Source of the DNA: Solwaraspora sp. WMMA2056
GTDB taxonomy: Bacteria; Actinomycetota; Actinomycetes; Mycobacteriales; Micromonosporaceae
Assembly: GCF_030345095.1 (NCBI RefSeq)
Contig: NZ_CP128360.1
Location: forward strand, 3,720,001 to 3,784,000
Reading direction: 5' to 3'
Length of the DNA: 64,000 nucleotides
In this document: positions 1 to 64,000 of the stretch, piece by piece
How positions within the stretch are numbered: the first letter of the stretch is position 1
Layout of the letters: each line of letters opens with the position of its first letter
Position numbers and translations under genes: made by a program
The notes under the pieces: generated by a model
Databases searched by the model: none
Seen by the model: only the letters and a program-made list of their open reading frames with translations
What the model was told of the DNA's origin: nothing

Positions 1-162
1 GTCGGCGGTGGCGCCCTTGAAGGTGACCCCGCAGCCGTCGGTGCCGACCACCTCGGCGCGTACCAGCGCGGACAGGCCCTGCTCGCCGGGTGCGCGGACC
101 GGCAGGTCGGGCGGGTCGGCGACGAAGGTCTCGTGGGGGACCAGAGGTGGACGGTACGGCAT
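1..162 (-). CDS. Unidentified protein, N-terminal 54 residues only
   Basis: The frame opens with ATG at 162, eight bases after a GGAG ribosome-binding site, and runs off the window's left edge. The 54 visible residues begin MPYRPPLVPHETF and are rich in Pro, Ala and Val, with no signal peptide, so the product is probably cytoplasmic. I do not recognise the family from this fragment. It is divergent from the GH42 beta-galactosidase at 294, and the two share a 131-base intergenic region holding a palindromic operator. A role in sugar metabolism is likely but is inferred only from position. Confidence 0.6.
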   Translation of the reverse strand, partial: MPYRPPLVPHETFVADPPDLPVRAPGEQGLSALVRAEVVGTDGCGVTFKGATAD

Positions 163-246
163 GCGGTCTCCTTTTCCGGCACCCGAGGGCGCTGCGAGCG
201 CGCGACGCTCCCTGATGGAGCGGCCGGCAGCGGCGGCGGCTAAATT

Positions 247-271
247 AGTTTCTTTGGTAACCCAACAAACT
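247..271. promoter_or_regulatory. Palindromic operator between divergent sugar genes
   Basis: A 25-bp imperfect palindrome has half-sites AGTTTCTTTGG and CCCAACAAACT around a central TAA; the arms pair at 9 of 11 positions. It is AT-rich within a very GC-rich region and lies 23 bases before the GH42 start and 85 bases before the divergent gene. That position suits a repressor site controlling both promoters. The A/T-tract form resembles operators of ROK or LacI-type sugar regulators, but no regulator gene is visible nearby, so the protein that binds it is unknown. Confidence 0.6.
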
Positions 272-293
272 GTCAACGCCGGAGGGAGCGCCG

Positions 294-2321
294 ATGCGCT
301 GGCCGAAAGGACTCGACGGACTCTGCTACGGCGGGGACTACAACCCGGAGCAGTGGCCGGAGTCCACCTGGGTCGAGGACGTGTCGCTGATGCGCAAGGC
401 CCAGGTCAACCTGGTGACCGTCGGCGTGTTCGCCTGGTCCCGGCTGGAGCCACAGCCTGGCCGGTACGTCGTGGACTGGCTGGACCGGGTACTGGACCTG
501 CTGCACGACGGCGGCGTCAAGGTCGTGCTGGCCACCCCCACCGCCGCGCCGCCACCCTGGTTCTCCCTGGCCCACCCCGACGCGCTGCCGGTCACCGCCG
601 AGGGCGTACGGCTGCACCACGGCAGCCGCGACACCTACTGCGCGGCGGCCCCGGCGTACCGGGACGCGGCCCGCGCCGTCGCGACGATGCTCGCCGAGCG
701 CTACCGCGACCACCCGGCGTTGGCGATGTGGCACGTGCACAACGAGTACGGCACCATCTGCCACTGCCCGCACGCCGCCGCGGCGTTCCGGCGCTGGCTG
801 CGGGAGCGCTACGGCGACCTCGACGGCCTCAACCAGGCGTGGACCGGCTCGTTCTGGAGCCAGAGCTACTCCGACTGGGCGCAGGTCGACGTACCCCGCG
901 CCACCCAGTACCTGGCCAACCCCACCCAGGTGCTGGACTTCCGACGGTTCTGGTCCGACGAACTGCTCGCCGCCTACGTCGAGCAGCGTGACGTGCTGCG
1001 CCGGGCCACCCCGGACGTGCCGGTGACCACCAACTACGTCCTGGCCGACTGGGTGCCGGTGGACCACGCCCGATGGTCGAGCGAGGTCGACCTGGTCGCC
1101 ATCGACCACTACCCGGGCGAGACCGACGGGCGCGCCGAGGAGCAGACCGCGTTCGCCGCCGACCTGGCCCGGTCCTGGGCCGGCCGCCGGCCGTGGCTGC
1201 TGATGGAGAGCGCCCCGAACCTGATCTACCGGTACGCCGAGGGCGTCTACGCCGGCAAGGAACCGGACCGGATGCTGCGGCACAGTCTCGCCCACGTCGC
1301 CCGGGGTTCCCGGGGCGCGATGTTCTTCCAGTGGCGGGCCCCGCGCGGCGGCGCGGAGGTGTTCCACTCGGCGATGGTCCCGCACGCCGGTGCCGACAGC
1401 CGGACCTTCCAGGCGACGACCCGCCTCGGCGAACTGCTGACCGGGCTGGCCGAGACCGACGCCGGCACCGTGGCGGCCCACGCCGCGATCAGCTGGGACG
1501 CCGCCAGCGGGTGGGCACTGCAGCATCCCGGCATGCCGTCGCGGCACATCTCGTACGCCGACGAGGTGGCCGCCGCGTACCGGGCCCTGTGGCGGTGCGG
1601 CGTCACCACCGACGTGGTCTGCCCGACGGCGGCCACCTTCGATCTGACCGGCTACCGGATGCTGGTGCTGCCCGCCCTGTACCTGATGAGCGACGCCGTC
1701 GCCGATGCCGTCGCCGCGTGGGTGCACGACGGTGGACATCTGGTGGTGAGCTACCTGTCCGGGGTGGCCGATCCGGCGGCCCAGGTGCGCCTCGGCGGCT
1801 ACCCCGGGGCGCTGCGTGACCTGCTCGGCGTACGGGCCGAACAGTTCCTGCCGTTGGAGCCTGCGGCGACGGTACGGCTGACCGGCGGACGGACCGGTCG
1901 GCTCTGGCAGGAACGGCTCACCGCGCCCGACGCCGACCCGGTGCTGCGCTACGCCGCCGGGGTGCTGGCCGGCCAGCCGGCGGTCACCCGCCGCCGGGTC
2001 GGTGCCGGGACGGCGTGGTACCTGTCCACCCGGTTGGACGACGACGGCTACCGCGACCTGCTCGCGGTGATCGCCGCCGAGGCGGGCGTGCTGCCGGTGC
2101 TGCCGGGCGCGCCGGCCGGGGTCGAAGCTGTCCGCAAGGTGGCCGGCGACGATCGCTGGCTGTTCGTGTTCAACCACGGCGCCACTCCGGTCGAGGTCGA
2201 CGTCTGGGGCGAGGACCTGGTCAGCGCGAGGGTGGTCAGCGGGGCGGTGCGCATCGCCGAAGGAGGGGTGATGGTGCTGCGGGAACAGCCGCCGCGACGT
2301 CGCCGACGCCGCGCGCACTGA
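294..2321 (+). CDS. GH42 beta-galactosidase
   Basis: This 675-residue protein is a cytoplasmic glycoside hydrolase family 42 beta-galactosidase with no signal peptide. The N-terminal TIM barrel starts with GLCYGGDYNPEQWPE, a GH42 hallmark. The acid/base Glu is residue 151 in WHVHNEYG and the nucleophile Glu is residue 305 in LLMESAPN. Cysteines near 116 and 156-158 (CHCP) match the family's metal site. The trimerisation and C-terminal domains follow, so the length is normal. ATG at 294 follows a GGAGGGAG ribosome-binding site. Family members remove galactose from galacto-oligosaccharides, including pectic galactan fragments. That fits the rhamnogalacturonan lyase downstream, since galactan is a side chain of rhamnogalacturonan I. 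Confidence 0.93.
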   Translation: MRWPKGLDGLCYGGDYNPEQWPESTWVEDVSLMRKAQVNLVTVGVFAWSRLEPQPGRYVVDWLDRVLDLLHDGGVKVVLATPTAAPPPWFSLAHPDALPVTAEGVRLHHGSRDTYCAAAPAYRDAARAVATMLAERYRDHPALAMWHVHNEYGTICHCPHAAAAFRRWLRERYGDLDGLNQAWTGSFWSQSYSDWAQVDVPRATQYLANPTQVLDFRRFWSDELLAAYVEQRDVLRRATPDVPVTTNYVLADWVPVDHARWSSEVDLVAIDHYPGETDGRAEEQTAFAADLARSWAGRRPWLLMESAPNLIYRYAEGVYAGKEPDRMLRHSLAHVARGSRGAMFFQWRAPRGGAEVFHSAMVPHAGADSRTFQATTRLGELLTGLAETDAGTVAAHAAISWDAASGWALQHPGMPSRHISYADEVAAAYRALWRCGVTTDVVCPTAATFDLTGYRMLVLPALYLMSDAVADAVAAWVHDGGHLVVSYLSGVADPAAQVRLGGYPGALRDLLGVRAEQFLPLEPAATVRLTGGRTGRLWQERLTAPDADPVLRYAAGVLAGQPAVTRRRVGAGTAWYLSTRLDDDGYRDLLAVIAAEAGVLPVLPGAPAGVEAVRKVAGDDRWLFVFNHGATPVEVDVWGEDLVSARVVSGAVRIAEGGVMVLREQPPRRRRRRAH

Positions 2322-2330
2322 ACCGTTTCA
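2319..2330. promoter_or_regulatory. LacI-type operator-like palindrome
   Basis: TGAACCGTTTCA is a 12-bp near-palindrome with the central CG typical of LacI/GalR operators; TGAA and TTCA are perfect outer arms. It overlaps the GH42 stop codon and lies about 195 bases before the rhamnogalacturonan lyase start. It could control that lyase separately from the GH42 gene. The rest of 2331-2523 contains no gene that I can see. Confidence 0.45.
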
Positions 2331-2523
2331 CAATGGTGGTCCGCTGTTCGGACCAGGTCATTGATCGAAGGAAAGCGATTGCCCTACGATGGCCGCACGG
2401 GAGCCGACCCTTCTCGACCGTCGCACCGGTCGACCCTGATCCAGCACGCGCCACCGGCGTACCCCGGCCGGGCAGCCGGGCCGTCCGTCAGACGGTGGCG
2501 CCCGTCCGCTCCCGGAGACCTCC

Positions 2524-4884
2524 ATGCGTCGTGCCCGTCCGCCATCCCTGTCCCCTCCTGCCCGTGGATCATCGTCGAGCCGGTCGCTGTCGGCGGTGCT
2601 GACCGTGGCCGCGCTCACCGCCGGTGCCGGTGTCGCGACCACGGTCGTCGCCAGCTCGGCGGCTGCTGCCGCCGGCTGCGCCGTCGACTACCGGATCACC
2701 AGCCAGTGGCCGGGCGGCTTCGGCGCCAGCGTCGCCGTCACCAACCTCGGTGATCCGCTCACCTCCTGGCGGCTGACCTGGAGCTTCGGCGCCGGGCAGA
2801 CCATCACCCAGGCATGGAACGCCACGGTCGTCGCCAACGGTGCCCAGATCACCGCGGACAACGTCAGCTACAACGGCAACCTGGCCACCAACGCCCGTAC
2901 CGAATTCGGTTTCAACGGCTCCTGGACCACCAGCAATCCGGTCCCGACGGCGTTCGCACTCAACGGAACCGCCTGCACCGGCGGCGTCGCCCCGACCACC
3001 GGCGTCCCGCCGACGACCGCCCCGCCGACGACCGCCCCGCCGACCACGGCACCCCCGACCACGGCACCGCCGCCCACCACGGCGCCCCCGACCACCGCGC
3101 CACCGCCGACGACCCCGCCGCCGGTGCCGGGCCCGGGAGCCAAGCAGATGGAACGGCTCGACCGGGGCGTGATCAGCGTCCGGTCCGGCTCCGGCAACCT
3201 GGTCTCCTGGCGGCTGCTGGGCACCGAGCCGGCCAACCTCGGCTTCCACGTCTACCGGGGCGGCACCCGGATCACCTCATCGCCGGTGACCGGCTCGACC
3301 AACCACTACGACCCCGGTGCCGCGTCGAACGCCAGCTACACGGTGCGCGCGGTGGTCGACGGCACCGAACAGGCCCCGTCGCCGGCCTCGCTGACCTTCG
3401 CCAACGGCTACCTCGACGTGCCGCTGCAGGTGCCACCGGGTGGTACCACGCCGTCGGGGGAGTGGTACAGCTACTCGGCCAACGACGCCAGCGTCGGCGA
3501 CCTCGACGGTGACGGGCAGTACGAGATCGTGCTCAAGTGGGATCCGTCCAACGCCAAGGACAACTCCCAGTCCGGCTACACCGGCAACGTCTACGTCGAC
3601 GCGTACGAACTGACCGGCACCCGGCTGTGGCGCGTCGACCTGGGCCGCAACATCCGGGCCGGTGCCCACTACACCCAGTTCCAGGTCTACGACTACGACG
3701 GCGACGGCCGGGCCGAGGTGGCGATGAAGACCGCCGACGGCACCCGCGACGGCCGGGGCACGGTGATCGGCTCGGCCAGCGCCGACTACCGCAACTCGTC
3801 GGGCTACGTACTGTCCGGGCCGGAGTTCCTGACCATGTTCAACGGTCAGACCGGCGCGGCGATGTCCACCGTCAACTACGTACCGGCCCGGGGCACCGTG
3901 TCGTCGTGGGGCGACTCGTACGGCAACCGGGTGGACCGCTTCCTCGCCGGTACGGCGTACCTGGACGGCCAGCGCCCGTCGTTGATCATGTCGCGGGGCT
4001 ACTACACCCGGACCGTCGTCGTCGCGTGGGACTTCCGTAACGGCAGCCTCACCCAGCGGTGGGTGTTCGACTCCAACACCTCCGGCAACGGCGGGTACGC
4101 CGGGCAGGGCAACCACTCGCTGTCCATCGCCGACGTCGACCGCGACGGCCGCGACGAAATCGTCTTCGGTGGTGCCACCATCGACGACAACGGTCGCGGC
4201 CTGTGGAACACCAGCCTCAACCACGGCGACGCCGGCCACGTCGGTGACCTCGACCCGGGCCGGGCCGGGCTGGAGTACTTCAAGGTCCAGGAGGACGGGG
4301 CGAAGCCGTCGTCGGCGCTGATCGACGCGCGTACCGGGCAGATCATCTGGCAGACCGCCACCGGCGGCGACAACGGTCGGGGCGTGTCGGCGGACATCTG
4401 GGCCGGTAGCGCCGGCGCCGAGTCCTGGTCGTCGGCGGTCAGCGAACTGCGGTCGCCGTCCGGTGCCAACGTCGGGCGCAAGCCGTCGTCGGCCAACTTC
4501 GTGATCTGGTGGGACGGCGACCCGGTCCGCGAGCTGCTGGACCAGACCCGGATCGACAAGTACGGCACCTCCGGCGACACCCGGCTGCTCACCGGTGCCG
4601 ACGTGGCGTCGAACAACGGCACCAAGGCCACCCCGGCGCTGTCGGCGGACCTGTTCGGCGACTGGCGGGAAGAGGTGATCTGGCGGACGTCCGACTCCCG
4701 GGCGCTGCGGATCTACGCCACGCCGCACACCACCGACCGCCGCGTGCACACCTTGATGCACGACCCGCAGTACCGGGTCGCGGTCGCCTGGCAGAACACC
4801 GCCTACAACCAGCCGCCGCACCCGTCGTTCTTCATCGGCAACAACATGGCGACGCCGCCGGTGCCGAACGTCTACCTGCCGTGA
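2524..4884 (+). CDS. Secreted PL11 rhamnogalacturonan lyase with N-terminal CBM2
   Basis: This 786-residue extracellular enzyme cleaves the rhamnogalacturonan I backbone by beta-elimination. Residues 1 to about 50 form a signal peptide with a basic start, a hydrophobic core and an Ala-rich cleavage region. Residues 52 to about 155 are a CBM2 cellulose-binding domain: they open GCAVDYRITSQWPGGF and end with a second Cys that would form the usual disulfide. A PPTTAPP-repeat linker to about residue 200 leads to a PL11 catalytic beta-propeller with repeated DxDGDG calcium-type motifs such as GDLDGDGQYEIV and YDYDGDGRAEV. CBM2-PL11 fusions are common in plant-degrading actinomycetes. Cellulose binding would hold the lyase near pectin in plant cell walls. 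ATG at 2524 follows GGAGACCTCC. Confidence 0.92.
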   Translation: MRRARPPSLSPPARGSSSSRSLSAVLTVAALTAGAGVATTVVASSAAAAAGCAVDYRITSQWPGGFGASVAVTNLGDPLTSWRLTWSFGAGQTITQAWNATVVANGAQITADNVSYNGNLATNARTEFGFNGSWTTSNPVPTAFALNGTACTGGVAPTTGVPPTTAPPTTAPPTTAPPTTAPPPTTAPPTTAPPPTTPPPVPGPGAKQMERLDRGVISVRSGSGNLVSWRLLGTEPANLGFHVYRGGTRITSSPVTGSTNHYDPGAASNASYTVRAVVDGTEQAPSPASLTFANGYLDVPLQVPPGGTTPSGEWYSYSANDASVGDLDGDGQYEIVLKWDPSNAKDNSQSGYTGNVYVDAYELTGTRLWRVDLGRNIRAGAHYTQFQVYDYDGDGRAEVAMKTADGTRDGRGTVIGSASADYRNSSGYVLSGPEFLTMFNGQTGAAMSTVNYVPARGTVSSWGDSYGNRVDRFLAGTAYLDGQRPSLIMSRGYYTRTVVVAWDFRNGSLTQRWVFDSNTSGNGGYAGQGNHSLSIADVDRDGRDEIVFGGATIDDNGRGLWNTSLNHGDAGHVGDLDPGRAGLEYFKVQEDGAKPSSALIDARTGQIIWQTATGGDNGRGVSADIWAGSAGAESWSSAVSELRSPSGANVGRKPSSANFVIWWDGDPVRELLDQTRIDKYGTSGDTRLLTGADVASNNGTKATPALSADLFGDWREEVIWRTSDSRALRIYATPHTTDRRVHTLMHDPQYRVAVAWQNTAYNQPPHPSFFIGNNMATPPVPNVYLP

Positions 4885-4914
4885 CCGGGTAGCGAGGGAA
4901 CGGGAAGCGAGATG

Positions 4915-4952
4915 CGCCGCAGGGGGGACCGGAACCCGGACCCCCTGCGGCG
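4915..4952 (+). terminator. Hairpin after the rhamnogalacturonan lyase
   Basis: A perfect 12-bp stem (CGCCGCAGGGGG with CCCCCTGCGGCG) begins 31 bases after the lyase stop. The 14-base loop can pair further internally. There is no T-tract, which is usual for actinobacterial terminators. The convergent oxidoreductase gene ends at 5068, so the hairpin could serve both directions. The remaining 4953-5067 shows nothing else. Confidence 0.65.
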
Positions 4953-5067
4953 GACGCGACGACATCCACCCCACGCGTGATCTCGTGCGTCGAACCATCA
5001 CCTGACTCAAAGAGTGCCAGGCGACCATCGCGCGGCGGTGACCAGCTGATGAAACTCCTGTTTCCAG

Positions 5068-6105
5068 CTATTGATCATCATTGTCGGCGTCGCGGTGCCC
5101 TGCGGCACCGACGCCCGTCCGCCCGACCGCCGCCATGACCAGCTCGAAGGAGCGCACCCGGTCGGCGATGTCGTAGACCAGGGTGGTCAGCATCAGCTCG
5201 TCCGCTCCGGTGCGCCCGCGCAGCTCGGTCAACGCCCGGGCGACGGTGTCCGGCGAACCGATCGCCTGACCGTCGCGGCGCTGCCGGACGAACTCACGCT
5301 CATGTTCGGTGTACGGGTAGGCGGCGGCCTCCGCCGGGCTGGCCAGCGGCTCCGGCCGGCCGGAGCGCAGCCGCAGGAACGACAGCCCGGCCGGGCCGGA
5401 CAACCACTCGGCCTGCTCGTCGGTGTCGGCGCAGACCACGTTGACCGCGACCATCGCGTACGGCCGGTCCAACCACTGCGACGGGCGGAAATGCTGCCGG
5501 TACAGCGCCAGCGCCGCCAAGGTGTTGGCCGGGCTGAAATGGTGGGCGAAGGAGAACGGTAGACCGAGGGTGCCGGCCAGTTGGGCGCTGAAGCCGCTGG
5601 AGCCGAGCAGCCAGATCGCCGGCATCTGCCCCGCGCCCGGCGTGGCGGTGATCGGGCCGGGATCGCCCCGGAAGTAGCCGATCAGGGCGGCCAGCTCTTG
5701 CGGGAACGCCTCGGCGTTGAGCCCGGCCATCGTCCGCCGCAGCGCCAGGGCGGTGGCCTGGTCGGTGCCGGGTGCCCGGCCGATGCCCAGGTCGACGCGG
5801 CCAGGGTGCAGCGCCTCCAGGGTGCCGAACTGCTCGGCGACCACCAACGGTGGATGGTTGGGCAGCATCACCCCACCGGAGCCGACCCGGATCGTCGAGG
5901 TGGCGGCGGCCAGGTGGGCGAGCAGCACAGGTGGCGCGGCACTGGCGATGGCCGGCATGTTGTGGTGTTCAGCGACCCAGAACCGGCGGTAGCCGAGCTG
6001 TTCGACCCGGCGGGCCAGCTCGGTGGTGTGCCGCAGGGCTTCGCCGGCGGTGCCGCCGGCGGCGACCGGGGCCAGGTCGAGGACGGAGAGCGGTACGTCG
6101 ATCAC
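5068..6105 (-). CDS. LLM-class (luciferase-like) flavin-dependent oxidoreductase
   Basis: This soluble protein of about 345 residues has the bacterial-luciferase TIM-barrel fold. Diagnostic segments are [10 protein letters not shown] at the start, [40 protein letters not shown] and LGIGRAPG, which are typical of the MsnO8-like LLM subfamily. Such enzymes use FMN or F420 for oxygenation or hydride transfer; the substrate here cannot be told. The start is uncertain: GTG at 6105 has a GGAG almost touching it, and TTG at 6117 lies upstream without a better ribosome-binding site. The gene lies alone between two secreted glycosidase genes. Confidence 0.85.
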
Positions 6106-6153
6106 ACTCCAGCCCAACCCGGCACCCGGCCGCGATCTTCCCGTACGCCCTGG

Positions 6154-7971
6154 TCAGTTGCGCCAGGTGTCGGTGAGAGTGACCGCCCCACCGGCGGGCG
6201 CGGTGGCGCTGCGGTTGGCTCCGCTCTCCCAGGTGACGGTGCCGTCCGGGTTCTTGCGCAGATACTTGTACGCGAACGTGGTGCCGGCCGGCAGGCTGAC
6301 CGTGCCCTGCCAGACCGGGTAGCTGGCCGCCGACAGCGGCACCGCCCGCGCCGGGTCCCAGCCGCCGAGCGCGCTGAGGTCACCGACGACGAAGATGTTC
6401 TGCCCCCAGCTGGTGGTGGCGGTCACCGCGAACGCGGCCGTGCTGGTGCCGTTCGGCGGTGGCGTGCTGGTCGGGCTGCCGGTCGGGGTCGGGCTGCCGG
6501 TCGGGGTCGGGGTCGGCCCGGTGCCCGGCCCGGCCGGGGCGCCGACGTGGATCGCGAGCGCGTCGTTGGCCGGCACGCTGGCGGTGAACCGGCCGGCGGC
6601 GTCGACCGTCACGGTCGGCCCGGTGCAGCCGCCACCCGGGGTGGGGTCGCCGTGCTGCACGTCGCAGTAGGTGCCGGCCGGCATCGACGTCTGGAAGGTC
6701 CGGGTCAGCGTCGAGCCTTCCTTGTTGATCGCCACGTAGGCGCGGTTGCCCCGGCCGAAGGCGATCTGGTTGTTGCCGTTGTCCCACCAGTTGACGACAC
6801 CGGTGCCGTGCGCGGCGGTGCGGAAGGCGACCATGTTGGCGATCTGCCGCCACTTGTGCTGGCAGCGCCAACCGTCGGCGTAGCAGGCGGTGACGGTGCC
6901 GCCGTTGGGCGGGCCGGCGTCGAAGTCGCTGAATTCGTAGCCGGAGTGCACGTGCGGCGACCCGTACGTCCAGGCCAGGGTGAAGACGCTGGCCAGGGTG
7001 TACGTGGAGCCGTCGCGGTAGCTGAGGGTGTCACCGCCGCGTTCGGTGTCGTGGTTGTCGACGAAGACGCCGGCCTGACCACTGGGCAGGTAACCCCAGG
7101 TGGGGCCGATGTCGCGCAGGTAGGCGAGGCGTTCGTTGAGGAAGATTCGGCGCAGGTCCCGGGCGTACCGGAATTCCTGCACGTCACCGCTGCCGAGGTA
7201 CTCCTCGGGCTGCACCGCCTCACCCGCGCCGTGGATGACCTCCTGGACCCAGTAGGCGTTCGGGTCGCTCATCTTCGACCGGATGGCGGCCAGGTCGGCC
7301 GCTGCGATGTGCTTGGCGGCGTCGATGCGGAAGCCGTCCACGCCGAGAGAGAGCAGGTCCGACAGGTACGCGGCGATCCGGCCACGCACGTAGTCACTGC
7401 CGGTGTTCAGGTCGGACAGGCCGACGAGTTCGCACTCCTGCACGTCGTAGCGGTTGCGGTAGTCGGCGATTCGGCTGCGGCAGGAGTGGAAGTCCTGTTC
7501 CTGGTAGATGCCGGGGTAGGTGTACTTGCCGTACGCCGTACCGCCGGTGCCGGTGCCCGATCCGGCGCTCATGTGGTTGACGACGGCGTCGACGATCACC
7601 TTGACCCCGGCGGCGTGGCAGGTGTCCACCATCGACCTGAACGCGGCCCGGTCGCCGAGCCGACCGGCGATCGTGTAGCTGACCGGCTGGTACGCGGTCC
7701 ACCACTGGCCGCCCTGGATGTGCTCCTGCGGCGGGGAGACCTGAACGTAGCCGTAGCCGAGTGGGCCGAGGGTGTCGCGGCACTCGCGGGCGATCGAGTC
7801 GAAGCGCCAGGAGAACAGCACCGCCGTGACGTCCCGGTCGCCCTGCGGGGCGGCGTCGGCGGTGGTGGTCCGGGTGGCGGCGCCGGCGGTGACGACGGCG
7901 GTGCTCACCAGCAGGGTGAGCGCGGCGAGTCCGACGAGTAGCCGTCGTCGGCGGGTGGTGTCGGTGGGCAC
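6154..7971 (-). CDS. Secreted GH13 alpha-amylase with C-terminal CBM20
   Basis: This 605-residue exported alpha-amylase hydrolyses internal alpha-1,4 bonds in starch. The GTG start at 7971 is preceded by GGAGGAAACCC, better than the upstream frame opening at 8001. A signal peptide with RRRR and a long hydrophobic run covers residues 1 to about 38. GH13 catalytic segments are [16 protein letters not shown] (nucleophile Asp), WVQEVIHG (acid Glu) and FVDNHDTER (transition-state Asp). A Pro/Thr/Gly linker ([16 protein letters not shown]) joins a C-terminal CBM20 starch-binding domain ([18 protein letters not shown], then [20 protein letters not shown]). The layout matches Streptomyces and Micromonospora raw-starch amylases. 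MalR-like sites lie immediately upstream. Confidence 0.95.
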
Positions 7972-8017
7972 GGGTTTCCTCCAGGCGGTGATGGTCCGCA
8001 AGCCCTTACTTCCATTG

Positions 8018-8054
8018 CTGCAAGAAGTCTGTAACTTGCTGGAAACTCTTGCAG
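8018..8054 (-). promoter_or_regulatory. MalR/Reg1-like operator repeats upstream of the amylase gene
   Basis: Three copies of a CTTGCAG-like word lie 47 to 83 bases before the amylase start: CTGCAAG at 8018-8024, CTTGCTGG at 8035-8042 and CTTGCAG at 8048-8054. Repeated CTTGCAG words are the known target of MalR/Reg1 repressors in Streptomyces amylase promoters. The outer two form an inverted pair. Maltose induction and glucose repression would follow by analogy; this is inference. Confidence 0.6.
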
Positions 8055-8167
8055 GCCAACGTAGAGATAGATGAACGCCACGTCAAGAGTTCGGATAGCC
8101 TCTGCGGGCGGGCGAGCGGCAGCTGACGCCGTTGCCGACGCCGTCGCCGAGCGGAGGAGTCAGGCTG

Positions 8168-9376
8168 ATGCGGATCGTCGATGCCCGGGTGATCGTGACC
8201 TGCCCGGGACGTAACTTCGTCACGTTGAAGATCGTCACCGACGACGGGGTGACCGGCGTCGGCGACGCCACCCTCAACGGCCGCGAACTGGCCGTCGCCA
8301 GCTACCTGCGCGACCACGTGGTGCCGACCCTGATCGGGCGCGACGCGGCCCGCATCGAGGACACCTGGCAGTACCTGTACCGGGGGGCGTACTGGCGGCG
8401 CGGTCCGGTCACGATGAGCGCGATTGCTGCCGTCGACACCGCACTGTGGGACATCAAGGGCAAGGTCGCCGGACTACCGGTCTACCAGTTGCTCGGCGGC
8501 CGCTGCCGCGACGGCGTCACCGTCTACGGCCACGCCAATGCCGAAACCGTCCCGGAGGTGCTCGCCGAGGTGGCCCGCTACGTCGACCTCGGCTACCGGG
8601 CCGTCCGGGTGCAGACCGCCGTACCCGGCCTGCCAGCGACGTACGGGGTCGGCAAGGACCGGATGTTCTACGAGCCCGCCGACGCGGCGATCCCCACCGA
8701 GACCACCTGGTCCACCGAACGCTACCTGGTGCACACCCCGCAGGTCTTCGCGGCGGTCCGCGACGAGTTCGGCCCGCACCTGAAACTGCTGCACGACGTC
8801 CACCACCGACTGACCCCGATCGAGGCCGCCCGCCTCGGTAAGGACCTGGAGCCGTACCGGCTGACCTGGCTGGAGGACCCGGTCCCCGCCGAGTTGCAGG
8901 AGGGCTTCCGGCTGATCCGTCAGCACACCACCACCCCGATCGCGGTCGGCGAGGTCTTCAACTCCATCTTCGACTGCCAGCAGCTGATCAAAGAACAGCT
9001 CATCGACTATGTACGGACCACGGTGGTGCGTGCCGGCGGGATCAGCCACCTGCGGCGGATCTTCGACCTGGCCGCGCTGCACCACGTCCGCAGCGGTTCG
9101 CACGGCGCCACCGACCTGTCGCCGGTCTGCATGTCCGCCGCGCTGCACGTCGACCTGAGCATCCCCAACTTCGGCCTGCAGGAGTACATGCGGCACACCG
9201 AGGCCACCGACGAGGTCTTCCCGCACTCGTACCACTACGCCGACGGCTACCTGCACCCCGGCGAGGAACCCGGGCTCGGCGTCGACATCGACGAGGAGGC
9301 GGCTGCGCGCTACCCGTACGCGCCGGCGTCGCTGCCGGTCAACCGCCTCACCGACGGGTCGATGCACAACTGGTGA
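8168..9376 (+). CDS. manD: D-mannonate dehydratase, enolase superfamily
   Basis: This 402-residue cytoplasmic enzyme belongs to the mandelate racemase/enolase superfamily and is closest to ManD, which dehydrates D-mannonate to 2-keto-3-deoxygluconate. The opening [18 protein letters not shown], the segments [10 protein letters not shown] and [11 protein letters not shown] (first metal ligand), [16 protein letters not shown] and [13 protein letters not shown] (active-site His) are typical of ManD. The length matches the family. ATG at 8168 follows GGAGGAG. Uronate catabolism would fit the pectin and galactan enzymes nearby, although some family members have little activity on mannonate. Confidence 0.88.
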
Positions 9377-9482
9377 CGCCGCGCGCGACTGCCACAGACG
9401 GCGGCCGGTGGCCACGTCCAGCCCGATCACCCCAGGGGACCACCTGTCCCGCCCAGGTGTCGATGTGCCCTCGCCGTCCACC

Positions 9483-9543
9483 ATCGAGGTGAGGCCTGTC
9501 CACGTCAATCCTGCCTCGTGACGTGGAGAGGCCTCACCTCGAT
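9483..9543. terminator. Long inverted repeat, bidirectional terminator candidate
   Basis: Two 25-base arms at 9483-9507 and 9519-9543 are complementary at 24 of 25 positions around an 11-base loop. The arms begin ATCGAGGTGAGGCCT. The structure lies between the convergent manD and GNAT genes, so a two-way terminator is the simplest reading. The stem is unusually long and nearly perfect. No flanking target duplication or transposase gene is visible to suggest a mobile element. Confidence 0.6.
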
Positions 9544-9562
9544 GCGGTGTCGATGGACATGG

Positions 9563-10201
9563 TCAGCCGACGCGCAGTGCTGCGGCCATCGGCGGTTGGC
9601 CGACCGGGTCGCCGGAGCGGCGCATCGCCCACAACGGCGGCCCGCCCGCCGGCAGGTGCGCGACCCGTACGACGCGGTAGCCGTGGTGTTCGTAGAACGC
9701 CCGCTGCCGTACGCTGCTCGCCTCGACCACCGCCGGCATCCCGATCCGGTCGAGCCGGGCATGATGCGCGGCCAGCAGCGTCGACCCGATCCCTTGGCGT
9801 CTCAGCCAGGGTGCCGCCGCCAGGAACGCCAGGTGGTGGTGCGGGCCGGTCGGTTCGAGGCGGCCGGCGGTGAACGTGTAGTGCGCGTACGGTCCGTGCC
9901 GGTCACCGCAGGACCGCAACCGGCGCCGCTGATGCTCCGCACCCAGCAGCCGGTCCGCCGGGTGCGGATACCAGATCGCCACCCCGTCGCAGTGCCCGAC
10001 CACATCGACGATCCCGTGCCGTACGCCGAACTCCAGCTCGGCGGTGAAGAACTGGTGCATCGTCAGATACCGCAGCGCGTGATCATTGATCAGCCACGCC
10101 ACCACCGGATCCACCACACACGCCTGCGCCAACAACTCCCCCAACGGCTCCACATCGGCGGCCGTCGCGGCCCGTACGGTCAGCACGGCCGCCACGTCCA
10201 C
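9563..10201 (-). CDS. GNAT family N-acetyltransferase
   Basis: A single-domain GCN5-related N-acetyltransferase of about 212 residues, expected to transfer an acetyl group from acetyl-CoA. The N terminus VRAATAADVEPLGELLAQA and the acetyl-CoA loop region WLRRQGIGSTLLAAHHARLD (motif A, Q/RxxGxG/A) are clear. EASSVRQRAFYEHHGYRVV is the late motif with the catalytic-type Tyr. The substrate cannot be predicted. Three GTG codons (10201, 10195, 10186) are possible starts; all overlap the end of the upstream minus-strand gene, so the two are probably translationally coupled. Confidence 0.8.
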   Translation of the reverse strand: MDVAAVLTVRAATAADVEPLGELLAQACVVDPVVAWLINDHALRYLTMHQFFTAELEFGVRHGIVDVVGHCDGVAIWYPHPADRLLGAEHQRRRLRSCGDRHGPYAHYTFTAGRLEPTGPHHHLAFLAAAPWLRRQGIGSTLLAAHHARLDRIGMPAVVEASSVRQRAFYEHHGYRVVRVAHLPAGGPPLWAMRRSGDPVGQPPMAAALRVG

Positions 10202-10602
10202 ACCAGGAACCGGTCGAACAACTCCGCCGCCGTCACGTCGGGCAGGTCGAACGCCGCCTCGGTCATCCGCTCCACCGCGTACGTCGCCAACGCGACCGGC
10301 CCGAACACCCCCGCCAACTCGACCCGCGCCACCGCACACGGCCACGCCTCGCCGCAGCCGGCACACGACCACGACGGCCGCACCGCCACATGACCACCGC
10401 TACCGCTGTCGGCCGCCGGGTCCGCACCGGAAACATCGCGGTACGCAGCACACCCGACCCGGTCGACCCGAGGTTGCCCGTCGTGGCGGACGACCAGCAC
10501 CCCACCACCGGCGGCGGCCAGGTCCCGCAACTGCTCTTTCACCGCGACCACCGCCGGCTCATCCGAGCACCACGTATCGACCCACGAAGCAGGCGTTTCC
10601 AA
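10180..10602 (-). CDS. Conserved hypothetical protein with a CxxC segment
   Basis: A 140-residue frame, probably starting at TTG 10602, which lacks a strong ribosome-binding site. It contains one short Cys cluster (SWSCAGCGEAWPC) that could bind metal. The C terminus is LPDVTAAELFDRFLVWTWRPC. I do not recognise a characterised family. It overlaps the GNAT gene start and is divergent from the XRE regulator at 10804. A minus-strand TTGACT hexamer at 10647-10652 with a weak AATCGA 17 bases downstream is a possible promoter. Confidence 0.55.
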   Translation of the reverse strand: METPASWVDTWCSDEPAVVAVKEQLRDLAAAGGGVLVVRHDGQPRVDRVGCAAYRDVSGADPAADSGSGGHVAVRPSWSCAGCGEAWPCAVARVELAGVFGPVALATYAVERMTEAAFDLPDVTAAELFDRFLVWTWRPC

Positions 10603-10803
10603 GGTCCAGCTGAAGCTTGTTCGTCGATTGCGTCGCTACTTCGCACAGTCAAGATCCTTTTGTATAGGCAACTTGTCGACACATCCACCCTGGACTCGGA
10701 ATCCTGGTTGGCGGAACATGTCTGGTGACCCCGTGTGCGGCGGGACGCCGATGCCGCCAACGCATTGGTCATCACGAGGGAAGCCGAGGGAAGTGAAGGG
10801 CTT

Positions 10804-11589
10804 GTGAGCGGTAGCGAGTATCTGATATCGGAGCTACGTCGAGTGCGTGAGTCGATGGGCCTTACCCAGGAGTCGTGGGGCGAGCGGGTCCACTTCTCCG
10901 CAAAGCACGTCGGCTCGATCGAACGCGGCGAGCGACCTGCCCTGCCCAACTACCTGGGCATGGTGGACAAGGTGTTCGGCACCACGTTCATGAAGTTCTA
11001 CCGAGAGTTCGTTGTCGGTGAACAGGACCCGGTCTGGTTTCGCGAGTTTGTGGACTATGAAGCTCGCGCCAGCATGATTCGGCTGTTCCAACCACTCGTG
11101 GTGCCGGGCCTGCTGCAGACGGAAGCGTACGCCCGAGCGTTGCTCGCCTCGTACGATGTCGTCGGTCCTCAACAGGATGCGGCTATCGCTACCCGGCTGG
11201 GCCGCCAGGAGATTCTCAACCGGGAGCCGGAGCCATGCCGCTTGGTGGCAGTGCTTGACGAGAACGTCCTGCACCGGGAGGTCGGCGATGCCGATGTGAT
11301 GCGGGAGCAGCTGAACGCGCTTGCTGTGGCTGCGACCCGACCAAACGTGATCATCCATGTGGTGCCGACCGCCACCGGGGCCTACCCTGGTCTCGACGGC
11401 CCGTTCGCTATCGCCACTGTGGAAGCGAGAGGGGTCGGATACGCGGAGGGTCGGCTGGGAGGCAAGGTAGTCGAGTCACCAGACGACGTCGCGGAGCTTG
11501 ATCGGGACTGGGAGTGCATCCGCGCGCATACTCATTCGAGCCGGCAAACCAGGGAACTAATCGTGAGGATGGCCGAGAAGTGGACATGA
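10804..11589 (+). CDS. XRE-family helix-turn-helix regulator with DUF5753 domain
   Basis: A 261-residue DNA-binding protein. Residues about 8-65 form an N-terminal HTH (ELRRVRESMGLTQESWGERV, then SAKHVGSIERGER). The rest is the DUF5753 domain found in actinobacterial XRE regulators (PLVVPGLLQTEAYARALLA, ATRLGRQEILNREPEPCRLVAVLDENVLHR). The GTG start at 10804 follows a GAAGGG ribosome-binding site; an earlier frame opening at 10735 has none. The stop overlaps the DUF397 gene by ATGA, the usual arrangement of this pair. These pairs typically affect morphology or metabolism; the target here is unknown. The AT-richer upstream region holds TGTATAGG at 10661, a possible -10. Confidence 0.9.
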   Translation: MSGSEYLISELRRVRESMGLTQESWGERVHFSAKHVGSIERGERPALPNYLGMVDKVFGTTFMKFYREFVVGEQDPVWFREFVDYEARASMIRLFQPLVVPGLLQTEAYARALLASYDVVGPQQDAAIATRLGRQEILNREPEPCRLVAVLDENVLHREVGDADVMREQLNALAVAATRPNVIIHVVPTATGAYPGLDGPFAIATVEARGVGYAEGRLGGKVVESPDDVAELDRDWECIRAHTHSSRQTRELIVRMAEKWT

Positions 11590-11765
11590 GCGGTGCCAAC
11601 TGGCACAAGTCAACCCGATCCGACACCACGGCTTGCCTAGAGGTGGCGGACAACATCCCAGGCCGGGTGTACGTGCGGGACACGAAGGACCGCGATGGCG
11701 GCACCCTTGCCTTCACGCCGGCCGTCTGGCGGTCGTTCATCACCAACGTACCCACCAAACACTGA
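11586..11765 (+). CDS. DUF397 domain protein
   Basis: A 59-residue protein covering one DUF397 domain: WHKSTRSDTTACLEVAD, VYVRDTKDRDGGTLAFTPAVWRSFI. The ATG overlaps the stop of the preceding XRE gene (ATGA). DUF397 proteins are small partners of XRE/DUF5753 regulators in actinomycetes and are thought to modulate them, possibly in a toxin-antitoxin-like manner. A much longer upstream frame is not needed because the domain begins at this ATG. Confidence 0.9.
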   Translation: MSGANWHKSTRSDTTACLEVADNIPGRVYVRDTKDRDGGTLAFTPAVWRSFITNVPTKH

Positions 11766-11799
11766 GCCAGCTGCAATAGGTGATCGGTTGTAGGTCTAA

Positions 11800-11839
11800 G
11801 GGAGTCCCGCCCATCGGTGACGGGCCGGGTGGGGCTCCC
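11800..11839. terminator. Terminator hairpin between DUF397 and the M48 protease
   Basis: Two 13-base arms (GGGAGTCCCGCCC at 11800 and GGGTGGGGCTCCC at 11827) pair along their whole length with two G-U pairs. The hairpin lies between two convergent genes and can act on both. Confidence 0.65.
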
Positions 11840-11874
11840 ACCTAGGACACGCCATGTCCGGCGGTGAGTGGTGG

Positions 11875-13854
11875 TCAGGCCGGCACCGGCAGCGGGGGGA
11901 GCGGGCTGTGCAGGATCAGGCAGATCGTCCGTAGCAACTCGACCTCCGGCACGGTCATCACCCCGTCGTGGCCGATCACCGCGACCGCCGCCGCCACCAG
12001 CCGGGACTTCTCCGCCGGGCGCAGCTCGTCGAGGACCGGCCAGACCGATTCCAGCTCCAGTACGCCGCCCGCAGGCGGGGTGAACCGGGCGGATGCCTGG
12101 GGCAGGGCGTGCGCGGCACCGGCGGCGAAGGCCTGCTGCGCGGCGGCCGGATCCGGGTGCCCGGCCTGGGCGAGCACGCTGAGCAGCGTCTGCACGGCCG
12201 GTTGGCTGGCGCGCAGCGTACGGCGTCCGTGGCCCGACCGCGACGATGGCCGCAGCGATTCGCGCAGCTCGTCGCCGACGAGCCGGGACAGGCAGTATTC
12301 GAAGACGCTGATCCGCCCGTCGGCCCGGATCAGGGTGGCCATCGCGTCGGCGAGCGCGTCGCGGTCGGCCGGTGACCGCTGCGCCAGCGCGGGAAAGGCG
12401 ATCTCCGCCAGCGGCAGCCGCAGCATCGGGTGCAGGCCGGCGGTGCGCGCACCGGCCTGCCAGGCGGCGTCGGCGAGCGCGGCGCCGTACCGCGCGGCGA
12501 CGGCGGCGTGCTGGCCGGTGCGGACCTGCGGGTCGGCCGACATCAGCAGGCCGAGGATCAACGGCCCCACCGTGTCCGGGTGGCGGGCCTGCTCAGCCAG
12601 CTCCGGCGGGATCCGGGCGAGCAGGTCGGCGGCGTGCTGGTAGGCGCTCGCCGGCGGTGCGCCGATCCGGTCGACCACCTGGGCCGGGTCCATCGGCACC
12701 CGGGCGTCGTCGGCGGGCAACGCGGCACCGGCGGGGCCGTCGGGTGTGCCGCCGGGGCCGTTGGGTGCACCGCCGGGGGTGCCGTTGAGTGTGCCGCCGG
12801 TCAGCCCGAGCGCCCGGTCCTCGGCCAGCCCGGACGGCGGTGCGGCGGCCCAGCGCCGCGCCAACGCCGACAACTCGGCCGGGTCGAAGCTCGGCTCCAA
12901 CGCCCGGATCCGGTCGACGATCGGCGGGTGGGTGGCGAACAGCGCCGACATCCGGGATCCGGAGCCGAAGAGCATGTGGCCGACCTCTTCGGACTTCGGG
13001 CTGGCCAGCGCCGACCCGGACGGCAGCCCGCCGATCTTCTTCAGCGCGCCGGCGAGCCCGGCGGTCTGCCGGGTGAACTGCACCGCCGAGGCGTCGGCGA
13101 GATACTCGCGCTGCCGCGACACCGACGCCTTGATCAGCCGGCCGACCAGCACACCGACGTACCCGGCGGCGACCATGGCGAGCCCGAGCAGCGGCAGCGG
13201 GTTGCCGCCCTTGTTGTCGCCGCGGGAGCGGCCGCCGCTGACGAATCCGGTGCGTAGCAGCCCGCGCCCGATCACCGCCAGGAACAGGATGCCGAACAGC
13301 AGCCCCATCAACCGGATGTTCAGCCGCATGTCGCCGTTGACCACGTGGCTGAACTCGTGGGCGATGACGCCCTGCAGTTCGTCGCGGTTGAGCCGTTCCA
13401 GGGTGCCCCGGGTGACCGCGATGGCCGCGTCGGAGGTCGACCAGCCGGCGGCGAACGCGTTGATCCCCTCCTCACGCGGCAGCAGGTAGATCTCCGGCAC
13501 CGGCACGCTCGACGCGATGGCGATCTCCTCCACCACGTTGCGCAGGCGGCGCAGCTGCGGATCGGTGGTGTCCGGTGGCACCGGCACGCCGCCGAGTTCC
13601 CGGGCGACCCGCCCGCCGCCGCCGCGCAGCGTGACGGTGCGCACCAGCGCCGCCAGGCCGATCACCGCGACGGTCGCCAGGCTGGTCACGACCAGCAGGC
13701 CGGCGAGCTGGGCCGGTGGCATCGACGCGGCGTCGAAGACGAGCACCGCGGCCAGGTCGACCACGGCGACGATGCCCACCACAGCGACGATGAACAGTGC
13801 GACCAGCCGGGCGGAGACCCGGCGGACCTGGCGTTGGCGTTCGAAGAAGTTCAT
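11875..13854 (-). CDS. M48 family (HtpX-like) membrane zinc metalloprotease
   Basis: A 659-residue membrane protease. Two N-terminal transmembrane helices (about residues 15-40 and 48-72) lead to the catalytic domain with the zinc motif HEFSH at 166-170 and GINAFAAGW, as in HtpX. A second hydrophobic pair follows (LNIRLMGLLFGILFLAV and a region near 230). The C-terminal 300 residues, after a Gly/Pro/Asn-rich linker with repeated GGxPNGP-like units (near residue 370), are an actinobacterial extension of unknown function. HtpX proteases degrade misfolded membrane proteins. The LemA gene ends 5 bases upstream, a conserved pairing. Confidence 0.92.
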   Translation of the reverse strand: MNFFERQRQVRRVSARLVALFIVAVVGIVAVVDLAAVLVFDAASMPPAQLAGLLVVTSLATVAVIGLAALVRTVTLRGGGGRVARELGGVPVPPDTTDPQLRRLRNVVEEIAIASSVPVPEIYLLPREEGINAFAAGWSTSDAAIAVTRGTLERLNRDELQGVIAHEFSHVVNGDMRLNIRLMGLLFGILFLAVIGRGLLRTGFVSGGRSRGDNKGGNPLPLLGLAMVAAGYVGVLVGRLIKASVSRQREYLADASAVQFTRQTAGLAGALKKIGGLPSGSALASPKSEEVGHMLFGSGSRMSALFATHPPIVDRIRALEPSFDPAELSALARRWAAAPPSGLAEDRALGLTGGTLNGTPGGAPNGPGGTPDGPAGAALPADDARVPMDPAQVVDRIGAPPASAYQHAADLLARIPPELAEQARHPDTVGPLILGLLMSADPQVRTGQHAAVAARYGAALADAAWQAGARTAGLHPMLRLPLAEIAFPALAQRSPADRDALADAMATLIRADGRISVFEYCLSRLVGDELRESLRPSSRSGHGRRTLRASQPAVQTLLSVLAQAGHPDPAAAQQAFAAGAAHALPQASARFTPPAGGVLELESVWPVLDELRPAEKSRLVAAAVAVIGHDGVMTVPEVELLRTICLILHSPLPPLPVPA

Positions 13855-13858
13855 CCGG

Positions 13859-14458
13859 TCAGAAGTTCACCTGGGGAGCCTGCCGCTGCTGCGGGTCGTC
13901 GACCTCGAACAGGGCGGCCGGGCCGAAGGAGAACATGTTCGCCACGATGCTGCCGGGGAAGCGTTCCCGCTTGTTGTTGTACGTCATGACCGCGTCGTTG
14001 TACGCCTGCCGGGCGAAGGCGACCCGGTTCTCCGTGGAGGTCAGCTCCTCGGTCAACTGCATCATGTTCTGGTTGGCCTTGAGGTCGGGGTACGCCTCGG
14101 AGAGGGCGAAGAGCCGGCCCAGGCTCTGGGTCAGCATGTTCTCCGCGCCGGCGAGCTGCTGCATGGCGGCCGGATCGCCCGGTTTACCGGTGGCGGCGCC
14201 CTGCGCCTGGACCGCGCCGCTGCGGGCGGCGATCACTGCTTCGAGCGCCTCGCGTTCATGCTTCATGTACCCCTTGGCGACCTCGACCAGGTTGGGGATG
14301 AGGTCGTGGCGCCGGGTCAGCTGGACGTCGATCTGGGCGAACCCGTTGCGGTACGCGTTCCGCGCGGTGACCAGGCCGTTGTACACCATCACGGCGTACC
14401 CGCCGAAAGCCACCACGATGATGGAAATCAGGCAGAAAAGTCCGATGACAAGTTCCAT
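13859..14458 (-). CDS. lemA: LemA family membrane protein
   Basis: A 199-residue protein with one N-terminal transmembrane helix (LVIGLFCLISIIVVAFGGYAV) and a long helical domain with LemA signatures: NAYRNGFAQIDVQLTRRHDLIPNL split over residues 34-57, and AYPDLKANQNMM. The ATG at 14458 follows a strong AGGAGG ribosome-binding site. LemA proteins are commonly encoded next to HtpX-type proteases, as here, and may assist membrane quality control; the biochemical role is not established. Confidence 0.93.
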   Translation of the reverse strand: MELVIGLFCLISIIVVAFGGYAVMVYNGLVTARNAYRNGFAQIDVQLTRRHDLIPNLVEVAKGYMKHEREALEAVIAARSGAVQAQGAATGKPGDPAAMQQLAGAENMLTQSLGRLFALSEAYPDLKANQNMMQLTEELTSTENRVAFARQAYNDAVMTYNNKRERFPGSIVANMFSFGPAALFEVDDPQQRQAPQVNF

Positions 14459-14559
14459 GTCCTCCTGCTCCCGCCGCGCCGGCACTGCCGCTGCCGCACC
14501 TGCTGCTGTTGCCCGCGAGCCTACGTCACCTGCACGAACGGTGATTTCCGCTGGTCGAC

Positions 14560-14715
14560 TCAGGTGCGGGTGCGGTTGCCGACGAATCCGAGAACCAGTG
14601 CCACCACCAGCGCCACCAGGCCGAGGACCAGCAGGAACCGCAGTGCCTCCAGCACCGCGCCGAGGACCAGCAGGACCACCGCGACGACCGCGACGGCGAT
14701 GAGCAGAGAACGCAT
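14560..14715 (-). CDS. Small hydrophobic membrane protein
   Basis: A 51-residue protein starting MRSLLIAVAVVAVVLLVLG after a good GGAGG ribosome-binding site. It consists almost wholly of one or two transmembrane helices and ends GFVGNRTRT. No characterised family is recognised. It is monocistronic, 101 bases upstream of lemA on the same strand. Confidence 0.65.
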   Translation of the reverse strand: MRSLLIAVAVVAVVLLVLGAVLEALRFLLVLGLVALVVALVLGFVGNRTRT

Positions 14716-14826
14716 GGTGACCTCCGGGTAGCGGGACCGTCCGTCGGTCAACCTTCCCCATCCACGGCAGGTCGAATCCTCCCGGCAGCGGGCAGCCGGC
14801 CTCTTGGTACGGGGTCCGGGGCGGCC

Positions 14827-16596
14827 TCAGCCGACGGCCGCCGGCGAGCGGGCCAGCACCGTGAAGCCGTCCTCCCGCCAGCGTTGCGCGCTGGCCCGCC
14901 GCCGGACCTTGCCGCTGGTCGTCTTCGGGACCTGGCCCTTGCGGACCAGGCCGACCGTGGCGATGTCCAGGCCGAACTCCTCGGCCAGGGCCGCGCGGAC
15001 CGAGGCCAGGATCGCCGGGTACGCCGGACCGCCGAGGTAGCGTTCCAACTCGCAGAGGACCACCACCGGGCCGCTGCCGTCCGGCTCGGTGCCGAACACG
15101 ACCGTGCCGCCGGGGCGCAGCGCCGGATGGGCACACTCCGCCGCGTACTCCACATCCTGCGGGCAGTGGTTCACCCCACGCTGGATGATCATGTCCTTGA
15201 CCCGGCCGACCAGGTACAACGTACTGTCGATCTTGACGCCGAGATCGCCGGTACGGACGAACCGTCGCCGGTCGTCCGCCGGCCCGGGGCGAAACGTCGC
15301 GGCCGAGCGCTCCGGCTGGCCCCAGTAACCGCCCGCCACCCCCGGCCCGGTGACCCAGACCTCGCCGACCGTCCCCGGCGGGCACGGCGTCAGCCGGTCA
15401 GGATCGACGATCACCGACTCGGTGTCGACCACGTCGGTCCCGCAGCCGACCAGCACGGTGACCGCATCATCGTCGCCCGGTGGCACCGCCACGCCGTCGC
15501 GCCGCAGCCGGTCGGCGCAGACCCGCAGCAGGCGCGGCGGCCGCCGATAGTCACCCACCGTCACCGACAGGGTCGCTTCGGCCAGGCCGTACCCGGGGAC
15601 CACCGCCGACGGACGCAGCCCCCAGTCGCGCAACGCCGACGTGAACGCGGCGACGGTGCTGTGCCGCACCGGCTCGGCACCGTTGACCGCCAGCCGCAGG
15701 CTGGACAGGTCGAGCCGGCGGTCACTGCGGCCACTGGCCCGCGCCGCCAGGTCGAAGGCGAAGTTCGGTGCCATCGTCAGGCAGGCCCGCGCCCGGTCGA
15801 TCATCTCCAGCCAGAGCACCGGCCGGCGGGCGAACGCCGCCGGGGTGGTCAGATGCAGCGTCATCCCGGCGTGCACCGCGCCGAACAGCATCCCGATCAG
15901 GCCCAGATCGTGAAACAGCGGCAGCCAGGACACCGCCGCCTCGCCCTCGGCCGCCGACGTCTTCGCCGCCAGCGCCCGGACGTTGGCGACCAGGTTGTCG
16001 TGGCTGAGCATCACCCCGCTGGGGGTCCGGGTCGAACCGGAGGTGTACTGCAGCACCGCCAGGTCCGCGCCGCCCGCGCGCACCGCCACCCCGGCCGGGT
16101 CCACCGCCGCCGGCAGCTCACCGGCCGTGATCAGCACCGGTCCGGACCCGTCGCGGTACGCCGGGGCCAGCGCGTCCGCCACGAACCCGGCCTGATCCTC
16201 GGCGAGCACCACGACATCGGGTGCGCAGTCGCGGTGGATCTCCTGCAGCCGTTGGCTGAACACCCGGGCCGTGCGGGCGGTCAGCACGCTCGGCGGATAG
16301 AACGGTACGGCGACCACTCCGGCCAGCAGGCACGCGTACACGCTGACCACGTAGTCCAGCCCGTTGGGCAGCATGATCAGCACGAACCGGGGCCGGTCGC
16401 CCGTACCCGCCGCCGGCAGCACCCGGGCCAGCGCGGCCGCCCGCCCGGCCAGCTCGGCGTAGGTCACCGTCGACCACCGGCCGTCACCAATGGTGAACTC
16501 GACGGCGTGCCGGGCACCGTGCCGGCGCGCCCGGTCCAGCAGGTCACCGGCCAGGGTGTGGGTCGGCCGCGCCTCGGCGACCACAGGTGTACGCAC
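14827..16596 (-). CDS. Fatty acyl-AMP ligase (FAAL)
   Basis: A 589-residue member of the ANL adenylating superfamily with FAAL features. It activates a fatty acid as acyl-AMP and passes it to a carrier protein. Key segments are YTSGSTRTPSGVMLSHDN (P-loop), SWLPLFHDLGLIG and VPGYGLAEATLSV (both FAAL-like), RRFVRTGDLGVK and the C-terminal catalytic-Lys region VPKTTSGKVRRR. GTG at 16596 follows GAGGGAG. It is the first gene on the cluster's left flank and is divergent from a P450. The window's second carrier protein (55675-55965) is a plausible partner, and the chain could end up as a polyketide starter or on a sugar. Ordinary acyl-CoA ligase activity is the alternative. Confidence 0.87.
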   Translation of the reverse strand: MRTPVVAEARPTHTLAGDLLDRARRHGARHAVEFTIGDGRWSTVTYAELAGRAAALARVLPAAGTGDRPRFVLIMLPNGLDYVVSVYACLLAGVVAVPFYPPSVLTARTARVFSQRLQEIHRDCAPDVVVLAEDQAGFVADALAPAYRDGSGPVLITAGELPAAVDPAGVAVRAGGADLAVLQYTSGSTRTPSGVMLSHDNLVANVRALAAKTSAAEGEAAVSWLPLFHDLGLIGMLFGAVHAGMTLHLTTPAAFARRPVLWLEMIDRARACLTMAPNFAFDLAARASGRSDRRLDLSSLRLAVNGAEPVRHSTVAAFTSALRDWGLRPSAVVPGYGLAEATLSVTVGDYRRPPRLLRVCADRLRRDGVAVPPGDDDAVTVLVGCGTDVVDTESVIVDPDRLTPCPPGTVGEVWVTGPGVAGGYWGQPERSAATFRPGPADDRRRFVRTGDLGVKIDSTLYLVGRVKDMIIQRGVNHCPQDVEYAAECAHPALRPGGTVVFGTEPDGSGPVVVLCELERYLGGPAYPAILASVRAALAEEFGLDIATVGLVRKGQVPKTTSGKVRRRASAQRWREDGFTVLARSPAAVG

Positions 16597-16725
16597 GGCG
16601 GATCTCCCTCGCACTCGACCGACGGGCCTGCATGCACCATCCCGGTCGGATCTCGAGGGCGGCGCGACGGCGACTGGTGGCGACGCCCGCAGCGGACTCG
16701 ACCGGGCAGCCGCGCGGCGCACCCC

Positions 16726-16750
16726 GAGCCGGACTGGACCGGCCCTGGGG
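16726..16750 (+). promoter_or_regulatory. Candidate SARP box before P450 (copy 1)
   Basis: GAGCCGGACTGGACCGGCC lies 47 bases before the P450 start. TGGACCG and TGGGGCG are spaced 11 bases apart, the spacing of SARP heptamer repeats. Similar words occur in four other intergenic regions before cluster genes. A GATAGG sequence about 11 bases downstream could be the -10. The rest of 16597-16796 has no gene. Confidence 0.45.
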
Positions 16751-16796
16751 CGTGGCCGGTTGCGATAGGGGCCACCGGCACCCAGGAGGCCCCGCC

Positions 16797-17951
16797 GTGA
16801 CCACGACAGCCGCGGCCGACTCGTTCGGCCCGCTCCCGGCCCTGGTCGATCTCACCGACCCGGCACCGGTGGTACGGGTGTCCACCCCCACCGGCGATCA
16901 GGTCTGGGTGGTCACCGACCTGCGGCTCGGCCGGGCGGTGCTGGGCGACGCGAGGTTCAGCCGGGCCGCGGCGGCCGCCGCCGGCGCGCCCCGGGTCAAC
17001 ACCGCCAACCCGGCACCGAGCTCGATGATGAGCATGGACGGTGCCGCCCACGCCCGACTCCGCCGGCAGGTCAGCGCGGCCTTCGGGCCGCGCCGCGTCG
17101 ACGCCGACGCCGTACGGGTGCGGCGGCTCACCGACGAACTGCTGGACGCCATGATCGCGGCCGGCCCGCCGGCCGACCTGATGGCGGCGGTGGCGGTGCC
17201 GCTGCCGGTCGCCGTCATCGGTGACCTGCTCGGCGTACCGGCCGCCGACCGGCCGCAGGTGCAGCAGTGGGCCGGTGTGCTGTTCGACGTGACCGCCACC
17301 GGCGCCCGGGACAAGGCCCGACGGGCGTTCACGCTGTACGCGTACATGTCACGGCTGATCGACAAGCGTCGGGCGCAACCCGGCGACGACCTGCTCACCG
17401 GGCTGATCACCGCCCACGACGCCGGGGCGCTGACCCGTACCGAACTGGTCGACCTCGCGTTGGCGGTGCTGACCGCCGGCTACGAGACCACCGTCGGGCA
17501 GTTCGGCCTCGGCGTGCTGGCCCACCTGCTGGATCCGGCGGCGCTCGGCACCGCCCCCGACGAGACCCGGGTGGCCGCCGTCGTGGAGGAGCACCTGCGC
17601 CGACTGCCGGCCACCCCGATGACCTTCCCGCGCGTGGCGCTGGCCGACGTCGCGCTCGGGCCGGTCACGGTCCGCGCCGGTGAGGCCGTCGTGGTGTCCA
17701 TCCTGCACGCCAACCGGGACACCGCCGGCGACGGCCCGCCCGCCGGTACGGGTGCCCGCGCGCATCTGACCTTCGGCCACGGTGCCCACTACTGCCTGGG
17801 CGCCGCCCTGGCCCGTACTCAGCTGCGGATCGCGCTGCACCGGCTGCTGCACCGGGTGCCCGGGCTGCGGCTGGCCGACGGTCCCGATCCGGTCCGCTGG
17901 TGGACCGGGCTGGCCACCCGGGGCCCGGCCCAGCTGCTGGTCACCTGGTGA
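16797..17951 (+). CDS. Cytochrome P450
   Basis: A 384-residue soluble bacterial P450. The heme loop is FGHGAHYCLGAALAR with the proximal Cys ligand. The I-helix oxygen-activating segment is TAGYETTVGQ. The K-helix ExxR is present as EEHLRR. GTG at 16797 follows AGGAGG. The sequence differs from the tandem P450 pair at 22.8-25.2 kb. Its probable job is hydroxylation or oxidative coupling of the polyketide or its acyl or sugar group; the position is not predictable. It stands alone on the plus strand and is divergent from the FAAL gene, so both may be controlled together. Confidence 0.93.
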   Translation: MTTTAAADSFGPLPALVDLTDPAPVVRVSTPTGDQVWVVTDLRLGRAVLGDARFSRAAAAAAGAPRVNTANPAPSSMMSMDGAAHARLRRQVSAAFGPRRVDADAVRVRRLTDELLDAMIAAGPPADLMAAVAVPLPVAVIGDLLGVPAADRPQVQQWAGVLFDVTATGARDKARRAFTLYAYMSRLIDKRRAQPGDDLLTGLITAHDAGALTRTELVDLALAVLTAGYETTVGQFGLGVLAHLLDPAALGTAPDETRVAAVVEEHLRRLPATPMTFPRVALADVALGPVTVRAGEAVVVSILHANRDTAGDGPPAGTGARAHLTFGHGAHYCLGAALARTQLRIALHRLLHRVPGLRLADGPDPVRWWTGLATRGPAQLLVTW

Positions 17952-17998
17952 GGCGCTGGCGGCCGGTCACCTGAGGAGGCTGCACCCGGTGAGGCCGG

Positions 17999-18928
17999 TC
18001 ACCCGGTGGTGCCCAGCCGGGGGAACAGCCGCAGCGCGTTGTCCCGCTCGATCGCCGCGCGGGCCGCCGGATCCAGCGCCGCGAGTTGCCGGTCGATGGC
18101 CCGACCACCGGCGGCGACCACCGGCTCCGGTGCCGCCGACCAGTCGGTGCCGTACAGGATCCGGTCCGGCCCGACGGCGGCGAGCAGGCTGGGCAGGCCG
18201 GACGGGGCGGTCAGCGCCAGGTCGTAGTGGAACCGGCCGAGCGCCGAGCGCACCCGCGCGGCGGGTACGTCGTAGAACGCCTCGCCGAGCGCGGCGACCC
18301 GGCTCGCCGCGTACGGCAGGAAGCCGCCGCCGTGGGCCAGGATGAAACTGATGTCGGGGTAGCGGTCCAGCGCCTCGGTCCAGATCAGACTGATCGCCGC
18401 CCGGGTGGTGTCGAGCAGGAAATCGGCCAGCACCGGCGGTACGCCGTCGACCGGTCCGCCGGGCAGCGTCATCGGGTGCACCAGGACCACCGCCCGGCGG
18501 CGGTTCAGCTCGGCCAGCACCGGGTCGTAGAGCGGCGCACCCAGGTAGGCGTCGCCGGCGTGCGCGATCAGCACCACCCCGTCGGCCCGCAACGTGTCGA
18601 AGGCGTACGCCACCTCGTCCAACGCCGCGTCGACGTACGGCATCGGCAGCGCGGCCAGCAGCCCGAACCGTCCCGGGTGCGCGGCGACGAACTCGGCGAC
18701 CGCCTCGTTGGCGGCCCGGTTGAACCGCGCCGCCACCTGGACGTCACTGAACAATCCGGCCGGGATCGGGTTGGACACCAGCGCCACGTCGATCCGGTTG
18801 TCCGCCAGCACCTGCCAGGTCTGCGGCAGCGACCAGGGCAGGGTGAAGGTGGCACCGTGCTCGCGCATCAGCCGGGCGATGGCCGGCAGAATCGCGTGAT
18901 GGTGCACGTCGACGCGCCCGGCGCTCAT
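17999..18928 (-). CDS. Amidohydrolase-2 family (ACMSD-like) metal-dependent hydrolase/decarboxylase
   Basis: A 309-residue TIM-barrel protein. The metal motif VDVHHH occurs at residues 6-11, a second His at SFILAHGGGFLPY and an Asp at ILYGTDWS. These fit the amidohydrolase-2 group, which includes ACMSD and 6-methylsalicylate- or resorcylate-type decarboxylases. In an aromatic polyketide cluster, decarboxylation of an aryl acid is an attractive role, but hydrolysis of an ester, lactone or amide is also possible. The ATG overlaps the stop of the upstream phosphotransferase-like gene by ATGA, so the two are co-translated. It is the last gene of a five-gene minus-strand operon (25237 to 17999). 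Confidence 0.86.
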   Translation of the reverse strand: MSAGRVDVHHHAILPAIARLMREHGATFTLPWSLPQTWQVLADNRIDVALVSNPIPAGLFSDVQVAARFNRAANEAVAEFVAAHPGRFGLLAALPMPYVDAALDEVAYAFDTLRADGVVLIAHAGDAYLGAPLYDPVLAELNRRRAVVLVHPMTLPGGPVDGVPPVLADFLLDTTRAAISLIWTEALDRYPDISFILAHGGGFLPYAASRVAALGEAFYDVPAARVRSALGRFHYDLALTAPSGLPSLLAAVGPDRILYGTDWSAAPEPVVAAGGRAIDRQLAALDPAARAAIERDNALRLFPRLGTTG

Positions 18929-21573
18929 GACCGCGAGCCCGACGTGGCGGCACCGGCTGTCGCCGATGCCGGGCTGGACCCGTCGAGCAGCACCGTGCCG
19001 GCGGATCCGTCGACCAGCACCACGTCGTCGTCGCGGAGCCGACCGGTGGCCGCGCCGGTGGCGACCACCGCCGGGATCCGGTACTCGCGGGCCAGGATCG
19101 CCGGATGCGACAGGATGCTGCCCCGGTCGGTGACCAGGGCACCGATCACGCAGAACAGCATCGACCACTGCGCGGTGGTCTCCGGGCAGACCAGCACGTC
19201 ACCCGGCCGTACCTTGTCGAAGTCGGCCAGGGTGCGGACCACCCGGACCGGTCCCCGGTAGCGGCCGGTCGAGGCGGCCAGGCCGGACAACCGGTCCGCC
19301 TGCGCCGCCGGCGGGCGGTGCCCGACCAGCAGACCCATCGCGTAGCCGGCGACCCGGGCGGCCCGCTGCGCCGCCGGCGACAGCGGTGGCGGCTCGTCGT
19401 CGCCGGTCCCGGTCGGGGGTGTGCCGTAGGCCGGTGGTCCCGGATTGGCCAGCGCCCAGGCGTGCTCGCCGCGTCGTCGCCGCACCATCGCCAACCAGTC
19501 CGCCGACGAGTCCGTCGCGCCGTCGGCGGTGCCGGTGGCCGCGCCGTCGGCGGTGCCGTCCGCCGCGCCGCCGCCGTGCGCCGACCGGATCTCGCGCAGG
19601 CGCAGGAAGAAGACGTCGTCGACCCGGTCCAGCGCGCCCCGCCGGACCAGGCGGCGGCCGAACTCCCGCACCGTGTAGCGCAGCAGCGCCCAGACCGAGG
19701 TGGCGTGGTACGCCTTCTCGTCGCGGACCGGGCCGCTGAGCACACTGGCGGCGTACGCCGCCTCGAACCGTTGCCGGTCGGCCGCCGACCGCCCGGCGAG
19801 CGCGGTCCGGGCCTGCGCGAGGGCGTCGGTCACCGTACGGTCGCCGGCCGCTCGCCGGGCCGCCAGGTCGTACGGGCGCTCCAGCTGGGCCCGCAGCATC
19901 GCCAGCAGCACCGCCGGCTGTTCGGCGATGGTCGGTTCGGTCAGGTCGAAGCCGAGGGTCCGGTGGGTGTACCGGTGCCGGTAGTCGGCCAACGCGGCGG
20001 CGAACCGCGCGTCCGGCGGCCCCGGATCGGCGGTCGCACCCGGATCGGCGGTCGCACGCACCAGGGTCGGTCCGGCGTCGGCCAGCCACCGCCGGACCTC
20101 GGGGCTGTCGTCGGCCAGCCGGGCCAGTACGGTCAACGCCGTCGCCGCCGCCATGTGGTCGCCGGTGAGCCCGGCCCGCAGCCGCGCGGTCTGCAACGGC
20201 GACCAGCCGAGCAGGTCGGCGCAGACCGTGCCGAGTTCGGCGGCGACGGCGATCGCCGCACCGGTGAGCTGGAAGTAGCGTTCGTGCAGCTGGGTGAAGA
20301 GCGCGTGGACGGCGTCGAGGTGGGCGGTCAGCGCGTCGTCGTCGAGCGTCGCCGGGTCGACGTCGCGCAGCGTGGCGGTGCGCGCGGCGAACTCGTCGCG
20401 CCAGTGCCGCGCCCAGGCCCGGATCAGCGCCACCGGTCGACCGGCGGCGACGTCGGCGGCGACCCGCTCCCATCGCCGCGCCGTGGCGGCGGCGTCCTCG
20501 GCCGGGCCGGTCAGGTAGGTCCAGCCACCGATCACGTGCACCTGCGGGGTGCTGCCGGTGGTGTAGCGGAAGAGGTCACCGACCCCGGTACGGAAGACCG
20601 GCAGGAACACGTCGCGTTCGACCGGGGTCCACGGCCGGTCCATGCTGCGGTTGCGGGTCGAGAAACCGGGCGGCACCTCGACGGGGACCGGCACCAGGGG
20701 CACCACCGACCCGGTGCTGACCGGCCGGGACTGCAGCAGCCACAGGGTGTCGCCGGCGAACGCCCACTCGATGTCCTGCGCGGTGCCGAGCCGCCGCGCG
20801 GCCCGCCGGGCCAACTCGGCCACGGCGTGGGCCTGCTCCGGCCGCAGCACGGCGGCACCACCGTCGGTCGCGCCGGCGCCACCGCCGGTGCCGGGACCGG
20901 GCCGGGTCGCGAGGCTGGCCGCCGGGCCGACGACCCGCCACTCCTCGGCGTCGACCTGCCCGGCGGCCAGCCGGTCGCCCAGGCCGCGTACCGCGCTGAC
21001 CAGCGCGGTGCCGTCGTCGTCGGCGACCGGGTCGCGGCTGAACGCCACTCCGGCCGCTGTCGCCTCCACCATCGTCTGCACCAGGACCCCGATCCGGTCG
21101 GCCGGCCGACCGGCGTCGCCGGCGGTACCGGCCCGGCCGTCCTGATAGGCGCGGACCCGGGCCGACCGGGCCGACGCCCAGCAGTCGCGGATCGCCGACA
21201 GCACCGCGTCGAGGCCCCGCACACCCAGCACCGAGGTGTACTGGCCGGCGTAGGACAGGTCCGGGCCGTCCTCGGCCAGCCCGGACGAGCGCACCGCCAC
21301 CGGCTGGTCACCGAGGCGCCGCAACGCCCCGACCAGCTCGTCGACGAACCCGTCCGGCAGGCCGTCGCCGTCGCGGACACCGGCACCGGCACGGCCGGTC
21401 GCCGCCGCTGTCGTCGCTGTCGCCGCCGTCGGCGCGGCGTCGGCGGTCACCGCGAACCCGGCCGGGACGGCGAACCCGTCGGCCAGCAGCCCGCCCAGCG
21501 TGGCGGCCTTGCGGCCGACCCGCCCGGCGTCGGCCGGCCCGATCTCCTCCAACGCAACGACGTACCTGGTCAC
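18925..21573 (-). CDS. PEP-synthase-like phosphotransferase, similar to rifampin phosphotransferase
   Basis: This 882-residue protein has three parts: an ATP-grasp PPDK N-terminal domain (about 1-300, with GRKAATLGGLLADGFAVPAG and the ATP-site segment AVRSSGLAEDGPDLSYAGQY), a large helical middle (about 310-750), and a C-terminal swivelling phospho-His domain. The last carries GSILSHPAILAREY with the catalytic-type His at residue 823. This order and length match rifampin phosphotransferases, whose His is near 825 and which move the ATP beta-phosphate to a drug hydroxyl. The middle, substrate-binding part is the most divergent. GTG at 21573 follows GAGGAG. Possible roles are phosphorylation of the polyketide (self-protection) or ATP-driven activation for condensation, as in RedH/PigC relatives. 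Confidence 0.86.
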   Translation of the reverse strand: MTRYVVALEEIGPADAGRVGRKAATLGGLLADGFAVPAGFAVTADAAPTAATATTAAATGRAGAGVRDGDGLPDGFVDELVGALRRLGDQPVAVRSSGLAEDGPDLSYAGQYTSVLGVRGLDAVLSAIRDCWASARSARVRAYQDGRAGTAGDAGRPADRIGVLVQTMVEATAAGVAFSRDPVADDDGTALVSAVRGLGDRLAAGQVDAEEWRVVGPAASLATRPGPGTGGGAGATDGGAAVLRPEQAHAVAELARRAARRLGTAQDIEWAFAGDTLWLLQSRPVSTGSVVPLVPVPVEVPPGFSTRNRSMDRPWTPVERDVFLPVFRTGVGDLFRYTTGSTPQVHVIGGWTYLTGPAEDAAATARRWERVAADVAAGRPVALIRAWARHWRDEFAARTATLRDVDPATLDDDALTAHLDAVHALFTQLHERYFQLTGAAIAVAAELGTVCADLLGWSPLQTARLRAGLTGDHMAAATALTVLARLADDSPEVRRWLADAGPTLVRATADPGATADPGPPDARFAAALADYRHRYTHRTLGFDLTEPTIAEQPAVLLAMLRAQLERPYDLAARRAAGDRTVTDALAQARTALAGRSAADRQRFEAAYAASVLSGPVRDEKAYHATSVWALLRYTVREFGRRLVRRGALDRVDDVFFLRLREIRSAHGGGAADGTADGAATGTADGATDSSADWLAMVRRRRGEHAWALANPGPPAYGTPPTGTGDDEPPPLSPAAQRAARVAGYAMGLLVGHRPPAAQADRLSGLAASTGRYRGPVRVVRTLADFDKVRPGDVLVCPETTAQWSMLFCVIGALVTDRGSILSHPAILAREYRIPAVVATGAATGRLRDDDVVLVDGSAGTVLLDGSSPASATAGAATSGSRS

Positions 21574-21588
21574 GGCAGCACTCCTCAG

Positions 21589-22824
21589 TCAACTGTGGAC
21601 AGGTGTCGGGGTGGCGAGCGCGGCGAGGTCGGCGACGATCGCGGCCGGCGTCGGCATCGCCCACGACTCGTCGCGCAGCTGCCCGGCCCGCGCCCGGTAC
21701 GCCGTACCGTCGAGCAGCTCGACCAGCGCGGCCCGCACCGCCGCGACGGTGACCGCCTCCGCCGGCAGGGCCAGCCCGGCCCCGGTGGCGACGAACCGGT
21801 CGGTGTGGAACCGCTGGTCCGGCAGGCGGGGCAGGACCAGCTGCGGCACCCCGTGCCAGACACCGGTCAGCAGCGTGCCGTTGCCGCCCTGGTGCACCAG
21901 CGCCGCGCAGCTCGGCAGCACCAGATGCAGCGGCAGGTCGGGTGCCACCCGTACGTTGTCGGCGACGTCGCCGAGCGCCTCGGCGTCGCGGCGGGTCACC
22001 GCCACCACGACCTCGACGTCCAGCCCGGCGGCCGCCGCCAGCACGGTCGGCAGGGTGACCGTGTCCGGGCCGGTCAACCGGGTGGTGGAGGTGCCCCAGG
22101 TCAGGCAGATCCGGCGGCGGTGGGCCGGCGCGTGCAGCCAGTCCGGCAGCACCGCCGGGCCGTTGTACGGCAGGTAGCGCACCGGCAGCCGGCGCAGCGG
22201 ATCCGGGATCTGCATCCGGGGCGGGCAGGGATCGACGGTCACCGTACCGAGCGGGTCGACGTCGACCAGACCGAGCCGGTCGGCCAGCGCGGCGACGTAC
22301 CCGCCGATCACGTCCCGCGCCTGGTAGGTGACGTCGACCCCGTGGATGTGCCGGACCGCCGGCACCCCCAGCGCCGCCGCGACCACCGGACCGGCGTACG
22401 TGGTGGGGTCGAAGACGACCAGGTCCGGCCGCCACCACCGGGCGTACGCGAGCAGGTCGTCGAGCATCGCCTCGGCGTACGCGTTGAACACGCCAAACAC
22501 CCGGCGCACCCGGTCCTGCCGGGCCGGTGCCCAGTGGCGCATCGACTCACCGGCCGCCGGTGCCGCCGGCACGCCGGTCAGGGTCAGCCCGGCCATCACC
22601 CGCCGGTGCACCTCGGTGTGGTCCAGGTCCGGGCCGACGGCGACCGCGACCTGGCCCGAGTCGGTGATCACCGGGGCGAGCGCCGGCTGGCTGGCCACCC
22701 GTACGTCGTGCCCGGCGGCCCGCAGCGCCCAGCCCAGCGGCACCAGCGGCAGGTAGTGCGAGGACCAGGCCCACGAGGTCATCAGGACCCGCAGCGGCCG
22801 GTCCGGGATGTGGTGGCCGCTCAC
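21589..22824 (-). CDS. GT1 glycosyltransferase, EryCIII/DesVII-like
   Basis: A 411-residue GT-B glycosyltransferase of the macrolide/aromatic antibiotic family. The N terminus RVLMTSWAWSSHYLPLVPLGWALRAAGH is the acceptor domain, with HIHGVDVTYQAR near the centre. The C-terminal nucleotide-sugar site is CAALVHQGGNGTLLTGVWHGVPQLVLPRLPDQ split over residues 326-357, the signature of this group. GTG at 22824 overlaps the upstream P450 stop by GTGA. EryCIII-type enzymes often need a P450-like activator; the adjacent P450s keep their heme Cys and are not obvious activators. The sugar donor is unknown. Confidence 0.92.
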   Translation of the reverse strand: MSGHHIPDRPLRVLMTSWAWSSHYLPLVPLGWALRAAGHDVRVASQPALAPVITDSGQVAVAVGPDLDHTEVHRRVMAGLTLTGVPAAPAAGESMRHWAPARQDRVRRVFGVFNAYAEAMLDDLLAYARWWRPDLVVFDPTTYAGPVVAAALGVPAVRHIHGVDVTYQARDVIGGYVAALADRLGLVDVDPLGTVTVDPCPPRMQIPDPLRRLPVRYLPYNGPAVLPDWLHAPAHRRRICLTWGTSTTRLTGPDTVTLPTVLAAAAGLDVEVVVAVTRRDAEALGDVADNVRVAPDLPLHLVLPSCAALVHQGGNGTLLTGVWHGVPQLVLPRLPDQRFHTDRFVATGAGLALPAEAVTVAAVRAALVELLDGTAYRARAGQLRDESWAMPTPAAIVADLAALATPTPVHS

Positions 22825-24023
22825 CAGGTCACCGGGATCGCGACGAAGCCTTCCAGCAGGGCACCGGGCTGGCGGGCGAGCTCGTCGACGGGCACCGCGA
22901 GCCGCAGCCCGGGAAACCGGTCCAGCAGCGCCCCGGTGGCGATCCGCAGCTGCGTACGGGCCAGCCCGGCGCCGATGCAGTGGTGCACCCCGAGGCTGAA
23001 CGTGAGGTGCTCACCGGCGTTGCGTCGGGTGATGTCGAACGTGCCCGGGTCGGCGAAGACCGTCTCGTCCTGGTTGGCCGAGTCCGCCGCCGGGACGACG
23101 CTGGTGCCGGCCGGGATGGTGAACCCGTCGAGGGCGATGTCGGCGGTGGCGTAGCGCAGCATCGACACCGACGAGCCGACCAGTTTCCAGCGCAGCAGCT
23201 CCTCCACCGCACCCGGCAGCAGCGTCGGGTCGGCACGCAGCTTCGCCAGCTGGTCCGGGTGGCTCAGCAGCATCGCCACGCCCCCGCCGAGCTGGGTGGC
23301 GGTGGTCTCGTAGCCGACCAGCAGCAGCAGCCGGCACCACCAGCGCAGCTCGTACTCGGTCAACGCACCGTCGACCTCGTCGCGGACCCGGATCATCGCA
23401 CTGATCAGGTCGGTGCCCGGCGCGCGCCGCTTGGCGGCGATCAGCTCGTCCATGTAGTCGGTCAGTTCGCGCATCGCCGCGCCGATCTGTGGGCCGGTCA
23501 TCCCACTGACCGACAGGAACGCGTCGGTCCAGCCCCGGAACCGGGCCATGTCCTGCTCCGGTACTCCCAGCAGGTGGCAGATGACCCGGATCGGCAGCGG
23601 GAACGCGAACGCCTCGTTGAGGTCCACCGGGCCGCCCCGGGCGGCCATCGCGTCGAGCAGTTCGTCGACCACCCGGTGGATGAACGGTTCCAGGTCGGCG
23701 ACCCGGGCCGGGGTGAACGCCTTCGTCACCAGCCGCCGTACCCGGGTGTGCTCCGGCGGGTCGGGGTCGATCCGGTCGTCCTGGAACATCCGGTTGTGCC
23801 GGCTGATCCGGGCGGCGTCCGGCCGGTTCAGGTTGCGGCTGAGCCGGGGGTCGACCAGCAGCGCCCGCACGTCGCGGTAGCGGGTCACCAGCGTCGCCGG
23901 ATCCCCGCTGGGCAGGGTGACCGGCACCGCCGGCCGGCGGCGGGCGTCGGCCAACGCCTCGGGCACGCCCAGCGCCGACGGGCGGGGGAACGGGTACGGG
24001 CAGCCGTCGGGGATGTCCGGCAT
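22821..24023 (-). CDS. Cytochrome P450 (tandem pair, downstream member)
   Basis: A 400-residue P450 of the CYP105/107-like actinobacterial type. It opens CPYPFPRPSALGVPEALAD. The I-helix is LLVGYETTATQ with Val in place of the usual Ala, and the heme loop is FSLGVHHCIGAGLAR with the Cys intact. EELLR gives the ExxR motif. ATG at 24023 follows GAGGAGGGG. It closely resembles the P450 ending at 24089 (same openings, RMFQDDRIDPDPPEHTRVRRL versus the paralogous proton-channel region), pointing to a local duplication. Both are cotranscribed with the GT1 gene. Confidence 0.93.
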   Translation of the reverse strand: MPDIPDGCPYPFPRPSALGVPEALADARRRPAVPVTLPSGDPATLVTRYRDVRALLVDPRLSRNLNRPDAARISRHNRMFQDDRIDPDPPEHTRVRRLVTKAFTPARVADLEPFIHRVVDELLDAMAARGGPVDLNEAFAFPLPIRVICHLLGVPEQDMARFRGWTDAFLSVSGMTGPQIGAAMRELTDYMDELIAAKRRAPGTDLISAMIRVRDEVDGALTEYELRWWCRLLLLVGYETTATQLGGGVAMLLSHPDQLAKLRADPTLLPGAVEELLRWKLVGSSVSMLRYATADIALDGFTIPAGTSVVPAADSANQDETVFADPGTFDITRRNAGEHLTFSLGVHHCIGAGLARTQLRIATGALLDRFPGLRLAVPVDELARQPGALLEGFVAIPVTW

Positions 24024-24088
24024 GGGTGGCCCCTCCTCGAAGTCGGTGACGGTCCAGGTGGCGCCGGCGGCGCCGGGCCGCCGGTGGT

Positions 24089-25237
24089 TCACCAGGTCAC
24101 CGGTACGGCGGTGAAGCCCTGGGTGAACGGGTCCTCGCGGCGGCGCAGCCGGTCCACCGGCACCGCCAGGCGCAGCGTGGGCAGTCGGGTCAGCAGCCCG
24201 GCCAGGCCGAGTTCCAGCTCGACCCGGGCCAGCGACGCGCCGACGCAGAAGTGCCGGCCGAAGCTGAACGTCAGCTGGGCCGGGCCGGCGCGGCGAAGGT
24301 CCAACGTGAGCGGGTCGGTGAAGACGGCCGGGTCGTGGTTGGCGCACTCCAGGGAGGGCACCACACTGGACCCTCTCGGCAGCGTCGTACCGCCGAGGTC
24401 GATGTCGTCGGTGACGTAGCGCAGCATCGACAGCGAGGTGCCGACCACCTGGTGGCGCAGCAGTTCCTCCACGGCCGTCGGCATCGCGGTCGGATCGGCG
24501 CGCAGTGTCGCCAGCTGGTCGGGATGCTCCAGCAGCAGCACCACCGCCGAGAGCAGCTGGTGGGCGGTGGTCTCGTAGCCGGCCAGCAGCAGCACCGTGC
24601 ACCACCAGTGCAGCTCGGTGGGGCTGAGTCGTCCGTCGTCGGCGTCGCTGACCTCGATCAGGGCGCTGATCAGCCCGTCGTCGGGGTCGCTGCGGCGACG
24701 TTCGATCAGTTCGCCGAGGTAGTCCCACGGCGGGGCGTGCATACCGGCCAGCGCCGCCCGGTCACCCTCCGGTACGCCGAGCAGGTCACAGATCACGTGC
24801 AGGCTCAGCGGGTGGGCGAACGCCGTACCCAGGTCGACCGGGCGTTGCCCGCCGGTCATGGCGTCGAGCAGGTCGTCGACCCGCTGGGCGACCCGGGGAC
24901 GTAACCGGGCCATCTGGGCGCCGCTGAACGCCTTGGCGATCAGCCGGCGCATCCGGGTGTGGCCGGGCGGGTCCATCTGCACCTGACGGCCGAAGTGCTT
25001 CGGCGGTCCGTCGGCCGGTGGGGTCATCCGGGCCATGTCGGGCCGTTGCCGGTTCTTGCTGATCCTCGGGTCGGTCAGCAGCGCCCGTACCTCGTGGTAG
25101 CCGGTGACGAGCAACGCCCGGTCGCCGCTGGGCAGCCGGACCGGCAGCACCGGCTGACGGTGCAGGTCGGCGAACTCCCGCGGCTGGTCGGTCTGCGACG
25201 GCCACGGGAACGGGTAGTGCGGGCAACCGCCGGACAT
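24089..25237 (-). CDS. Cytochrome P450 (tandem pair, upstream member)
   Basis: A 382-residue P450, paralogous to the next gene. It opens MSGGCPHYPFPWPSQTDQP, has I-helix LLLAGYETTAHQ, ExxR as EELLR, and heme loop FSFGRHFCVGASLAR. Of two close ATG codons, 25237 is chosen because AAGGAG lies six bases before it; it touches the other. It heads the minus-strand operon P450-P450-GT1-phosphotransferase-amidohydrolase and is divergent from the polyketide core operon. Confidence 0.93.
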   Translation of the reverse strand: MSGGCPHYPFPWPSQTDQPREFADLHRQPVLPVRLPSGDRALLVTGYHEVRALLTDPRISKNRQRPDMARMTPPADGPPKHFGRQVQMDPPGHTRMRRLIAKAFSGAQMARLRPRVAQRVDDLLDAMTGGQRPVDLGTAFAHPLSLHVICDLLGVPEGDRAALAGMHAPPWDYLGELIERRRSDPDDGLISALIEVSDADDGRLSPTELHWWCTVLLLAGYETTAHQLLSAVVLLLEHPDQLATLRADPTAMPTAVEELLRHQVVGTSLSMLRYVTDDIDLGGTTLPRGSSVVPSLECANHDPAVFTDPLTLDLRRAGPAQLTFSFGRHFCVGASLARVELELGLAGLLTRLPTLRLAVPVDRLRRREDPFTQGFTAVPVTW

Positions 25238-25350
25238 CGGCATCTCCTTGCCTGCTGCGGCCTGGGCGGATCGGGAGCAGAGCCTGCCCGGTCGGGCTCG
25301 ACCCTGAGTCCATTCCGGCTCGACGACCTCGGTCGATCGGTTCTTCAGCG

Positions 25351-25363
25351 CCGCTGGACCGGG
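25351..25363 (+). promoter_or_regulatory. Candidate SARP box before the polyketide core operon (copy 2)
   Basis: CCGCTGGACCGGG lies 49 bases before the cyclase ATG in the 174-base region shared with the divergent P450 operon. TTCAGCG lies 11 bases upstream of TGGACCG, a weaker second repeat. A GACGAT sequence about nine bases downstream could act as -10. The rest of 25238-25411 holds no gene. Confidence 0.35.
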
Positions 25364-25411
25364 CCGCCCGACGATGGCCCGCAGCAATCACCGGTGGGAG
25401 ACGGAGGGACC

Positions 25412-25729
25412 ATGCACCGGACCTTGATCGTCGCGCGGCTGCAGCCGGGGCACGCCGACCGGGTCGCCGAGGTGTTCGGCGAGTCGGACCGCACCGAACT
25501 GCCGCACCTGCTCGGGGTCCGCTCGCGCAGCCTGTTCACCTTCCACGACCTGTACTTCCACCTGATCGACTCCGATCAGGACCTGGGTCCGGGGCTGGCC
25601 CGGCACCGTGACCATCCACTGTTCACCGAGGTCAGTGACCGGCTGGCGGCGCACGTCAGCGCGTACGACCCGGGCTGGCGCGGCCCGGCGGACGCGATGG
25701 CCACCGAGTTCTACCGGTGGCGGCGGTGA
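25412..25729 (+). CDS. TcmI-type polyketide cyclase
   Basis: A 105-residue ferredoxin-fold cyclase of the TcmI family (usual length about 110). The sequence opens [21 protein letters not shown], continues with [16 protein letters not shown] and ends [11 protein letters not shown], all family hallmarks. TcmI closes the last rings of tetracenomycin-type and pentangular polyketides. ATG at 25412 follows GGAGGGACC. It is the first gene of the long core operon and its stop overlaps the KS-alpha GTG. Confidence 0.92.
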
Positions 25730-27033
25730 CCGCCGACGCGGCCCGGACCTCGGCGGGGACCGGCGACGCGCACCGGACCGCGGTCGTCACCGGGATCGGG
25801 GTGGTGGCGCCGGGCGGCATCGGCGTACCGGCCTTCTGGGATCTGCTCACCGCCGGCCGCAGCGCCACCGGCCCGATCACCCTGTTCGACCCGCAGGGAT
25901 TCCGGTCCCGCATCGCCGCCGAGTGCGAGTTCGACCCGGTCGCCGCCGGGCTGAGCCCCGAACAGGCCCGGAGGCTGGACCGCACCACCCAGTTCGCGCT
26001 GGTCGCGGCGGCCGAGGCGATGCGTGACAGCGGACTCGACTTCGCCGCCACCGACCCGTACCGGCTCGGCACCGTCATCGGCGGGGCGGTCGGCTGCACG
26101 ATCCGGCTGGAGGAGCAGTACAAGGCGGTCAGCAACCACGGCCGGGACTGGCTGGTCGACCACACGGCGGCCGGCGCGGACCTGTACGACTACCTGGTCC
26201 CCAGCTCCATCGCCGCCGAGGTCGCCTGGCAGTGCGGCGCGCAGGGGCCGGTTTCGCTGATCTCCACCGGCTGCACCTCCGGTCTGGACGCCGTCGGGCA
26301 CGCCGCCGCGCTGATCGTCGAGGGCAGCGCCGACGTGGTGGTGGCCGGCGCGTCCGACGCGCCGATCTCGCCGATCACCGTGGCCTGCTTCGACACCATC
26401 CGGGCCACCTCGGCCAACAACGCCGACCCCGGGCACGCCAGCCGCCCCTTCGACCGGCGACGCGACGGGTTCGTCCTCGGTGAAGGCGCGGCCGTGTTCG
26501 TCATCGAGGAGGCCGGCCACGCCCGCCGACGCGGCGCCGCCGGCTACTGCCGGGTCGCCGGGTTCGCCCGCCGGGCCAACGCGTACCACATGACCGGTCT
26601 GCGCCCCGACGGCCGCGAGATGGCCGACGCGATCCGCGTCGCGCTGGCCGGGGCCCGGCTCGACCCGACCGACATCGACTACGTCAACGCCCACGGCTCC
26701 GGTACGCGGCAGAACGACGTGCACGAGACGGCGGCCTTCAAACACAGTCTCGGCCAGCGGGCCTACCAGGTGCCGGTCAGCTCCATCAAGTCGATGGTGG
26801 GCCACTCCCTCGGCGCGATCGGCTCGATCGAGGTCGCGGCCTGTGCCCTGGCCCTGCGCCACCAGGTGGTGCCGCCGACGGCCAACCTGACCGAGCCCGA
26901 CCCGGACTGCGACCTGGACTACGTGCCGGTCACCGCACGCGACGCCCACCTCGACGCGGTGCTCAGCGTCGGCAGCGGATTCGGCGGTTTCCAGACCGCC
27001 GTGGTGCTCGACCGGACGGCGGCGCACCGGTGA
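25726..27033 (+). CDS. Type II PKS ketosynthase alpha (KS-alpha)
   Basis: A 435-residue ketosynthase that extends the poly-beta-keto chain with malonyl units. The catalytic Cys is residue 183 in [10 protein letters not shown], with His 322 in NAHGSGT and His 359 in [10 protein letters not shown]. All three are intact. The GTG at 25726 overlaps the cyclase stop; a GTG nine bases earlier is also possible. It forms a heterodimer with the chain-length factor encoded next. Sequence comparison with KS-alpha from tetracenomycin, pradimicin and benastatin clusters would place the product class. Confidence 0.97.
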
Positions 27034-28277
27034 GCGCCCCGACGCCCGGCGCCCTGACATCCGGCACCGCCGGCGGGCGGGCACTGGTGACCGGGATCGG
27101 CGTCGTCGCCCCCAACGGCACCGGGGTGCCGGCGTACTGGTCGGCCACCCTGGCCGGCAAGAGCGGCATCCGGCCGCTGCCGTCGGTGGGTGCCGACTAT
27201 CCGCTGCGGGTCGGCGGCGTCGCCGAGGACTTCGTCGCCGGCGCGCACCTGCCGCCCCGGCTGACCGCGCAGACCGACCGGTGGACCGCGTTCGGGCTGG
27301 CCGCCGCGACCGAGGCGTTCGCCGACGCCGGCATCGACCCGACGACCCTGCCCGAGTACGAGTTCGGTGTGGTCACCGGCAGCTCGTCCGGCGGCAACGA
27401 GTTCGGCCAGCGGGAGATCGCCCGGCTCTGGTCGCAGGGGCCGCAGTTCGTCGGCGCCTACCAGTCGATCGCCTGGTTCTACGCGGCGACCACCGGGCAG
27501 TTGTCCATCCGCTACGGCGCCCGGGGCCCGTGCGGGGTACTGGTCAGCGAACAGGCCGCCGGGCTGGACGCCCTCGCCGACGCCCGGCGGCTGCTGCGCG
27601 CCGGCAGCCGACTCGTGGTCTCCGGCGGGGCCGAGGCGCCGCTGTCGCCGTACGCCATCGTCTGCCAGCTGGCCAGCGGCCGGCTGGCCACCGGCGACGA
27701 CCCGCACCGCAGCTACCTGCCGTTCGCCGCCGACGCGGCCGGCTACGTGCCCGGCGAGGGCGGGGCGATCCTGCTGGTCGAACGGGAGGACTCGGCGCGT
27801 TCGCGCGGTGCCCGTGGGTACGCCGAGATCGCCGGCTGCGCCGCCACGTTCGACCCCCGGCCCGGCACCGGCGAGCCGGGCCTGCGCCGGGCGATCGAAG
27901 CGGCGCTGGCCGACGCCGGCCAGCGACCGGCCGACGTCGACGTGGTCTTCGCCGACGGCGCCGGGGTCCGCGAGGCCGACCGGCAGGAGGCCGCGGCGAT
28001 CGCCGCCGTGTTCGGTCCCGGCCGGGTGCCGGTGGCGGTGCCGAAGACGATGACCGGCCGGATGTACGCCGGTGGGGCCGCCCTCGACGTGGTGGCGGCG
28101 GTGCTGGCAATCCGGGACTCGGTCCTGCCGCCGGCGGTGGGGATCGGCGCGCCGGCCCCGGACTGTCCGCTCGACCTGGTCCTGGAGGTGCCCCGCCCGG
28201 CGCGGGTGCGGGTGGCGGTGGTGCTGGCCCGTGGCTACGGCGGGTTCAACGCCGCGCTGGTGGTCAGGGCGGTGTGA
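27030..28277 (+). CDS. Type II PKS chain-length factor (KS-beta)
   Basis: A 415-residue ketosynthase-fold protein. The active-site Cys is replaced by Gln 175 ([10 protein letters not shown]), the diagnostic KS-beta change that gives malonyl-ACP decarboxylation and sets chain length with KS-alpha. [19 protein letters not shown] and [12 protein letters not shown] are conserved in the C-terminal half. The GTG overlaps the KS-alpha stop by GTGA, so the pair is co-translated. Chain length cannot be read reliably from the sequence by eye. Confidence 0.96.
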
Positions 28278-28280
28278 CGA

Positions 28281-28302
28281 CCCTCCGCCGGCCGGCGGAG
28301 GG
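28281..28302. terminator. Perfect palindrome between CLF and ACP genes
   Basis: A perfect 22-base palindrome whose half is CCCTCCGCCGG starts four bases after the CLF stop and ends just before the ACP ribosome-binding site GGAAGGG. As RNA it forms a strong stem with almost no loop. It could be an attenuator, or an RNA-processing or 3'-stabilising stem that sets the ratio of ketosynthase to ACP. Confidence 0.55.
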
Positions 28303-28322
28303 CAGACGGAAGGGACGACCAG

Positions 28323-28586
28323 ATGCCCACGTTCACAGTGGACGACCTTGGTGCGCTGCTCGGTGAGGTGGCGGGGGAGGGCGCCGGACCCGGCCCGGCC
28401 GCCGCCGACACCAGCTACGCCGACCTCGGCTACGACTCGCTGGCGCTGCTGGAGGTCAGCGTCCGGGTCCGTCAGACGCTCGGCGTCGAGGTGCCGGAGG
28501 ACGCCGTCGCGGTCACCGCCACCCCGGCGCAGACGGTCGCCCAGATCAACGAGATCCTCGCCAACCCGCCGGTGAGCACGGCATGA
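28323..28586 (+). CDS. Type II PKS acyl carrier protein
   Basis: An 87-residue carrier protein; Ser 39 in DLGYDSLALLE takes the phosphopantetheine arm. It carries the growing polyketide between KS-alpha/beta, ketoreductase and cyclases. The segment SYADLGYDSLALLEVSVRV matches aromatic PKS ACPs. ATG at 28323 follows GGAAGGGACGACC. Its stop overlaps the aromatase start by ATGA. Confidence 0.96.
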   Translation: MPTFTVDDLGALLGEVAGEGAGPGPAAADTSYADLGYDSLALLEVSVRVRQTLGVEVPEDAVAVTATPAQTVAQINEILANPPVSTA

Positions 28587-29113
28587 GCGGGCGTACCGAC
28601 AACGCGATCAGGATCGCCGCGCCGATGGAGCTGGTCTGGTCGGTCACCAACGACGTCGCCGGCTGGCCACAGCTGTTCAGTGAGTACGCCGCCGCAGAGA
28701 TCCTGCACACCGCGCCGAACTACGTACGGTTCCGGCTCACCACCCACCCCGAGGACGGGCGCAGCTGGAGCTGGGTCTCCGAGCGGGAACTCGACCCGGT
28801 CAACCGGGTGGTGACCGCCCGGCGGGTCGAACCCGGCCCGTTCGAGTACATGCGGCTGCGGTGGGAGTACCGCCAGGTCGGCGACGAGGTCGAACTGCGC
28901 TGGCAGCAGGAGTTCCAGATGCGTCCGGACGCCCCGGTCGACGACGCCGCGATGACCGAACGGATCAACCGAAACTCCCCGATCCAGCTGGCCCGGATCA
29001 AGCAGATCCTGGAAAGCGGCGGCCCGTCGCCGACACCGGAGCAGGAGTCGTCGCCGTCGCTGGAGCGGGCACCGGAGCAGGAGTCGTCGCCGTCGCTGGA
29101 GCGGGCGCCGTGA
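28583..29113 (+). CDS. TcmN-type aromatase/cyclase (SRPBCC)
   Basis: A 176-residue START-like protein. It opens RTDNAIRIAAPMELVWSVTNDVAGWPQLF split over residues 4-32 and includes WSWVSERELDP and FEYMRLRWEY, typical of TcmN N-terminal ARO/CYC domains that direct first-ring C9-C14 or C7-C12 cyclisation. It is single-domain, without the methyltransferase part of TcmN. The C-terminal 25 residues are a two-fold repeat (PEQESSPSLERA twice) outside the fold, coded by a tandem DNA duplication. Its stop overlaps the next gene by GTGA. Confidence 0.93.
   Translation: MSGRTDNAIRIAAPMELVWSVTNDVAGWPQLFSEYAAAEILHTAPNYVRFRLTTHPEDGRSWSWVSERELDPVNRVVTARRVEPGPFEYMRLRWEYRQVGDEVELRWQQEFQMRPDAPVDDAAMTERINRNSPIQLARIKQILESGGPSPTPEQESSPSLERAPEQESSPSLERAP
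29036..29107 (+). repeat. 36-bp tandem duplication in the aromatase C terminus
   Basis: Two adjacent 36-base copies differ only at the last base (35/36 identity). The unit begins CCGGAGCAGGAGTCGTC and encodes PEQESSPSLERA in frame. The high identity suggests a recent slippage duplication that lengthens an acidic tail. Confidence 0.9.
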
Positions 29114-29580
29114 GCGCCCTCGCGCAGACCGCCGCCGGACTCGCCGCCGTCTGCAACGGCGTCGCCGCCGGGATCATGGTCTCCACCGTGGTCGGCATCG
29201 TGCCGATGATGGTCGCCCAGCCGTACCGGGGGTACGTCCGGACCGTCCAGTTTCTCTGGCCGCGCTACGACCCGCTGATGCCGATCCTCAACGGTACGGC
29301 CCTGGCGCTGGCGGTGGTCGCCGCGATCGCCGCGCCCACCGCGTCGGCGCGCACTGTCCTGGTCGTCGCCGCCGCGCTGCTGGCCACCGTGATGGCCATC
29401 TCGATCGTCAAGAACGTCCCGGTCAACCGGTACGTCAGCCGGCTCGACCCCGGCCGGCAACCCGACGACTGGGCCCGGCTCGACCCCCGCCTGCGCTGGC
29501 AGCGCTGGAACCGGATCCGTACCGCCGCGGCCGTGCTCGCCTTCATCGCGAACGTCGCCGCCACCGGGCTGCTGACCTGA
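29110..29580 (+). CDS. DUF1772 / anthrone oxygenase-like membrane protein
   Basis: A 156-residue protein with about four predicted transmembrane segments (around 5-30, 52-72, 80-97 and 132-152) and the DUF1772 features NVPVNRYVSR and RWQRWNRIRTAAA. DUF1772 is linked to anthrone oxygenase-like proteins and is common in type II PKS clusters. GTG overlaps the aromatase stop. A paralogue of the same family is encoded at 52847. A role in quinone-forming oxidation is plausible but not shown. Confidence 0.85.
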   Translation: MSALAQTAAGLAAVCNGVAAGIMVSTVVGIVPMMVAQPYRGYVRTVQFLWPRYDPLMPILNGTALALAVVAAIAAPTASARTVLVVAAALLATVMAISIVKNVPVNRYVSRLDPGRQPDDWARLDPRLRWQRWNRIRTAAAVLAFIANVAATGLLT

Positions 29581-29621
29581 CCCCGGTGACACCGAACCCG
29601 AATCGTCTGTTGGAGGCATCC

Positions 29622-30353
29622 ATGCCCACCTCACTGTCCGGCCGGGCGGCCCTGGTCACCGGGGGCACCCGGGGAATCGGCCGGGGCATCGTCACGGCCC
29701 TGGCCCACGCCGGTGCCGACGTCGTCGCCTGCTACCGCGCCGACGGCCCGCACGTCGACGACCTCGCCCGTACGCTCAAGGAGATCCCCGGCGACCACCA
29801 CCTGGTCCGCGCCGACATCGGCGACCCCGGGCAGCTCACGGCCCTGGCCGACGAGTGCCGGCTGCGGTACGGCCGGCTCGACGTCGTGGTCAACAACGCC
29901 GGCGTGATCAGCCACCAGCCGATCGACCAGTTGGCCGTCGACGAGTGGCGGCGGGTGCTGGACACCAACCTCACCGGCGCGTTCCTGGTCGTGCGGGAGG
30001 TCCTGCCCCTGCTCGGCGCCGGGGCGTCGATCGTCAACGTCGGCTCCCGGGTCGCCACCGTCGGCATCCCGCTGCGTGCCCACTACACCGCCGCGAAGGC
30101 CGGCCTGATCGGGCTCACCCGGTCGTTGGCCAAGGAACTCGGGCCCCGGGGAATCCGGGTCAACCTGGTGGCACCCGGCGTGATCGCCACCGAGAAGGAG
30201 CTGCCCGCCGAGGTCCTGGCCCGTTACGAGCAGCTGACCGCGCTGCGCCGCCTCGGCACCCCGCAGGAGGTCGCCGCCGTGGTCTGCTTCCTCGCCAGCG
30301 AAGCGGCCGGCTACCTGACCGGCGCCACCGTCGACGTCGACGGTGGGATCTGA
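29622..30353 (+). CDS. SDR ketoreductase (FabG-like)
   Basis: A 243-residue classical SDR with all catalytic elements: NADPH loop TGGTRGIGRG, NNAG, Ser in VNVGSRVAT and YTAAK. It ends GATVDVDGGI. It is the only intact SDR reductase in the core operon and is thus the best candidate for polyketide ketoreduction, as in pentangular polyphenol clusters (PdmG-like position). ATG at 29622 follows TGGAGG. A start at 29586 has no ribosome-binding site. Confidence 0.93.
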   Translation: MPTSLSGRAALVTGGTRGIGRGIVTALAHAGADVVACYRADGPHVDDLARTLKEIPGDHHLVRADIGDPGQLTALADECRLRYGRLDVVVNNAGVISHQPIDQLAVDEWRRVLDTNLTGAFLVVREVLPLLGAGASIVNVGSRVATVGIPLRAHYTAAKAGLIGLTRSLAKELGPRGIRVNLVAPGVIATEKELPAEVLARYEQLTALRRLGTPQEVAAVVCFLASEAAGYLTGATVDVDGGI

Positions 30354-30354
30354 C

Positions 30355-30792
30355 ATGGCGGCCCCCCAGACGGCCCGGGCGCCCGAGGCGCCCGAGGCAT
30401 CGCAGACCGATCAGTGGCCGGAGTCGGCCACCGCGTACCGGGTGCTGCTGCGGATGCAGGTCAAGGCCGGGCAGGACGACCAGTTCGTCCGGGCCTGGTG
30501 CTCCGGCGCGGCCACCATCGCCGCCGAGGCCGCGCAGCTCGGCCAGTCGCTGAGCCGCAGCGACACCGAACCCGGCGTGTACTACATCGTCAGCGACTGG
30601 ACCGACGAGGCCAGCTTCCGCGACTACGAGCAAAGCGACCGGCACCAGGAACACCGGGCCCGGCTGCACCCGTACCGTGAGTCGGGGTCGATGTCGACGA
30701 TGACCGTGGTCGCGGTCCGCCCCGCTGACGCGGCCGGCCCGCGCGCTGGCGACGGAGCCGGTCCGCCGGCCGCCGACGGAGCCGACCGGTGA
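30355..30792 (+). CDS. ABM-domain monooxygenase/cyclase, first of pair
   Basis: A 145-residue antibiotic-biosynthesis-monooxygenase fold protein with flexible Pro/Ala-rich ends. The core YRVLLRMQVKAGQDDQFVRAW, VYYIVSDWTDEASFRDYEQS, HRARLHPYRESGSM is typical of cofactor-free ABM oxygenases (TcmH, PdmH/PdmI-like) that oxidise anthrones to quinones. Position right after the ketoreductase and coupling to a second ABM gene match pentangular clusters. Confidence 0.9.
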   Translation: MAAPQTARAPEAPEASQTDQWPESATAYRVLLRMQVKAGQDDQFVRAWCSGAATIAAEAAQLGQSLSRSDTEPGVYYIVSDWTDEASFRDYEQSDRHQEHRARLHPYRESGSMSTMTVVAVRPADAAGPRAGDGAGPPAADGADR

Positions 30793-31103
30793 GCGGCCCA
30801 CGGGTCTGCGTACTGCTGTTCGCCGTGGCCCCGCCGGACGGGCCGGCCAGCGTCGTCGACGCCTACCACCAGGTGAGCCGGGAACTCGACGGCACCCCGG
30901 GACTGGTCCGCAACGCCCTGCTGGAACTGGTCGACCCGCCGGGGTCGATGGTGGTGCTCAGCGAGTGGGCCAGCATGGCGGCGTTCCACGCCTGGGAGCA
31001 GGGTGCGGCACACCGGCAGATCACCGCGCCGCTGCGGCCGTACCAGGACACCCGGATGAGTCCGCCGTTCGGCGTCTACCGCGTCGCGGCCTCCTACGGG
31101 TAG
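30789..31103 (+). CDS. ABM-domain monooxygenase, second of pair
   Basis: A 104-residue ABM-fold protein: RVCVLLFAVAPPDGPASVVDAY, MVVLSEWASMAAFHAWEQGA, MSPPFGVYRVAAS. GTG overlaps the previous stop by GTGA. Paired ABM enzymes in pentangular clusters act together, often as a complex with the ketoreductase or cyclase, on the anthrone stage. Confidence 0.9.
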   Translation: MSGPRVCVLLFAVAPPDGPASVVDAYHQVSRELDGTPGLVRNALLELVDPPGSMVVLSEWASMAAFHAWEQGAAHRQITAPLRPYQDTRMSPPFGVYRVAASYG

Positions 31104-31114
31104 GGGCGGCGACG

Positions 31115-32122
31115 ATGGACACCGTGGCGCCGGTGCGCGCCGCCCGGCCGGACACGTCGGCACCCGCCGTCGCGGTGGTCGGCTCGGACGGCTTCATCGG
31201 CCGGCGACTCAGCGGCTCACTGATCGCCCGGGGCACCGTGGTGCACGGCTACACCCGCCAGCGCGGACTGCACCAGCAGGCGGCCACCGGCGGCCCGGCG
31301 GTCATCTTCTACCTGGCCACCAGCGTCACCCCGGCGCTGGCGGAGCAGCATCCGGAGCTGGTCACCGCCGACCACGCCCGGTTCGCCGCGCTGGTGCGGA
31401 TGCTGGCCCGGACCCCGGACCCACCGATGGTCGTGCTGACCAGCTCCGCCGGCACCGTCTACGACCCCGACCTGCCCGGACCGTACCGGGAGGACCTGCC
31501 GACCCGGGCCACCTCCCGCTACGGCGCGGCGAAGCTCGCGCTGGAACAGCTGCTGCTCGACCACTGCGACAGCATCCCCACCGTCATCCTGCGACTGTCC
31601 AACGTCTACGGGCCGGGGCAGCGGGTAGACCGCAGCCAGGGCGTGCTGGCCTACTGGCTGCGCGCCGCCGCCGCCGGGGAGCCGCTGACGTTGATCGGCG
31701 ACCCGGACACCACCCGGGACTACGTGTACGTCGACGACGTCGTCGACTGCATGCTGCGGCTGCCCGCCCGGCTCGGCACCACCGCCGGAACGCCGCCGGT
31801 GATCCTCAACGTCGGCTCCGGGGTCAGCACCCCGCTGGCGGACCTGCTGACCGCGGTCCGCACGGTCGTCGGCGGCGACCTGCCGGTACGCCGGCTGCCG
31901 CCACGCCCGGTGGACCGCCGCGACGTGCTCCTCGACGTCGGCCGGGCCCGCCGGCTGCTCGGCTGGCGGTCGCGGACCACGTTGGCCGACGGGATCACCG
32001 CGATGTGGCGGGCCACCCCGAACCGCCGCCCGCCGCCGGACCCCGGCACCGTGACCGGCCGCACCGCCGTACCCCCGCCCCGTGCCTCCCACGACGACGA
32101 AAGGCAGACCGATGCTCGCTGA
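31115..32122 (+). CDS. Extended-SDR NAD-dependent sugar epimerase/dehydratase
   Basis: A 335-residue extended SDR. It has the NAD loop VVGSDGFIGRRL, TSSAGTVYDP and catalytic YGAAK, followed by LSNVYGPGQ and RDYVYVDDVVDCM. These place it among NDP-sugar 4-epimerases and 4-ketoreductases. Its ATG has only a weak G-rich ribosome-binding site. The methyltransferase gene begins inside its last 11 bases. It likely modifies the NDP-sugar used by one of the cluster's glycosyltransferases; the exact reaction is not predictable. Confidence 0.86.
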   Translation: MDTVAPVRAARPDTSAPAVAVVGSDGFIGRRLSGSLIARGTVVHGYTRQRGLHQQAATGGPAVIFYLATSVTPALAEQHPELVTADHARFAALVRMLARTPDPPMVVLTSSAGTVYDPDLPGPYREDLPTRATSRYGAAKLALEQLLLDHCDSIPTVILRLSNVYGPGQRVDRSQGVLAYWLRAAAAGEPLTLIGDPDTTRDYVYVDDVVDCMLRLPARLGTTAGTPPVILNVGSGVSTPLADLLTAVRTVVGGDLPVRRLPPRPVDRRDVLLDVGRARRLLGWRSRTTLADGITAMWRATPNRRPPPDPGTVTGRTAVPPPRASHDDERQTDAR

Positions 32123-32912
32123 GTTCATGGCCCGTACCGGCAACAGCGTGATCCGCAACATCCCGCCGGACGGCCGCGCCTACTGGGCCGCCCGGTTCTG
32201 GGACCGCGACACCCACGAGCAGCACCCGGTGCTCGGCGAGGCGTTCCTGCAGCAGAAGGCGACCGTGGCCGAGCTGATCAGCCGGCACGCCGCCGACACC
32301 GGCCGGGTGCTGGAGTTCGCCTGCGGCACCGGCGAGTTCACCCGGTTGGCCGCCGAACGGACCAGGGCCCGCCAGATCACCGCGGTCGACATCTCGGCCG
32401 AAGGACTGCGTCGGGCCCGCGCCCGGGTCGACCACGACAACCTGGAGCTGATCCAGGGCGACTTCTGGGCCGACCACGGCGTGGGCACCTCCGAGCTGGT
32501 GATGTGCCTGGACGCCATCCACCATCTCGGCGACGTCCGGCAGGTGCTCACCCGGCTGCGGGGCTTCGTCGCCCCTGGCGGGACGTTCATCGGCAACCTG
32601 TGGACGGTCGACAACTTCCACCAGTTCCAGCGGCTGCGTTACGGCCGGGTCGCGCATCTGCGGCGTACCGCCGGTTTCCTCGGCACGGCGCTGATGATCC
32701 GCACCAGCGGCGGTCGACTGCGCACCGGGGCGTACCGCACCCAGCTGCTGCACAGCGACGCCGCCACCCGCATCCTGCGGGACGTGTTCGACGAGGTCGT
32801 CGAGGTCCGGGTCGAGGACTACTTCATGGCCTTCGCCTGCCGGGTCGCACCGGACGCCTCCGCCGGGCCGGACGCCGCCACGGGGCCGGCCCCCTCCGCC
32901 GGACCCCGCTGA
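32112..32912 (+). CDS. Class I SAM-dependent methyltransferase
   Basis: A 266-residue methyltransferase with SAM motif I VLEFACGTGEFT, the acidic residue in TAVDISAEGL and motif LVMCLDAIHHLGDV. Its position between two sugar epimerases suggests sugar O- or C-methylation, but methylation of the polyketide is equally possible. ATG at 32112 follows GAAAGGC and overlaps the preceding gene. Confidence 0.88.
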   Translation: MLAEFMARTGNSVIRNIPPDGRAYWAARFWDRDTHEQHPVLGEAFLQQKATVAELISRHAADTGRVLEFACGTGEFTRLAAERTRARQITAVDISAEGLRRARARVDHDNLELIQGDFWADHGVGTSELVMCLDAIHHLGDVRQVLTRLRGFVAPGGTFIGNLWTVDNFHQFQRLRYGRVAHLRRTAGFLGTALMIRTSGGRLRTGAYRTQLLHSDAATRILRDVFDEVVEVRVEDYFMAFACRVAPDASAGPDAATGPAPSAGPR

Positions 32913-32938
32913 GGAACCGGGGCGGAAGGGAGACGACG

Positions 32939-34012
32939 ATGCGGATTCTGGTCACCGGAGGTGCCGGGTTCATCGGCCGGCGGGTGGTCACCGCCCTGGT
33001 CGACGCCGGTCACGAGGTACGCGTCGTCGACGCGCTGCTGCCCGAGGCCCACCCCGACGGCACGCCGCCGCCGATGCCCGACGGCGTCGAGTTCGTTCCC
33101 GGCGATCTGCGCGATCCCGCGACGGTGGAGACGGTGCTGCGCGGCGTCGACCTGGTCAGTCACCAGGCGGCGGTGGTCGGTCGGGGTCGGGAGATCCTCG
33201 ACGCCCGCCGGCACGTCGGCTGCAACGACCTCGGCACCGCCACGCTGCTGGCGGCGATGGCCGAGGCCGACATCGGTCGGCTGGTCCTCGCCGGCAGCGT
33301 GGTGATCTACGGCGCCAGCCGCTACCGCTGCCCGGAGCACGGGCTGACCCGCCCGGCCGGGCGCGAACCGCACGATCTGGCGGCCGGCCGGTTCGCGCCG
33401 GTCTGCGGGCAGTGCCGCGGCGTCGTCGACGCCGAGCCGGTCACCGAGGACGACGTGCCGGACCCACCGCGCAACATGTACGCCGTCACCAAGCTCGCCC
33501 AGGAGCTGCTGGTCGACGCCTGGGCGGTGCAGACCGGCGGCAGCGCGATCTCGTTGCGCTACCACAACGTGTACGGCCCCGACATGCCCTACGCCAGCCC
33601 GTACTCCGGGGTGGCGGCCACCTTCCGCAGTGCGGTCGTCGCCGGGGTCGCACCCCGGGTGTACGAGGACGGCGCCCCCCGCCGGGACTTCGTCCACGTC
33701 GACGACATCGTGTCGGCCAACGTCGCCGCGCTGCGCCGCACCGACGCGGGCCTACGGACGTACAACGTCGCCTCCGGCGACCCCCGGACGATCCTGGAGG
33801 TGGCGACGGTGCTGGCGGCCGCCGGTGGCGGCCCGGCACCGGTGGTGACCGGCGAGTACCGGGTGGGCGACGTCCGGGAGATCGTCGCCTCCCCTCGGCG
33901 GATCATGACCGAGCTCGGCTGGACGCCGACGGTCGGGTTCGCCGACGGCATGGCGGCGTTCGCGGTGGCGCCGATGCGGGGCCGTACCCCGGCGGAGGAC
34001 GCATGTCGGTGA
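32939..34012 (+). CDS. NAD-dependent epimerase, dTDP-L-rhamnose 4-epimerase-like with Zn-ribbon-like insert
   Basis: A 357-residue extended SDR. It has the NAD loop VTGGAGFIGRRV and catalytic YAVTK. Inserted at residues about 125-160 is a four-ligand cluster, YRCPEHG then about 30 residues later VCGQCRG, which looks like a small zinc ribbon. This insert and the rest of the sequence resemble enzymes annotated as dTDP-L-rhamnose 4-epimerase, which make dTDP-6-deoxy-L-talose. That would let the cluster use cellular dTDP-rhamnose, consistent with the lack of early deoxysugar genes. ATG at 32939 follows GGAAGGGAG; the stop overlaps the GT2 start by 10 bases. Confidence 0.85.
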   Translation: MRILVTGGAGFIGRRVVTALVDAGHEVRVVDALLPEAHPDGTPPPMPDGVEFVPGDLRDPATVETVLRGVDLVSHQAAVVGRGREILDARRHVGCNDLGTATLLAAMAEADIGRLVLAGSVVIYGASRYRCPEHGLTRPAGREPHDLAAGRFAPVCGQCRGVVDAEPVTEDDVPDPPRNMYAVTKLAQELLVDAWAVQTGGSAISLRYHNVYGPDMPYASPYSGVAATFRSAVVAGVAPRVYEDGAPRRDFVHVDDIVSANVAALRRTDAGLRTYNVASGDPRTILEVATVLAAAGGGPAPVVTGEYRVGDVREIVASPRRIMTELGWTPTVGFADGMAAFAVAPMRGRTPAEDACR

Positions 34013-35334
34013 GCGTGGTCATCCCGACCCTCGGCACCCGTACGTCACTGTGGTCCTCGGTGGAGGGTGCGGTCCGGGCGGCGTCCGCCACCGGCCCCGA
34101 CGCCGAGGTGCTGGTCGTCGTCAACGGCGCGCGACGGCTGCCGGCCCTGCCCCGCTCGTCGCTGGTGCGGGTGCTGCGCCTGGAGCGGGCCAACGTGGCG
34201 CGGGCCCGCAACGCCGGGCTGGCGGCGGCCTGCAACGACATCGTGCTGTTCGGCGACGACGGTGCCGGCTATCCGCCGAGCTGGGGACGCGACCTGGCGG
34301 CGGCGCTGGCCGGCACCGACTGCCCGGTGGTGACCGCCCCGGTCCGGGTGCCGCAGCGGGGGCCGGTGACCGCCTTCTGCAACCATCAGCGGCTGTTCGA
34401 CGCGCCACCGGTCGACGCCCGCTCGGCCCGCACCGTCACCGGCAACTGCGGGGTACGGCGTGACCTGCTGCCCGGCTGGTTGCGCTTCGACGAGAAGCTG
34501 CCGCTGGTCGGCGAGGACGTCGCGTTCGGTCATGCGGTACGGGCCGCCGGGCTGCCGATCCGGTGGCTGGCCGGCACGGCACCGGGTCTGCACCTGTTGC
34601 CGGAGCACGTCGACGAGATCACCGAACGGGCCCGGCGCTACGGTCGGGGTGCCGCGCTGGTCTGGCGCGGCGACGGCACCGGGGCCGATCCGGCCGGGAT
34701 GCTCGCGCAGTTCCGGTTGCTCGCCTCGGCCGGCTACCGCCGGTACCGCCGCTTCCCGGAGGTGCGCTCCGATGGGCTGCGCGCCGCGTTCGCGCTGTAC
34801 GGCTACCTGTTCGAGGCCGCGTTCGTCGCCGGCTACCTGGCCGAGGCGCTCGACGCCGGCGGTGCACCGGTGGCCGACGTCGACCTCGCCGGGCTGACCT
34901 CGGCGTGGCGGTCGGTCGCCGACCGGGCGGCTGCTGCCGTCGTGTCGCCCGCCACGGCGGCGGTCGGGCTGGACCTGACCCGGCTCGACGTCGGCACCAC
35001 AGTCGACCTGCCACTGGTCGAGGCCGCCCGGCAGGCGCTGGCCGACCACGTCCGGCCGGGCACCGGCCCGGCCGCGCCGGTGTCCGCCGTGCTGCCCGCC
35101 CCGGCCGCGTCGGCCGCGTCGGTGTCTGGTCCGGTGTCCGGTACGGCCGGCCAGGCGGACCTGCACCGGGTGCTCGCCGTCTGGCGGGCGGTACGGGCCG
35201 ACGGCGGCCCCACCGACCTGGACACCCTGGACGCGCGGCTGCGCACCGAGGGCCTGGTGCTGCGGGAGGCGTGCGCGGTCATCGAACGGGCCGCGATGTG
35301 GCGGGCCGGTCGGGCGACGGCGTCCGCCAGCTGA
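34003..35334 (+). CDS. GT2-family glycosyltransferase with C-terminal helical extension
   Basis: A 443-residue protein. Residues 1 to about 235 are a GT-A family 2 domain: MSVSVVIPTLGTRTSLWSSV, the metal motif FGDDGAGYP and TGNCGVRRDLLPG with downstream GEDVAFG. The remaining 200 residues are Ala-rich and helical, of unknown function. It is a paralogue of the GT2 at 56821-58203, sharing VVVNG, TGNCGVRRD and the GED segment. It is the last gene of the core operon and ends before a bidirectional terminator. Confidence 0.88.
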   Translation: MSVSVVIPTLGTRTSLWSSVEGAVRAASATGPDAEVLVVVNGARRLPALPRSSLVRVLRLERANVARARNAGLAAACNDIVLFGDDGAGYPPSWGRDLAAALAGTDCPVVTAPVRVPQRGPVTAFCNHQRLFDAPPVDARSARTVTGNCGVRRDLLPGWLRFDEKLPLVGEDVAFGHAVRAAGLPIRWLAGTAPGLHLLPEHVDEITERARRYGRGAALVWRGDGTGADPAGMLAQFRLLASAGYRRYRRFPEVRSDGLRAAFALYGYLFEAAFVAGYLAEALDAGGAPVADVDLAGLTSAWRSVADRAAAAVVSPATAAVGLDLTRLDVGTTVDLPLVEAARQALADHVRPGTGPAAPVSAVLPAPAASAASVSGPVSGTAGQADLHRVLAVWRAVRADGGPTDLDTLDARLRTEGLVLREACAVIERAAMWRAGRATASAS

Positions 35335-35354
35335 CCGGGCCGCCGGCCCCGATC

Positions 35355-35395
35355 GTCGACCCGCCCGGCTCTGCACGCAGGCCGGGCGGGTCGAC
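35355..35395. terminator. Bidirectional terminator, perfect 15-bp stem
   Basis: GTCGACCCGCCCGGC (35355-35369) and GCCGGGCGGGTCGAC (35381-35395) form a perfect 15-bp stem with an 11-base loop. It lies between the convergent GT2 and PHP hydrolase genes, 20 bases after the GT2 stop and 15 bases past the end of the PHP hydrolase gene. Confidence 0.8.
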
Positions 35396-35410
35396 GGTGC
35401 CGGGGCGGGT

Positions 35411-37069
35411 TCACCGCCCCGGGCGCACCCAGATCGGGTTGCTGTAGAACCACAGGTCCGTCCACGGATCGGCGGAGCCCTCCAGGTCCATCGCCGGGCC
35501 GGCCGGGTCGACCGCCGCGCCCAGGTAGCCGGGTGCGCTGCGGTTGCCGTCGGTGCCGCGCACCCGCAGATAGCAGGGTTCGGTGACGTGCCCCAGGTCG
35601 TACCGGAAGGTCACCGTGCCGGTCGACGCGGTGACCTCGAACGACTCCACCACCGACGTCTGCGGGGCGGTACGGGTGTCCAGGTCGGCGGCCGGGCCGG
35701 TCACCGCGCCCCGGATCACGTCCACCCGGGCCAGCCGGGGGACGAACTGCGCCCAGTTCGCCTCCTGCGCCAGATCGACCGAGATGGTCAACTCGACCCG
35801 GCTGCCGGACCGGACGGTGAGGGTGTCACCGAGGGTCGCCCACCGTCGGCCGGCGACGGCCCGTACGTCGAGGGAGTCGATCAGACCGCCGTGGTCGACC
35901 CAGATCCGGCCGGCCCGCAGCCCGGCCATCACCGCCGCGTACGACCTGCGGTCCGCACCGACGTGGGTGCGGCTGTAGTAGCCGGGCCAGAAGTCGAACG
36001 TCCACGGGTTGATCGCGCCGCCGTACACCGGGTCGGCGTGCCGGCCGGTGCCGTGGAAGTCGCTGTCCGGGCCGGTGATCGCCGGATCGGCGTAGATCGA
36101 ATGCGCGTCCGAACTCGCCGTGATCCACCACGGTCGGCCCTCGGCCAGCAGGCTGTCCCACACCCCGCCGACGGTGGCGGTCATCCAGTCGAACCCGCCC
36201 CAGGTGCGGTAGCTCTCCCGCGGGTAGCCGGCGAACGACTCGTCGGTCGCCGACAGGTAGTACAGCCCCCGGGCCATGCCCAGGCCGAACGGCGCGGCGA
36301 TGCCCGCCGCCTGGTGACCCGGCGCCCCCTCGAAGCCGATGGCCACGTCCGGCCGGGTGTCGCGCCACCGTCGCAGCTCGTGCGGGGTGTTCAGGCCGCG
36401 CCGGGCCGGATGGTTGCCGATGAACAGGGCGTCGCGTACCCGCCGGCGGTCCACCGCCTCGCCGAGGAACCGCAGCCCGGCCAGGGCGAGATCCTCGTCG
36501 GGTGTCGCCGCGCCGGTGGCGTCCAGCACGTCGGCGTCGAACCGGGACTCGAATTCCCGCAGCACCGCCAGGTCGTCCGGCCCGGGGTGGACGAACACGG
36601 TGCCGTGTTCGGCTGCCGGGATGTTCCACTCCAGCCCCTGGAACACCAGCATGTCGCCGACCGCACGGCGCACGGCGGCGATGTCGGCGGCGGCCAGTTG
36701 CGCGCCGGCGCTGGCGTGGACGTCCCGGCCGTGATCGGCCAGCACGAGCCAGTCCAACCCGTACGCGCGGGCCTGCCGGACCAGGTCCCGTACCCGGTAG
36801 ATCCCGTCCACGCTGAACTGGGAATGGACGTGGTGGTCGCCGGCGAGCCAGTGGTAGCCGGCCCGGGGCGGCCGGTCCCGTCCGGCCGCGCCGGTGCCGG
36901 CGGCGGCCGGTGCCGCCGTCAGCGCCTGACCTGCGGTCAGCGGGCCGGCGGCGGCCGCGCCCAGGCCGACCGCGCCGGCGCCGCGCAGGAACCCGCGCCG
37001 GGACACGTCGCCGGTGCCGGGGGTGTCGGGGTGGGGCTGCGGGTCCGGTGATACGACGTCAGCTGCCAT
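35411..37069 (-). CDS. Tat-exported PHP-domain metallohydrolase (CehA/McbA-like)
   Basis: A 552-residue protein with a Tat signal (VSRRGFLRGAGAVGLGAAAAG, twin Arg near residues 23-24), so it is folded and exported with its metals. The mature part opens with a PHP domain: GDHHVHSQFSVDG, VLADHGRDVH, FQGLEWNIPAAEHGTVF and ITASSDAH, all metal-ligand segments. CehA/McbA-like members hydrolyse aryl carbamate or phosphoester bonds. A C-terminal beta-rich region follows. ATG at 37069 follows GAGGAG. Lying in the cluster, it could unmask the exported product, for instance by removing a phosphate or acyl group; this is inference. It is cotranscribed with the GT1 gene at 37104. Confidence 0.87.
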   Translation of the reverse strand: MAADVVSPDPQPHPDTPGTGDVSRRGFLRGAGAVGLGAAAAGPLTAGQALTAAPAAAGTGAAGRDRPPRAGYHWLAGDHHVHSQFSVDGIYRVRDLVRQARAYGLDWLVLADHGRDVHASAGAQLAAADIAAVRRAVGDMLVFQGLEWNIPAAEHGTVFVHPGPDDLAVLREFESRFDADVLDATGAATPDEDLALAGLRFLGEAVDRRRVRDALFIGNHPARRGLNTPHELRRWRDTRPDVAIGFEGAPGHQAAGIAAPFGLGMARGLYYLSATDESFAGYPRESYRTWGGFDWMTATVGGVWDSLLAEGRPWWITASSDAHSIYADPAITGPDSDFHGTGRHADPVYGGAINPWTFDFWPGYYSRTHVGADRRSYAAVMAGLRAGRIWVDHGGLIDSLDVRAVAGRRWATLGDTLTVRSGSRVELTISVDLAQEANWAQFVPRLARVDVIRGAVTGPAADLDTRTAPQTSVVESFEVTASTGTVTFRYDLGHVTEPCYLRVRGTDGNRSAPGYLGAAVDPAGPAMDLEGSADPWTDLWFYSNPIWVRPGR

Positions 37070-37103
37070 GTGTCGCGCTCCTCGGGGATTCACCGTGTGC
37101 TGG

Positions 37104-38453
37104 TCAGTGCGTGGCGGCGACGTCCGGACGTCGACCGGCCGAGGTGGCTCCGGCCAGGGCGACCAGGTCGTCGATGATCTCGTTCGGTGCCGGCTGGGCG
37201 AGCATCTCGGCCCGCAGCCGCTGGGCCGCCTGCCGGTACCCCGGGTCGTCCAGCAGCAGGTGGCCGTCGGTGAGCAACTGCGCGGCGCTCACCTCGGTCG
37301 CCCGGCGCAGCACCCCGGCACCGGCCTGGGCCAGCAGGTAACCGTTGACGCCCTCGTCGAGGATCTGCGGCAGCACGATCTGCGGCAGGCCGTGCCGCAG
37401 CGCGGTCAGCATGGTGCCGGCCCCGCCCTGGTGGATCAGTGCGTCGCAGCTCGGCAGCAACGCGTCCAGCGGGACCGACTCGACCACCGTGACGTTCGAC
37501 GGCAGCGGCGGCAGCATCTTCCGCTGGTTGGCGGTGATCGCCAGCATCAGGTCGGCACCCCGGTCGGCGGCGAGCTTCGCGCAACCCGCCAGCACCTCGC
37601 CGGGCAGGAAACCGCGTTCGCCGAGCAGCCGGTGGATCGACGTACCCCAGGTCAGGCAGATGCGCGCCCGGTCGGGGCGGCGGTGCACCCAGCCCGGCAC
37701 CTCGGACAGTCCGTTGTGCGCGATGTAGCGGGTCCGGATGCGCCGGGCCGGCGCGATCGCCTCGGACAGTTGCAGGCCGGGCGGGCAGGGGTCGATGGTG
37801 GCCGCGCCGAGCAGGTCGACCGAGTCCAGGCCGAAGCGGGCCAGCAGCGGATCCAGGCCGGTCACGTTGATGAAGTAGGTGGCGTCCGGGCCGAACAGGG
37901 TGCGCACCGCCGGCACACCGGTCAGCGCGGCGACGACCGGGCCGGCGTGGGTCAGCGGGTCGAACACGATCAGGTCGGGCCGCCACGACCGGGCGAGCGC
38001 CAGCAGGTCGTCGACCATCCGGTCGGCGACCTCGCCGTACAGGGAGGTCCGGGCCGGCGCGGTCTGCGCCCGCTCCACCCAGATCGCCCGGAACACCGCG
38101 TGCATCTCGTCCTCCAGGGCACGCAGCAGCCGGAACTCCGGGCCGAGCCGCGCGGGGTCGCCCTCGGGCGCGAGCCGGTCGGTGATCCGGTCGGTCCGGG
38201 CCCGTTGGCTCGCCGGCCGGCCGGCCGGCGCCCCGTCGAGGCGGATCCGTTCGGTCGCCCGGTGGAACACCCCCGCGATGTCCAGATCCCGGCCGACCCC
38301 GCTGGTGGGCAGACCGGACCGGTCCATCGACGGCAACAGTTCGGGCTGACTGGTCATCCGAACGTCGTGACCGGCGGCCCGCAACGCCCAGGCCAGCGGC
38401 ACCATGGGGAAGTAGTGCGACGGCCAGGCCCAGGTGGTGAACAACACACGCAT
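37104..38453 (-). CDS. GT1 glycosyltransferase, EryCIII/DesVII-like
   Basis: A 449-residue GT-B enzyme: RVLFTTWAWPSHYFPMVPLAWALRAAGHD split over residues 2-30, WGTSIHRLLGERGFLPGEV near the middle, and the donor-site signature CDALIHQGGAGTMLTALRHGLPQIVLPQ split over residues 345-372. The region after residue 90 is longer than in the two other GT1 enzymes here. ATG at 38453 follows GAGGAGCC. It is divergent from the cupin operon, with a SARP-box-like direct repeat between them. Confidence 0.92.
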   Translation of the reverse strand: MRVLFTTWAWPSHYFPMVPLAWALRAAGHDVRMTSQPELLPSMDRSGLPTSGVGRDLDIAGVFHRATERIRLDGAPAGRPASQRARTDRITDRLAPEGDPARLGPEFRLLRALEDEMHAVFRAIWVERAQTAPARTSLYGEVADRMVDDLLALARSWRPDLIVFDPLTHAGPVVAALTGVPAVRTLFGPDATYFINVTGLDPLLARFGLDSVDLLGAATIDPCPPGLQLSEAIAPARRIRTRYIAHNGLSEVPGWVHRRPDRARICLTWGTSIHRLLGERGFLPGEVLAGCAKLAADRGADLMLAITANQRKMLPPLPSNVTVVESVPLDALLPSCDALIHQGGAGTMLTALRHGLPQIVLPQILDEGVNGYLLAQAGAGVLRRATEVSAAQLLTDGHLLLDDPGYRQAAQRLRAEMLAQPAPNEIIDDLVALAGATSAGRRPDVAATH

Positions 38454-38558
38454 CGGTGGCTCCTCGGTGGGTTCTCGGTGGCGCCTCGGCGTGATCGTCG
38501 GCGGTGCCGGTGGTGAACCGGTCGAAGTGGGCTGGAAGCCGGTGTGCGGACCTGCGGG

Positions 38559-38576
38559 TGGAGCCGGGCTGGAGCC
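38559..38576 (+). promoter_or_regulatory. Candidate SARP box, perfect direct repeat (copy 3)
   Basis: TGGAGCC occurs twice, at 38559-38565 and 38570-38576, separated by four bases (GGGC). Two identical heptamers with an 11-base period are the classic SARP binding arrangement. The repeat lies 62 bases before the cupin start. A GCGACCG word 11 bases further on and a GATCGT sequence after it could be a third repeat and a -10. A variant, TGGAAGCC, lies at 38533. Confidence 0.6.
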
Positions 38577-38637
38577 GGCCGCGACCGGCGGAGGCGATCG
38601 TGTCGTCGACGTGCCCAGCCCAGCGGGGAGGCCCTCG

Positions 38638-39111
38638 ATGTCCACCGTCGAACCACCAGCCAGTCCACCGTCACCCCCTGTCGTGCACCGGCCGGTCGGT
38701 GCCGCCGACGTCACGGCGAACCGCCGGCGCGGCGGTGACCTGCGGGTACTGCTCGGTCCGGCGACCGTCGGCGCCACCGCCGGGTTCCTCGGTGTGGTCA
38801 CCCTGGCCCCCGGCGAGTACGTCTCCGAGCACTACCACCCGTACTCGGAGGAGTTCCTGTACGTCGTCTCCGGGTCGGTGGTGGTCCGCCTCGACGGCAC
38901 CGACGTGCCGGTCGACGCCGGGCAGGCGGTGTTCGTCCCGATCGGCGTACCGCACCGGGTCACCAACTCCAGCGACGCCCCGGCGGTCGCGACCTTCCAG
39001 CTCTGTCCGCTCGCGCCCCGACCCGAACTCGGCCATGTCGACACCGAACCGCAGCCGGGCGTCGGACCGACCCTGCAGGTCGGGCCGAGTCTGCCGGTCG
39101 GACCCCGGTGA
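38638..39111 (+). CDS. Cupin-domain polyketide cyclase, TcmJ-like
   Basis: A 157-residue single-cupin protein. The metal-binding motif 1 is EHYHPYSEEFLYVVSG and motif 2 is VFVPIGVPHRVTN. Cupins of this size (TcmJ, PdmK/PdmL-like) assist TcmI-type cyclases in folding pentangular or tetracenomycin frameworks. The tail after residue 140 has a short VGP-rich repeat. ATG at 38638 follows GGGGAGG. Its stop overlaps the next gene by GTGA. Confidence 0.88.
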   Translation: MSTVEPPASPPSPPVVHRPVGAADVTANRRRGGDLRVLLGPATVGATAGFLGVVTLAPGEYVSEHYHPYSEEFLYVVSGSVVVRLDGTDVPVDAGQAVFVPIGVPHRVTNSSDAPAVATFQLCPLAPRPELGHVDTEPQPGVGPTLQVGPSLPVGPR

Positions 39112-39716
39112 CCGGGTCGGCCACGGCGGGCGTGGCAGCCGCCCTCGCCGGCGATGGTCCGTTGTCAGGGCGCGTCACGCTGCTCACCGGGGCGCGGACC
39201 ACCCTTGGCGGGGCCGTCGCGGCGGGCCTGACCGCCGCCGGCGCCCAGGTGCGGGCCGTCGATCCGCATCCGGTCAGTGGCCTCGCCGACGCGGTCGCCC
39301 ACTGTCGAGTCGACGATCGCTTTCCGTACCTGCTTGTCCACCTCGTCGAGGTACCAACCGCCGGCACCGGCACGGCGGACGACCGGGTGCTCGCCACCGC
39401 CCGACGGGTCGGCCGGCAGGTCGCGGCCGCCGCAGCCGGCTGCGGCGGTGGTGGTGGCGGTGGCGGTGGCGGCGTGGTGTTCGTCGCGGTGCCGCCGGCC
39501 GGGGCGGGGCCCGACGCCGTCACCGAGGCCGGGCTGACCGCGCTGGCCCGTACCCTCGCCACCGAGTTCGGCCCGACCGGTGTCCGGGTCAACCAGGTCG
39601 CCGGTCCGGGCTGCGCCGACCGTCCCGACCAGGTCACCGCCGCCGTGCTCTTCCTGGCCAGCGACCGGGCCGCCGGCGTCACCGGGCAGACCCTGCGGCT
39701 CGGCGGTACGCCGTGA
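39108..39716 (+). CDS. Degenerate SDR-fold protein (no catalytic Tyr/Lys)
   Basis: A 202-residue protein with recognisable SDR start (VTLLTGARTTLGGAVAAGL) and end (GVRVNQVAGPG, AVLFLASDRAAGVTGQTLRLGG). The YxxxK segment expected before LARTLATEFG is replaced by AVTEAG, with neither Tyr nor Lys. The NNAG region is missing, and a run of ten Gly precedes the strand that normally carries the catalytic Ser. It is about 45 residues shorter than a classical SDR. Reading frame and ends are intact, so it looks like a repurposed, non-catalytic protein rather than a pseudogene. It is coupled by overlaps to the cupin and to another altered SDR. Confidence 0.85.
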   Translation: MTGSATAGVAAALAGDGPLSGRVTLLTGARTTLGGAVAAGLTAAGAQVRAVDPHPVSGLADAVAHCRVDDRFPYLLVHLVEVPTAGTGTADDRVLATARRVGRQVAAAAAGCGGGGGGGGGGVVFVAVPPAGAGPDAVTEAGLTALARTLATEFGPTGVRVNQVAGPGCADRPDQVTAAVLFLASDRAAGVTGQTLRLGGTP

Positions 39717-40453
39717 CGCCGCCGACCGCCGTTCGCTGTGCGGTCGTCACCGGCGGCACCCGGGGGGTCGGGCGCGCCACCAGCCTGGCGTTGGCCGGTG
39801 CCGGCGTCGCCGTCGTCGCCGTCTACCGGGGCGACGACGACGCCGCCGAGCGGCTCGCCGCCGCACCGGGCTGGGACGCCCGCCGCTGCCGTACGGTCCG
39901 CGCCGACCTGACCACCCCGGCCGGGCGCGAGGTGCTCTCCGCCGCCGTCCGCGACCAGCCGGGCGGGGTCGACCTGCTGGTGAACAACTTCGGCAGCTAC
40001 CGGCCGGCTCCGTTGGCGGCCAGCGACGAGCAGGAGATCAGCGACGGGCTGCACACCAACCTCACCGCGCAGCTGCTCGTCACCCGCGCGCTGCTCGGGT
40101 TGCTCACCGACGGCGGCGCGGTGGTCAACGTCGGTGCCGGGATGGCCGACCGTGGCCGACCCGGGCACGTGGTGTTCACCGCGGCCAAGGCCGGGCTCGC
40201 CGGCTTCACCCGGGCCCTGGCCAAGGAGCTGGCCCCCAGGTCGATCCGGGTGAACACCGTCGCCCCCGGCGTCGTCGTCACCGAACGGGGTCTCGACCTG
40301 CCACCCCCGGTACGTGCCGCGCTGCTGGCGGCGATCCCGCTGCGCCGGTTCGTCACCGCCACCGACGTCGCCGAGGTCGTGTGCTTCCTCGGTGACGCCC
40401 GATGCGCCGGTGCGATCACCGGCAGCACCATCAACGTCGACGGTGGACTTTGA
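39713..40453 (+). CDS. SDR-family protein with Phe/Ala in place of catalytic Tyr/Ser
   Basis: A 246-residue protein of normal SDR length with an intact NADP loop TGGTRGVGRA. In the active site, however, YxxxK has become FTAAK, and the catalytic Ser of VNVGS has become VNVGA. The intact ketoreductase at 29622 has VNVGSR and YTAAK at the same places, making the substitutions clear. NNAG is NNFG. It ends STINVDGGL. It probably binds cofactor and may fold, bind or cyclise the polyketide, or pair with the preceding degenerate SDR. GTG overlaps the upstream stop. Confidence 0.88.
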   Translation: MTPPTAVRCAVVTGGTRGVGRATSLALAGAGVAVVAVYRGDDDAAERLAAAPGWDARRCRTVRADLTTPAGREVLSAAVRDQPGGVDLLVNNFGSYRPAPLAASDEQEISDGLHTNLTAQLLVTRALLGLLTDGGAVVNVGAGMADRGRPGHVVFTAAKAGLAGFTRALAKELAPRSIRVNTVAPGVVVTERGLDLPPPVRAALLAAIPLRRFVTATDVAEVVCFLGDARCAGAITGSTINVDGGL

Positions 40454-40468
40454 CCCGGAGGGTGACCC

Positions 40469-43400
40469 ATGCCGCGTAGCCGTACCGTATCCGCACCGCG
40501 CCGGCCGGGCGGCGGGTCGGGCGCCGACCCCGCCGCCGACCGGCCCGGCGCTCGGCCCGGCTGGGTCCGGCGGCTGCTGCCGATCGTGCGGCTGCGGCCG
40601 GGCAACCTGCTGATCGCCTTCGCCGCCACCATCGGCGCGGGTGTCGCCGCGGCGGCCCTGCTGCTGGTCCAACGCCAGGTGCTCGACCTGGCGGTGGCCG
40701 GCGACACCGGCGCGCTGCCGTGGCCGTTGGCGTCGCTGGTGGCGCTCGGCGCGGTGGCGTACGTCGCGCAGCGGATCGCCGCCTACCGGGAACTCAAGGG
40801 TGCCAACGACGCCCAGTTCCTGGTCTACGACGCGGTGCATCAGCGGATGCAGCGCATCGACCCGGACAGTCAGCCGCTGCCGCCAGGGCAGCTCGCCGCC
40901 CGGCTCAACCTGGACATCGACCGGATGTCGCGGGCCGTCGCCTCGCTGCCCCGGCTGCTCGGTGCGGTCGTCGTCGTGGCGACCGCCGGGGTCCTGATGC
41001 TGCTGCTGCACCCGGCGGTCGGCGTGACGGCGCTGCTGAGCGTGCCGCTGCTGCTCGCCGTCGCCTGGTGGATCCGACGCCGGGTCCGCCCGGCGGTCTG
41101 GGACGCGCAGCAGCGGGAGGCGGACGTCGCGCAGACGGCGAGTCTGGCCATCCACGGCGTACGGGTGGTCAAGGCGTTCGGTCAGGAGTCCCGCGAGACC
41201 GCACGGTTGGCGGCGGCGGCCGACCAGCTGTTCGGCTCCCGGATGCGCAGCGTCCGGTTGCAGGCCACCCACCAGCCGCTGCTGGACCTGGTGCCGCTGC
41301 TGACCCAGGTGGCGGTGGTCGTCCTTGGCGGCTGGCTGACCCTGCGCGGTGAGATCAGCCTGGGGACGTTCCTCGCGCTGAGCATCTTCGCCGGGCAACT
41401 GATCGGCAGCGTACGGTGGCTGGCCGACTCCGTGGTGGACCTGCAGGAGGCCGGCGTCTGCGCCGAGCGGGTGCTGGACCTGCTGGACCTGCCGCCGGCG
41501 GTGGTCGAGGACCCGGCGGCCGGTCCGCTGCCGCCGCTGCGCGGAGACGTGTCGATGGACCGGGTCCGGTTCGGCTATCCCGGCGGCGCGCCGGTGGTGG
41601 ACGGACTGTCCCTGCGGGTGGCCGCCGGCGAGTCGGTCGCCCTGGTCGGGGTCGCCGGCTCCGGCAAGTCGACCCTGCTGAAGCTGCTGGCCCGGTTCCA
41701 CGACCCGCAGTCCGGCGCGGTCCGGCTCGACGGGACCGACCTGCGTACGGTGACCCTGCGGTCGCTGCGTCGGCAGGTCGGGTCGGTGTTCGACGAACCG
41801 TTGCTGTTCACCGGCACCATCGGGGACAACATCCGGTACGGCCGACCCGACGCGACCGACGACGAGGTCGAGGCGGTGGCCCGGGTCGCCGGCGCCCACG
41901 ACTTCGTCGCCGACCTGCCCGACGGGTACGCGACGGTCGTCGGCGACCGGGGATCCACCCTGTCCGGCGGCCAGCGGCAGCGGATCGCCCTGGCCCGTAC
42001 CCTGCTGACCGGGCCCCGGGTGCTGCTGCTCGACGACCCGACCGCCGGGGTCGACGCCAGCCTGGAGTGGGAGATCCACCGGCGGCTGCGTGACTGGGCG
42101 GTCGGTCGGACCGTGATCTACGTCGGCTACCGGGCCGCCACCATCGCCGCCGCCGACCGGATCGTCGTGCTCGACGCGGGTCGGATCGTCGACCAGGGCC
42201 GGCACGCGGAGCTGCTGGAGCGCTGTCCGGCGTACCGGCGGTTGGTGGACCCGCAGGCCGCCGCGGGCCCCGATGCCACGGCGCAGGACGGCCCCACAAT
42301 GGACGCCGACCTGACGGCGGAGGCCGACCCGGCCCGGCCGGCGGCGTCCTCGGCCCGCCGGGGCGGACGGCGCGGCATCCGATCCGGCGGCGGCGACGAG
42401 CGGCTGCGCGCCGCCGCGGCCCGGCTTGCCCCGCCACGCGACTCCTACCCGGTCGGCGCGATCGACCTGGCCGGGCCGTTCTCCGTCGGTGCGCTGCTGC
42501 GGCCGCACCGCGCCGGGTTCGCCGTCGTCCTGGCGCTGCTGGCGGTGCAGACGGTCGCCGGTGTCCTCGGCCCGCTGTTCACCCGCTCGGCCGTCGACGA
42601 CGGCATGCTCGCCCAGTCGATGGACGGGGTGCTCACCGCGGCGGCGGCGATCCTGGTGACCAGCCTGGTCGGCCTGCTGCTCGCCCCGGTCACCGCGATC
42701 GTCGCCGGCCGGGCCGGGCAACGGGTCGTCGCCATCCTCCGGATGATCGTCTGGACCCGGATGATCCGGCTGCCGGTCTCCTACTACGAACGGCAGCCGG
42801 CCGGCCGGCTGCTCACCCGGCTGATCCACGACGTACAGGGCTTCGCCCAGTTCGCCACCACCGGCCTGGTCGGGGCGGTCGTCGCCGCCCTCACCGTCGT
42901 CGGCGTCCTGGTGGCGATGCTGGTCGTCGACGTGGTGCTGGCGACGCTGGTCGCCGTGTCGGTGGTGCCCTTCATCCTGCTGCTGCGCTGGTTCAACGCC
43001 CGGCTCGGCGCGGCGTTCCTGGCCGCCCGCGAACAGATGGCCGACGCCAACGCGGCGCTGCAGGAGAACCTCGCCGGTGTACGCGAGGCCCAGGCCTTCG
43101 GCCAGCAGGAGCGCCAGCACGCCGAGTACCGTCGACTGATCCGGATCTACCTGGACCACCGACTCGCCGCCGAGAAGCTGATCGCCGCCAGCTATCCGGT
43201 GGTCACCTTCCTCAGCGGCATGGCGCTGACCATGGTGTTCGGGCTGGGTGCCGTGCTCCTGGCCCGTGGCGCGCTCACCGCCGGCGAGCTGATCGCCTTC
43301 GTCCTGTGGGTGGGTCTGTTCTTCCCCCCGATCGTGGAGCTGGGCACGTTCGTGACCTCCGACGTGCAGCGGGTCGGCGTCTCCACCGGCCGGATCCGGG

Positions 43401-44233
43401 AGCTGTTCGACGAGAAGCCCGGCCCACCGCCGCCGACGTCCCCCGTACGGCCCGCGCGGATCCGCGGTGAACTGCGGCTGACCGGCGTCCGGTTCCGCTA
43501 CCCGGGCACCCGCAGCGAGGTGCTGCACGACGTGGACCTGACGGTCCCGGCGGGGACGACACTGGCCCTGGTCGGGCCGACCGGCGCCGGCAAGTCGACA
43601 ATCGTCAAGCTGCTGGCCCGGTTCTACGACCCGGATGCCGGACAGGTGCTCCTCGACGGCGTACCGCTGGCCGACCTCGACCCCGCCACGCTGCGGCGCA
43701 CCGTCGGCTACCTGCCGCAGGAGCCGTACCTGTTCGCCGGCACCATCCGGGACAACATCGGCTACGGCCGGCCCGAGGCCACCGACGCCGAGATCGAGGC
43801 GGCCGCCCGCGCGGTCGGTGCCCACCAGGGCGTCACCGGGCTGCCAGAGGGGTACGGGTCGGCGGTGGGCGAACGTGGCGACCTGCTCTCCGCCGGTCTG
43901 CGGCAGCTGGTCTGCCTGGCCCGTGCCTACCTGGTCGATCCGGCGGTGGTGCTGCTGGACGAGGCGACCGCCAAGCTCGACCTGTCGACCGAGGCCCGGG
44001 TGCTGGCGGCGGTCCGTGCCGTCGCCGAGGGCCGGACCACCGTGATGATCGCCCACCGGCTGCAGACCGCCCGGATGGCCGATCGGATCGCCGTCGTCGC
44101 CGACGGCCGGATCGTCGAGTTCGGCACCCACGCCCAGCTGGTGACGGCCGGCGGCCGATACCACCAACTGTGGACGGCGGCGGCGCTGCCCAGTGCCCCG
44201 GTGGACGCGTCAGCGGCATCCGCGCCGGTCTGA
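40469..44233 (+). CDS. Fused ABC exporter (TMD-NBD-TMD-NBD) with one degenerate ATP site
   Basis: A 1254-residue full-length exporter, two half-transporters joined. NBD1: Walker A GVAGSGKST (about 394), signature LSGGQRQRIALAR, Walker B LLLDDPTAG with Asp in place of the catalytic Glu, and Tyr in place of the H-loop His (VGYRAAT). NBD2: Walker A GPTGAGKST (about 1036), signature LSAGLRQL, intact LLDEATAKLD and IAHRL. The Asp/Tyr changes of NBD1 and the altered signature of NBD2 meet in the same composite site, leaving one consensus ATPase site, as in heterodimeric exporters such as TM287/288. Probable role: export of the product and self-resistance. ATG at 40469 follows GGAGGG. Confidence 0.93.
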   Translation: MPRSRTVSAPRRPGGGSGADPAADRPGARPGWVRRLLPIVRLRPGNLLIAFAATIGAGVAAAALLLVQRQVLDLAVAGDTGALPWPLASLVALGAVAYVAQRIAAYRELKGANDAQFLVYDAVHQRMQRIDPDSQPLPPGQLAARLNLDIDRMSRAVASLPRLLGAVVVVATAGVLMLLLHPAVGVTALLSVPLLLAVAWWIRRRVRPAVWDAQQREADVAQTASLAIHGVRVVKAFGQESRETARLAAAADQLFGSRMRSVRLQATHQPLLDLVPLLTQVAVVVLGGWLTLRGEISLGTFLALSIFAGQLIGSVRWLADSVVDLQEAGVCAERVLDLLDLPPAVVEDPAAGPLPPLRGDVSMDRVRFGYPGGAPVVDGLSLRVAAGESVALVGVAGSGKSTLLKLLARFHDPQSGAVRLDGTDLRTVTLRSLRRQVGSVFDEPLLFTGTIGDNIRYGRPDATDDEVEAVARVAGAHDFVADLPDGYATVVGDRGSTLSGGQRQRIALARTLLTGPRVLLLDDPTAGVDASLEWEIHRRLRDWAVGRTVIYVGYRAATIAAADRIVVLDAGRIVDQGRHAELLERCPAYRRLVDPQAAAGPDATAQDGPTMDADLTAEADPARPAASSARRGGRRGIRSGGGDERLRAAAARLAPPRDSYPVGAIDLAGPFSVGALLRPHRAGFAVVLALLAVQTVAGVLGPLFTRSAVDDGMLAQSMDGVLTAAAAILVTSLVGLLLAPVTAIVAGRAGQRVVAILRMIVWTRMIRLPVSYYERQPAGRLLTRLIHDVQGFAQFATTGLVGAVVAALTVVGVLVAMLVVDVVLATLVAVSVVPFILLLRWFNARLGAAFLAAREQMADANAALQENLAGVREAQAFGQQERQHAEYRRLIRIYLDHRLAAEKLIAASYPVVTFLSGMALTMVFGLGAVLLARGALTAGELIAFVLWVGLFFPPIVELGTFVTSDVQRVGVSTGRIRELFDEKPGPPPPTSPVRPARIRGELRLTGVRFRYPGTRSEVLHDVDLTVPAGTTLALVGPTGAGKSTIVKLLARFYDPDAGQVLLDGVPLADLDPATLRRTVGYLPQEPYLFAGTIRDNIGYGRPEATDAEIEAAARAVGAHQGVTGLPEGYGSAVGERGDLLSAGLRQLVCLARAYLVDPAVVLLDEATAKLDLSTEARVLAAVRAVAEGRTTVMIAHRLQTARMADRIAVVADGRIVEFGTHAQLVTAGGRYHQLWTAAALPSAPVDASAASAPV

Positions 44234-44270
44234 CCGGGCGGGTCAGGGCGCGGCGGCTCCGGCCGGGATG

Positions 44271-44294
44271 CGTCGGGTCCGGTCCGACCCGGCG
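44271..44294. terminator. Weak terminator hairpin between convergent ABC and GT1 genes
   Basis: CGTCGGGTC and GACCCGGCG form a 9-bp stem with one G-U pair and a 6-base loop. It lies 37 bases after the ABC stop and 22 bases past the end of the GT1 gene. There is no T-tract. Confidence 0.45.
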
Positions 44295-44316
44295 GGGTGT
44301 CGTCGGCTCCGGCCGG

Positions 44317-45480
44317 TCAGCGGCGGGTGACCCACTGCTCCAGGTCAGCCACCACGGCCGCCGGCGCGGGCCGTACGGCGATCCGGGCGGCCAGCCCGGT
44401 GGCGGCCCGCGCGTACGACGGATCAGCCAGGACCTCGGCGGCGAGCGCCGCCACCTCGGTCGCGTCGACCTGCTCGCCGCCGCCGACCCACCGCCCGGCA
44501 CCGGTGCCGGCCAGCCGCTCGGCGTTGAACGTCTGGTCCGGCAGGCTCGGTACGGCTACCTGCGGCACCCCGTGCGCGGCGGCGGTCATCATCGTGCCCC
44601 CACCGCCCTGGTGCACCAGCAGGTCACAGCTGGGCAGCAGCAGGTCCAGCGGAATCCGCCCGATCATCCGCACGGTCGCCGGCACCGGGGCGAACAGGTC
44701 CCGCTGACTGTCCGGCACCGCCACGACCAGCTCGGCGTCGAGGGCACCGAGCGCCCGCAGGATCGCGGGCACGTGCCGCATCCGGTCCGGATCCAGTGCG
44801 TGCAGCGACGTACCCCAGGTCAGACAGACCCGGGGTCGGCGGGCCGGTGCGGTGAGCCAGTCGGGCATCCGGGCCGGTCCGTTGAACGGCAGGTACCGCA
44901 CCGGCATCCGGGGCAGGTCGTCACTGATCTGCAGCTCGGGTGGACACGGGTCCAGGGTGCGGTCACCGGCGGGGTCGACACCGTCGATTCCGTACCGCTG
45001 CGCCAGTGGGCCGGTGATCCGTCGGGGGAAGCCGTTGACCGGCGAGGTGAAGTCGCAGCACCACAGCTGGCGTACCGCCGGGATCCCCAGCACGGTGGCG
45101 ACCAGCGGGCCGACCAGCGCGGCCGGCTCGTAGACCACCAGGTCCGGGCGCCAGCCACGGCAGAACCGCAGCAGCTCGTCGGCGAGCAGACCGGCGACGA
45201 CCTCGGCGGTGGCGACCATTCCGGTGAAATCGAGTCGGCCGGCGACCGGGGCCGGCCGGGGGCGGCGCAGCCGTTCCCGCCGCTGCTGACGCAGCAGCGC
45301 GAACATGTCGACCGGCGGCCCGATCGGCAGTGCCGGCAACCCGGCCCGCACCACCGGACCGGTCTCGGTGGGATGGCACGCGACCAGCACCTCGTGACCG
45401 GCGGCGCGCAGCGCCCAGCCGGTCGGAACGAGTGGGGCGAAATGACCGCCACCCGCCCACGACGCGAACAGCACCCGCAC
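44317..45480 (-). CDS. GT1 glycosyltransferase, EryCIII/DesVII-like
   Basis: A 387-residue GT-B enzyme: RVLFASWAGGGHFAPLVPTG at the start, CCDFTSPVNGFPRR in the acceptor domain, and CDLLVHQGGGGTMMTAAAHGVPQVAVPS split over residues 293-320 in the donor site. GTG at 45480 is chosen because GGAGG precedes it by six bases; a frame opening at 45537 has none. It is the shortest of the three GT1 enzymes and is divergent from the LLM oxidoreductase. Confidence 0.92.
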   Translation of the reverse strand: MRVLFASWAGGGHFAPLVPTGWALRAAGHEVLVACHPTETGPVVRAGLPALPIGPPVDMFALLRQQRRERLRRPRPAPVAGRLDFTGMVATAEVVAGLLADELLRFCRGWRPDLVVYEPAALVGPLVATVLGIPAVRQLWCCDFTSPVNGFPRRITGPLAQRYGIDGVDPAGDRTLDPCPPELQISDDLPRMPVRYLPFNGPARMPDWLTAPARRPRVCLTWGTSLHALDPDRMRHVPAILRALGALDAELVVAVPDSQRDLFAPVPATVRMIGRIPLDLLLPSCDLLVHQGGGGTMMTAAAHGVPQVAVPSLPDQTFNAERLAGTGAGRWVGGGEQVDATEVAALAAEVLADPSYARAATGLAARIAVRPAPAAVVADLEQWVTRR

Positions 45481-45564
45481 GACCAGCCTCCGATCCGTCG
45501 CTGACGTCGCTGACGTCGCGAGTCTGCGCGCCGGCACTGTGATCTGGTTCCAGTCGTGGTGTGG

Positions 45565-45580
45565 CCCGGCTGGAGGACCG
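45565..45580 (+). promoter_or_regulatory. Candidate SARP box (copy 4)
   Basis: CCCGGCTGGAGGACCG lies 79 bases before the oxidoreductase ATG, in the 178-base region shared with the divergent GT1 gene. The core CCGGCTGGAG matches the other intergenic copies. A separate direct repeat TCGCTGACG (two copies, 9-base period, 45501-45518) is also present. No gene is seen in 45481-45658. Confidence 0.4.
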
Positions 45581-45658
45581 TCGGCGTCTCGTGCCGGCCT
45601 CGCCCGGGATGCGAATCCGACCCGTCATGGTGGCGCCACCGGCAAGAGGGGAGTGACC

Positions 45659-46678
45659 ATGCGGTTGGGAGTCTTCCTGTCCCGCGACAGCGGGCCACAG
45701 GTGGCCGAGGAGGCCGAGCGGCTCGGATACGAGACGGCCCTGGTTCCGGAGGGGTTCAAACAGGACGCGCCGAGCCTGCTCGGCGCGGTGGCCGCCCGTA
45801 CCCGGCGGATCCGGCTGGCGTCCGGTGTGATGCAGATCCCGGCCCGTACGCCGGTGCTGACCGCGCTCACCGCGTCGACCCTGGACGCTCTCAGTGGCGG
45901 CCGGTTCGCCCTGGGGCTCGGGGTGTCCAACCCGGACGTGTCACTCGGCTGGTACGGCGTGCCGTACGACCGACCGTTGGCCCGCACCGAGGAGTACCTC
46001 GCGGTGGTCCGGATGGCGCTGTCCGGAGCGCCGGTACGCCACCAGGGCCGGTTCTACCAGTTGCCGCCGGAGGGCACCACCGAGGCGGCGCAGCTGCGGG
46101 CCGGGCCGCCCCGCCCGCAGCTGCCGATCTACCTGGCGGCGGTCGGACCGGCGAACCTGGAGCTGGCCGGCCGGGTCGCCGACGGGTGGATCGGGGTGTT
46201 CTGCTCGCCGCAGCGGCTGGCCGACTCGCTGCACCGGGTGCGGGCCGGCCGCCAGCAGGCCGGCCACCGGCTGGACGGGTTCGAGGTGCTGCCGTCGGTG
46301 CCGATCAGCGTGGGCCCGGACCCGGTGGCCGCCGCCGAAGCGGTCCGCGGCTACTTCGCGAACTTCATCGGCCTCGGCAGCCGCCACCGCAGCATCTACC
46401 ACCGGTTGGTGACCGAACTCGGCCACGGCGCGGCGGCGGACGAGATCCGGGACCGTCAGCGCTCGGGTGACCGGGCCGGCGCGGCGGCCGCCGTACCGAT
46501 GGCGTTGATGGACGACACGTCGCTGATCGGCCCGGCGCAGCGGATCGCGCCCCGACTCGCCGCGTACGCGGCCGCCGGGGTGACCACCCTGGGGCTCACC
46601 CCGCTGGCCGCCACCGCCGCCGGACAGATCGAGGCGCTACGGGTGGCCGCCGCCGCGCTGCGCCTCGCCGGCGGCTGA
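45659..46678 (+). CDS. LLM-class F420/FMN-dependent oxidoreductase
   Basis: A 339-residue luciferase-like TIM-barrel protein: MRLGVFLSRDSGPQVAEEAE, RTRRIRLASGVMQIPARTPV, LDALSGGRFALGLGVSNPDV and LPIYLAAVGPANLELAGRVADG split over residues 161-182. These features are closer to F420-dependent LLM reductases than to the MsnO8-like enzyme at 5068. It is a candidate for a late redox step. ATG at 45659 follows GAGGGGAG. Its last 42 bases overlap the end of the convergent beta-helix gene. Confidence 0.88.
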   Translation: MRLGVFLSRDSGPQVAEEAERLGYETALVPEGFKQDAPSLLGAVAARTRRIRLASGVMQIPARTPVLTALTASTLDALSGGRFALGLGVSNPDVSLGWYGVPYDRPLARTEEYLAVVRMALSGAPVRHQGRFYQLPPEGTTEAAQLRAGPPRPQLPIYLAAVGPANLELAGRVADGWIGVFCSPQRLADSLHRVRAGRQQAGHRLDGFEVLPSVPISVGPDPVAAAEAVRGYFANFIGLGSRHRSIYHRLVTELGHGAAADEIRDRQRSGDRAGAAAAVPMALMDDTSLIGPAQRIAPRLAAYAAAGVTTLGLTPLAATAAGQIEALRVAAAALRLAGG

Positions 46679-47950
46679 CGCCGCCGACCGGCGCAGCCGG
46701 ACCCAGCCGGTGACGTTGCGTTGCATGGTGCGGGCCATGCCCAGCGCACCGGCGGGCACGTCGTCGGTGATCACCGAGCCGGCGGCGGTCTCCGCGCCGT
46801 CGCCGACCTCGACCGGTGCCACCAGGATCGTGCCGGCGCCGATGGAGACGCCGTCACCGATGCGGACCCGGCTCTTGACGCCACCGTTGAAGTTCGCCGG
46901 CCCGGACATGCTCGCCAGGTTGCAGCCGCGTCCGACGTCGGCGCTGAACAGTCCGGCCAGGTGCGGGACGCTGGTGCCGGCGCCGACCGTCGAGTCGGCG
47001 ATCTCCACGAACGCCCCGGCGCGGCAGTCGTCGCCGAGGCTGGCGCGGGAGCGCAGCCAGGCGTACGGCCCGACGTTGACCCGGTCACCGAGGTCGACGT
47101 CCTGACAGACCGCGTACCGGATCTCGCAGTCGGCACCGACCCGGCAGTCGTGCAGCGACACCCCGGGGCCGATCCGGCTGCCGGCGTCGACCGTGGTGTG
47201 GCCGGTCAGTCGGGTGCCGGCCAGTACGGTGACGCCGGGCGCGAGCTGGACCGTGGCGTCGATGGAGGTGGTCGCCGGGTCCTCCACGTACACGCCGCGT
47301 CGTAGCCAGCCGGCCACGATCCGGGCCTGGACGGCCCGGTGGGCCTCGGCCAGCTCCACCGGGTCGGTGGTGCGTAACGACTCGGTCGGGTGCAGGGTCA
47401 CGTCGTCGACCCGCACCCCGGCGGCGACCAGCTGGTGGCGTACGGCGGCGCAGGGTGTCTCGGCGGCGAGGTGGCCGGCGAGCCGGGCGACAGAGAGAGG
47501 GACGGGCCCGGCGAGGACCAGGCCGGCCGGTGCGTCGGGCGTGGCCGGCGGGGTCGGATCCCACCACGGTGCGGGGCGTCGCGCCCGCAGCAGCACCACG
47601 CGGCCGCCGCCGGTGCCGCCGGTGTCGTCGGTGACCCGGTCCACCGCCCAGGCCAGGGTGCCGGCCCCGATCAGCGGCGTCGCCGTGCCGATCAGCAGTA
47701 CCGGCCGGTCGCCGGGGCGCGGCGGTTTCGTGACCACCTCGGCGTCGAGACGGGCGAGGGTGTCCAGCAGCCAGTGGCCCGCCGGCCGCCCGGCCAGCAC
47801 CGCCTGCTCCGGTCCGTCCGGCACCGCCTGCTCCGGTCCGTCCGGCACCGCCTGCTCCGGTCCGTCCGGCACCGCCTGCTCCGGTCCGTCCGGCATTGCC
47901 TGGCTAGGCGCGCCGACGAGCACCGCGACCGGCCGGTGCCGGCCGCTCAC
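46637..47950 (-). CDS. GlmU-like left-handed beta-helix acyltransferase without the uridyltransferase domain
   Basis: A 437-residue protein. Residues about 190-430 are a hexapeptide left-handed beta-helix closely like the C-terminal acetyltransferase of GlmU (EIADSTVGAGTSVPHLAGLF, ANFNGGVKSRVRIGDGVSIG, LVAPVEVGDGAETAAGSVIT), including the His of NHL type in VPHLAG. The first 190 residues do not contain the nucleotidyltransferase motif LxxGxGTRMxS; they hold four copies of PDGPEQAV and a divergent region. So this is not a housekeeping GlmU but probably an acyltransferase acting on an amino sugar. GTG overlaps the PIG-L stop, so deacetylase and acyltransferase are co-translated. Confidence 0.85.
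   Translation of the reverse strand: MSGRHRPVAVLVGAPSQAMPDGPEQAVPDGPEQAVPDGPEQAVPDGPEQAVLAGRPAGHWLLDTLARLDAEVVTKPPRPGDRPVLLIGTATPLIGAGTLAWAVDRVTDDTGGTGGGRVVLLRARRPAPWWDPTPPATPDAPAGLVLAGPVPLSVARLAGHLAAETPCAAVRHQLVAAGVRVDDVTLHPTESLRTTDPVELAEAHRAVQARIVAGWLRRGVYVEDPATTSIDATVQLAPGVTVLAGTRLTGHTTVDAGSRIGPGVSLHDCRVGADCEIRYAVCQDVDLGDRVNVGPYAWLRSRASLGDDCRAGAFVEIADSTVGAGTSVPHLAGLFSADVGRGCNLASMSGPANFNGGVKSRVRIGDGVSIGAGTILVAPVEVGDGAETAAGSVITDDVPAGALGMARTMQRNVTGWVRLRRSAASAAGEAQRGGGHP
47801..47896 (-). repeat. 24-bp tandem repeat, four copies
   Basis: Four head-to-tail copies of a 24-base unit (CGCCTGCTCCGGTCCGTCCG plus GCAC) code for PDGPEQAV four times near the N terminus of the beta-helix protein. Copies are identical except for the final base. 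This is an in-frame, probably length-variable linker, not a CRISPR: there are no spacers. Confidence 0.92.
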
Positions 47951-48651
47951 CGGTGACCCGCCGGTGCCGACTGCGGTCCGCCGCCGCACGCCGCGCCGAG
48001 ACCGGTGACGTCGAGGGCGGCCTTGACCAGCCGGAACGCCTCGCAGTAGCGGACCTCGGTGAGGTCGTGGGTGGCGGCCTGGCGGGCCCACCACGTCGCC
48101 CGGTCCCGGATCGCCTGCTCGGCGACGTACGGCTTGTCGCGTTCGGACTGGTACTTGGCCACCGCCGCGAGCTTGTCCGGCATCCGGGCGGTGACGTCGA
48201 CGTAGACGTCCGGAGTGAACAGGTTGTTCATCAAGGGTGGTTCGGCCTGCAGAATGGTGCGGACGAACGGACTGCGGCCGGCCATCGTGGTCGCCGCCCG
48301 ACCGGCGGTCTCGTGGTCCTGGTGGTCACCGGCGCCCACCAGGTGGGTGATCACCAGCGCCGGGCGGACCCGGTGCAGGTGGTCGGCGACGCAGGAGTAC
48401 GTCTGCCGGTCGGCGGCGAGCGCGCCGTCGACGAGATTCTCGATGACGAGGTTGGCCCCGATCACCCCGGCGGACTGCTTCGCCTCGTCGGGGCGGGCCG
48501 CCGCGGCCGGTGAGGAACTCGCCGAGCCGTCGGTGAGCGCGAGGATGTGGACGTCGAAGCCGGCGGCGCCGAGCCCGGCGAGGGTGCCGAAGCAGCCGAG
48601 TTCGGCGTCGTCGGGGTGGGCGAAGACAGCCAGTACCGACGGATGGGCCAC
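47947..48651 (-). CDS. PIG-L/LmbE family N-acetylglucosaminyl deacetylase
   Basis: A 234-residue zinc deacetylase. The first metal and catalytic motif is FAHPDDAELG; the second is GAGDHQDHETAG. Family members (MshB, TioL, teicoplanin deacetylase) remove acetyl groups from GlcNAc units of glycolipids, thiols or antibiotics. GTG at 48651 follows CAGGAG, whereas the longer frame opening at 48771 has no support. Translational coupling to the GlmU-like acyltransferase suggests deacetylation followed by re-acylation of an amino sugar on the product, as in teicoplanin. Confidence 0.9.
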   Translation of the reverse strand: MAHPSVLAVFAHPDDAELGCFGTLAGLGAAGFDVHILALTDGSASSSPAAAARPDEAKQSAGVIGANLVIENLVDGALAADRQTYSCVADHLHRVRPALVITHLVGAGDHQDHETAGRAATTMAGRSPFVRTILQAEPPLMNNLFTPDVYVDVTARMPDKLAAVAKYQSERDKPYVAEQAIRDRATWWARQAATHDLTEVRYCEAFRLVKAALDVTGLGAACGGGPQSAPAGHR

Positions 48652-48745
48652 AGCGGTGTGCTCCTGTCTGCTCGGGCCGGGACGCCCCGTACCGTCGCGG
48701 TGCGGGTCGGCAACGACCGGACGCCGCCGCGCCACGGGCGCGACG

Positions 48746-48782
48746 CCGGTACCGGCGATGATGACCGGCACCGGCGATGATG
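48746..48782. repeat. 19-bp-period direct repeat upstream of the PIG-L gene
   Basis: Two 18-base copies (CCGGYACCGGCGATGATG) at 48746-48763 and 48765-48782 differ at one base. They lie 95-131 bases before the PIG-L start, in the 203-base gap after the response-regulator gene, and could be tandem regulator sites. No gene is seen in 48652-48854. Confidence 0.5.
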
Positions 48783-48854
48783 GCGGGTACGGATCGAGGG
48801 GCCGTCGAACCGTCGTCGAGCCGTCGCGACGGATGGTCGGGCGGCCTGGCGCAA

Positions 48855-49517
48855 CTACTGCACGGCGGGCCGCTGTGTCCCGTCGTACGGTGGCAGCAGC
48901 GCGGCGGCGATCGCCTTGTTGACCGCGTCGATGCGCGACACGGCACCCAGTTTGGCGAAGATGTTGCTCAGGTGGCGTTTGACGGTCGCCTCCGTCAGAT
49001 ACAACCGGGCGGCGATCTGGGCGTTGCTGAGTGCCTGCGCGGTCAGCGACAGCACGTCGATCTCCCGGGGGGAGAGCATCGCGGTCGATGTCGGCAGCTG
49101 GGCCAGGCTGCTGCGGGACACCGCGAGGGTGACGTGGTTGTCCTGGATGCAGGCGTTGTGGATCGCGGAGACGAGCTCCCGACGACTGACGCTCTTGAGC
49201 AGGTAGCCCCGGATGCCGAGGGAGAGCAGCCGCTGCAGCAACCGGGGTCCGTCGTACATGCTCAGGATGATGATCTCGGTTTCCGGGACGAGTTCACGCA
49301 ACGCGATCACCGTGTCGGTGACGTCGCCACCGGGGATCTCCACGTCGAGCAGGACCACCCGGGGCCGTTGCTGGGCCACCAGGGCGATCGCGTCGGCGCT
49401 GTTGCCGGCCTCACCGACCACCACCAGCCCCGGCTGGCTCTCCAGGATCTCGCGGAGCCCTTCCCTCATCAGCGCGTGATCGTCCACCAGGACCACCGTG
49501 ATCGGCTCTGGAGTCAC
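48855..49517 (-). CDS. NarL/LuxR-family response regulator
   Basis: A 220-residue two-component regulator. The receiver domain (1 to about 120) has acidic pocket VDDH and phospho-acceptor Asp 58 in VVLLDVE, with Lys in YLLKSVS. The LuxR-type HTH (about 145-205) reads LSPREIDVLSLTAQALSNAQ and TEATVKRHLSNIFAKLG. GTG overlaps the kinase stop by GTGA, so it is co-translated with its kinase. Its position inside the cluster suggests pathway-level control. Confidence 0.94.
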   Translation of the reverse strand: MTPEPITVVLVDDHALMREGLREILESQPGLVVVGEAGNSADAIALVAQQRPRVVLLDVEIPGGDVTDTVIALRELVPETEIIILSMYDGPRLLQRLLSLGIRGYLLKSVSRRELVSAIHNACIQDNHVTLAVSRSSLAQLPTSTAMLSPREIDVLSLTAQALSNAQIAARLYLTEATVKRHLSNIFAKLGAVSRIDAVNKAIAAALLPPYDGTQRPAVQ

Positions 49518-50587
49518 CCGGTGTCTCCCTCCACTGGCAGCCGTAGCTCGATGTGCGTCCCGCCGCCGATCCGGCTGATCAGCGACAGCGAGCCGCCCAG
49601 CAGGCTGGCCCGTTCCTTCATCGACAGCAGCCCGGTGCCCCGGTGTCCGGCGGCCGGGTCGAAACCTTCCCCGTCGTCGACCACGCTGGCCTGCAACCGG
49701 TCGGGTGCGAGGTCGATGCGGACCATGACGAGCTGCGCCCGCGCGTGGGTCACGGTGTTGCGCAGTGCCTCACGGACGATCAGGAAGGTCTCCTCGATCA
49801 GCGTGGCCGGCACCCAGCTCTCGTCGCCGTTGACCTGGATGTCGTGGATCAGCTCGGGCGTCGCCGTGCTGTCCAGGAACAGCCGCAGCGCCTTCTCCAA
49901 CCCGTGCACCGGCTCGACCAGTCGGAGCCCGGCGATCGTGTGCCGGACGGCCTCCAGGGTGCCGGTCAGCCCGTGCTGGGCGGCTCGTAGCCGGCTCAGT
50001 GCCCGGTCCTGGTCAGCGGCCCAGTAGATCTCGGACAGTTCGAGTTGGCGTTGCGCGACGCCGATGCCGTGTCCGATCCGGTCGTGCAGTTCGCGGCTGA
50101 TGTGGCGACGTTCCTCGATCTGGGCGCGGTGGATCCGGTTGAGCAGCACGCCGACGTAGGCGTCCGCGGCCACCCGCAGGGTGTGGGTGAGGATCTCGTG
50201 CAGGGTGAGCGCGGTCAGGATGAGACGGTCGGTGGCGTCTGGGCCGTCCACCGTCGCGGCGACCCGTCGTACCACTGTGGCGAACAGCAGGTTCGCGGCC
50301 CGCAGCGACTCGGTGGGCGAGGTGTTGGTGGCGGCCCGGTCGGCGCCGATCTCCCGGGCCAGCCCCGGCTGGACGACGGGCGTCGGGTGGCCGCCGACCT
50401 GGGCCGCGGTGCGCGCCAGGATGTCCCGGGCATGGGTCAGCACCTGCTTACGGGACAGGTCGTCCAGCAGTAATGCGCTACCCGCCCTTTCTAATGCCAC
50501 CTCGAAATCGCGCAGGATCGTGGGCGAGAGGGCCGTTATTTGGTCACTCAGGGTGGTCTGCGACGGCTCCTGGAGTGGCTCGCTCAC
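49514..50587 (-). CDS. Soluble NarL-type sensor histidine kinase with two TTA codons
   Basis: A 357-residue kinase with a HisKA_3 dimerisation domain (phospho-acceptor His 168 in RRHISRELHDRIGHG) and an HATPase region (REALRNTVTHARA, VDDGEGFDP, GTGLLSMKERASLLGGSL). No transmembrane helix is present, so the signal is probably cytoplasmic, sensed by the first 150 residues. Leu 32 and Leu 39 are both coded by TTA (50492-50494 and 50471-50473), very rare in this GC-rich genome. By Streptomyces precedent this would make translation depend on the bldA leucyl-tRNA and thus on development. GTG at 50587 follows GGAGGAAC. Confidence 0.93.
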   Translation of the reverse strand: MSEPLQEPSQTTLSDQITALSPTILRDFEVALERAGSALLLDDLSRKQVLTHARDILARTAAQVGGHPTPVVQPGLAREIGADRAATNTSPTESLRAANLLFATVVRRVAATVDGPDATDRLILTALTLHEILTHTLRVAADAYVGVLLNRIHRAQIEERRHISRELHDRIGHGIGVAQRQLELSEIYWAADQDRALSRLRAAQHGLTGTLEAVRHTIAGLRLVEPVHGLEKALRLFLDSTATPELIHDIQVNGDESWVPATLIEETFLIVREALRNTVTHARAQLVMVRIDLAPDRLQASVVDDGEGFDPAAGHRGTGLLSMKERASLLGGSLSLISRIGGGTHIELRLPVEGDTG

Positions 50588-50862
50588 AGTGTTCCTCCGG
50601 CATCCTCACTGGGGATCGAGGGTATCCGTAGAACGTGCCGTCCGTCTATCCGTCGGCCACGCATTTTCCGCTTTACGGACCTGGTCCACAGTGGCTGGCC
50701 GGATCGGGAACCGGACCCGGACCGATCCGTCATCGAGTGGTACGCCCGTTTTGTCGATCATCGGTGTCGGCGTGAAACGCGCTGGTAATGAGGTTCGCCG
50801 CATTACTGGTCATCAGTTGATGGATCAGCGCAGAAACGGCGCAGTACGCGGACCGGACGCCG
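50588..50862. other. 275-bp intergenic region with two hairpins
   Basis: There is no gene here. A hairpin at about 50784-50807 has GTAATG/CATTAC arms and a G-TTCG-C tetraloop; it lies past the end of the minus-strand UbiA gene and is probably its terminator. A second inverted repeat, CGGATCGG at 50700 with CCGATCCG at 50722, may be an operator or part of the kinase promoter. The tract is more AT-rich than its surroundings. Confidence 0.5.
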
Positions 50863-51780
50863 TCAGGCGAACGCGATCCCGACCGGTACCGCCCCGTGAG
50901 CGACGTACTGGGTGGTCATGAAGATCCGGTACGGCTGCCGCGTCGGCCCGGCCGGTCGGCGCCGCCGGCAGGTCACCGCGATCGCCACGGCCCCGCCGGC
51001 CAGGGCCGCCGCCGGCCAGCGCAGCACCGGATCCACCCCGACCGCCGCCGCGCCGAACGCGACGGCCACCAGGAGCGCGTTGACCGACACCCGTCGCCCA
51101 GCGGCCGGCACACCACGCAGCACCGCCGAGGTCCGTCGCCCGGTCGCCGCGTCACCGGCGACGTCGGACAGGTCCTTGGCCAGCGCGCCGACGAGACCCA
51201 TCCAACACGACATCGCGACGGCGAACACCAGCAGCGCGGGCGGCACGCCGCCGCCACCGGCCGCTACCGCCCCGGCGGTGAACGTCACCAGTCCGGCCAG
51301 TACCACGGTGGCCCCGGCGGCCACGCTCCACCGCTTCAGGCGAAGCGGCGGCGCGGAGTAGGCCCAGCCGAGCAGCAGCGCCAGGCCGACCAGGCCGAGC
51401 CAGGCCACACCGAGGACAGCGGCCCCGGCCACCGCAAGACCCGCCCAGGCCGTGGCCACCCCCGCCGCCACCGGCACCGGCAGTACGCCGCGGGCGATCG
51501 GCCGGCGGGAGCCGTTGACCCGGTCGCCGACCACATCGGTCACCCCGTCGAACAGGTAGACGCTGGCGGCGACGCAGAGCCAGGCGGCGAGCGCCACCGG
51601 CATCCGCCACCACGCGGCGGTGGTCTCCGGCGCGGCGACGGTGGCCAGCGCGCCGGCGACCAGGAAGCGCATCGTGTAGATCGCCAGTACGGCGGGCCTG
51701 GCCTCGATGACACACCAGCCCAGGTAGCGGCCCGTCATTCGCCAGCTTTGCCTGGACACTTCGACAGACGTCGTGGTCAT
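50863..51780 (-). CDS. UbiA-family membrane prenyltransferase
   Basis: A 305-residue polytopic protein with eight or nine hydrophobic helices. The first Asp-rich motif is FDGVTDVVGDRVNG (Asp 78, 82, 86), the second is KDLSDVAGD (Asp 203, 206, 210), and YSAPPLRLKRWS lies between them; these bind the Mg-prenyl diphosphate in UbiA enzymes. It would transfer an isoprenoid to an aromatic or other acceptor at the membrane. No prenyl diphosphate synthase is encoded nearby, so the donor would come from primary metabolism. ATG at 51780 lacks a strong ribosome-binding site. It is divergent from the SARP gene. Confidence 0.9.
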   Translation of the reverse strand: MTTTSVEVSRQSWRMTGRYLGWCVIEARPAVLAIYTMRFLVAGALATVAAPETTAAWWRMPVALAAWLCVAASVYLFDGVTDVVGDRVNGSRRPIARGVLPVPVAAGVATAWAGLAVAGAAVLGVAWLGLVGLALLLGWAYSAPPLRLKRWSVAAGATVVLAGLVTFTAGAVAAGGGGVPPALLVFAVAMSCWMGLVGALAKDLSDVAGDAATGRRTSAVLRGVPAAGRRVSVNALLVAVAFGAAAVGVDPVLRWPAAALAGGAVAIAVTCRRRRPAGPTRQPYRIFMTTQYVAHGAVPVGIAFA

Positions 51781-51934
51781 GGGTCGAGGATATGGTGCCC
51801 TGATTGGCCCGCATCAGAGGTGTACATCGAAGGTCGTATCCAATTCTGCACCCTGCTGTCGGTGCTGGGTGTATCGGATCGGGGTGGGCGGGTCCCCAGG
51901 TGCAAACTCGACGCCGGCTCTTGTTGTTCGAGTT

Positions 51935-51947
51935 GTAGGCAGCCTAC
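51935..51947. promoter_or_regulatory. Palindromic site before the SARP gene
   Basis: GTAGGCAGCCTAC is a perfect 13-base palindrome (6-bp arms around A), 61 bases before the SARP ATG, flanked by AGTT and TTTC. It suits a dimeric regulator, possibly the NarL-type regulator encoded at 48855. No gene is seen in 51781-52008. Confidence 0.45.
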
Positions 51948-52008
51948 TTTCCAGATCCCGGCGAAGTTTCCGTCGGATTGCGCTGCACAACCGATCGAGA
52001 GGAACGCG

Positions 52009-52812
52009 ATGCTGCATTTCCAGGTACTCGGCCCACTCGAGGTGTTCGACGACGACGGCACCGTCGTCACCCCGACCCCACCGAAGGTCGGCCGGGTCCT
52101 CGCCCTGCTTCTGCTGCGCGCCAACCAGGTGGTGTCGACCGACGCGATCATCGACGAGTTGTGGGGCGAGGATCCGCCGCCCAGCGCGGTCGGTACCGCC
52201 CAGACCTACATCTACCAGCTGCGCAAGTGCCTGGACCCCCGGATCCGTACCGGCGGGGAGTGGCTGCTCACCAAGCCGCCCGGCTATCTGATGCGGATCG
52301 CACCCAGCCAGCTGGACGCGACCACCTTCGAAGCCCTGTCCCGCCAGGGTCGGCAGATGCTGGAGCGGGGCCAACCGGAGCAGGCCGCGCCACTGTTGCG
52401 TCGCGCGCTCGAGCTGTGGCAGGGGCAGAGCCTGGCGAACCTGCGCCGGGGCGGACTACTGCAGGCACACGCCATCCGCCTCGAGGAGGACCGGATGCGC
52501 ACCCTGGAACTGCGGATTCAGGCCGACGCCGAACTCGGCCTGCACCGGCAGCTGATCGGGGAGATCCGGTCCCTGGTGGCCACCAATCCGCTCAACGAGT
52601 GGCTGTACGGCCAGCTGATGGTGGCGCTGGCCCGGACCGGCCGCCGGGGTGAGGCGCTGCAGACGTACCAGGATCTGCGCCGCGTGCTCGACCACCAGCT
52701 CGGCCTCACCCCGCAGCCCGAGCTGCAGCGGCTGCACCGTGAGCTGCTCAGCCACGGCGAACCCGCGATGAGCAGCACCTGGCTGTACCGCAGTGTGCTC
52801 TCGGCGGCCTGA
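52009..52812 (+). CDS. SARP-family (AfsR/BTAD) pathway-specific activator
   Basis: A 267-residue Streptomyces antibiotic regulatory protein type activator. The N-terminal winged helix (about 1-95) reads MLHFQVLGPLEVFDDDG, PKVGRVLALLLLRANQVVS, IIDELWGEDPPPSA and TYIYQLRKCL. A bacterial transcriptional activation domain follows (about 100-245). The small size without an ATPase is typical of cluster-situated SARPs. They bind heptamer direct repeats with an 11-base period near -35; such repeats occur before several cluster operons. ATG at 52009 follows GAGAGGAACG. Confidence 0.94.
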   Translation: MLHFQVLGPLEVFDDDGTVVTPTPPKVGRVLALLLLRANQVVSTDAIIDELWGEDPPPSAVGTAQTYIYQLRKCLDPRIRTGGEWLLTKPPGYLMRIAPSQLDATTFEALSRQGRQMLERGQPEQAAPLLRRALELWQGQSLANLRRGGLLQAHAIRLEEDRMRTLELRIQADAELGLHRQLIGEIRSLVATNPLNEWLYGQLMVALARTGRRGEALQTYQDLRRVLDHQLGLTPQPELQRLHRELLSHGEPAMSSTWLYRSVLSAA

Positions 52813-52846
52813 CCGCCGTGGGTAGGCGCTACCTGGGCGGCGACTC

Positions 52847-53311
52847 GTGACCGCCCAGACGTGGCTCGGCGTCGTCGTACTGACCGGCAGTGGCCTCACC
52901 GCCGGGGTGCTGTACGCCGTCGCGCTCAGCGTGGTCCCGGCGTTCCGGGCCCTTTCCCCGCAGCGCTACGTCGAGACCCACAAGCTGATCGGCCGTCGGT
53001 TCGACCTGGTGATGCCGCCCACGGTGCTCACCTGGACGGTGGGCGACGTGGTCGCCGCCGTGCTCACCGGGCACCCCGTGGTACGGCTGCTGCTGCTCGT
53101 CGCCGCTGCGGCCGGCTGCGCGGTGGCGGTGGTGTCGCAGCTGGGCAACGTGCCGATCAACCGCCGGGTGAAGGCGCTGCCGGCCGGGGCGCTGCCGCCG
53201 CACTGGCCCGACCCGCGTGCCCACTGGCGCGCGTTCAATCTGCTCAGGACGGGTTTCGCGGTGCTGGGCCTGGTCGCCAACGCCGCCGCCGTGTCTCATC
53301 CGTCCTGGTGA
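52847..53311 (+). CDS. DUF1772 / anthrone oxygenase-like membrane protein
   Basis: A 154-residue protein with about four hydrophobic segments and the DUF1772 pattern QLGNVPINRRVKAL and WRAFNLLRTGFAV. It is a second member of the family in the cluster (see 29110) but is more distant in sequence. GTG at 52847 lies 35 bases after the SARP stop and 16 bases before the O-methyltransferase gene, so the three genes may form one operon. Confidence 0.85.
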   Translation: MTAQTWLGVVVLTGSGLTAGVLYAVALSVVPAFRALSPQRYVETHKLIGRRFDLVMPPTVLTWTVGDVVAAVLTGHPVVRLLLLVAAAAGCAVAVVSQLGNVPINRRVKALPAGALPPHWPDPRAHWRAFNLLRTGFAVLGLVANAAAVSHPSW

Positions 53312-53326
53312 CCGAAAGGAGAAGCC

Positions 53327-54361
53327 GTGCCGTCGACCTCGACGCCGACCCTCGACCCCGCTGACATCAAACGTCTGGGCAACGCCTTCTGCCACGCGAA
53401 GCTGCTGCTCACCGCCACCGAGCTCGGACTTTTCGCCGACCTGTCGAGCAACGGCCGGTCGACCGCCGACGAGATCGCCGCCCGGCTGCACCTGGCCGGC
53501 CGTGGCGCGGGCGACTTTCTCGACGCGCTCACCGTGCTCGGCCTGCTCGATCGGACCGCCGCCGGCTACGACCTGGCCGACGCGGCACGCCGGCACCTGG
53601 TCCCCGGCGGACCGGCCTTCCTCGGCGGCTTCCTCGACCGGGCCAACCAGGTGCTCTACCCGGCCTGGGGCAAGCTGGCCACCGCGTTGCGGACCGGGCG
53701 ACCGCAGACCCCGTCGGCGGGCGCGGGCGCGTTCGCGCAGATGCTCGCCGACCCGGTCCAGCGTGAGCGGTACCTGGGCATGATGGACGGGGCCAGCGGT
53801 CAACTCGCGCCCCACCTGGCCGCTGCCGTCGACTGGTCGGCGGTCTCCAGCGTGGTAGACGTCGGCGGTGCCCGGGGCAACCTGGCCGCGGCGTTGGTGA
53901 CGGCGCATCCGCACCTGTCGGCGACCGTGTTCGACCTGCCGGCGATGGCGCCGTCGTTCGCGGACCACATGCGGTCGCTGCGTCCGCCGACCGAGGTCCG
54001 GTTCGTCGGTGGTGATTTCTTCGTCGACCCGCTACCGACCGCCGACGTGCTGATCATCGGCCATGTCCTGCACAACTGGTCGCCGCCGCAACGGCAGACC
54101 CTGATCGCCCGGGCGTACGCCGCGCTGCCCCCCGGTGGCCTGCTGCTGGTCTACGACGCGATGCTCGACGACGAGCCGGCCGACCTGGCCCGGCTGCTGG
54201 TCAGCCTCAACATGCTCCTGGTCACCTCCGACGGTGCGGAGTACCGGGCGGCGGACGGCGAACAGTGGCTGCGCGAGGCCGGGTTCGCCGTACAGCAGCG
54301 CCGGTCACTCGGGAGCAGCGACACTCTGTTGGTCGCCCGCAGGCCCACCGCCGGCAGCTGA
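53327..54361 (+). CDS. O-methyltransferase family 2
   Basis: A 344-residue SAM-dependent O-methyltransferase. The N-terminal winged-helix dimerisation domain (AKLLLTATELGLFADLS, ADEIAARLHL) precedes the Rossmann domain with motif I VVDVGGARGNLA and the catalytic-base His segment HVLHNWSPPQ. This is the family of TcmN-C/TcmO-, CarB- and DmpM-type enzymes that methylate phenols of aromatic polyketides. GTG at 53327 follows AAAGGAG. Its last 57 bases overlap a convergent small frame. Confidence 0.93.
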   Translation: MPSTSTPTLDPADIKRLGNAFCHAKLLLTATELGLFADLSSNGRSTADEIAARLHLAGRGAGDFLDALTVLGLLDRTAAGYDLADAARRHLVPGGPAFLGGFLDRANQVLYPAWGKLATALRTGRPQTPSAGAGAFAQMLADPVQRERYLGMMDGASGQLAPHLAAAVDWSAVSSVVDVGGARGNLAAALVTAHPHLSATVFDLPAMAPSFADHMRSLRPPTEVRFVGGDFFVDPLPTADVLIIGHVLHNWSPPQRQTLIARAYAALPPGGLLLVYDAMLDDEPADLARLLVSLNMLLVTSDGAEYRAADGEQWLREAGFAVQQRRSLGSSDTLLVARRPTAGS

Positions 54362-54583
54362 CCCGATCCGGGTGCCCGGCGTCGGCCGTTCCCCGGCGGG
54401 CGCGGGGTCGGTGCCATCGGCCCCGGCGGACAGGGCGCCGTCCCAGTCCGCCGGGGGACCGGGCACGACCAGGTGCAGGTGGCCAAGCAGCGGCAGCAGC
54501 CGGGCGAGCGGGCCGGGGGACACCGGCGTGGTGGTGTCGTCGACCGACGGTACGCCGTCGGCGGGGTGCGGCAGGCGGTCCAT
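54305..54583 (-). CDS. Possible small hypothetical protein
   Basis: A 92-residue frame starts ATG at 54583, with GGAG about 13 bases before it and the AKR stop just upstream. It contains LARLLPLLGHLHLVVPGPPADW and is otherwise Pro/Gly/Ala-rich with low complexity. No family is recognised. The 3' end overlaps the convergent methyltransferase. It may be a real last gene of the minus operon or chance; codon pattern and conservation would decide. Confidence 0.35.
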   Translation of the reverse strand: MDRLPHPADGVPSVDDTTTPVSPGPLARLLPLLGHLHLVVPGPPADWDGALSAGADGTDPAPAGERPTPGTRIGSAAGGGPAGDQQSVAAPE

Positions 54584-54588
54584 GGTCG

Positions 54589-55662
54589 TCAGTCTCCGGC
54601 CCGGTCCTGGCTGTCGGGTCCAGCGTCTCTGGTGTCGGATCCAGCGTCTGCGCTGTCGGGTCCAGCGTCTGCGCTGTCGGGCCGGCAGCGGCAGTCGGTC
54701 CCGACCGGCTGCGGGCAGACCGCGTCGCGCGGGTCGGACACCGTGGCCAGGCGGGCCCGCTCGGCCGCGTCGAGCCGGACCGCTGCGGCGGCCAGGTTCA
54801 TCTCCAGGTGGGTCGGGTCCCGGGTGCCGGCCACCGGCAACACGTCGGGGCCCTGCGCCAGCAGCCAGGCCAGGGCGAGCCGACTCACCCCGACGTGCCG
54901 GCGGGTGGCCACCCGCTGCGCGGCGCCGACCATCCGCCGCGTACGGGCGAAGTTGTCCGGCCGGAACCGGGGGTCGGCGTGCTGGTATGCGTCGGGGGCC
55001 AGCTGGTCGGGGGAGTCCAGCCGCCCGGTGAGCAGACCGGCACCGAGCGGGCGGTACGCCGCGAACCCGATCCCCAGGGCCCGGGCGGCGGGTAGCAGTT
55101 CCGTCTCGGCGCAGCGGCCGAGCAGCGAGTACTCGGCGGCTACCAGCGCCAACGGGTGCACCGCGTGGGCACGCCGGAGCTGACCGACGCCGACGTGGGC
55201 GACGCCGAGGTGGCGTACCTTGCCGGCGGCCACCAGCGCGGCCATCGCCTGCACGCTCTCCTCGACCGGCACCCGGGGGTCGGCGCGGTCGAGGAGGTAC
55301 AGGTCCAGGTAGTCGGTGCCGAGCCGGCGCAGGGTCGTGTGGCAGGACCGGGTCACCGTCTCGGGGCGGGCGTCGACGTCGACCAGCCGCCCGCTCCGGG
55401 TGTAGCGGCCGCCGCTGCGGCTGGCCAGCAGGACCGCCGTACGGCGGCCGCGCAGCGCCCGGCCGACGACGGTCTCGACGTCCCCGCCGGTGGTCAGGTC
55501 GGTGGCGTCGACCAGGCTGGTGCCGAACTCCCGTAGCTGGCCGATCATCCCGTCGGCGACGGCCCGGTCGACCGGGCCACCGCAGCCCGCGGTGAAACTC
55601 ATCGCGTTCAGGGCGATGGGCGTGGCGACCAGGCCGGTGGCCCCGAATCGGCGTGGCTGCAC
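54589..55662 (-). CDS. Aldo/keto reductase-fold protein lacking the catalytic tetrad
   Basis: A 357-residue AKR TIM-barrel protein. Fold and cofactor segments are clear (MQPRRFGATGLVATPIALN, TLRRLGTDYLDLY, VPVEESVQAM, GKVRHLGVAHVG, LPVAGTRDPTHLEMN). Of the Asp-Tyr-Lys-His tetrad, Asp is kept in LVDATD, but Tyr is Thr (DLTTGG, for DVYGxG), Lys is Arg (LLASRSG, for IATKxG) and His is Asp (LYLLDRADP, for LYQLHRPDP). Ordinary reductase chemistry is therefore unlikely. The tail carries three PDSADAG-like repeats. It lies in a minus operon after the second carrier protein. Confidence 0.87.
   Translation of the reverse strand: MQPRRFGATGLVATPIALNAMSFTAGCGGPVDRAVADGMIGQLREFGTSLVDATDLTTGGDVETVVGRALRGRRTAVLLASRSGGRYTRSGRLVDVDARPETVTRSCHTTLRRLGTDYLDLYLLDRADPRVPVEESVQAMAALVAAGKVRHLGVAHVGVGQLRRAHAVHPLALVAAEYSLLGRCAETELLPAARALGIGFAAYRPLGAGLLTGRLDSPDQLAPDAYQHADPRFRPDNFARTRRMVGAAQRVATRRHVGVSRLALAWLLAQGPDVLPVAGTRDPTHLEMNLAAAAVRLDAAERARLATVSDPRDAVCPQPVGTDCRCRPDSADAGPDSADAGSDTRDAGPDSQDRAGD
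54612..54674 (-). repeat. 21-bp tandem repeat, three copies, in the AKR tail
   Basis: Three adjacent 21-base units of the form TGTCGGGTCCAGCGTCTGCG plus C encode PDSADAG-like heptapeptides at the AKR C terminus. The copies differ at a few bases. They form an acidic, probably disordered tail. Confidence 0.85.
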
Positions 55663-55674
55663 GGCGGGGCGGGT

Positions 55675-55965
55675 TCAGCCGGTCGGGCAGAGGTGCCGGG
55701 CGAGGTCGGCCAGGCTGTCGTGCTCGAACAACGCGGCGGCGGCGATCTCGATGCCGAGTTCCTCCTCCAGACCGGCGTGTACCTGCAACAGCTGCACCGA
55801 GTTGGCGGCGACGTCGGTGATCCGGCGCTCCGGTGGGATCGGTCCGGGGTCCGGTTCGCCGGCGTCCACCAGGATCCGGGCCAGCACCCGCTGCAGGGCC
55901 TGCAGGGTCTGCCGGTACCTGGCGCCGTCGGTCGCCGCCGGCTGGTCGTGGTCGTCGGCACGCAT
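55675..55965 (-). CDS. Second stand-alone acyl/peptidyl carrier protein
   Basis: A 96-residue carrier protein with the attachment Ser 56 in DVAANSVQLLQVHAGLEEEL. It differs from the PKS ACP at 28323 (ANS in place of GYDS), so it probably serves another chain. The fatty acyl-AMP ligase at 14827 is the obvious loading partner, as FAALs load carrier proteins. The gene lies between an AKR-fold and a glycosyltransferase gene in one minus operon. Confidence 0.87.
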   Translation of the reverse strand: MRADDHDQPAATDGARYRQTLQALQRVLARILVDAGEPDPGPIPPERRITDVAANSVQLLQVHAGLEEELGIEIAAAALFEHDSLADLARHLCPTG

Positions 55966-55984
55966 CGGTGTCCCTTCTGGTCGT

Positions 55985-56824
55985 TCACTGGTGGCGGTAG
56001 TAGCTCCACAGGTCGTGGTACGGGATCGTGGTGCCCTCCCGGCGGGCCCGCGCCCATTCGCCGGCCCAGTGCAGCATCAGGGTGGGTGCCGCCGGCTCGA
56101 TGATCCGTCCGTTGTGCACGACGAAGGCCGGGTCGCCGGCCCACCGCTCGGCCGGCAGGTCCCAGGCGCCGGTGGTCGCGGCGATCGTGTAGAGGCTGGT
56201 GTAGGGGGCACCGGAGGTGACGATCAGATAGTTGAGGAAGGGCTGCTCGGCGCAGGTGAGCTCCATGTGGGCGGCCAGCGCGAGCGCCTCGGGCAGGCGG
56301 GCGGTGGCGTGCGCCAGGGACAGGTTGCCCCGGCGGGAGGCGATGAAGCCGGTGTTGGCGGCGAAGGCGACCTGTTCGTCGGTCAGCACGCCGACGTCGT
56401 GGATGCTGTCGCGCCACACCCATCTGCGGATCTCCGGTTGGTGTGAGTGTGACGTGACGAACGAGTAGTCGTCGAGGTAGCGGTAGACGAAGTGGACGTT
56501 GTGCAGGACCACCGTGTCGCAGTCGATGTAGACGAACTCGTCGTACGGTCCATGCCAGATCGCGAGCTTGCGGTACTGGCCGCTGGCTGCGCCATGGAAG
56601 GCGTACCCGATCTCGTCGCACCGGTCCAACACCGCATAATCATCGAAGATCTCAAATTCATATTGATGGCGGAGTGCGCGGAGCGCGTCGATGTCGCCGG
56701 CGAAGGGGACCAGGCACAGCGGGGTCCAGGGATGATAGGTCCGGAAGCTGTTCAGAAATGCCAGCGCCTGCTCCAGCACGCCGTCGTTGGCCAGGAAATA
56801 GACACCCCTGCGCGCCCCGGTCAC
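55985..56824 (-). CDS. GT-A glycosyltransferase, GT8-like
   Basis: A 279-residue protein opening RRGVYFLANDGVLEQALAFLNS, with TPLCLVPFAGDIDAL and the metal motif DEFVYIDCDTVVLHN (DxD as DCD). This pattern matches GT-A enzymes of the GT8/LgtC type. It ends in APTLMLHWAGEWARA. It may transfer a hexose or amino sugar from a UDP donor. GTG overlaps the GT2 stop by GTGA. The codons for EFEIFDDYAV (56638-56670) are unusually AT-rich, perhaps a trace of separate origin. Confidence 0.8.
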   Translation of the reverse strand: MTGARRGVYFLANDGVLEQALAFLNSFRTYHPWTPLCLVPFAGDIDALRALRHQYEFEIFDDYAVLDRCDEIGYAFHGAASGQYRKLAIWHGPYDEFVYIDCDTVVLHNVHFVYRYLDDYSFVTSHSHQPEIRRWVWRDSIHDVGVLTDEQVAFAANTGFIASRRGNLSLAHATARLPEALALAAHMELTCAEQPFLNYLIVTSGAPYTSLYTIAATTGAWDLPAERWAGDPAFVVHNGRIIEPAAPTLMLHWAGEWARARREGTTIPYHDLWSYYRHQ

Positions 56825-58203
56825 CGCTGCGCGCCCTGTCGGACGTCGACGGCGGAGGTCCGCTGCGGCGAGCGGGCGTCGGTGCCGTTGGCGGCGATCC
56901 GGTCCACCAGGGCGCAGTACTCGGCGGCGGCACCGGCCACCGCGAACGAGACCCCGACGGCCCGCATCCGTCGGTCGAACTCCGACGGCGGCACCGCCGG
57001 CTGGTCCGGGTCGGCGTCGCGGATCGGGTGCCACACCCGGCGGACCCGCTCCAACAGCGCCAGGTACTCGCCGGGCTGCTCGCCGCCGCGGGCCAGGATC
57101 TCCGCGGCGGGTCCGTCCGGCACCACCGGCACCGGGCGGGCATGGGTACGCAGTGCCTGTCGCACCTCGGCCAGCGCCGGCTGGCGTTCCGACGCGCCGG
57201 TGGCGATCCGTCGGTAGTCGACCGGCAACGCCGTCCAGTCGACGTCCCGGGTCGCCGCCTCGATCCGGGCGGCCAGGTCGCGCCAGGCCCGGCTCAGTGC
57301 CGTGCGGTCCAGCTCCACCAGCAGGCATCCGGTCAGTTCGCCGAGGCGTACCAGGTAGCCGAGCAACGCCGAACTGATCATCAGATACTCGTAGACGGCG
57401 AACGCGGCGCGCACCCGGGGGTCGGCGAACTCGGCGAACCGCCGGTAGGTGCGGAACTCGTCCCGGGTCCGCTCCCGGTACCAGTCCAGCGCGCGGTGGG
57501 TGACGACCCGGGCGCGGTTGCGCCGCAGCAGCAGTTCGGGTGCGCTGGCGCCGTAGCGCAGGTAGCGGTCGGTGATCTCGCCGATCTGCTCGGCGCAGCC
57601 GTGCATCACCGGCGGCGCGCCGGACAACCAGCCGATGCGGTGGCCGGCCTCGTGCAACGCGGCACCGAAGTCCGAGTCCTCGCCCGAGGTGTGCAGGTCC
57701 TCGCAGAAGCGCAGGTCCGGGCCGAGCCGGTCGCGCCGTACCCCGCAGTTGCCGGTGGTGAGCGTGTCGGCTTCGGTCTCGTCGACCGGGATCGCGTCGA
57801 ACAGCCGCAGATAGTCGACGAAGGCGCTGACCGGTCCGGACACCACGGTACGGATCGGTGCGCAGAGCGCCGTCCGGTCCGGGCGGGCGAGCGCCCGCGA
57901 CATGTCCACGCACCAGGACGGCGGCACCAGACAGTCGTCGTCGACGTACAGGACGGTGTCGTGGACCGCCGCGTCCAGTACGACGTTGCGGGCCGCCGCC
58001 ACGTTGCGCCGTTCGCGGTAGTGCACCCGTAGCCGGCCACCGGCGATCCGGTCCAGTTCCGGCAGTCGTGACCGGCCGTTGACGACCACCAGGACCTCTG
58101 CGGTCTCCCCGGCGGTCCGGGCGGCCCGCAGCGCCGCCCGGACGGTCCGGACGAGCGCGGCGGGGTCGTCGCCCCTGGTGGGTATCCCTACCGAGACCGT
58201 CAT
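56821..58203 (-). CDS. GT2-family glycosyltransferase with C-terminal extension
   Basis: A 460-residue protein. The GT-A part reads MTVSVGIPTRGDDPAALV, VLYVDDDCLVPPSW (DxD as DDD), TTGNCGVRRDRLGPD and SGEDSDFGAA. It is paralogous to the GT2 at 34003 across both the catalytic part and the roughly 220-residue helical extension. ATG at 58203 follows GAAAGGA. It is the first gene of the rightmost cluster operon (GT2, GT8-like, carrier protein, AKR-fold, small frame). Confidence 0.89.
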   Translation of the reverse strand: MTVSVGIPTRGDDPAALVRTVRAALRAARTAGETAEVLVVVNGRSRLPELDRIAGGRLRVHYRERRNVAAARNVVLDAAVHDTVLYVDDDCLVPPSWCVDMSRALARPDRTALCAPIRTVVSGPVSAFVDYLRLFDAIPVDETEADTLTTGNCGVRRDRLGPDLRFCEDLHTSGEDSDFGAALHEAGHRIGWLSGAPPVMHGCAEQIGEITDRYLRYGASAPELLLRRNRARVVTHRALDWYRERTRDEFRTYRRFAEFADPRVRAAFAVYEYLMISSALLGYLVRLGELTGCLLVELDRTALSRAWRDLAARIEAATRDVDWTALPVDYRRIATGASERQPALAEVRQALRTHARPVPVVPDGPAAEILARGGEQPGEYLALLERVRRVWHPIRDADPDQPAVPPSEFDRRMRAVGVSFAVAGAAAEYCALVDRIAANGTDARSPQRTSAVDVRQGAQR

Positions 58204-58257
58204 CAGATTCCTTTCGTCGCGCGCTGTGCGCATCGACGATGGCCGGTTCCGCTCGGG

Positions 58258-58270
58258 TCCGGCTGGAGCC
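58258..58270 (+). promoter_or_regulatory. Candidate SARP box (copy 5)
   Basis: TCCGGCTGGAGCC lies 55 bases before the minus-strand GT2 start and matches the motif in other cluster promoters, but on the strand opposite to the gene. TCGGGTC lies 11 bases before TGGAGCC. The rest of 58204-58414 has no gene and probably holds the right end of the cluster. Confidence 0.35.
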
Positions 58271-58414
58271 TGCGGCCAGCGGCGGGACGGCGGGGCACCC
58301 CCCCGGTCGCGGCCAGAGTGTGCGACGGCAGCGGGCGCGTCGGCGGAAGTCCGCCAGGGAAATGGACAGACCGGGCGATCTGGTCGCCCGGTCTGGTCGT
58401 GCACCGTGTCGCGG

Positions 58415-58488
58415 TGCCCCCGGTGGGATTCGAACCCACACTGTCGGAGGTTTGAGCTCCGTCTCTCTACCGGTTGGAGTACGGGGAC
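58415..58488 (-). tRNA. tRNA-Leu (anticodon CAA) with a short variable region
   Basis: The cloverleaf folds cleanly: acceptor GTCCCCG/CGGGGGC (one G-U pair), anticodon stem CGGAG/CTCCG around loop CTCAAAC (anticodon CAA), variable region ACAGT, T stem GTGGG/CCCAC around TTCGAAT, discriminator A. The 3' CCA is not encoded. Leucine tRNAs normally carry a long variable arm; this one has five bases. It reads on the minus strand, divergent from the ANTAR regulator, and marks the cluster's right boundary. Confidence 0.85.
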
Positions 58489-58594
58489 GTTTGTCGGGTC
58501 TGGGGCCCGGCTTCGTCAAGCCTACCCACTACGCTGAAGGCGGCGACACCCAACCCGGTGGGTGTCGGGTCGCAAGTGTTGGGGGTAGGGGTTC

Positions 58595-59224
58595 GTGGCC
58601 GACACGCAGGCGGGTGCCGAGCGCAGGCGGGTACTGATCGCAGAGGACGAGGCGCTGATCCGACTCGATCTGGCGGAGATGCTCGTCGAGGAGGGCTACG
58701 ACGTCGTCGGTGAGGCCGGCGACGGGGAGACCGCGGTGCGCCTCGCCGAGGAGCTCAAGCCCGATCTGGTGATCCTCGACATCAAGATGCCGATCATGGA
58801 CGGGCTGGCGGCGGCCGAGCGGATCGCCGCGGGCCGGATCGCCCCGGTGGTGATCCTCACCGCGTTCAGCCAGCGCGACCTGGTGGAGCGGGCCCGTGCC
58901 GCTGGTGCGATGGCGTACCTGGTCAAGCCGTTCCAGAAGAGTGACCTGGTGCCGGCGATCGAGATCGCGCTGTCGCGCTACAGCGAGCTGGCCACCCTCG
59001 AGTCCGAGGTCGCCGGGTTGGCCGACCGGTTGGAGACCCGCAAGGTCGTCGAGCGGGCCAAGGGCATGCTGATGACCTCGTACGGGATGACCGAGCCCCA
59101 GGCCTTCAAGTGGATCCAGCGGATGGCGATGGACCACCGGATGACCATGCGCGACGTCGCGGAGCGGATCCTGGCCGAGACTCCGGGCGAGACCGCCGGT
59201 GAGACCACCCCTACGCAGCAGTGA
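58595..59224 (+). CDS. pdtaR: ANTAR-domain response regulator (PdtaR/AmiR type)
   Basis: A 209-residue regulator: a receiver domain (VLIAEDEALIRLDLAEML, phospho-Asp in LVILDIKMP, Lys in YLVKPF) and a C-terminal ANTAR RNA-binding domain (RKVVERAKGMLMTSYGMTEP, AFKWIQRMAMDHRMTMRDVA). ANTAR proteins bind tandem hairpins in mRNA leaders and prevent termination. It is a core actinobacterial gene, present in single copy in most genomes. GTG at 58595 has only a G-rich upstream region. Confidence 0.93.
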   Translation: MADTQAGAERRRVLIAEDEALIRLDLAEMLVEEGYDVVGEAGDGETAVRLAEELKPDLVILDIKMPIMDGLAAAERIAAGRIAPVVILTAFSQRDLVERARAAGAMAYLVKPFQKSDLVPAIEIALSRYSELATLESEVAGLADRLETRKVVERAKGMLMTSYGMTEPQAFKWIQRMAMDHRMTMRDVAERILAETPGETAGETTPTQQ

Positions 59225-59464
59225 GTGACCGTCGCGGGCCCCGGCCGGCCAGGTGCACGCGGGGCGTGTTACAGCTGGTCGGGCCATCAGGCCACGCTAC
59301 GTAACGTTTTTGTCAACGGCCCTTCCTGGACCTTACGGCGTGCCCGGCAGGTGGGATAACGTCCCGCCCCAAGGCCGGGATAGCGGCCGGGTGCGTGCTT
59401 CCCGCAAGAGCCAATCGGCAGTGGGTGGTTCGGGCCAATTGGTATCGAGGAGGGGTTTCGAGCC

Positions 59465-60628
59465 TTGAAGCGTAATCTTGTACGCGTGCTCGGCGGCGTC
59501 GCCATGATGGCGCTCGTCGCCGGCGGTGCCGCCTGCAGCAGCGGGGACGGCGACAGCACGGAAGCTGGCGGCGAGGCGTGCGGCAACAAGATCGCCTTTT
59601 TTGGGGCGTTGACTGGCCCGTCGGCGGCGCTGGGCATCAACGAGAACAACGGTGTCGCGCTCGCGGTCGAGCAGTACAACGAGGCGAACCCGGACTGCAC
59701 GGTCGAGCACGTCGGTCTCGACTCGCAGGGCAGCCCGGACCAGGCGCCCGGTCTGGCGCAGCGGGCCATCGACGACGAGAAGATGCTCGGCATCGTCGGC
59801 CCGGCGTACTCCGGTGAGTCCGAGGCGGCCGGCCCGCTGTTCGCCGAGGCCGGACTGGTCACCATCACCCCGTCGGCGACCCGGCCGAGCCTGGCCGACC
59901 AGGGCTGGCCGACCTTCTTCCGGGGCGTCGGCAACGACCTGAGCCAGGGCCCGGCCGCCGGCGTCTACATCCGCGACGTGCTGGGCGCGCAGCGGGTCTT
60001 CGTGATCGACGACCAGTCGGCGTACGGCGCGGGTCTGGCCGACGAGGTCAAGAAGGTCCTCGGTGACCTGGTCGTCGACTCCGACAAGGTCCAGGGCGAG
60101 GGCAAGCAGGTCGACTTCTCCGCCACCGTCACCAAGGTCCGCTCGGCCAACGTCGACGCGGTCTTCTACGGTGGGTACTACCAGGAGGCCGGCCTGATCC
60201 GGAAGCAGCTGACCGACGCGGGCATCGCCGCCACGATGGTCGCCGGTGACGGCGTCAACGACCCGGCGTACGTCACCTCCGCCGGTGCCGCCGCCGCCGA
60301 GGGCACCATCCTCACCTGCCCGTGCCAGCCGGCCACCGAGGCCCGGGGCAGCTTCGCCGCCGACTACGAGGCGCTGCACGGCTCCCCGCCGGGCACCTAC
60401 AGCGACACCGCCTACGACGCGGCGAACATCCTGCTCGAGGGCATCAAGGAGGGCAACACCACCCGCGAGGCGCTGCTCGAGTGGGTGAAGAACTACGAGG
60501 GTGAAGGCGTCGCCGCCAGCTACAAGTTCGACGACAAGGGCGAGATGGAGGCCTCGCAGGTCGTCGTCTGGGCGTTCAAGGTCGTCAACGGTGAGGTCGT
60601 GCCGGACCAGGAGATCCCCAAGTCCTGA
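59465..60628 (+). CDS. livK: Branched-chain amino acid ABC transporter substrate-binding lipoprotein
   Basis: A 387-residue periplasmic-binding-type lipoprotein. The signal peptide (KRNLVRVLGGVAMMALVAGG) ends before a Cys at about residue 24 that would be lipidated. The mature part is a Leu/Ile/Val-binding fold: KIAFFGALTGPSAALGI, IVGPAYSGESEAAGPLFAEA, TPSATRPSLADQG and SDTAYDAANILLEGI. TTG at 59465 follows GAGGAGG. It is the first gene of livKHMGF and is separated from livH by a strong terminator. The 240-base upstream region has no gene. Confidence 0.94.
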   Translation: MKRNLVRVLGGVAMMALVAGGAACSSGDGDSTEAGGEACGNKIAFFGALTGPSAALGINENNGVALAVEQYNEANPDCTVEHVGLDSQGSPDQAPGLAQRAIDDEKMLGIVGPAYSGESEAAGPLFAEAGLVTITPSATRPSLADQGWPTFFRGVGNDLSQGPAAGVYIRDVLGAQRVFVIDDQSAYGAGLADEVKKVLGDLVVDSDKVQGEGKQVDFSATVTKVRSANVDAVFYGGYYQEAGLIRKQLTDAGIAATMVAGDGVNDPAYVTSAGAAAAEGTILTCPCQPATEARGSFAADYEALHGSPPGTYSDTAYDAANILLEGIKEGNTTREALLEWVKNYEGEGVAASYKFDDKGEMEASQVVVWAFKVVNGEVVPDQEIPKS

Positions 60629-60658
60629 TCCGTCCCCATCGGCAGGTCAGCTTTTCAG

Positions 60659-60702
60659 CGGGTGCGGCCGGGAGCTCGCTCCCGGCCGCACCCGATTTTT
60701 TT
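60659..60702 (+). terminator. Intrinsic terminator/attenuator between livK and livH
   Basis: A perfect 16-bp stem (CGGGTGCGGCCGGGAG with its complement) and a CTCG loop are followed, after one A, by seven T residues. It is the only textbook rho-independent terminator in the window. It would make livK transcripts more abundant than the permease and ATPase genes. Confidence 0.9.
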
Positions 60703-60728
60703 CCCCAGCCCTCAATGGAGCACCCTCC

Positions 60729-61679
60729 TTGAACGTCAATGGACTGCTCTCTAACTTCGGAGAGCTCACCACGACCGGCTTGACGCAGGGCGCCATCTAT
60801 GCCCTGGTCGCGCTGGGCTACACGCTGGTCTACGGCGTGCTGCGTCTCATCAACTTCGCCCACTCCGAGGTGTTCATCGCCGGAGCGTTCGCCGCGCTCT
60901 GGACCTGGGGTGCCCTCGGACTCACCCAGAACTCGGTGGTCACCGGAACCGGGTCGATCATCTTCTACCTGCTGATCGCGCTGCTCGTCGCCGCGCTAGC
61001 CTCGGCGGCCACCGCCACCGTGGTGGAACGGGTGGCCTACCGACCGTTGCGTAAGCGTAACGCACCCCCGCTGGCTTTTCTGATCACCGCGATCGGCGCG
61101 TCGATCGTGATGGCCGAGGCCTTCGGCATCTACACCCGACGTCTGCCGCAGGGGCTGCCGACGATCGTCAGCAACAGCCCGCTGTTCGAGGTCGCCGGGG
61201 TGCCGATCACCACGGTGCAGCTGCTCACCGTCATCTCCGCCCTGGTGATGATGGTCGGCCTGGACTTCTTCATCAACCGCAGCCGGATCGGCCGGGGCGT
61301 GCGGGCCGTCGCCCAGGACCCGAACACCGCCGCGCTGATGGGGGTGAACAAGGACCGCATCATCATGACCATCTTCATCCTGGGTGGTCTGATGGCCGGT
61401 GTCGCCGGCGTCCTCTACAACATCCGCATCGGTGTGCTCACCTACAGCGTCGGCTTCCTGCTCGGCCTCAAGGCGTTCACCGCCGCGGTCCTCGGCGGGA
61501 TCGGCAACCTGCGTGGCGCCCTGCTCGGCGGCTTCCTGCTCGGCGTGGTGGAGAACTACGCCTCCGGCCTGTTCGGTACGCAGTGGAAGGACTTCGTGGC
61601 CTTCGCCGTCCTGGTCGTGCTGCTGATGTTCCGCCCGACCGGTCTGCTCGGCGAGTCGTTGGGGAGGGCACGGGTATGA
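60729..61679 (+). CDS. livH: Branched-chain amino acid ABC transporter permease LivH
   Basis: A 316-residue polytopic permease: GLTQGAIYALVALGYTLVYG and LINFAHSEVFIAGAF at the start, and GLKAFTAAVLGGIGNLRGALLGG split near the end, are LivH hallmarks. TTG at 60729 has GGAG eight bases before it; the frame extends upstream into the terminator without support. The stop overlaps livM by ATGA. Confidence 0.95.
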   Translation: MNVNGLLSNFGELTTTGLTQGAIYALVALGYTLVYGVLRLINFAHSEVFIAGAFAALWTWGALGLTQNSVVTGTGSIIFYLLIALLVAALASAATATVVERVAYRPLRKRNAPPLAFLITAIGASIVMAEAFGIYTRRLPQGLPTIVSNSPLFEVAGVPITTVQLLTVISALVMMVGLDFFINRSRIGRGVRAVAQDPNTAALMGVNKDRIIMTIFILGGLMAGVAGVLYNIRIGVLTYSVGFLLGLKAFTAAVLGGIGNLRGALLGGFLLGVVENYASGLFGTQWKDFVAFAVLVVLLMFRPTGLLGESLGRARV

Positions 61680-62785
61680 CAAGCGTGCGAGGCAAGCTGC
61701 ACGACGTGCGCGGTCAGATCTCCGATCGCTGGCACCACATGCCGAAGTGGGCCCGCTGGGCGTTGATCGCCGCGGTGGTCGTCTTCTTCTACGCGTTGCC
61801 GAACAAGGAGTTCTACCAGTACCTCGGGCCGATCCCGACCACCGAGTCGAACTTCGCCCAGGTGCTGTTCACCGTCTCGATCTACGTTCTGCTGGCCGTC
61901 GGCCTCAACATCGTGGTCGGCTTCGCCGGCCTGCTCGACCTGGGCTACTTCGGCTTCTTCGCCGTCGGGGCCTACACGGTCGCGGTGCTGACCTCGCCCA
62001 GCAGCGACCTCAAGACCCTCTGGCCGTGGCTGGCGGCGCTGCCGTTGGCGATCGGCATCACAATGATCTCCGGCCTGATGCTCGGCACCCCGACCCTGCG
62101 ACTGCGCGGTGACTACCTGGCGATCGTCACCCTCGGCTTCGCCGAGATGATCCGAATCGCGGCGGTCAGCTCCGAGTTCCTCAAGGGTCAGCGGGGTCTC
62201 AACCAGATCCCGCACCCGCCCGGCGAGTACGCCGACGGCAAGCCGGTCTTCGGTGTGCTGGACGCCCGCCCGTACTACTGGCTGGTGCTCACCGTGATCA
62301 TCGTGGTGGTCATCCTGGTTACCAACCTCAGCAACAGTCGGGTCGGCCGGGCCTGGGTCTCCATCCGCGAGGACGAGGACGCCGCCCAGCTGATGGGCGT
62401 GCCGACGTTCAAGTTCAAGCTGTGGGCGTTCGCCATGGGCGCGGCGATCGGCGGGCTCGCCGGCGCGCTCTTCGCCGGCAAGCAGAACTTCGTCAGCTCG
62501 CAGAACTTCGAGCTGCTCAACTCGATCATCATCCTGGCGGCGGTGATCCTCGGCGGCTCCGGCAACATCGTCGGCGCGATCGTCGGCGGTGGCCTGGTGG
62601 CGTACCTGATCGAACGCTTCCGGGGCATCGAGCTGTTCGGGGTGGAGCTGTACGAGTACCGGTTCCTGGTCTTCGGGCTCACCCTCGTCGTCATGATGAT
62701 CTTCCGGCCGCAGGGCCTGATCTCCAGCAAACGCCGGGCAGCCGAGTTCAAGGACCGGCGTAAGGAGGTGACCGTCGGTGGCTGA
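61676..62785 (+). CDS. livM: Branched-chain amino acid ABC transporter permease LivM
   Basis: A 369-residue permease with LivM features: LLAVGLNIVVGFAGLLDLGYFGFFAVGAY split over residues 72-100, RLRGDYLAIVTLGFAEMIR, and VSIREDEDAAQLMGV (the EAA-like loop contacting the ATPases). The N terminus has an extra hydrophilic 30 residues. ATG overlaps the livH stop. Confidence 0.95.
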   Translation: MTSVRGKLHDVRGQISDRWHHMPKWARWALIAAVVVFFYALPNKEFYQYLGPIPTTESNFAQVLFTVSIYVLLAVGLNIVVGFAGLLDLGYFGFFAVGAYTVAVLTSPSSDLKTLWPWLAALPLAIGITMISGLMLGTPTLRLRGDYLAIVTLGFAEMIRIAAVSSEFLKGQRGLNQIPHPPGEYADGKPVFGVLDARPYYWLVLTVIIVVVILVTNLSNSRVGRAWVSIREDEDAAQLMGVPTFKFKLWAFAMGAAIGGLAGALFAGKQNFVSSQNFELLNSIIILAAVILGGSGNIVGAIVGGGLVAYLIERFRGIELFGVELYEYRFLVFGLTLVVMMIFRPQGLISSKRRAAEFKDRRKEVTVGG

Positions 62786-63596
62786 CACCGCGACGACCGG
62801 GGCCGGTGCCACCGCCGCGACCCGCGAACCCCTGCTCGAGGTCGACCATGTCACGCTGCGCTTCGGCGGCGTGGTCGCGCTCAACGACGTGGACTTCACT
62901 CTCTACAAGGGGGAGATCCTCGGGCTGATCGGTCCGAACGGGGCCGGCAAGACGACCTGCTTCAACGCGATGACCGGTATCTACCGGCCCAGCGAGGGCG
63001 AGATCCGGTTCCGTGGCGAGCGGATCACCGGAAAGAAGCGTCACCAGATCACCAAGATGGGGATGGCGCGTACCTTCCAGAACATCCGGCTCTTCCCGGA
63101 GATGACCGCCCTGGAGAACGTCCAGGTCGGCGCGGACGCCCACCACAAGACCAGCGTGATCTCGGCGATGCTGCGGCTGCCCCGGCACTGGCGGGAGGAG
63201 CGCGACGGCCGGGAGAAGGCCCGCGAGCTGCTGGACTTCGTCGGAATCGGCAAGCGGATCAACGAGATGGCCCGCAACCTGTCGTACGGCGAACAGCGGC
63301 GCCTGGAGATCGCCCGCGCGTTGGCGACCGACCCGGTGCTGCTCTGCCTCGACGAACCGGCGGCCGGCTTCAACCCGGCGGAGAAGGAGGAGCTGCTCCA
63401 GCTGATCCGCCAGATCCGCGACCGGGGCGTCACCGTGCTGCTGATCGAGCACGACATGCGCCTGGTCATGGGGGTCACCGACCGGATCGTCGTGCTGGAG
63501 TTCGGAAAGAAGATCGCCGACGGACTCCCCGCCGAGGTGCGGGAGGACCACCGGGTGATCGCCGCCTACCTGGGAGTGCCCGACGATGCTGCTTGA
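62778..63596 (+). CDS. livG: Branched-chain amino acid ABC transporter ATPase LivG
   Basis: A 272-residue ATPase: Walker A GPNGAGKTTCFNAMTG, Q-loop MARTFQNIRLFPEMT, signature LSYGEQRRLEIARALA, Walker B LLCLDEPAAGFN and H-loop IEHDM. The long insert AHHKTSVISAMLRLPRHW is typical of LivG. GTG at 62778 follows AAGGAGG and lies inside livM's last codons. Confidence 0.96.
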   Translation: MADTATTGAGATAATREPLLEVDHVTLRFGGVVALNDVDFTLYKGEILGLIGPNGAGKTTCFNAMTGIYRPSEGEIRFRGERITGKKRHQITKMGMARTFQNIRLFPEMTALENVQVGADAHHKTSVISAMLRLPRHWREERDGREKARELLDFVGIGKRINEMARNLSYGEQRRLEIARALATDPVLLCLDEPAAGFNPAEKEELLQLIRQIRDRGVTVLLIEHDMRLVMGVTDRIVVLEFGKKIADGLPAEVREDHRVIAAYLGVPDDAA

Positions 63597-64000
63597 GATC
63601 GAGGACGTCAGCCTGCTCTACGGGCGGATCCAGGCGCTGCACGGCATCAGCCTGACGGTCGACGAGGGCGAGATCGTGGCCCTGATCGGCGCCAACGGTG
63701 CCGGCAAGTCGACCACCATGCGGGCCATCTCGGGTATCCGGCCGATCGCCTCCGGCAAGATCACCTTCGACGGCGAGGACATCTCCAAGCTCCGTGCCGA
63801 CCTGCGGGTGCGGCGCGGGCTCTGCCAGGCACCGGAGGGCCGGGGCATCTTCCCCGGGATGACGGTGCTGGAGAACCTAGACATGGGGGCGTACACCCGT
63901 CGGGACCGGGCCGGCATCGCCGCCGACCTGGACCGGGTGCTGGGGTTGTTCCCCCGGCTCGCCGAGCGGCGCAAGCAGGCCGGTGGCACCCTCTCCGGCG
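63586..64000 (+). CDS. livF: Branched-chain amino acid ABC transporter ATPase LivF (partial)
   Basis: The first 138 residues of LivF: MLLEIEDVSLLYGRIQALHG, Walker A GANGAGKSTTMRAISG, Q-loop CQAPEGRGIFPGMTV, and the beginning of the signature at the window edge (GGTLSG). ATG overlaps the livG stop by 11 bases. The rest lies outside the window. Confidence 0.95.
   Translation, partial: MLLEIEDVSLLYGRIQALHGISLTVDEGEIVALIGANGAGKSTTMRAISGIRPIASGKITFDGEDISKLRADLRVRRGLCQAPEGRGIFPGMTVLENLDMGAYTRRDRAGIAADLDRVLGLFPRLAERRKQAGGTLSG

Follow-up and report, generated by a model that had tools for sequence, protein, structure and literature searches.

A predicted acyltransferase derived from GlmU and coupled to a PIG-L deacetylase in aromatic polyketide clusters of actinobacteria

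The window analyzed here, a stretch of 64,000 nucleotides (positions 3720001-3784000) of the 7.01-Mb genome of Solwaraspora sp. WMMA2056 (Micromonosporaceae), is occupied in its middle by a type II polyketide synthase (PKS) cluster. Within this cluster, a PIG-L deacetylase gene overlaps the gene of a protein with a degenerate GlmU architecture, which we designated pseudo-GlmU. Sequence comparisons support the view that the deacetylase and the GlmU-fold acyltransferase are a coupled, conserved pair within glycosyltransferase-bearing aromatic PKS clusters. We consider it probable (roughly 0.6) that a duplicated GlmU, minus its nucleotide-transferase half, has become a tailoring acyltransferase that is locked to PIG-L in pentangular-type PKS clusters and edits an amine of the pathway.

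Table 1. Positions of the discussed features within the window.
Feature	Position	Strand	Remarks
FAAL-type AMP ligase	14827..16584	-	Predicted GTG start; best NCBIfam matches are fatty-acyl-AMP ligases
GT1 glycosyltransferase, EryCIII-like	21589..22824	-	In five sister clusters, its homologue is separated from PIG-L by a distance of two or three genes
Type II PKS core	25412..31103	+	TcmI-like cyclase, KS-alpha, KS-beta, ACP, TcmN-like cyclase, anthrone-oxygenase-like protein, ketoreductase, two ABM monooxygenases
TcmI-like cyclase	25412-25729		Within the core
PKS ACP	28338-28586		Within the core
TcmN-like cyclase	28583-29113		Within the core
Cupin (TcmJ-like) cyclase	38683..39111	+	Third cyclase of the pentangular/tetracenomycin set; 59-63% identity in sister clusters
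Pseudo-GlmU	46637..47950	-	Decayed uridylyltransferase remnant (aa 1-~190) and left-handed beta-helix acyltransferase domain (aa ~195-420)
GTGA stop/start overlap, PIG-L/pseudo-GlmU	47947..47950	-	TCAC on the + strand, GTGA on the - strand; PIG-L stop TGA overlaps the GTG start
PIG-L/LmbE-family deacetylase	47947..48651	-	234 aa; PF02585, E 4.9e-22
Second, discrete carrier protein	55675..55965	-	PF00550, E 1.3e-9; unlike the PKS ACP

Type II PKSs of the pentangular/tetracenomycin class are recognized by three cyclases, which are TcmN-like, cupin TcmJ-like and TcmI-like (PMC4383371), and the window cluster has all three. The genes of its PKS core share 38-71% identity with those of sister clusters, and KS-alpha shows 67-71% identity across the four clusters with a complete reading of this gene. 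The other cluster genes in the window encode three EryCIII-like GT1 enzymes, P450s, methyltransferases and an ABC transporter. The heme Cys motif is present in all three P450s, and a role of these proteins as heme-less activators of glycosyltransferases was rejected.

The pair is more than a chance arrangement, as it is kept in a sister strain (G034), whose whole cluster is syntenic with the window, and recurs in five further clusters. In total, it was found in at least six cluster lineages, namely window/G034, G101, Actinomadura rupiterrae, Actinomadura sp. CNU-125, G1018 and G905, every one of which has type II PKS genes and a gene for an EryCIII-like glycosyltransferase. The five non-window lineages have a common gene order (pseudo-GlmU, PIG-L, an exported-looking protein of ~300 aa, and then a GT1 enzyme, preceded in G101 by a P450), whereas the window has the two genes of the pair in the opposite order. 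The exported-looking protein gave no Pfam match in the two lineages checked. The GTGA overlap described in the initial annotation is confirmed by the sequence, and a 4-bp overlap of the two genes is also found in G034, G101, A. rupiterrae and G905. Overlaps of four bases are found with either order of the two genes, and the linkage therefore appears to be selected. The pair is rare, with one occurrence in 395 genomes of the class and four in 343 genomes of the Actinomadura-type family. Among the 80 PIG-L-related loci listed, KS genes were present only at the two that also have pseudo-GlmU.

Residues 175-432 of pseudo-GlmU match the C-terminal half of GlmU (NCBIfam, E 8.8e-70), and the Hexapep repeat is recognized at E 1.8e-18. 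Structures of Mycobacterium tuberculosis (Mtb) GlmU match the protein at E 1.2e-44 in the PDB search, in which all matches down to 1e-20 are GlmU. Nevertheless, its score lies far under the GlmU equivalog cut-offs (235.7 vs 611 bits for the best). Pfam recognizes nothing in the first ~190 residues, in which family alignments indicate a uridylyltransferase remnant with a DTPLLT-like motif. The uridylyltransferase loop AAGxGxRM, which is present in 30 of 30 canonical GlmU copies, is absent from the five pair members tested, as is the PKVL motif, and these proteins do not have the loop expected of a bifunctional GlmU. A full GlmU of the genome's own is located elsewhere. Between the window and G034, dN/dS is 0.23 for the beta-helix and 0.58 for the N-terminal part, which indicates that the acyltransferase half is the part kept by selection. 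The gene also contains a 24-bp tandem repeat. An AlphaFold model built from three sequences was poor (pLDDT 51.7), and a Foldseek search with it returned nothing usable.

In Mtb GlmU, the H374A mutation abolishes acetyltransferase activity, and the C-terminal part alone is active (PMC4619583). This catalytic histidine is kept as His330 in the window protein. Arg344, His374, Asn388 and Asn397 (Mtb numbering) and the C-terminal Trp of the (G/D)W motif are kept in all seven pair members, which accordingly have the catalytic His, both Asn residues and the hexapeptide-repeat domain of a GlmU acetyltransferase. The pair members share a change of the GlmU motif NIGAxxxF.NYDG to N[LI][SA][GAS][FM][ST]G..N[FHW][DN]G, and Lys362 and Tyr377 are lost in the window and G034. 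Because the window copy carries K362A and Y377G, its pocket may not be readable from that of GlmU. In a tree of the beta-helix domain, the pair members stand apart from 30 canonical GlmUs at 100/99 support, with long branches flagged and the rooting open. No pair member groups with the GlmU of its own host, so that independent losses of the uridylyltransferase half, one per host, are not supported. A single origin of pseudo-GlmU is compatible with this tree, subject to the caveat of its long branches.

The partner deacetylase has predicted metal ligands His12, Asp15 and His113 and a predicted base Asp14, which are invariant in an alignment of five pair members and correspond to the His2-Asp ligands and Asp base of the PIG-L/LmbE-like superfamily. 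The metal ligands and base of BshB are located at the same positions (PMC4101496). A dN/dS of 0.08 between the window and G034 was obtained for this gene, which indicates purifying selection. With the ligands of PIG-L and the catalytic His of GlmU both kept in a recurrent pair, the coupling of PIG-L to a GlmU-like acyltransferase proposed in the initial annotation is supported. The PIG-L domain comprises residues 7-123 (~117 residues), a BshB-like length. Deacetylases of the teicoplanin type have a capping-loop insertion and a PIG-L domain of ~165 residues (PMC4101496). Because the domain in the window is as short as in BshB, there is no room for such a cap, and the features of a lipoglycopeptide deacetylase of this type are missing. 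The protein also scores well below the NCBIfam BshB1 equivalog (84 bits vs a cut-off of 182.5).

In the mechanism that we favor, GlmU would have been duplicated, losing the nucleotide-transferase half but keeping the acetyltransferase beta-helix, and the resulting protein would have been recruited as a tailoring acyltransferase coupled to PIG-L in glycosyltransferase-bearing, pentangular-type aromatic polyketide clusters. PIG-L would N-deacetylate an amino sugar of the pathway (or a different amine), and pseudo-GlmU, as a trimer using the conserved His, would acylate the same or another amine, most likely with a CoA thioester as donor. The GlmU ancestry and the conserved C-terminal Trp suggest that CoA is a likelier donor than a carrier loaded by the FAAL. 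The target of the pair is probably an amino sugar, and we infer the amino-sugar step as well as the substrate, acyl group and order of steps of the pair. One point against this explanation is that removing an acetyl group and then putting one back would achieve nothing, unless a different acyl group or a different site is involved. The glycosyltransferases encoded close to the pair are similar to EryCIII and to forosaminyl and rhamnosyl transferases. Because they look like deoxysugar transferases, GlcNAc, which had been proposed as the donor sugar, is unproven, and the attached sugar may carry no acetamido group. None of the window genes that were scanned against Pfam matched an aminotransferase family, and the G301 and G1018 regions showed no counterpart of the sugar genes in the window; these observations fit a sugar donor from primary metabolism, e.g. 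UDP-GlcNAc.

The initial annotation had included the FAAL and the second carrier protein in the same module. The FAAL had been placed at 14827-16596; the predicted GTG start puts the limit of the gene at 16584, with 16596 in the same open frame, and the family assignment stands. FAAL models of NCBIfam reach 363 bits, compared with 135 bits for a generic long-chain acyl-CoA ligase (PRK06187), and its best PDB matches include FAAL-type ligases, FadD32 among them. By similarity, it appears to be a genuine FAAL, closer to FAALs than to acyl-CoA ligases. The carrier was correctly set apart from the PKS ACP. Among 301 genomes of the family, it occurs only in the window genome and G034, and of seven genomes of the genus only the two with the cluster have an orthologue of the FAAL. 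The latter distribution does not favor the FAAL as a mere neighborhood gene unrelated to the cluster. However, FAAL and carrier are not co-conserved with the pair: the regions of A. rupiterrae, G1018 and G905 have neither, although the pair is intact. (In CNU-125, the pair lies on a contig of 24 kb, too short for a call on FAAL absence.) The same three regions also have no counterparts of the AKR, both GT2 enzymes, UbiA, the PEP-synthase-like protein and the methyltransferase between the epimerases in the window. An intact pair can therefore exist without the FAAL, and FAAL and carrier are not supported as parts of a conserved module.

We infer instead that the FAAL and the second carrier are an extra tailoring of the window lineage itself, for a starter unit or other acyl decoration. 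That they serve the polyketide in this way, apart from the pair, has slightly less than an even chance in our estimate and is compatible with the editing role of the pair. G101 has a FAAL of 39% identity ~40 kb from its pair, in a row with an ACP and a type I KS (563181-567162). PKS carriers are classic loading targets of FAALs, and the best PDB match of the window FAAL is a ligase annotated as polyketide synthase. On the other hand, no KSIII or matching type I KS lies beside the FAAL or the carrier in the window, and the window carrier, not closely related to the FAAL-linked ACP of G101, was rejected as an orthologue of a G101 ACP.

For the pair itself, a protection or self-resistance cycle appears unlikely. 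In such a cycle, N-acetylation of an amine by pseudo-GlmU would hold an intermediate in an inactive form, and PIG-L would deacetylate it later. This would use the ancestral chemistry of both enzymes and account for the tight coupling of their genes. There is also a precedent in ApmA, the apramycin N-acetyltransferase, a left-handed beta-helix enzyme that N-acetylates an amine of a glycoside antibiotic and thereby inactivates it (PMC7885111). However, both proteins look cytosolic (no signal peptide by eye), and the timing would therefore need substrate selectivity.

The complete lipid route of the initial annotation, in which a glycosyltransferase adds GlcNAc, PIG-L deacetylates it, the FAAL loads the second carrier and pseudo-GlmU moves the fatty acyl group to the free amine, is improbable in our assessment. 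All of its parts are present within one cluster; in the genus, the FAAL orthologue and the carrier are confined to the two strains with the cluster, with dN/dS values (window vs G034) of 0.25 and 0.12, respectively; and the missing aminotransferase match among the Pfam-scanned window genes fits GlcNAc as the source of the amine. The two FAAL-bearing lineages have a small residue (Gly or Cys) at the position of Tyr377, but they are also nearest to each other on the tree. Against these points, the same pair occurs without FAAL or carrier in three lineages, 39 kb separate FAAL and carrier in the window, the GlmU ancestry indicates an acyl-CoA, and the glycosyltransferases look specific for deoxysugars. 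At most, a FAAL-fed lipid route would be a special case confined to the window lineage. It is similarly improbable that K362A and Y377G have retuned the window pseudo-GlmU for the transfer of a fatty acyl group from the carrier, once charged by the FAAL, to a deacetylated amino sugar. If this were true, a GlmU descendant would be a carrier-dependent lipid N-acyltransferase, and the product would be a lipoglycosylated pentangular-type polyketide. We know of no product of this kind. Finally, a second GlmU that supplies UDP-GlcNAc to the cluster is hardly credible and was discarded, because, although the C-terminal half is strongly GlmU-like, the uridylyltransferase motifs are lost, the equivalog score is low and the genome has a full GlmU elsewhere.

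If the editing role of the pair is correct, an enzyme of primary metabolism has been cut to one half and recruited with PIG-L as a tailoring unit shared by a whole group of aromatic polyketide clusters, which are spread over two families of actinobacteria. The pair flags six orphan cluster lineages whose products should bear an edited amine or amino sugar, and the two coupled genes provide a clear genetic handle for testing. In the searchable open-access literature, we found no description of PIG-L with GlmU, or of a FAAL, together with a type II PKS.

The window cluster has KS-alpha, KS-beta, ACP and three typical cyclases in common with the pradimicin, benastatin and frankiamicin clusters, but the PIG-L/GlmU pair is unmentioned in the type II PKS papers found. 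The closest named PIG-L family is BshB1 (GlcNAc-malate deacetylase), which shares the compact domain and ligand positions with the window protein; BshB1 sits with bacillithiol genes, whereas the window PIG-L is in a polyketide cluster. Pseudo-GlmU shares with GlmU the beta-helix domain for acetyl transfer, the catalytic His and the majority of the pocket residues. In contrast to GlmU, which is a bifunctional enzyme of UDP-GlcNAc synthesis, it lacks the uridylyltransferase site and lies beside PIG-L in polyketide clusters. ApmA resembles it in the left-handed beta-helix fold and in the proposed acetylation of a glycoside amine, but is an XAT-type resistance enzyme, whereas the window protein is GlmU-related. 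The antibiotic clusters of teicoplanin and A40926 likewise encode an LmbE deacetylase (Tei2*/Dbv21) alongside a distinct acyltransferase (Tei11/Dbv8). To our knowledge, the acyltransferase Tei11/Dbv8 is not a GlmU-derived left-handed beta-helix protein; the window partner is GlmU-derived and does not belong to the Tei11/Dbv8 family known from this N-acyl swap. In both antibiotics, an N-acetyl sugar is deacetylated and then re-acylated (PMC8987122, PMC4101496), and the deacetylases are themselves PIG-L/LmbE enzymes (PMC4101496). Therefore, the initial statement that teicoplanin uses different enzyme families is valid for the acyltransferase only. The deacetylases of teicoplanin and A40926 differ from the window enzyme in the greater length of their PIG-L domain, which includes a capping loop, and in acting on a glycopeptide scaffold, whereas the short-domain enzyme of the window is encoded in a polyketide cluster.

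The decayed N-terminus of the pseudo-GlmU contains a tandem repeat (24-bp unit, 4.7 copies), which encodes (DGPEQAVP)n and differs in copy number in the sister strain G034. In all five sister clusters, PIG-L is adjoined by an exported-looking protein of ~300 aa, for which no Pfam match was obtained in the two cases tested. The PEP-synthase/RedH/Rph-like gene is directly followed by the Amidohydro_2 gene. Neither of these genes nor the UbiA-type prenyltransferase, which is located within the aromatic PKS cluster, was found in the sister cluster regions compared (A. rupiterrae, G1018, and G905). A KS-like protein of A. rupiterrae has LGGGPAA in place of the active-site motif DTACSSS of its G101 relative and is apparently a dead ketosynthase.

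Locations of the features (L033, L135, and L144 are loci outside the window)
Feature	Location
Tandem repeat	47790-47902
PEP-synthase/RedH/Rph-like protein	18925-21573
Amidohydro_2 protein	17999-18928
UbiA-type prenyltransferase	50863-51738
KS-like protein, A. rupiterrae	L135 (G301:C9:376031-378181)
Exported-looking ~300-aa protein, examples	L144:18289-19191; L033:16876-17820
Compact run	54589-58203
GT2-like protein	34003-35334
GT2-like protein	56821-58203

The genes for a GT2, an Npun_R2822-family protein with a DxD-like motif, the discrete second carrier protein, and an aldo-keto reductase form a compact run, which is confined to the window lineage (this strain and G034). The two GT2-like proteins of the cluster look related to each other, and both exhibit distant similarity to the EpsD/MftF glycosyltransferases.

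Follow-up and report, generated by a model that had tools for sequence, protein, structure and literature searches.

A type II polyketide cluster encodes P0001, a protein of the aldo/keto reductase (AKR) fold that stands at the end of a degenerating AKR lineage newly recognised here. Operation of the canonical AKR mechanism is very unlikely, since three of the four tetrad residues are replaced, the ortholog is identical at these positions and the gene is under purifying selection. A loss of redox chemistry is plausible, and we give about an even chance to the reading that the AKR barrel has been repurposed for a non-redox step on, or the binding of, a pathway intermediate. The window, i.e., the whole stretch of DNA analysed, is 64,000 nucleotides long, and the features of the gene and protein within it are:

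54589..55662, minus strand: P0001, the AKR-fold protein; GTG start, 357 amino acids, core at about residues 1-312, PF00248 at 1.2e-47
54592..54681, minus strand: acidic, repeat-like C-terminal tail of P0001; pLDDT below 50 for residues 314-357
54820..54822, minus strand: Arg281, the retained basic residue of GTR (site table)
55138..55140, minus strand: Ala175, replacing the nicotinamide-binding Gln, a role taken from AKRtyl as described in PMC10923870
55195..55200, minus strand: Ala155-His156, replacing Ser-Glu at the nicotinamide-amide site; E156 in 54/54 core homologues and 13/13 other clade members
55288..55290, minus strand: Asp125, replacing the catalytic His; Asp in P0001 and its ortholog L010 only, Ala or Gly in other clade members
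55417..55419, minus strand: Arg82, replacing the catalytic Lys; Arg also in nine clade members and in L057
55492..55494, minus strand: Thr57, replacing the catalytic Tyr; Tyr in all 69 homologues tabulated from neither the clade nor the YRPARLDP group
55507..55509, minus strand: Asp52, the sole retained tetrad residue (alignments)

The open reading frame has a coding-like base composition, and its product scored 162.8 bits against PF00248, for which the curated cut-off is 24. The genome encodes 13 PF00248 proteins including P0001, all of which exceed this cut-off. Seven curated AKR equivalog models (NCBIfam) match P0001, none at its cut-off (best 125.2 bits vs. 550). An AlphaFold2 model built from a shallow alignment of eight rows (pLDDT 73.6, pTM 0.76) forms an AKR-type (alpha/beta)8 barrel, in which strands 49-52, 77-83, and 119-125 end at or beside D52, R82, and D125, matching the AKR barrel. 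A Foldseek search with this model returned AKR11A at 4.1e-22, and every row shown by Foldseek and VIA-align 2 was an AKR. The PF00248 match, the barrel model, and the structural match to perakine reductase (Z 34.0) bear out the claim of the first-pass annotation that the fold is kept. By fold and ancestry, P0001 is therefore a member of the AKR superfamily. In terms of mechanism, the label aldo/keto reductase is inappropriate, because Asp52 is all that remains of the Asp/Tyr/Lys/His tetrad of the enzymes.

Tetrad positions were set by alignment to the solved perakine reductase and to 88-91 AKR rows. These alignments give T57, R82, and D125 in place of Tyr, Lys, and His, with D52 retained, in agreement with the three changes initially read from the sequence. 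Misalignment of the tetrad was ruled out, given that the solved-structure alignment, the 88-91-row alignments, and the strand ends of the model concur. The full D/Y/K/H set is present in all 54 core homologues and all 15 more distant AKRs of the site table, a table that leaves out the own-genome AKRs L138 and L139 (tblastn gave no alignment), and the replacement in P0001 is thus not due to chance. In the four proteins of the YRPARLDP group, Ala stands at the His position, with Tyr and Lys retained (letters present in three of four). Conservation of the Thr, Arg, and Asp in orthologues had been proposed as a check, and the sister-species ortholog L010 indeed has the identical residues.

The two ends of the cofactor site differ. 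The nicotinamide-amide contacts of AKRs (Ser, Asn/Glu, Gln) are replaced by Ala155, His156, and Ala175, as placed by alignment and motif positions. In AKRtyl, PMC10923870 describes Ser160, Asn161, and Gln186 as holding the nicotinamide amide; by sequence place, these would correspond to Ser155, Glu156, and Gln175. At the adenosine end, G279-T280-R281, E287, and N289 are present, among them the basic residue after GT and the Asn of the adenosine-phosphate site, and Y203 is an aromatic at the stacking position. Arg281 is the basic residue of the NADP adenosine-phosphate site established for AKRs. The earlier statement that the NADP segment is kept therefore holds for the adenosine end (R281, N289) and fails at the nicotinamide end.

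Beyond these sites, the core-conserved glycine and loop positions G17, G19, D225, R227, and N241 are altered. P0001 keeps 64 of 98 core-conserved positions (34 altered, including the nicotinamide-amide contacts), compared to at least 90% in core members; the clade member L057 keeps 65/95, and the nine members with D/Y/R tetrads keep from 74/89 to 89/98. His156 is exclusive to the three sequences that lack the catalytic Tyr (P0001, L010, and L057) and is a candidate new acid/base. The first-pass annotation had allowed that a Tyr or His elsewhere in the pocket would speak against its reading; this is in part the case, as Glu156 has become His in exactly the Tyr-less sequences.

Relatives were sought in 300 genomes of the own family, 394 of the class, 392 of g70, 297 of f19, 35 of f20, and 150 of f3. 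Besides the ortholog, 14 further clade sequences were found (L056-L061, L100-L105, L107, and L132); L132 was not listed at the family-search threshold and was recovered later through UbiA. Clade members were present in at least 4/392 genomes of g70, at least 1/297 of f19, at least 0/35 of f20, and at least 2/150 of f3, counts that are lower bounds with 5-14 candidates per genome scored in most of those searches. Four members have D/Y/K/A tetrads (L060, L103, L104, and L132), nine have D/Y/R/(A or G) (L056, L058, L059, L061, L100, L101, L102, L105, and L107), L057 has D/H/R/G, and P0001 and L010 have D/T/R/D. In the nine D/Y/R members, Glu or Ala replaces Gln175 and position 203 is occupied by His or Cys; the Lys to Arg stage appears to have coincided with loss of both the Gln and the Tyr that stacks at the nicotinamide. 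Within the open-licence literature, no paper was recognised as describing an AKR clade with such a residue pattern, which is weak evidence of absence.

In a maximum-likelihood tree of 88 rows, P0001 and L010 join L057 (100/95) and then L056 and L059 (100/92), inside a 12-row clade of Arg sequences (100/99). P0001 thus nests with members that carry Arg82 and lack His125, the pattern of a stepwise-degenerate clade. Circularity through the pocket columns was rejected, as masking nine of them in a quick tree left the nesting identical (supports 90, 94, and 97). When L132 and two own-genome AKRs were added to the masked tree, the supports were 99/90, 100/94, and, for 13 rows including L132, 100/97; some deeper forks were weak (92/50, 97/76). 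Origin of the clade from the His-less YRPARLDP group had support of 38/64 in the masked tree. Parsimony on the tree with L132 gave one loss of Tyr, one loss of His, two changes at Lys, and four at Gln. The two changes at Lys82 arise because L132 retains Lys inside the Arg clade, implying reversal or misplacement. Together, the tetrads and the nesting indicate that loss of His was followed by that of Lys and finally by that of Tyr. Replacement of His and Lys took place earlier, in a lineage that spans several actinobacterial families, and is not peculiar to the present cluster; the changes confined to P0001 and its ortholog are Tyr to Thr, His to Asp, and Ser155 to Ala. Phe56, Arg82-Gly83, and Ser136 are among the residues that became newly fixed across the nine Arg sequences, and the pocket has therefore been rebuilt rather than merely eroded.

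Selection on the gene was estimated by comparison with a single close ortholog, L010 of the sister species. The dN/dS of the core was 0.23 over 312 codons (bootstrap 0.10-0.47; Fisher p 1e-4), with 19 synonymous differences over 271.8 sites and 11 nonsynonymous differences over 664.2 sites. The tail evolved faster (dN/dS 0.68; 38 codons), and the value for the whole gene was 0.34, compared to 0 to 0.70 among the other paired window genes (a range that excludes the P450 w16797, mispaired at the stretch boundary). Neither P0001 nor the sister-species copy contains a stop or frameshift, and a pseudogene was rejected on the core value. The gene has thus been kept under selection despite the lost residues, and so probably has a new job that is not ordinary carbonyl reduction.

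The surroundings of the gene include the following features:

25717..28586, plus strand: minimal type II PKS, comprising KS-alpha, chain length factor, and first acyl carrier protein (ACP)
39108..40453, plus strand: two degenerate SDRs, read from sequence without alignment
48855..51738, minus strand: response regulator, histidine kinase, and UbiA genes, found alongside the AKR in 6/16 genomes
55675..55965, minus strand: second carrier protein (ACP2); PF00550 at 1.3e-9, 12 bases upstream of the AKR, conserved in G002
55985..56824, minus strand: Npun_R2821/R2822-family protein, putatively glycosyltransferase-like; below the model cut-off; in the AKR operon
56821..58203, minus strand: family 2 glycosyltransferase; in the AKR operon

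The cluster also contains cyclases, SDRs, P450s, methyltransferases, and several glycosyltransferases, and is also conserved in another species of the genus, G002. A minus-strand run of glycosyltransferase, glycosyltransferase-like protein, and ACP2 leads into the AKR gene, with a gap of 12 bases after ACP2, which confirms the original placement of the AKR behind a second carrier-protein gene. Directly downstream of the AKR, a 92-residue open reading frame (54305-54583, minus strand) has a 92-residue counterpart in G002 (L063 1006-1284). A hexapeptide-repeat transferase at 46637-47896 (minus strand) carries a tandem PDGPEQAV repeat near its N-terminus that differs in G002. At 48855-52812, a SARP regulator is encoded with a UbiA-family membrane protein, a soluble histidine kinase, and a response regulator, a combination that recurs at the type II PKS loci of G007, G181, and G212; the G146 type I PKS locus likewise has UbiA, kinase, and regulator genes.

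Clade AKRs occur mostly in type II polyketide clusters. A KS-alpha gene of at least 60% identity lies within 30 kb of the clade AKR in 11 of 16 genomes (G000, G002, G007, G040, G181, G386, G546, G759, G1035, G1446, and G212), and none of the 12 other AKRs of the own genome is within 30 kb of KS-alpha. Where no KS-alpha was nearby, the AKR of G217 and of G079 is on a short contig, and that of G770 has aromatic-tailoring-type neighbours with no KS-alpha of at least 60% identity on the replicon. The orphan AKR of G718 (L104 9471-10397) is flanked by the genes that in G759 (L103) adjoin a full cluster, and is apparently a remnant left after cluster loss. In G146, an iterative PKS of domain order KS-AT-KR-DH, with a hotdog thioesterase after it, is near the AKR; from this domain order, we take the locus to be enediyne-type. 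In seven of 16 loci (L056, L059, L100, L101, L102, L105, and L107; Pfam check in L056), a two-domain polyketide-cyclase-like gene is the immediate divergent neighbour of the AKR, which suggests a functional pair. P0001 has no such divergent neighbour and is placed after ACP2 instead, an AKR-ACP pairing seen in its lineage only.

The first-pass annotation counted three reductase folds with damaged catalysis in this cluster, namely the AKR and two SDRs. Such damage can be read in all of them, in the SDRs from unaligned sequence, and their histories differ. The SDR at 39713-40453 (plus strand) reads as having Ala for Ser and Phe for Tyr (NVGAG, VFTAAK); its dN/dS of 0.23 indicates that it is maintained without the usual catalytic residues. 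The SDR-like product of 39108-39716 (plus strand) reads as truncated and glycine-rich, with a poly-glycine run and no Tyr/Lys. It is 69% identical to its G002 partner, compared to about 95% in most neighbours, and has a dN/dS of 0.70; it may be decaying or may act as a non-enzymatic partner for the SDR that follows. A third SDR (29622-30353) retains Ser/Tyr/Lys and looks intact. For the AKR, the first replacements arose in a lineage that predates this cluster.

How might P0001 act? With Tyr, Lys, and His gone, the AKR push-pull mechanism would be unavailable, and with Ser155 and Gln175 replaced the nicotinamide would be poorly held; together, these points lead us to prefer a non-redox function acting on a pathway intermediate. 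The reductase site appears to have been dismantled through change of His to Ala/Gly, then of Lys to Arg with loss of the Gln and stacking Tyr, and then of Tyr to Thr/His. P0001 would consequently lack push-pull hydride transfer and could bind a pathway intermediate in the mouth of its barrel, perhaps delivered by the ACP encoded just upstream. Asp52, Arg82, Asp125, and His156 would serve as binding or acid/base residues, and the protein might then carry out a cyclisation, isomerisation, or dehydration, or hold the intermediate for a partner. Three points count against a non-redox role on an ACP-delivered intermediate: R281, E287, N289, and Y203 are present and fit a cofactor-binding protein, SimC7 works without catalytic residues, and an ACP partner is confined to the lineage of P0001 among the loci seen.

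A broader proposal, which we put forward tentatively and regard as doubtful, is that the whole clade represents a new use of the AKR barrel, as non-redox cyclases, isomerases, or dehydratases of aromatic polyketide intermediates, with a rebuilt Asp52/Arg82/Asp125/His156 site in the most derived member and the substrate carried on the ACP of the adjacent gene. If so, living species preserve intermediate stages of the conversion. As these stages (His lost; His and Lys lost; His, Lys, and Tyr lost) occur in one biosynthetic context, the conversion could be tested with natural proteins rather than mutants. Meanwhile, the database label 'aldo/keto reductase' leads pathway proposals to draw a ketoreduction that P0001 probably cannot perform in the usual way.

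The strongest rival, itself unlikely, is reduction helped by the substrate: P0001 would still be a reductase, with NADPH bound and the proton donated by the substrate (a phenol, following the SimC7 example), by His156, or by Asp125. Aromatic polyketide substrates do carry phenols, the cofactor-site residues R281/E287/N289 and Y203 are present, and the new pocket His156 occurs only in the Tyr-less sequences. SimC7 offers a precedent, substrate-assisted catalysis being described in PMC5039031. Set against this, the nicotinamide-amide holders Ser155 and Gln175 are both Ala in P0001, and core-conserved G17, G19, D225, R227, and N241 are altered.

It is distinctly improbable that P0001 is a sensor or regulator that binds NADP(H) or the pathway product and acts with the UbiA protein, histidine kinase, and response regulator, somewhat as Kv-beta does. 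Six genomes (G000, G002, G007, G146, G181, and G212) do have UbiA, kinase, and regulator genes near the AKR; they comprise all five members of its own subclade and the type I PKS locus of G146. This set was nevertheless rejected as a constant partner of the AKR, being present in just six of 16 genomes; in the other 10 no UbiA relative was found near the AKR, one of them having a relative on another contig. Conversely, 10 further genomes of the UbiA search have UbiA relatives with no clade AKR listed in the family search, and Kv-beta itself retains a working tetrad.

A late sugar-modifying role is very improbable. In its favour, deoxysugar pathways use AKRs, glycosyltransferases are abundant in the cluster, two glycosyltransferase-like genes share the AKR operon, and several clade loci have genes read as deoxysugar genes. 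Against such a role, a search of the window genes found no relative of the neighbours' presumed 2,3-dehydratase, and among solved proteins perakine reductase matches best, MtmW far more weakly. That P0001 is a relic on its way out, with no present use, is scarcely credible: it has lost many core-conserved positions (64/98 kept vs. at least 90% in core members) and has a fast-evolving tail, but the core dN/dS is 0.23, neither species has a frameshift or stop, and the pocket residues are the same in both.

The repurposed, non-redox barrel that we favour can be set beside several known systems. Perakine reductase, which we take to be AKR13-type, is the best match of P0001 by solved sequence (PDB 3uyi, 3v0s; E 6.7e-41, 28-29% identity) and the top match by structure (Z 34.0, rmsd 2.3 over 276 residues); its aligned tetrad is Asp/Tyr/Lys/His, compared to Asp/Thr/Arg/Asp in P0001. 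The Kv-beta subunits of animal channels share the AKR fold (Z 32.8) and exemplify an AKR used for regulation with its tetrad kept. MtmW (PDB 6ovq) resembles P0001 in its AKR fold (Z 31.6) with a weaker sequence match (E 5.9e-20), and is, according to PMC7247220, a working side-chain ketoreductase of mithramycin, an AKR of a type II polyketide cluster. AKRtyl (AKR12D) likewise shares the fold (Z 32.7) and, unlike P0001, has a working tetrad; its Y53F mutant is described as inactive in PMC10923870. SimC7 is presented in PMC5039031 as a polyketide ketoreductase that lacks the catalytic triad and reduces by substrate-assisted catalysis. On that account, it is like P0001 in being a reductase fold of a polyketide cluster without catalytic residues, and unlike it in having an SDR fold and having been shown to reduce.
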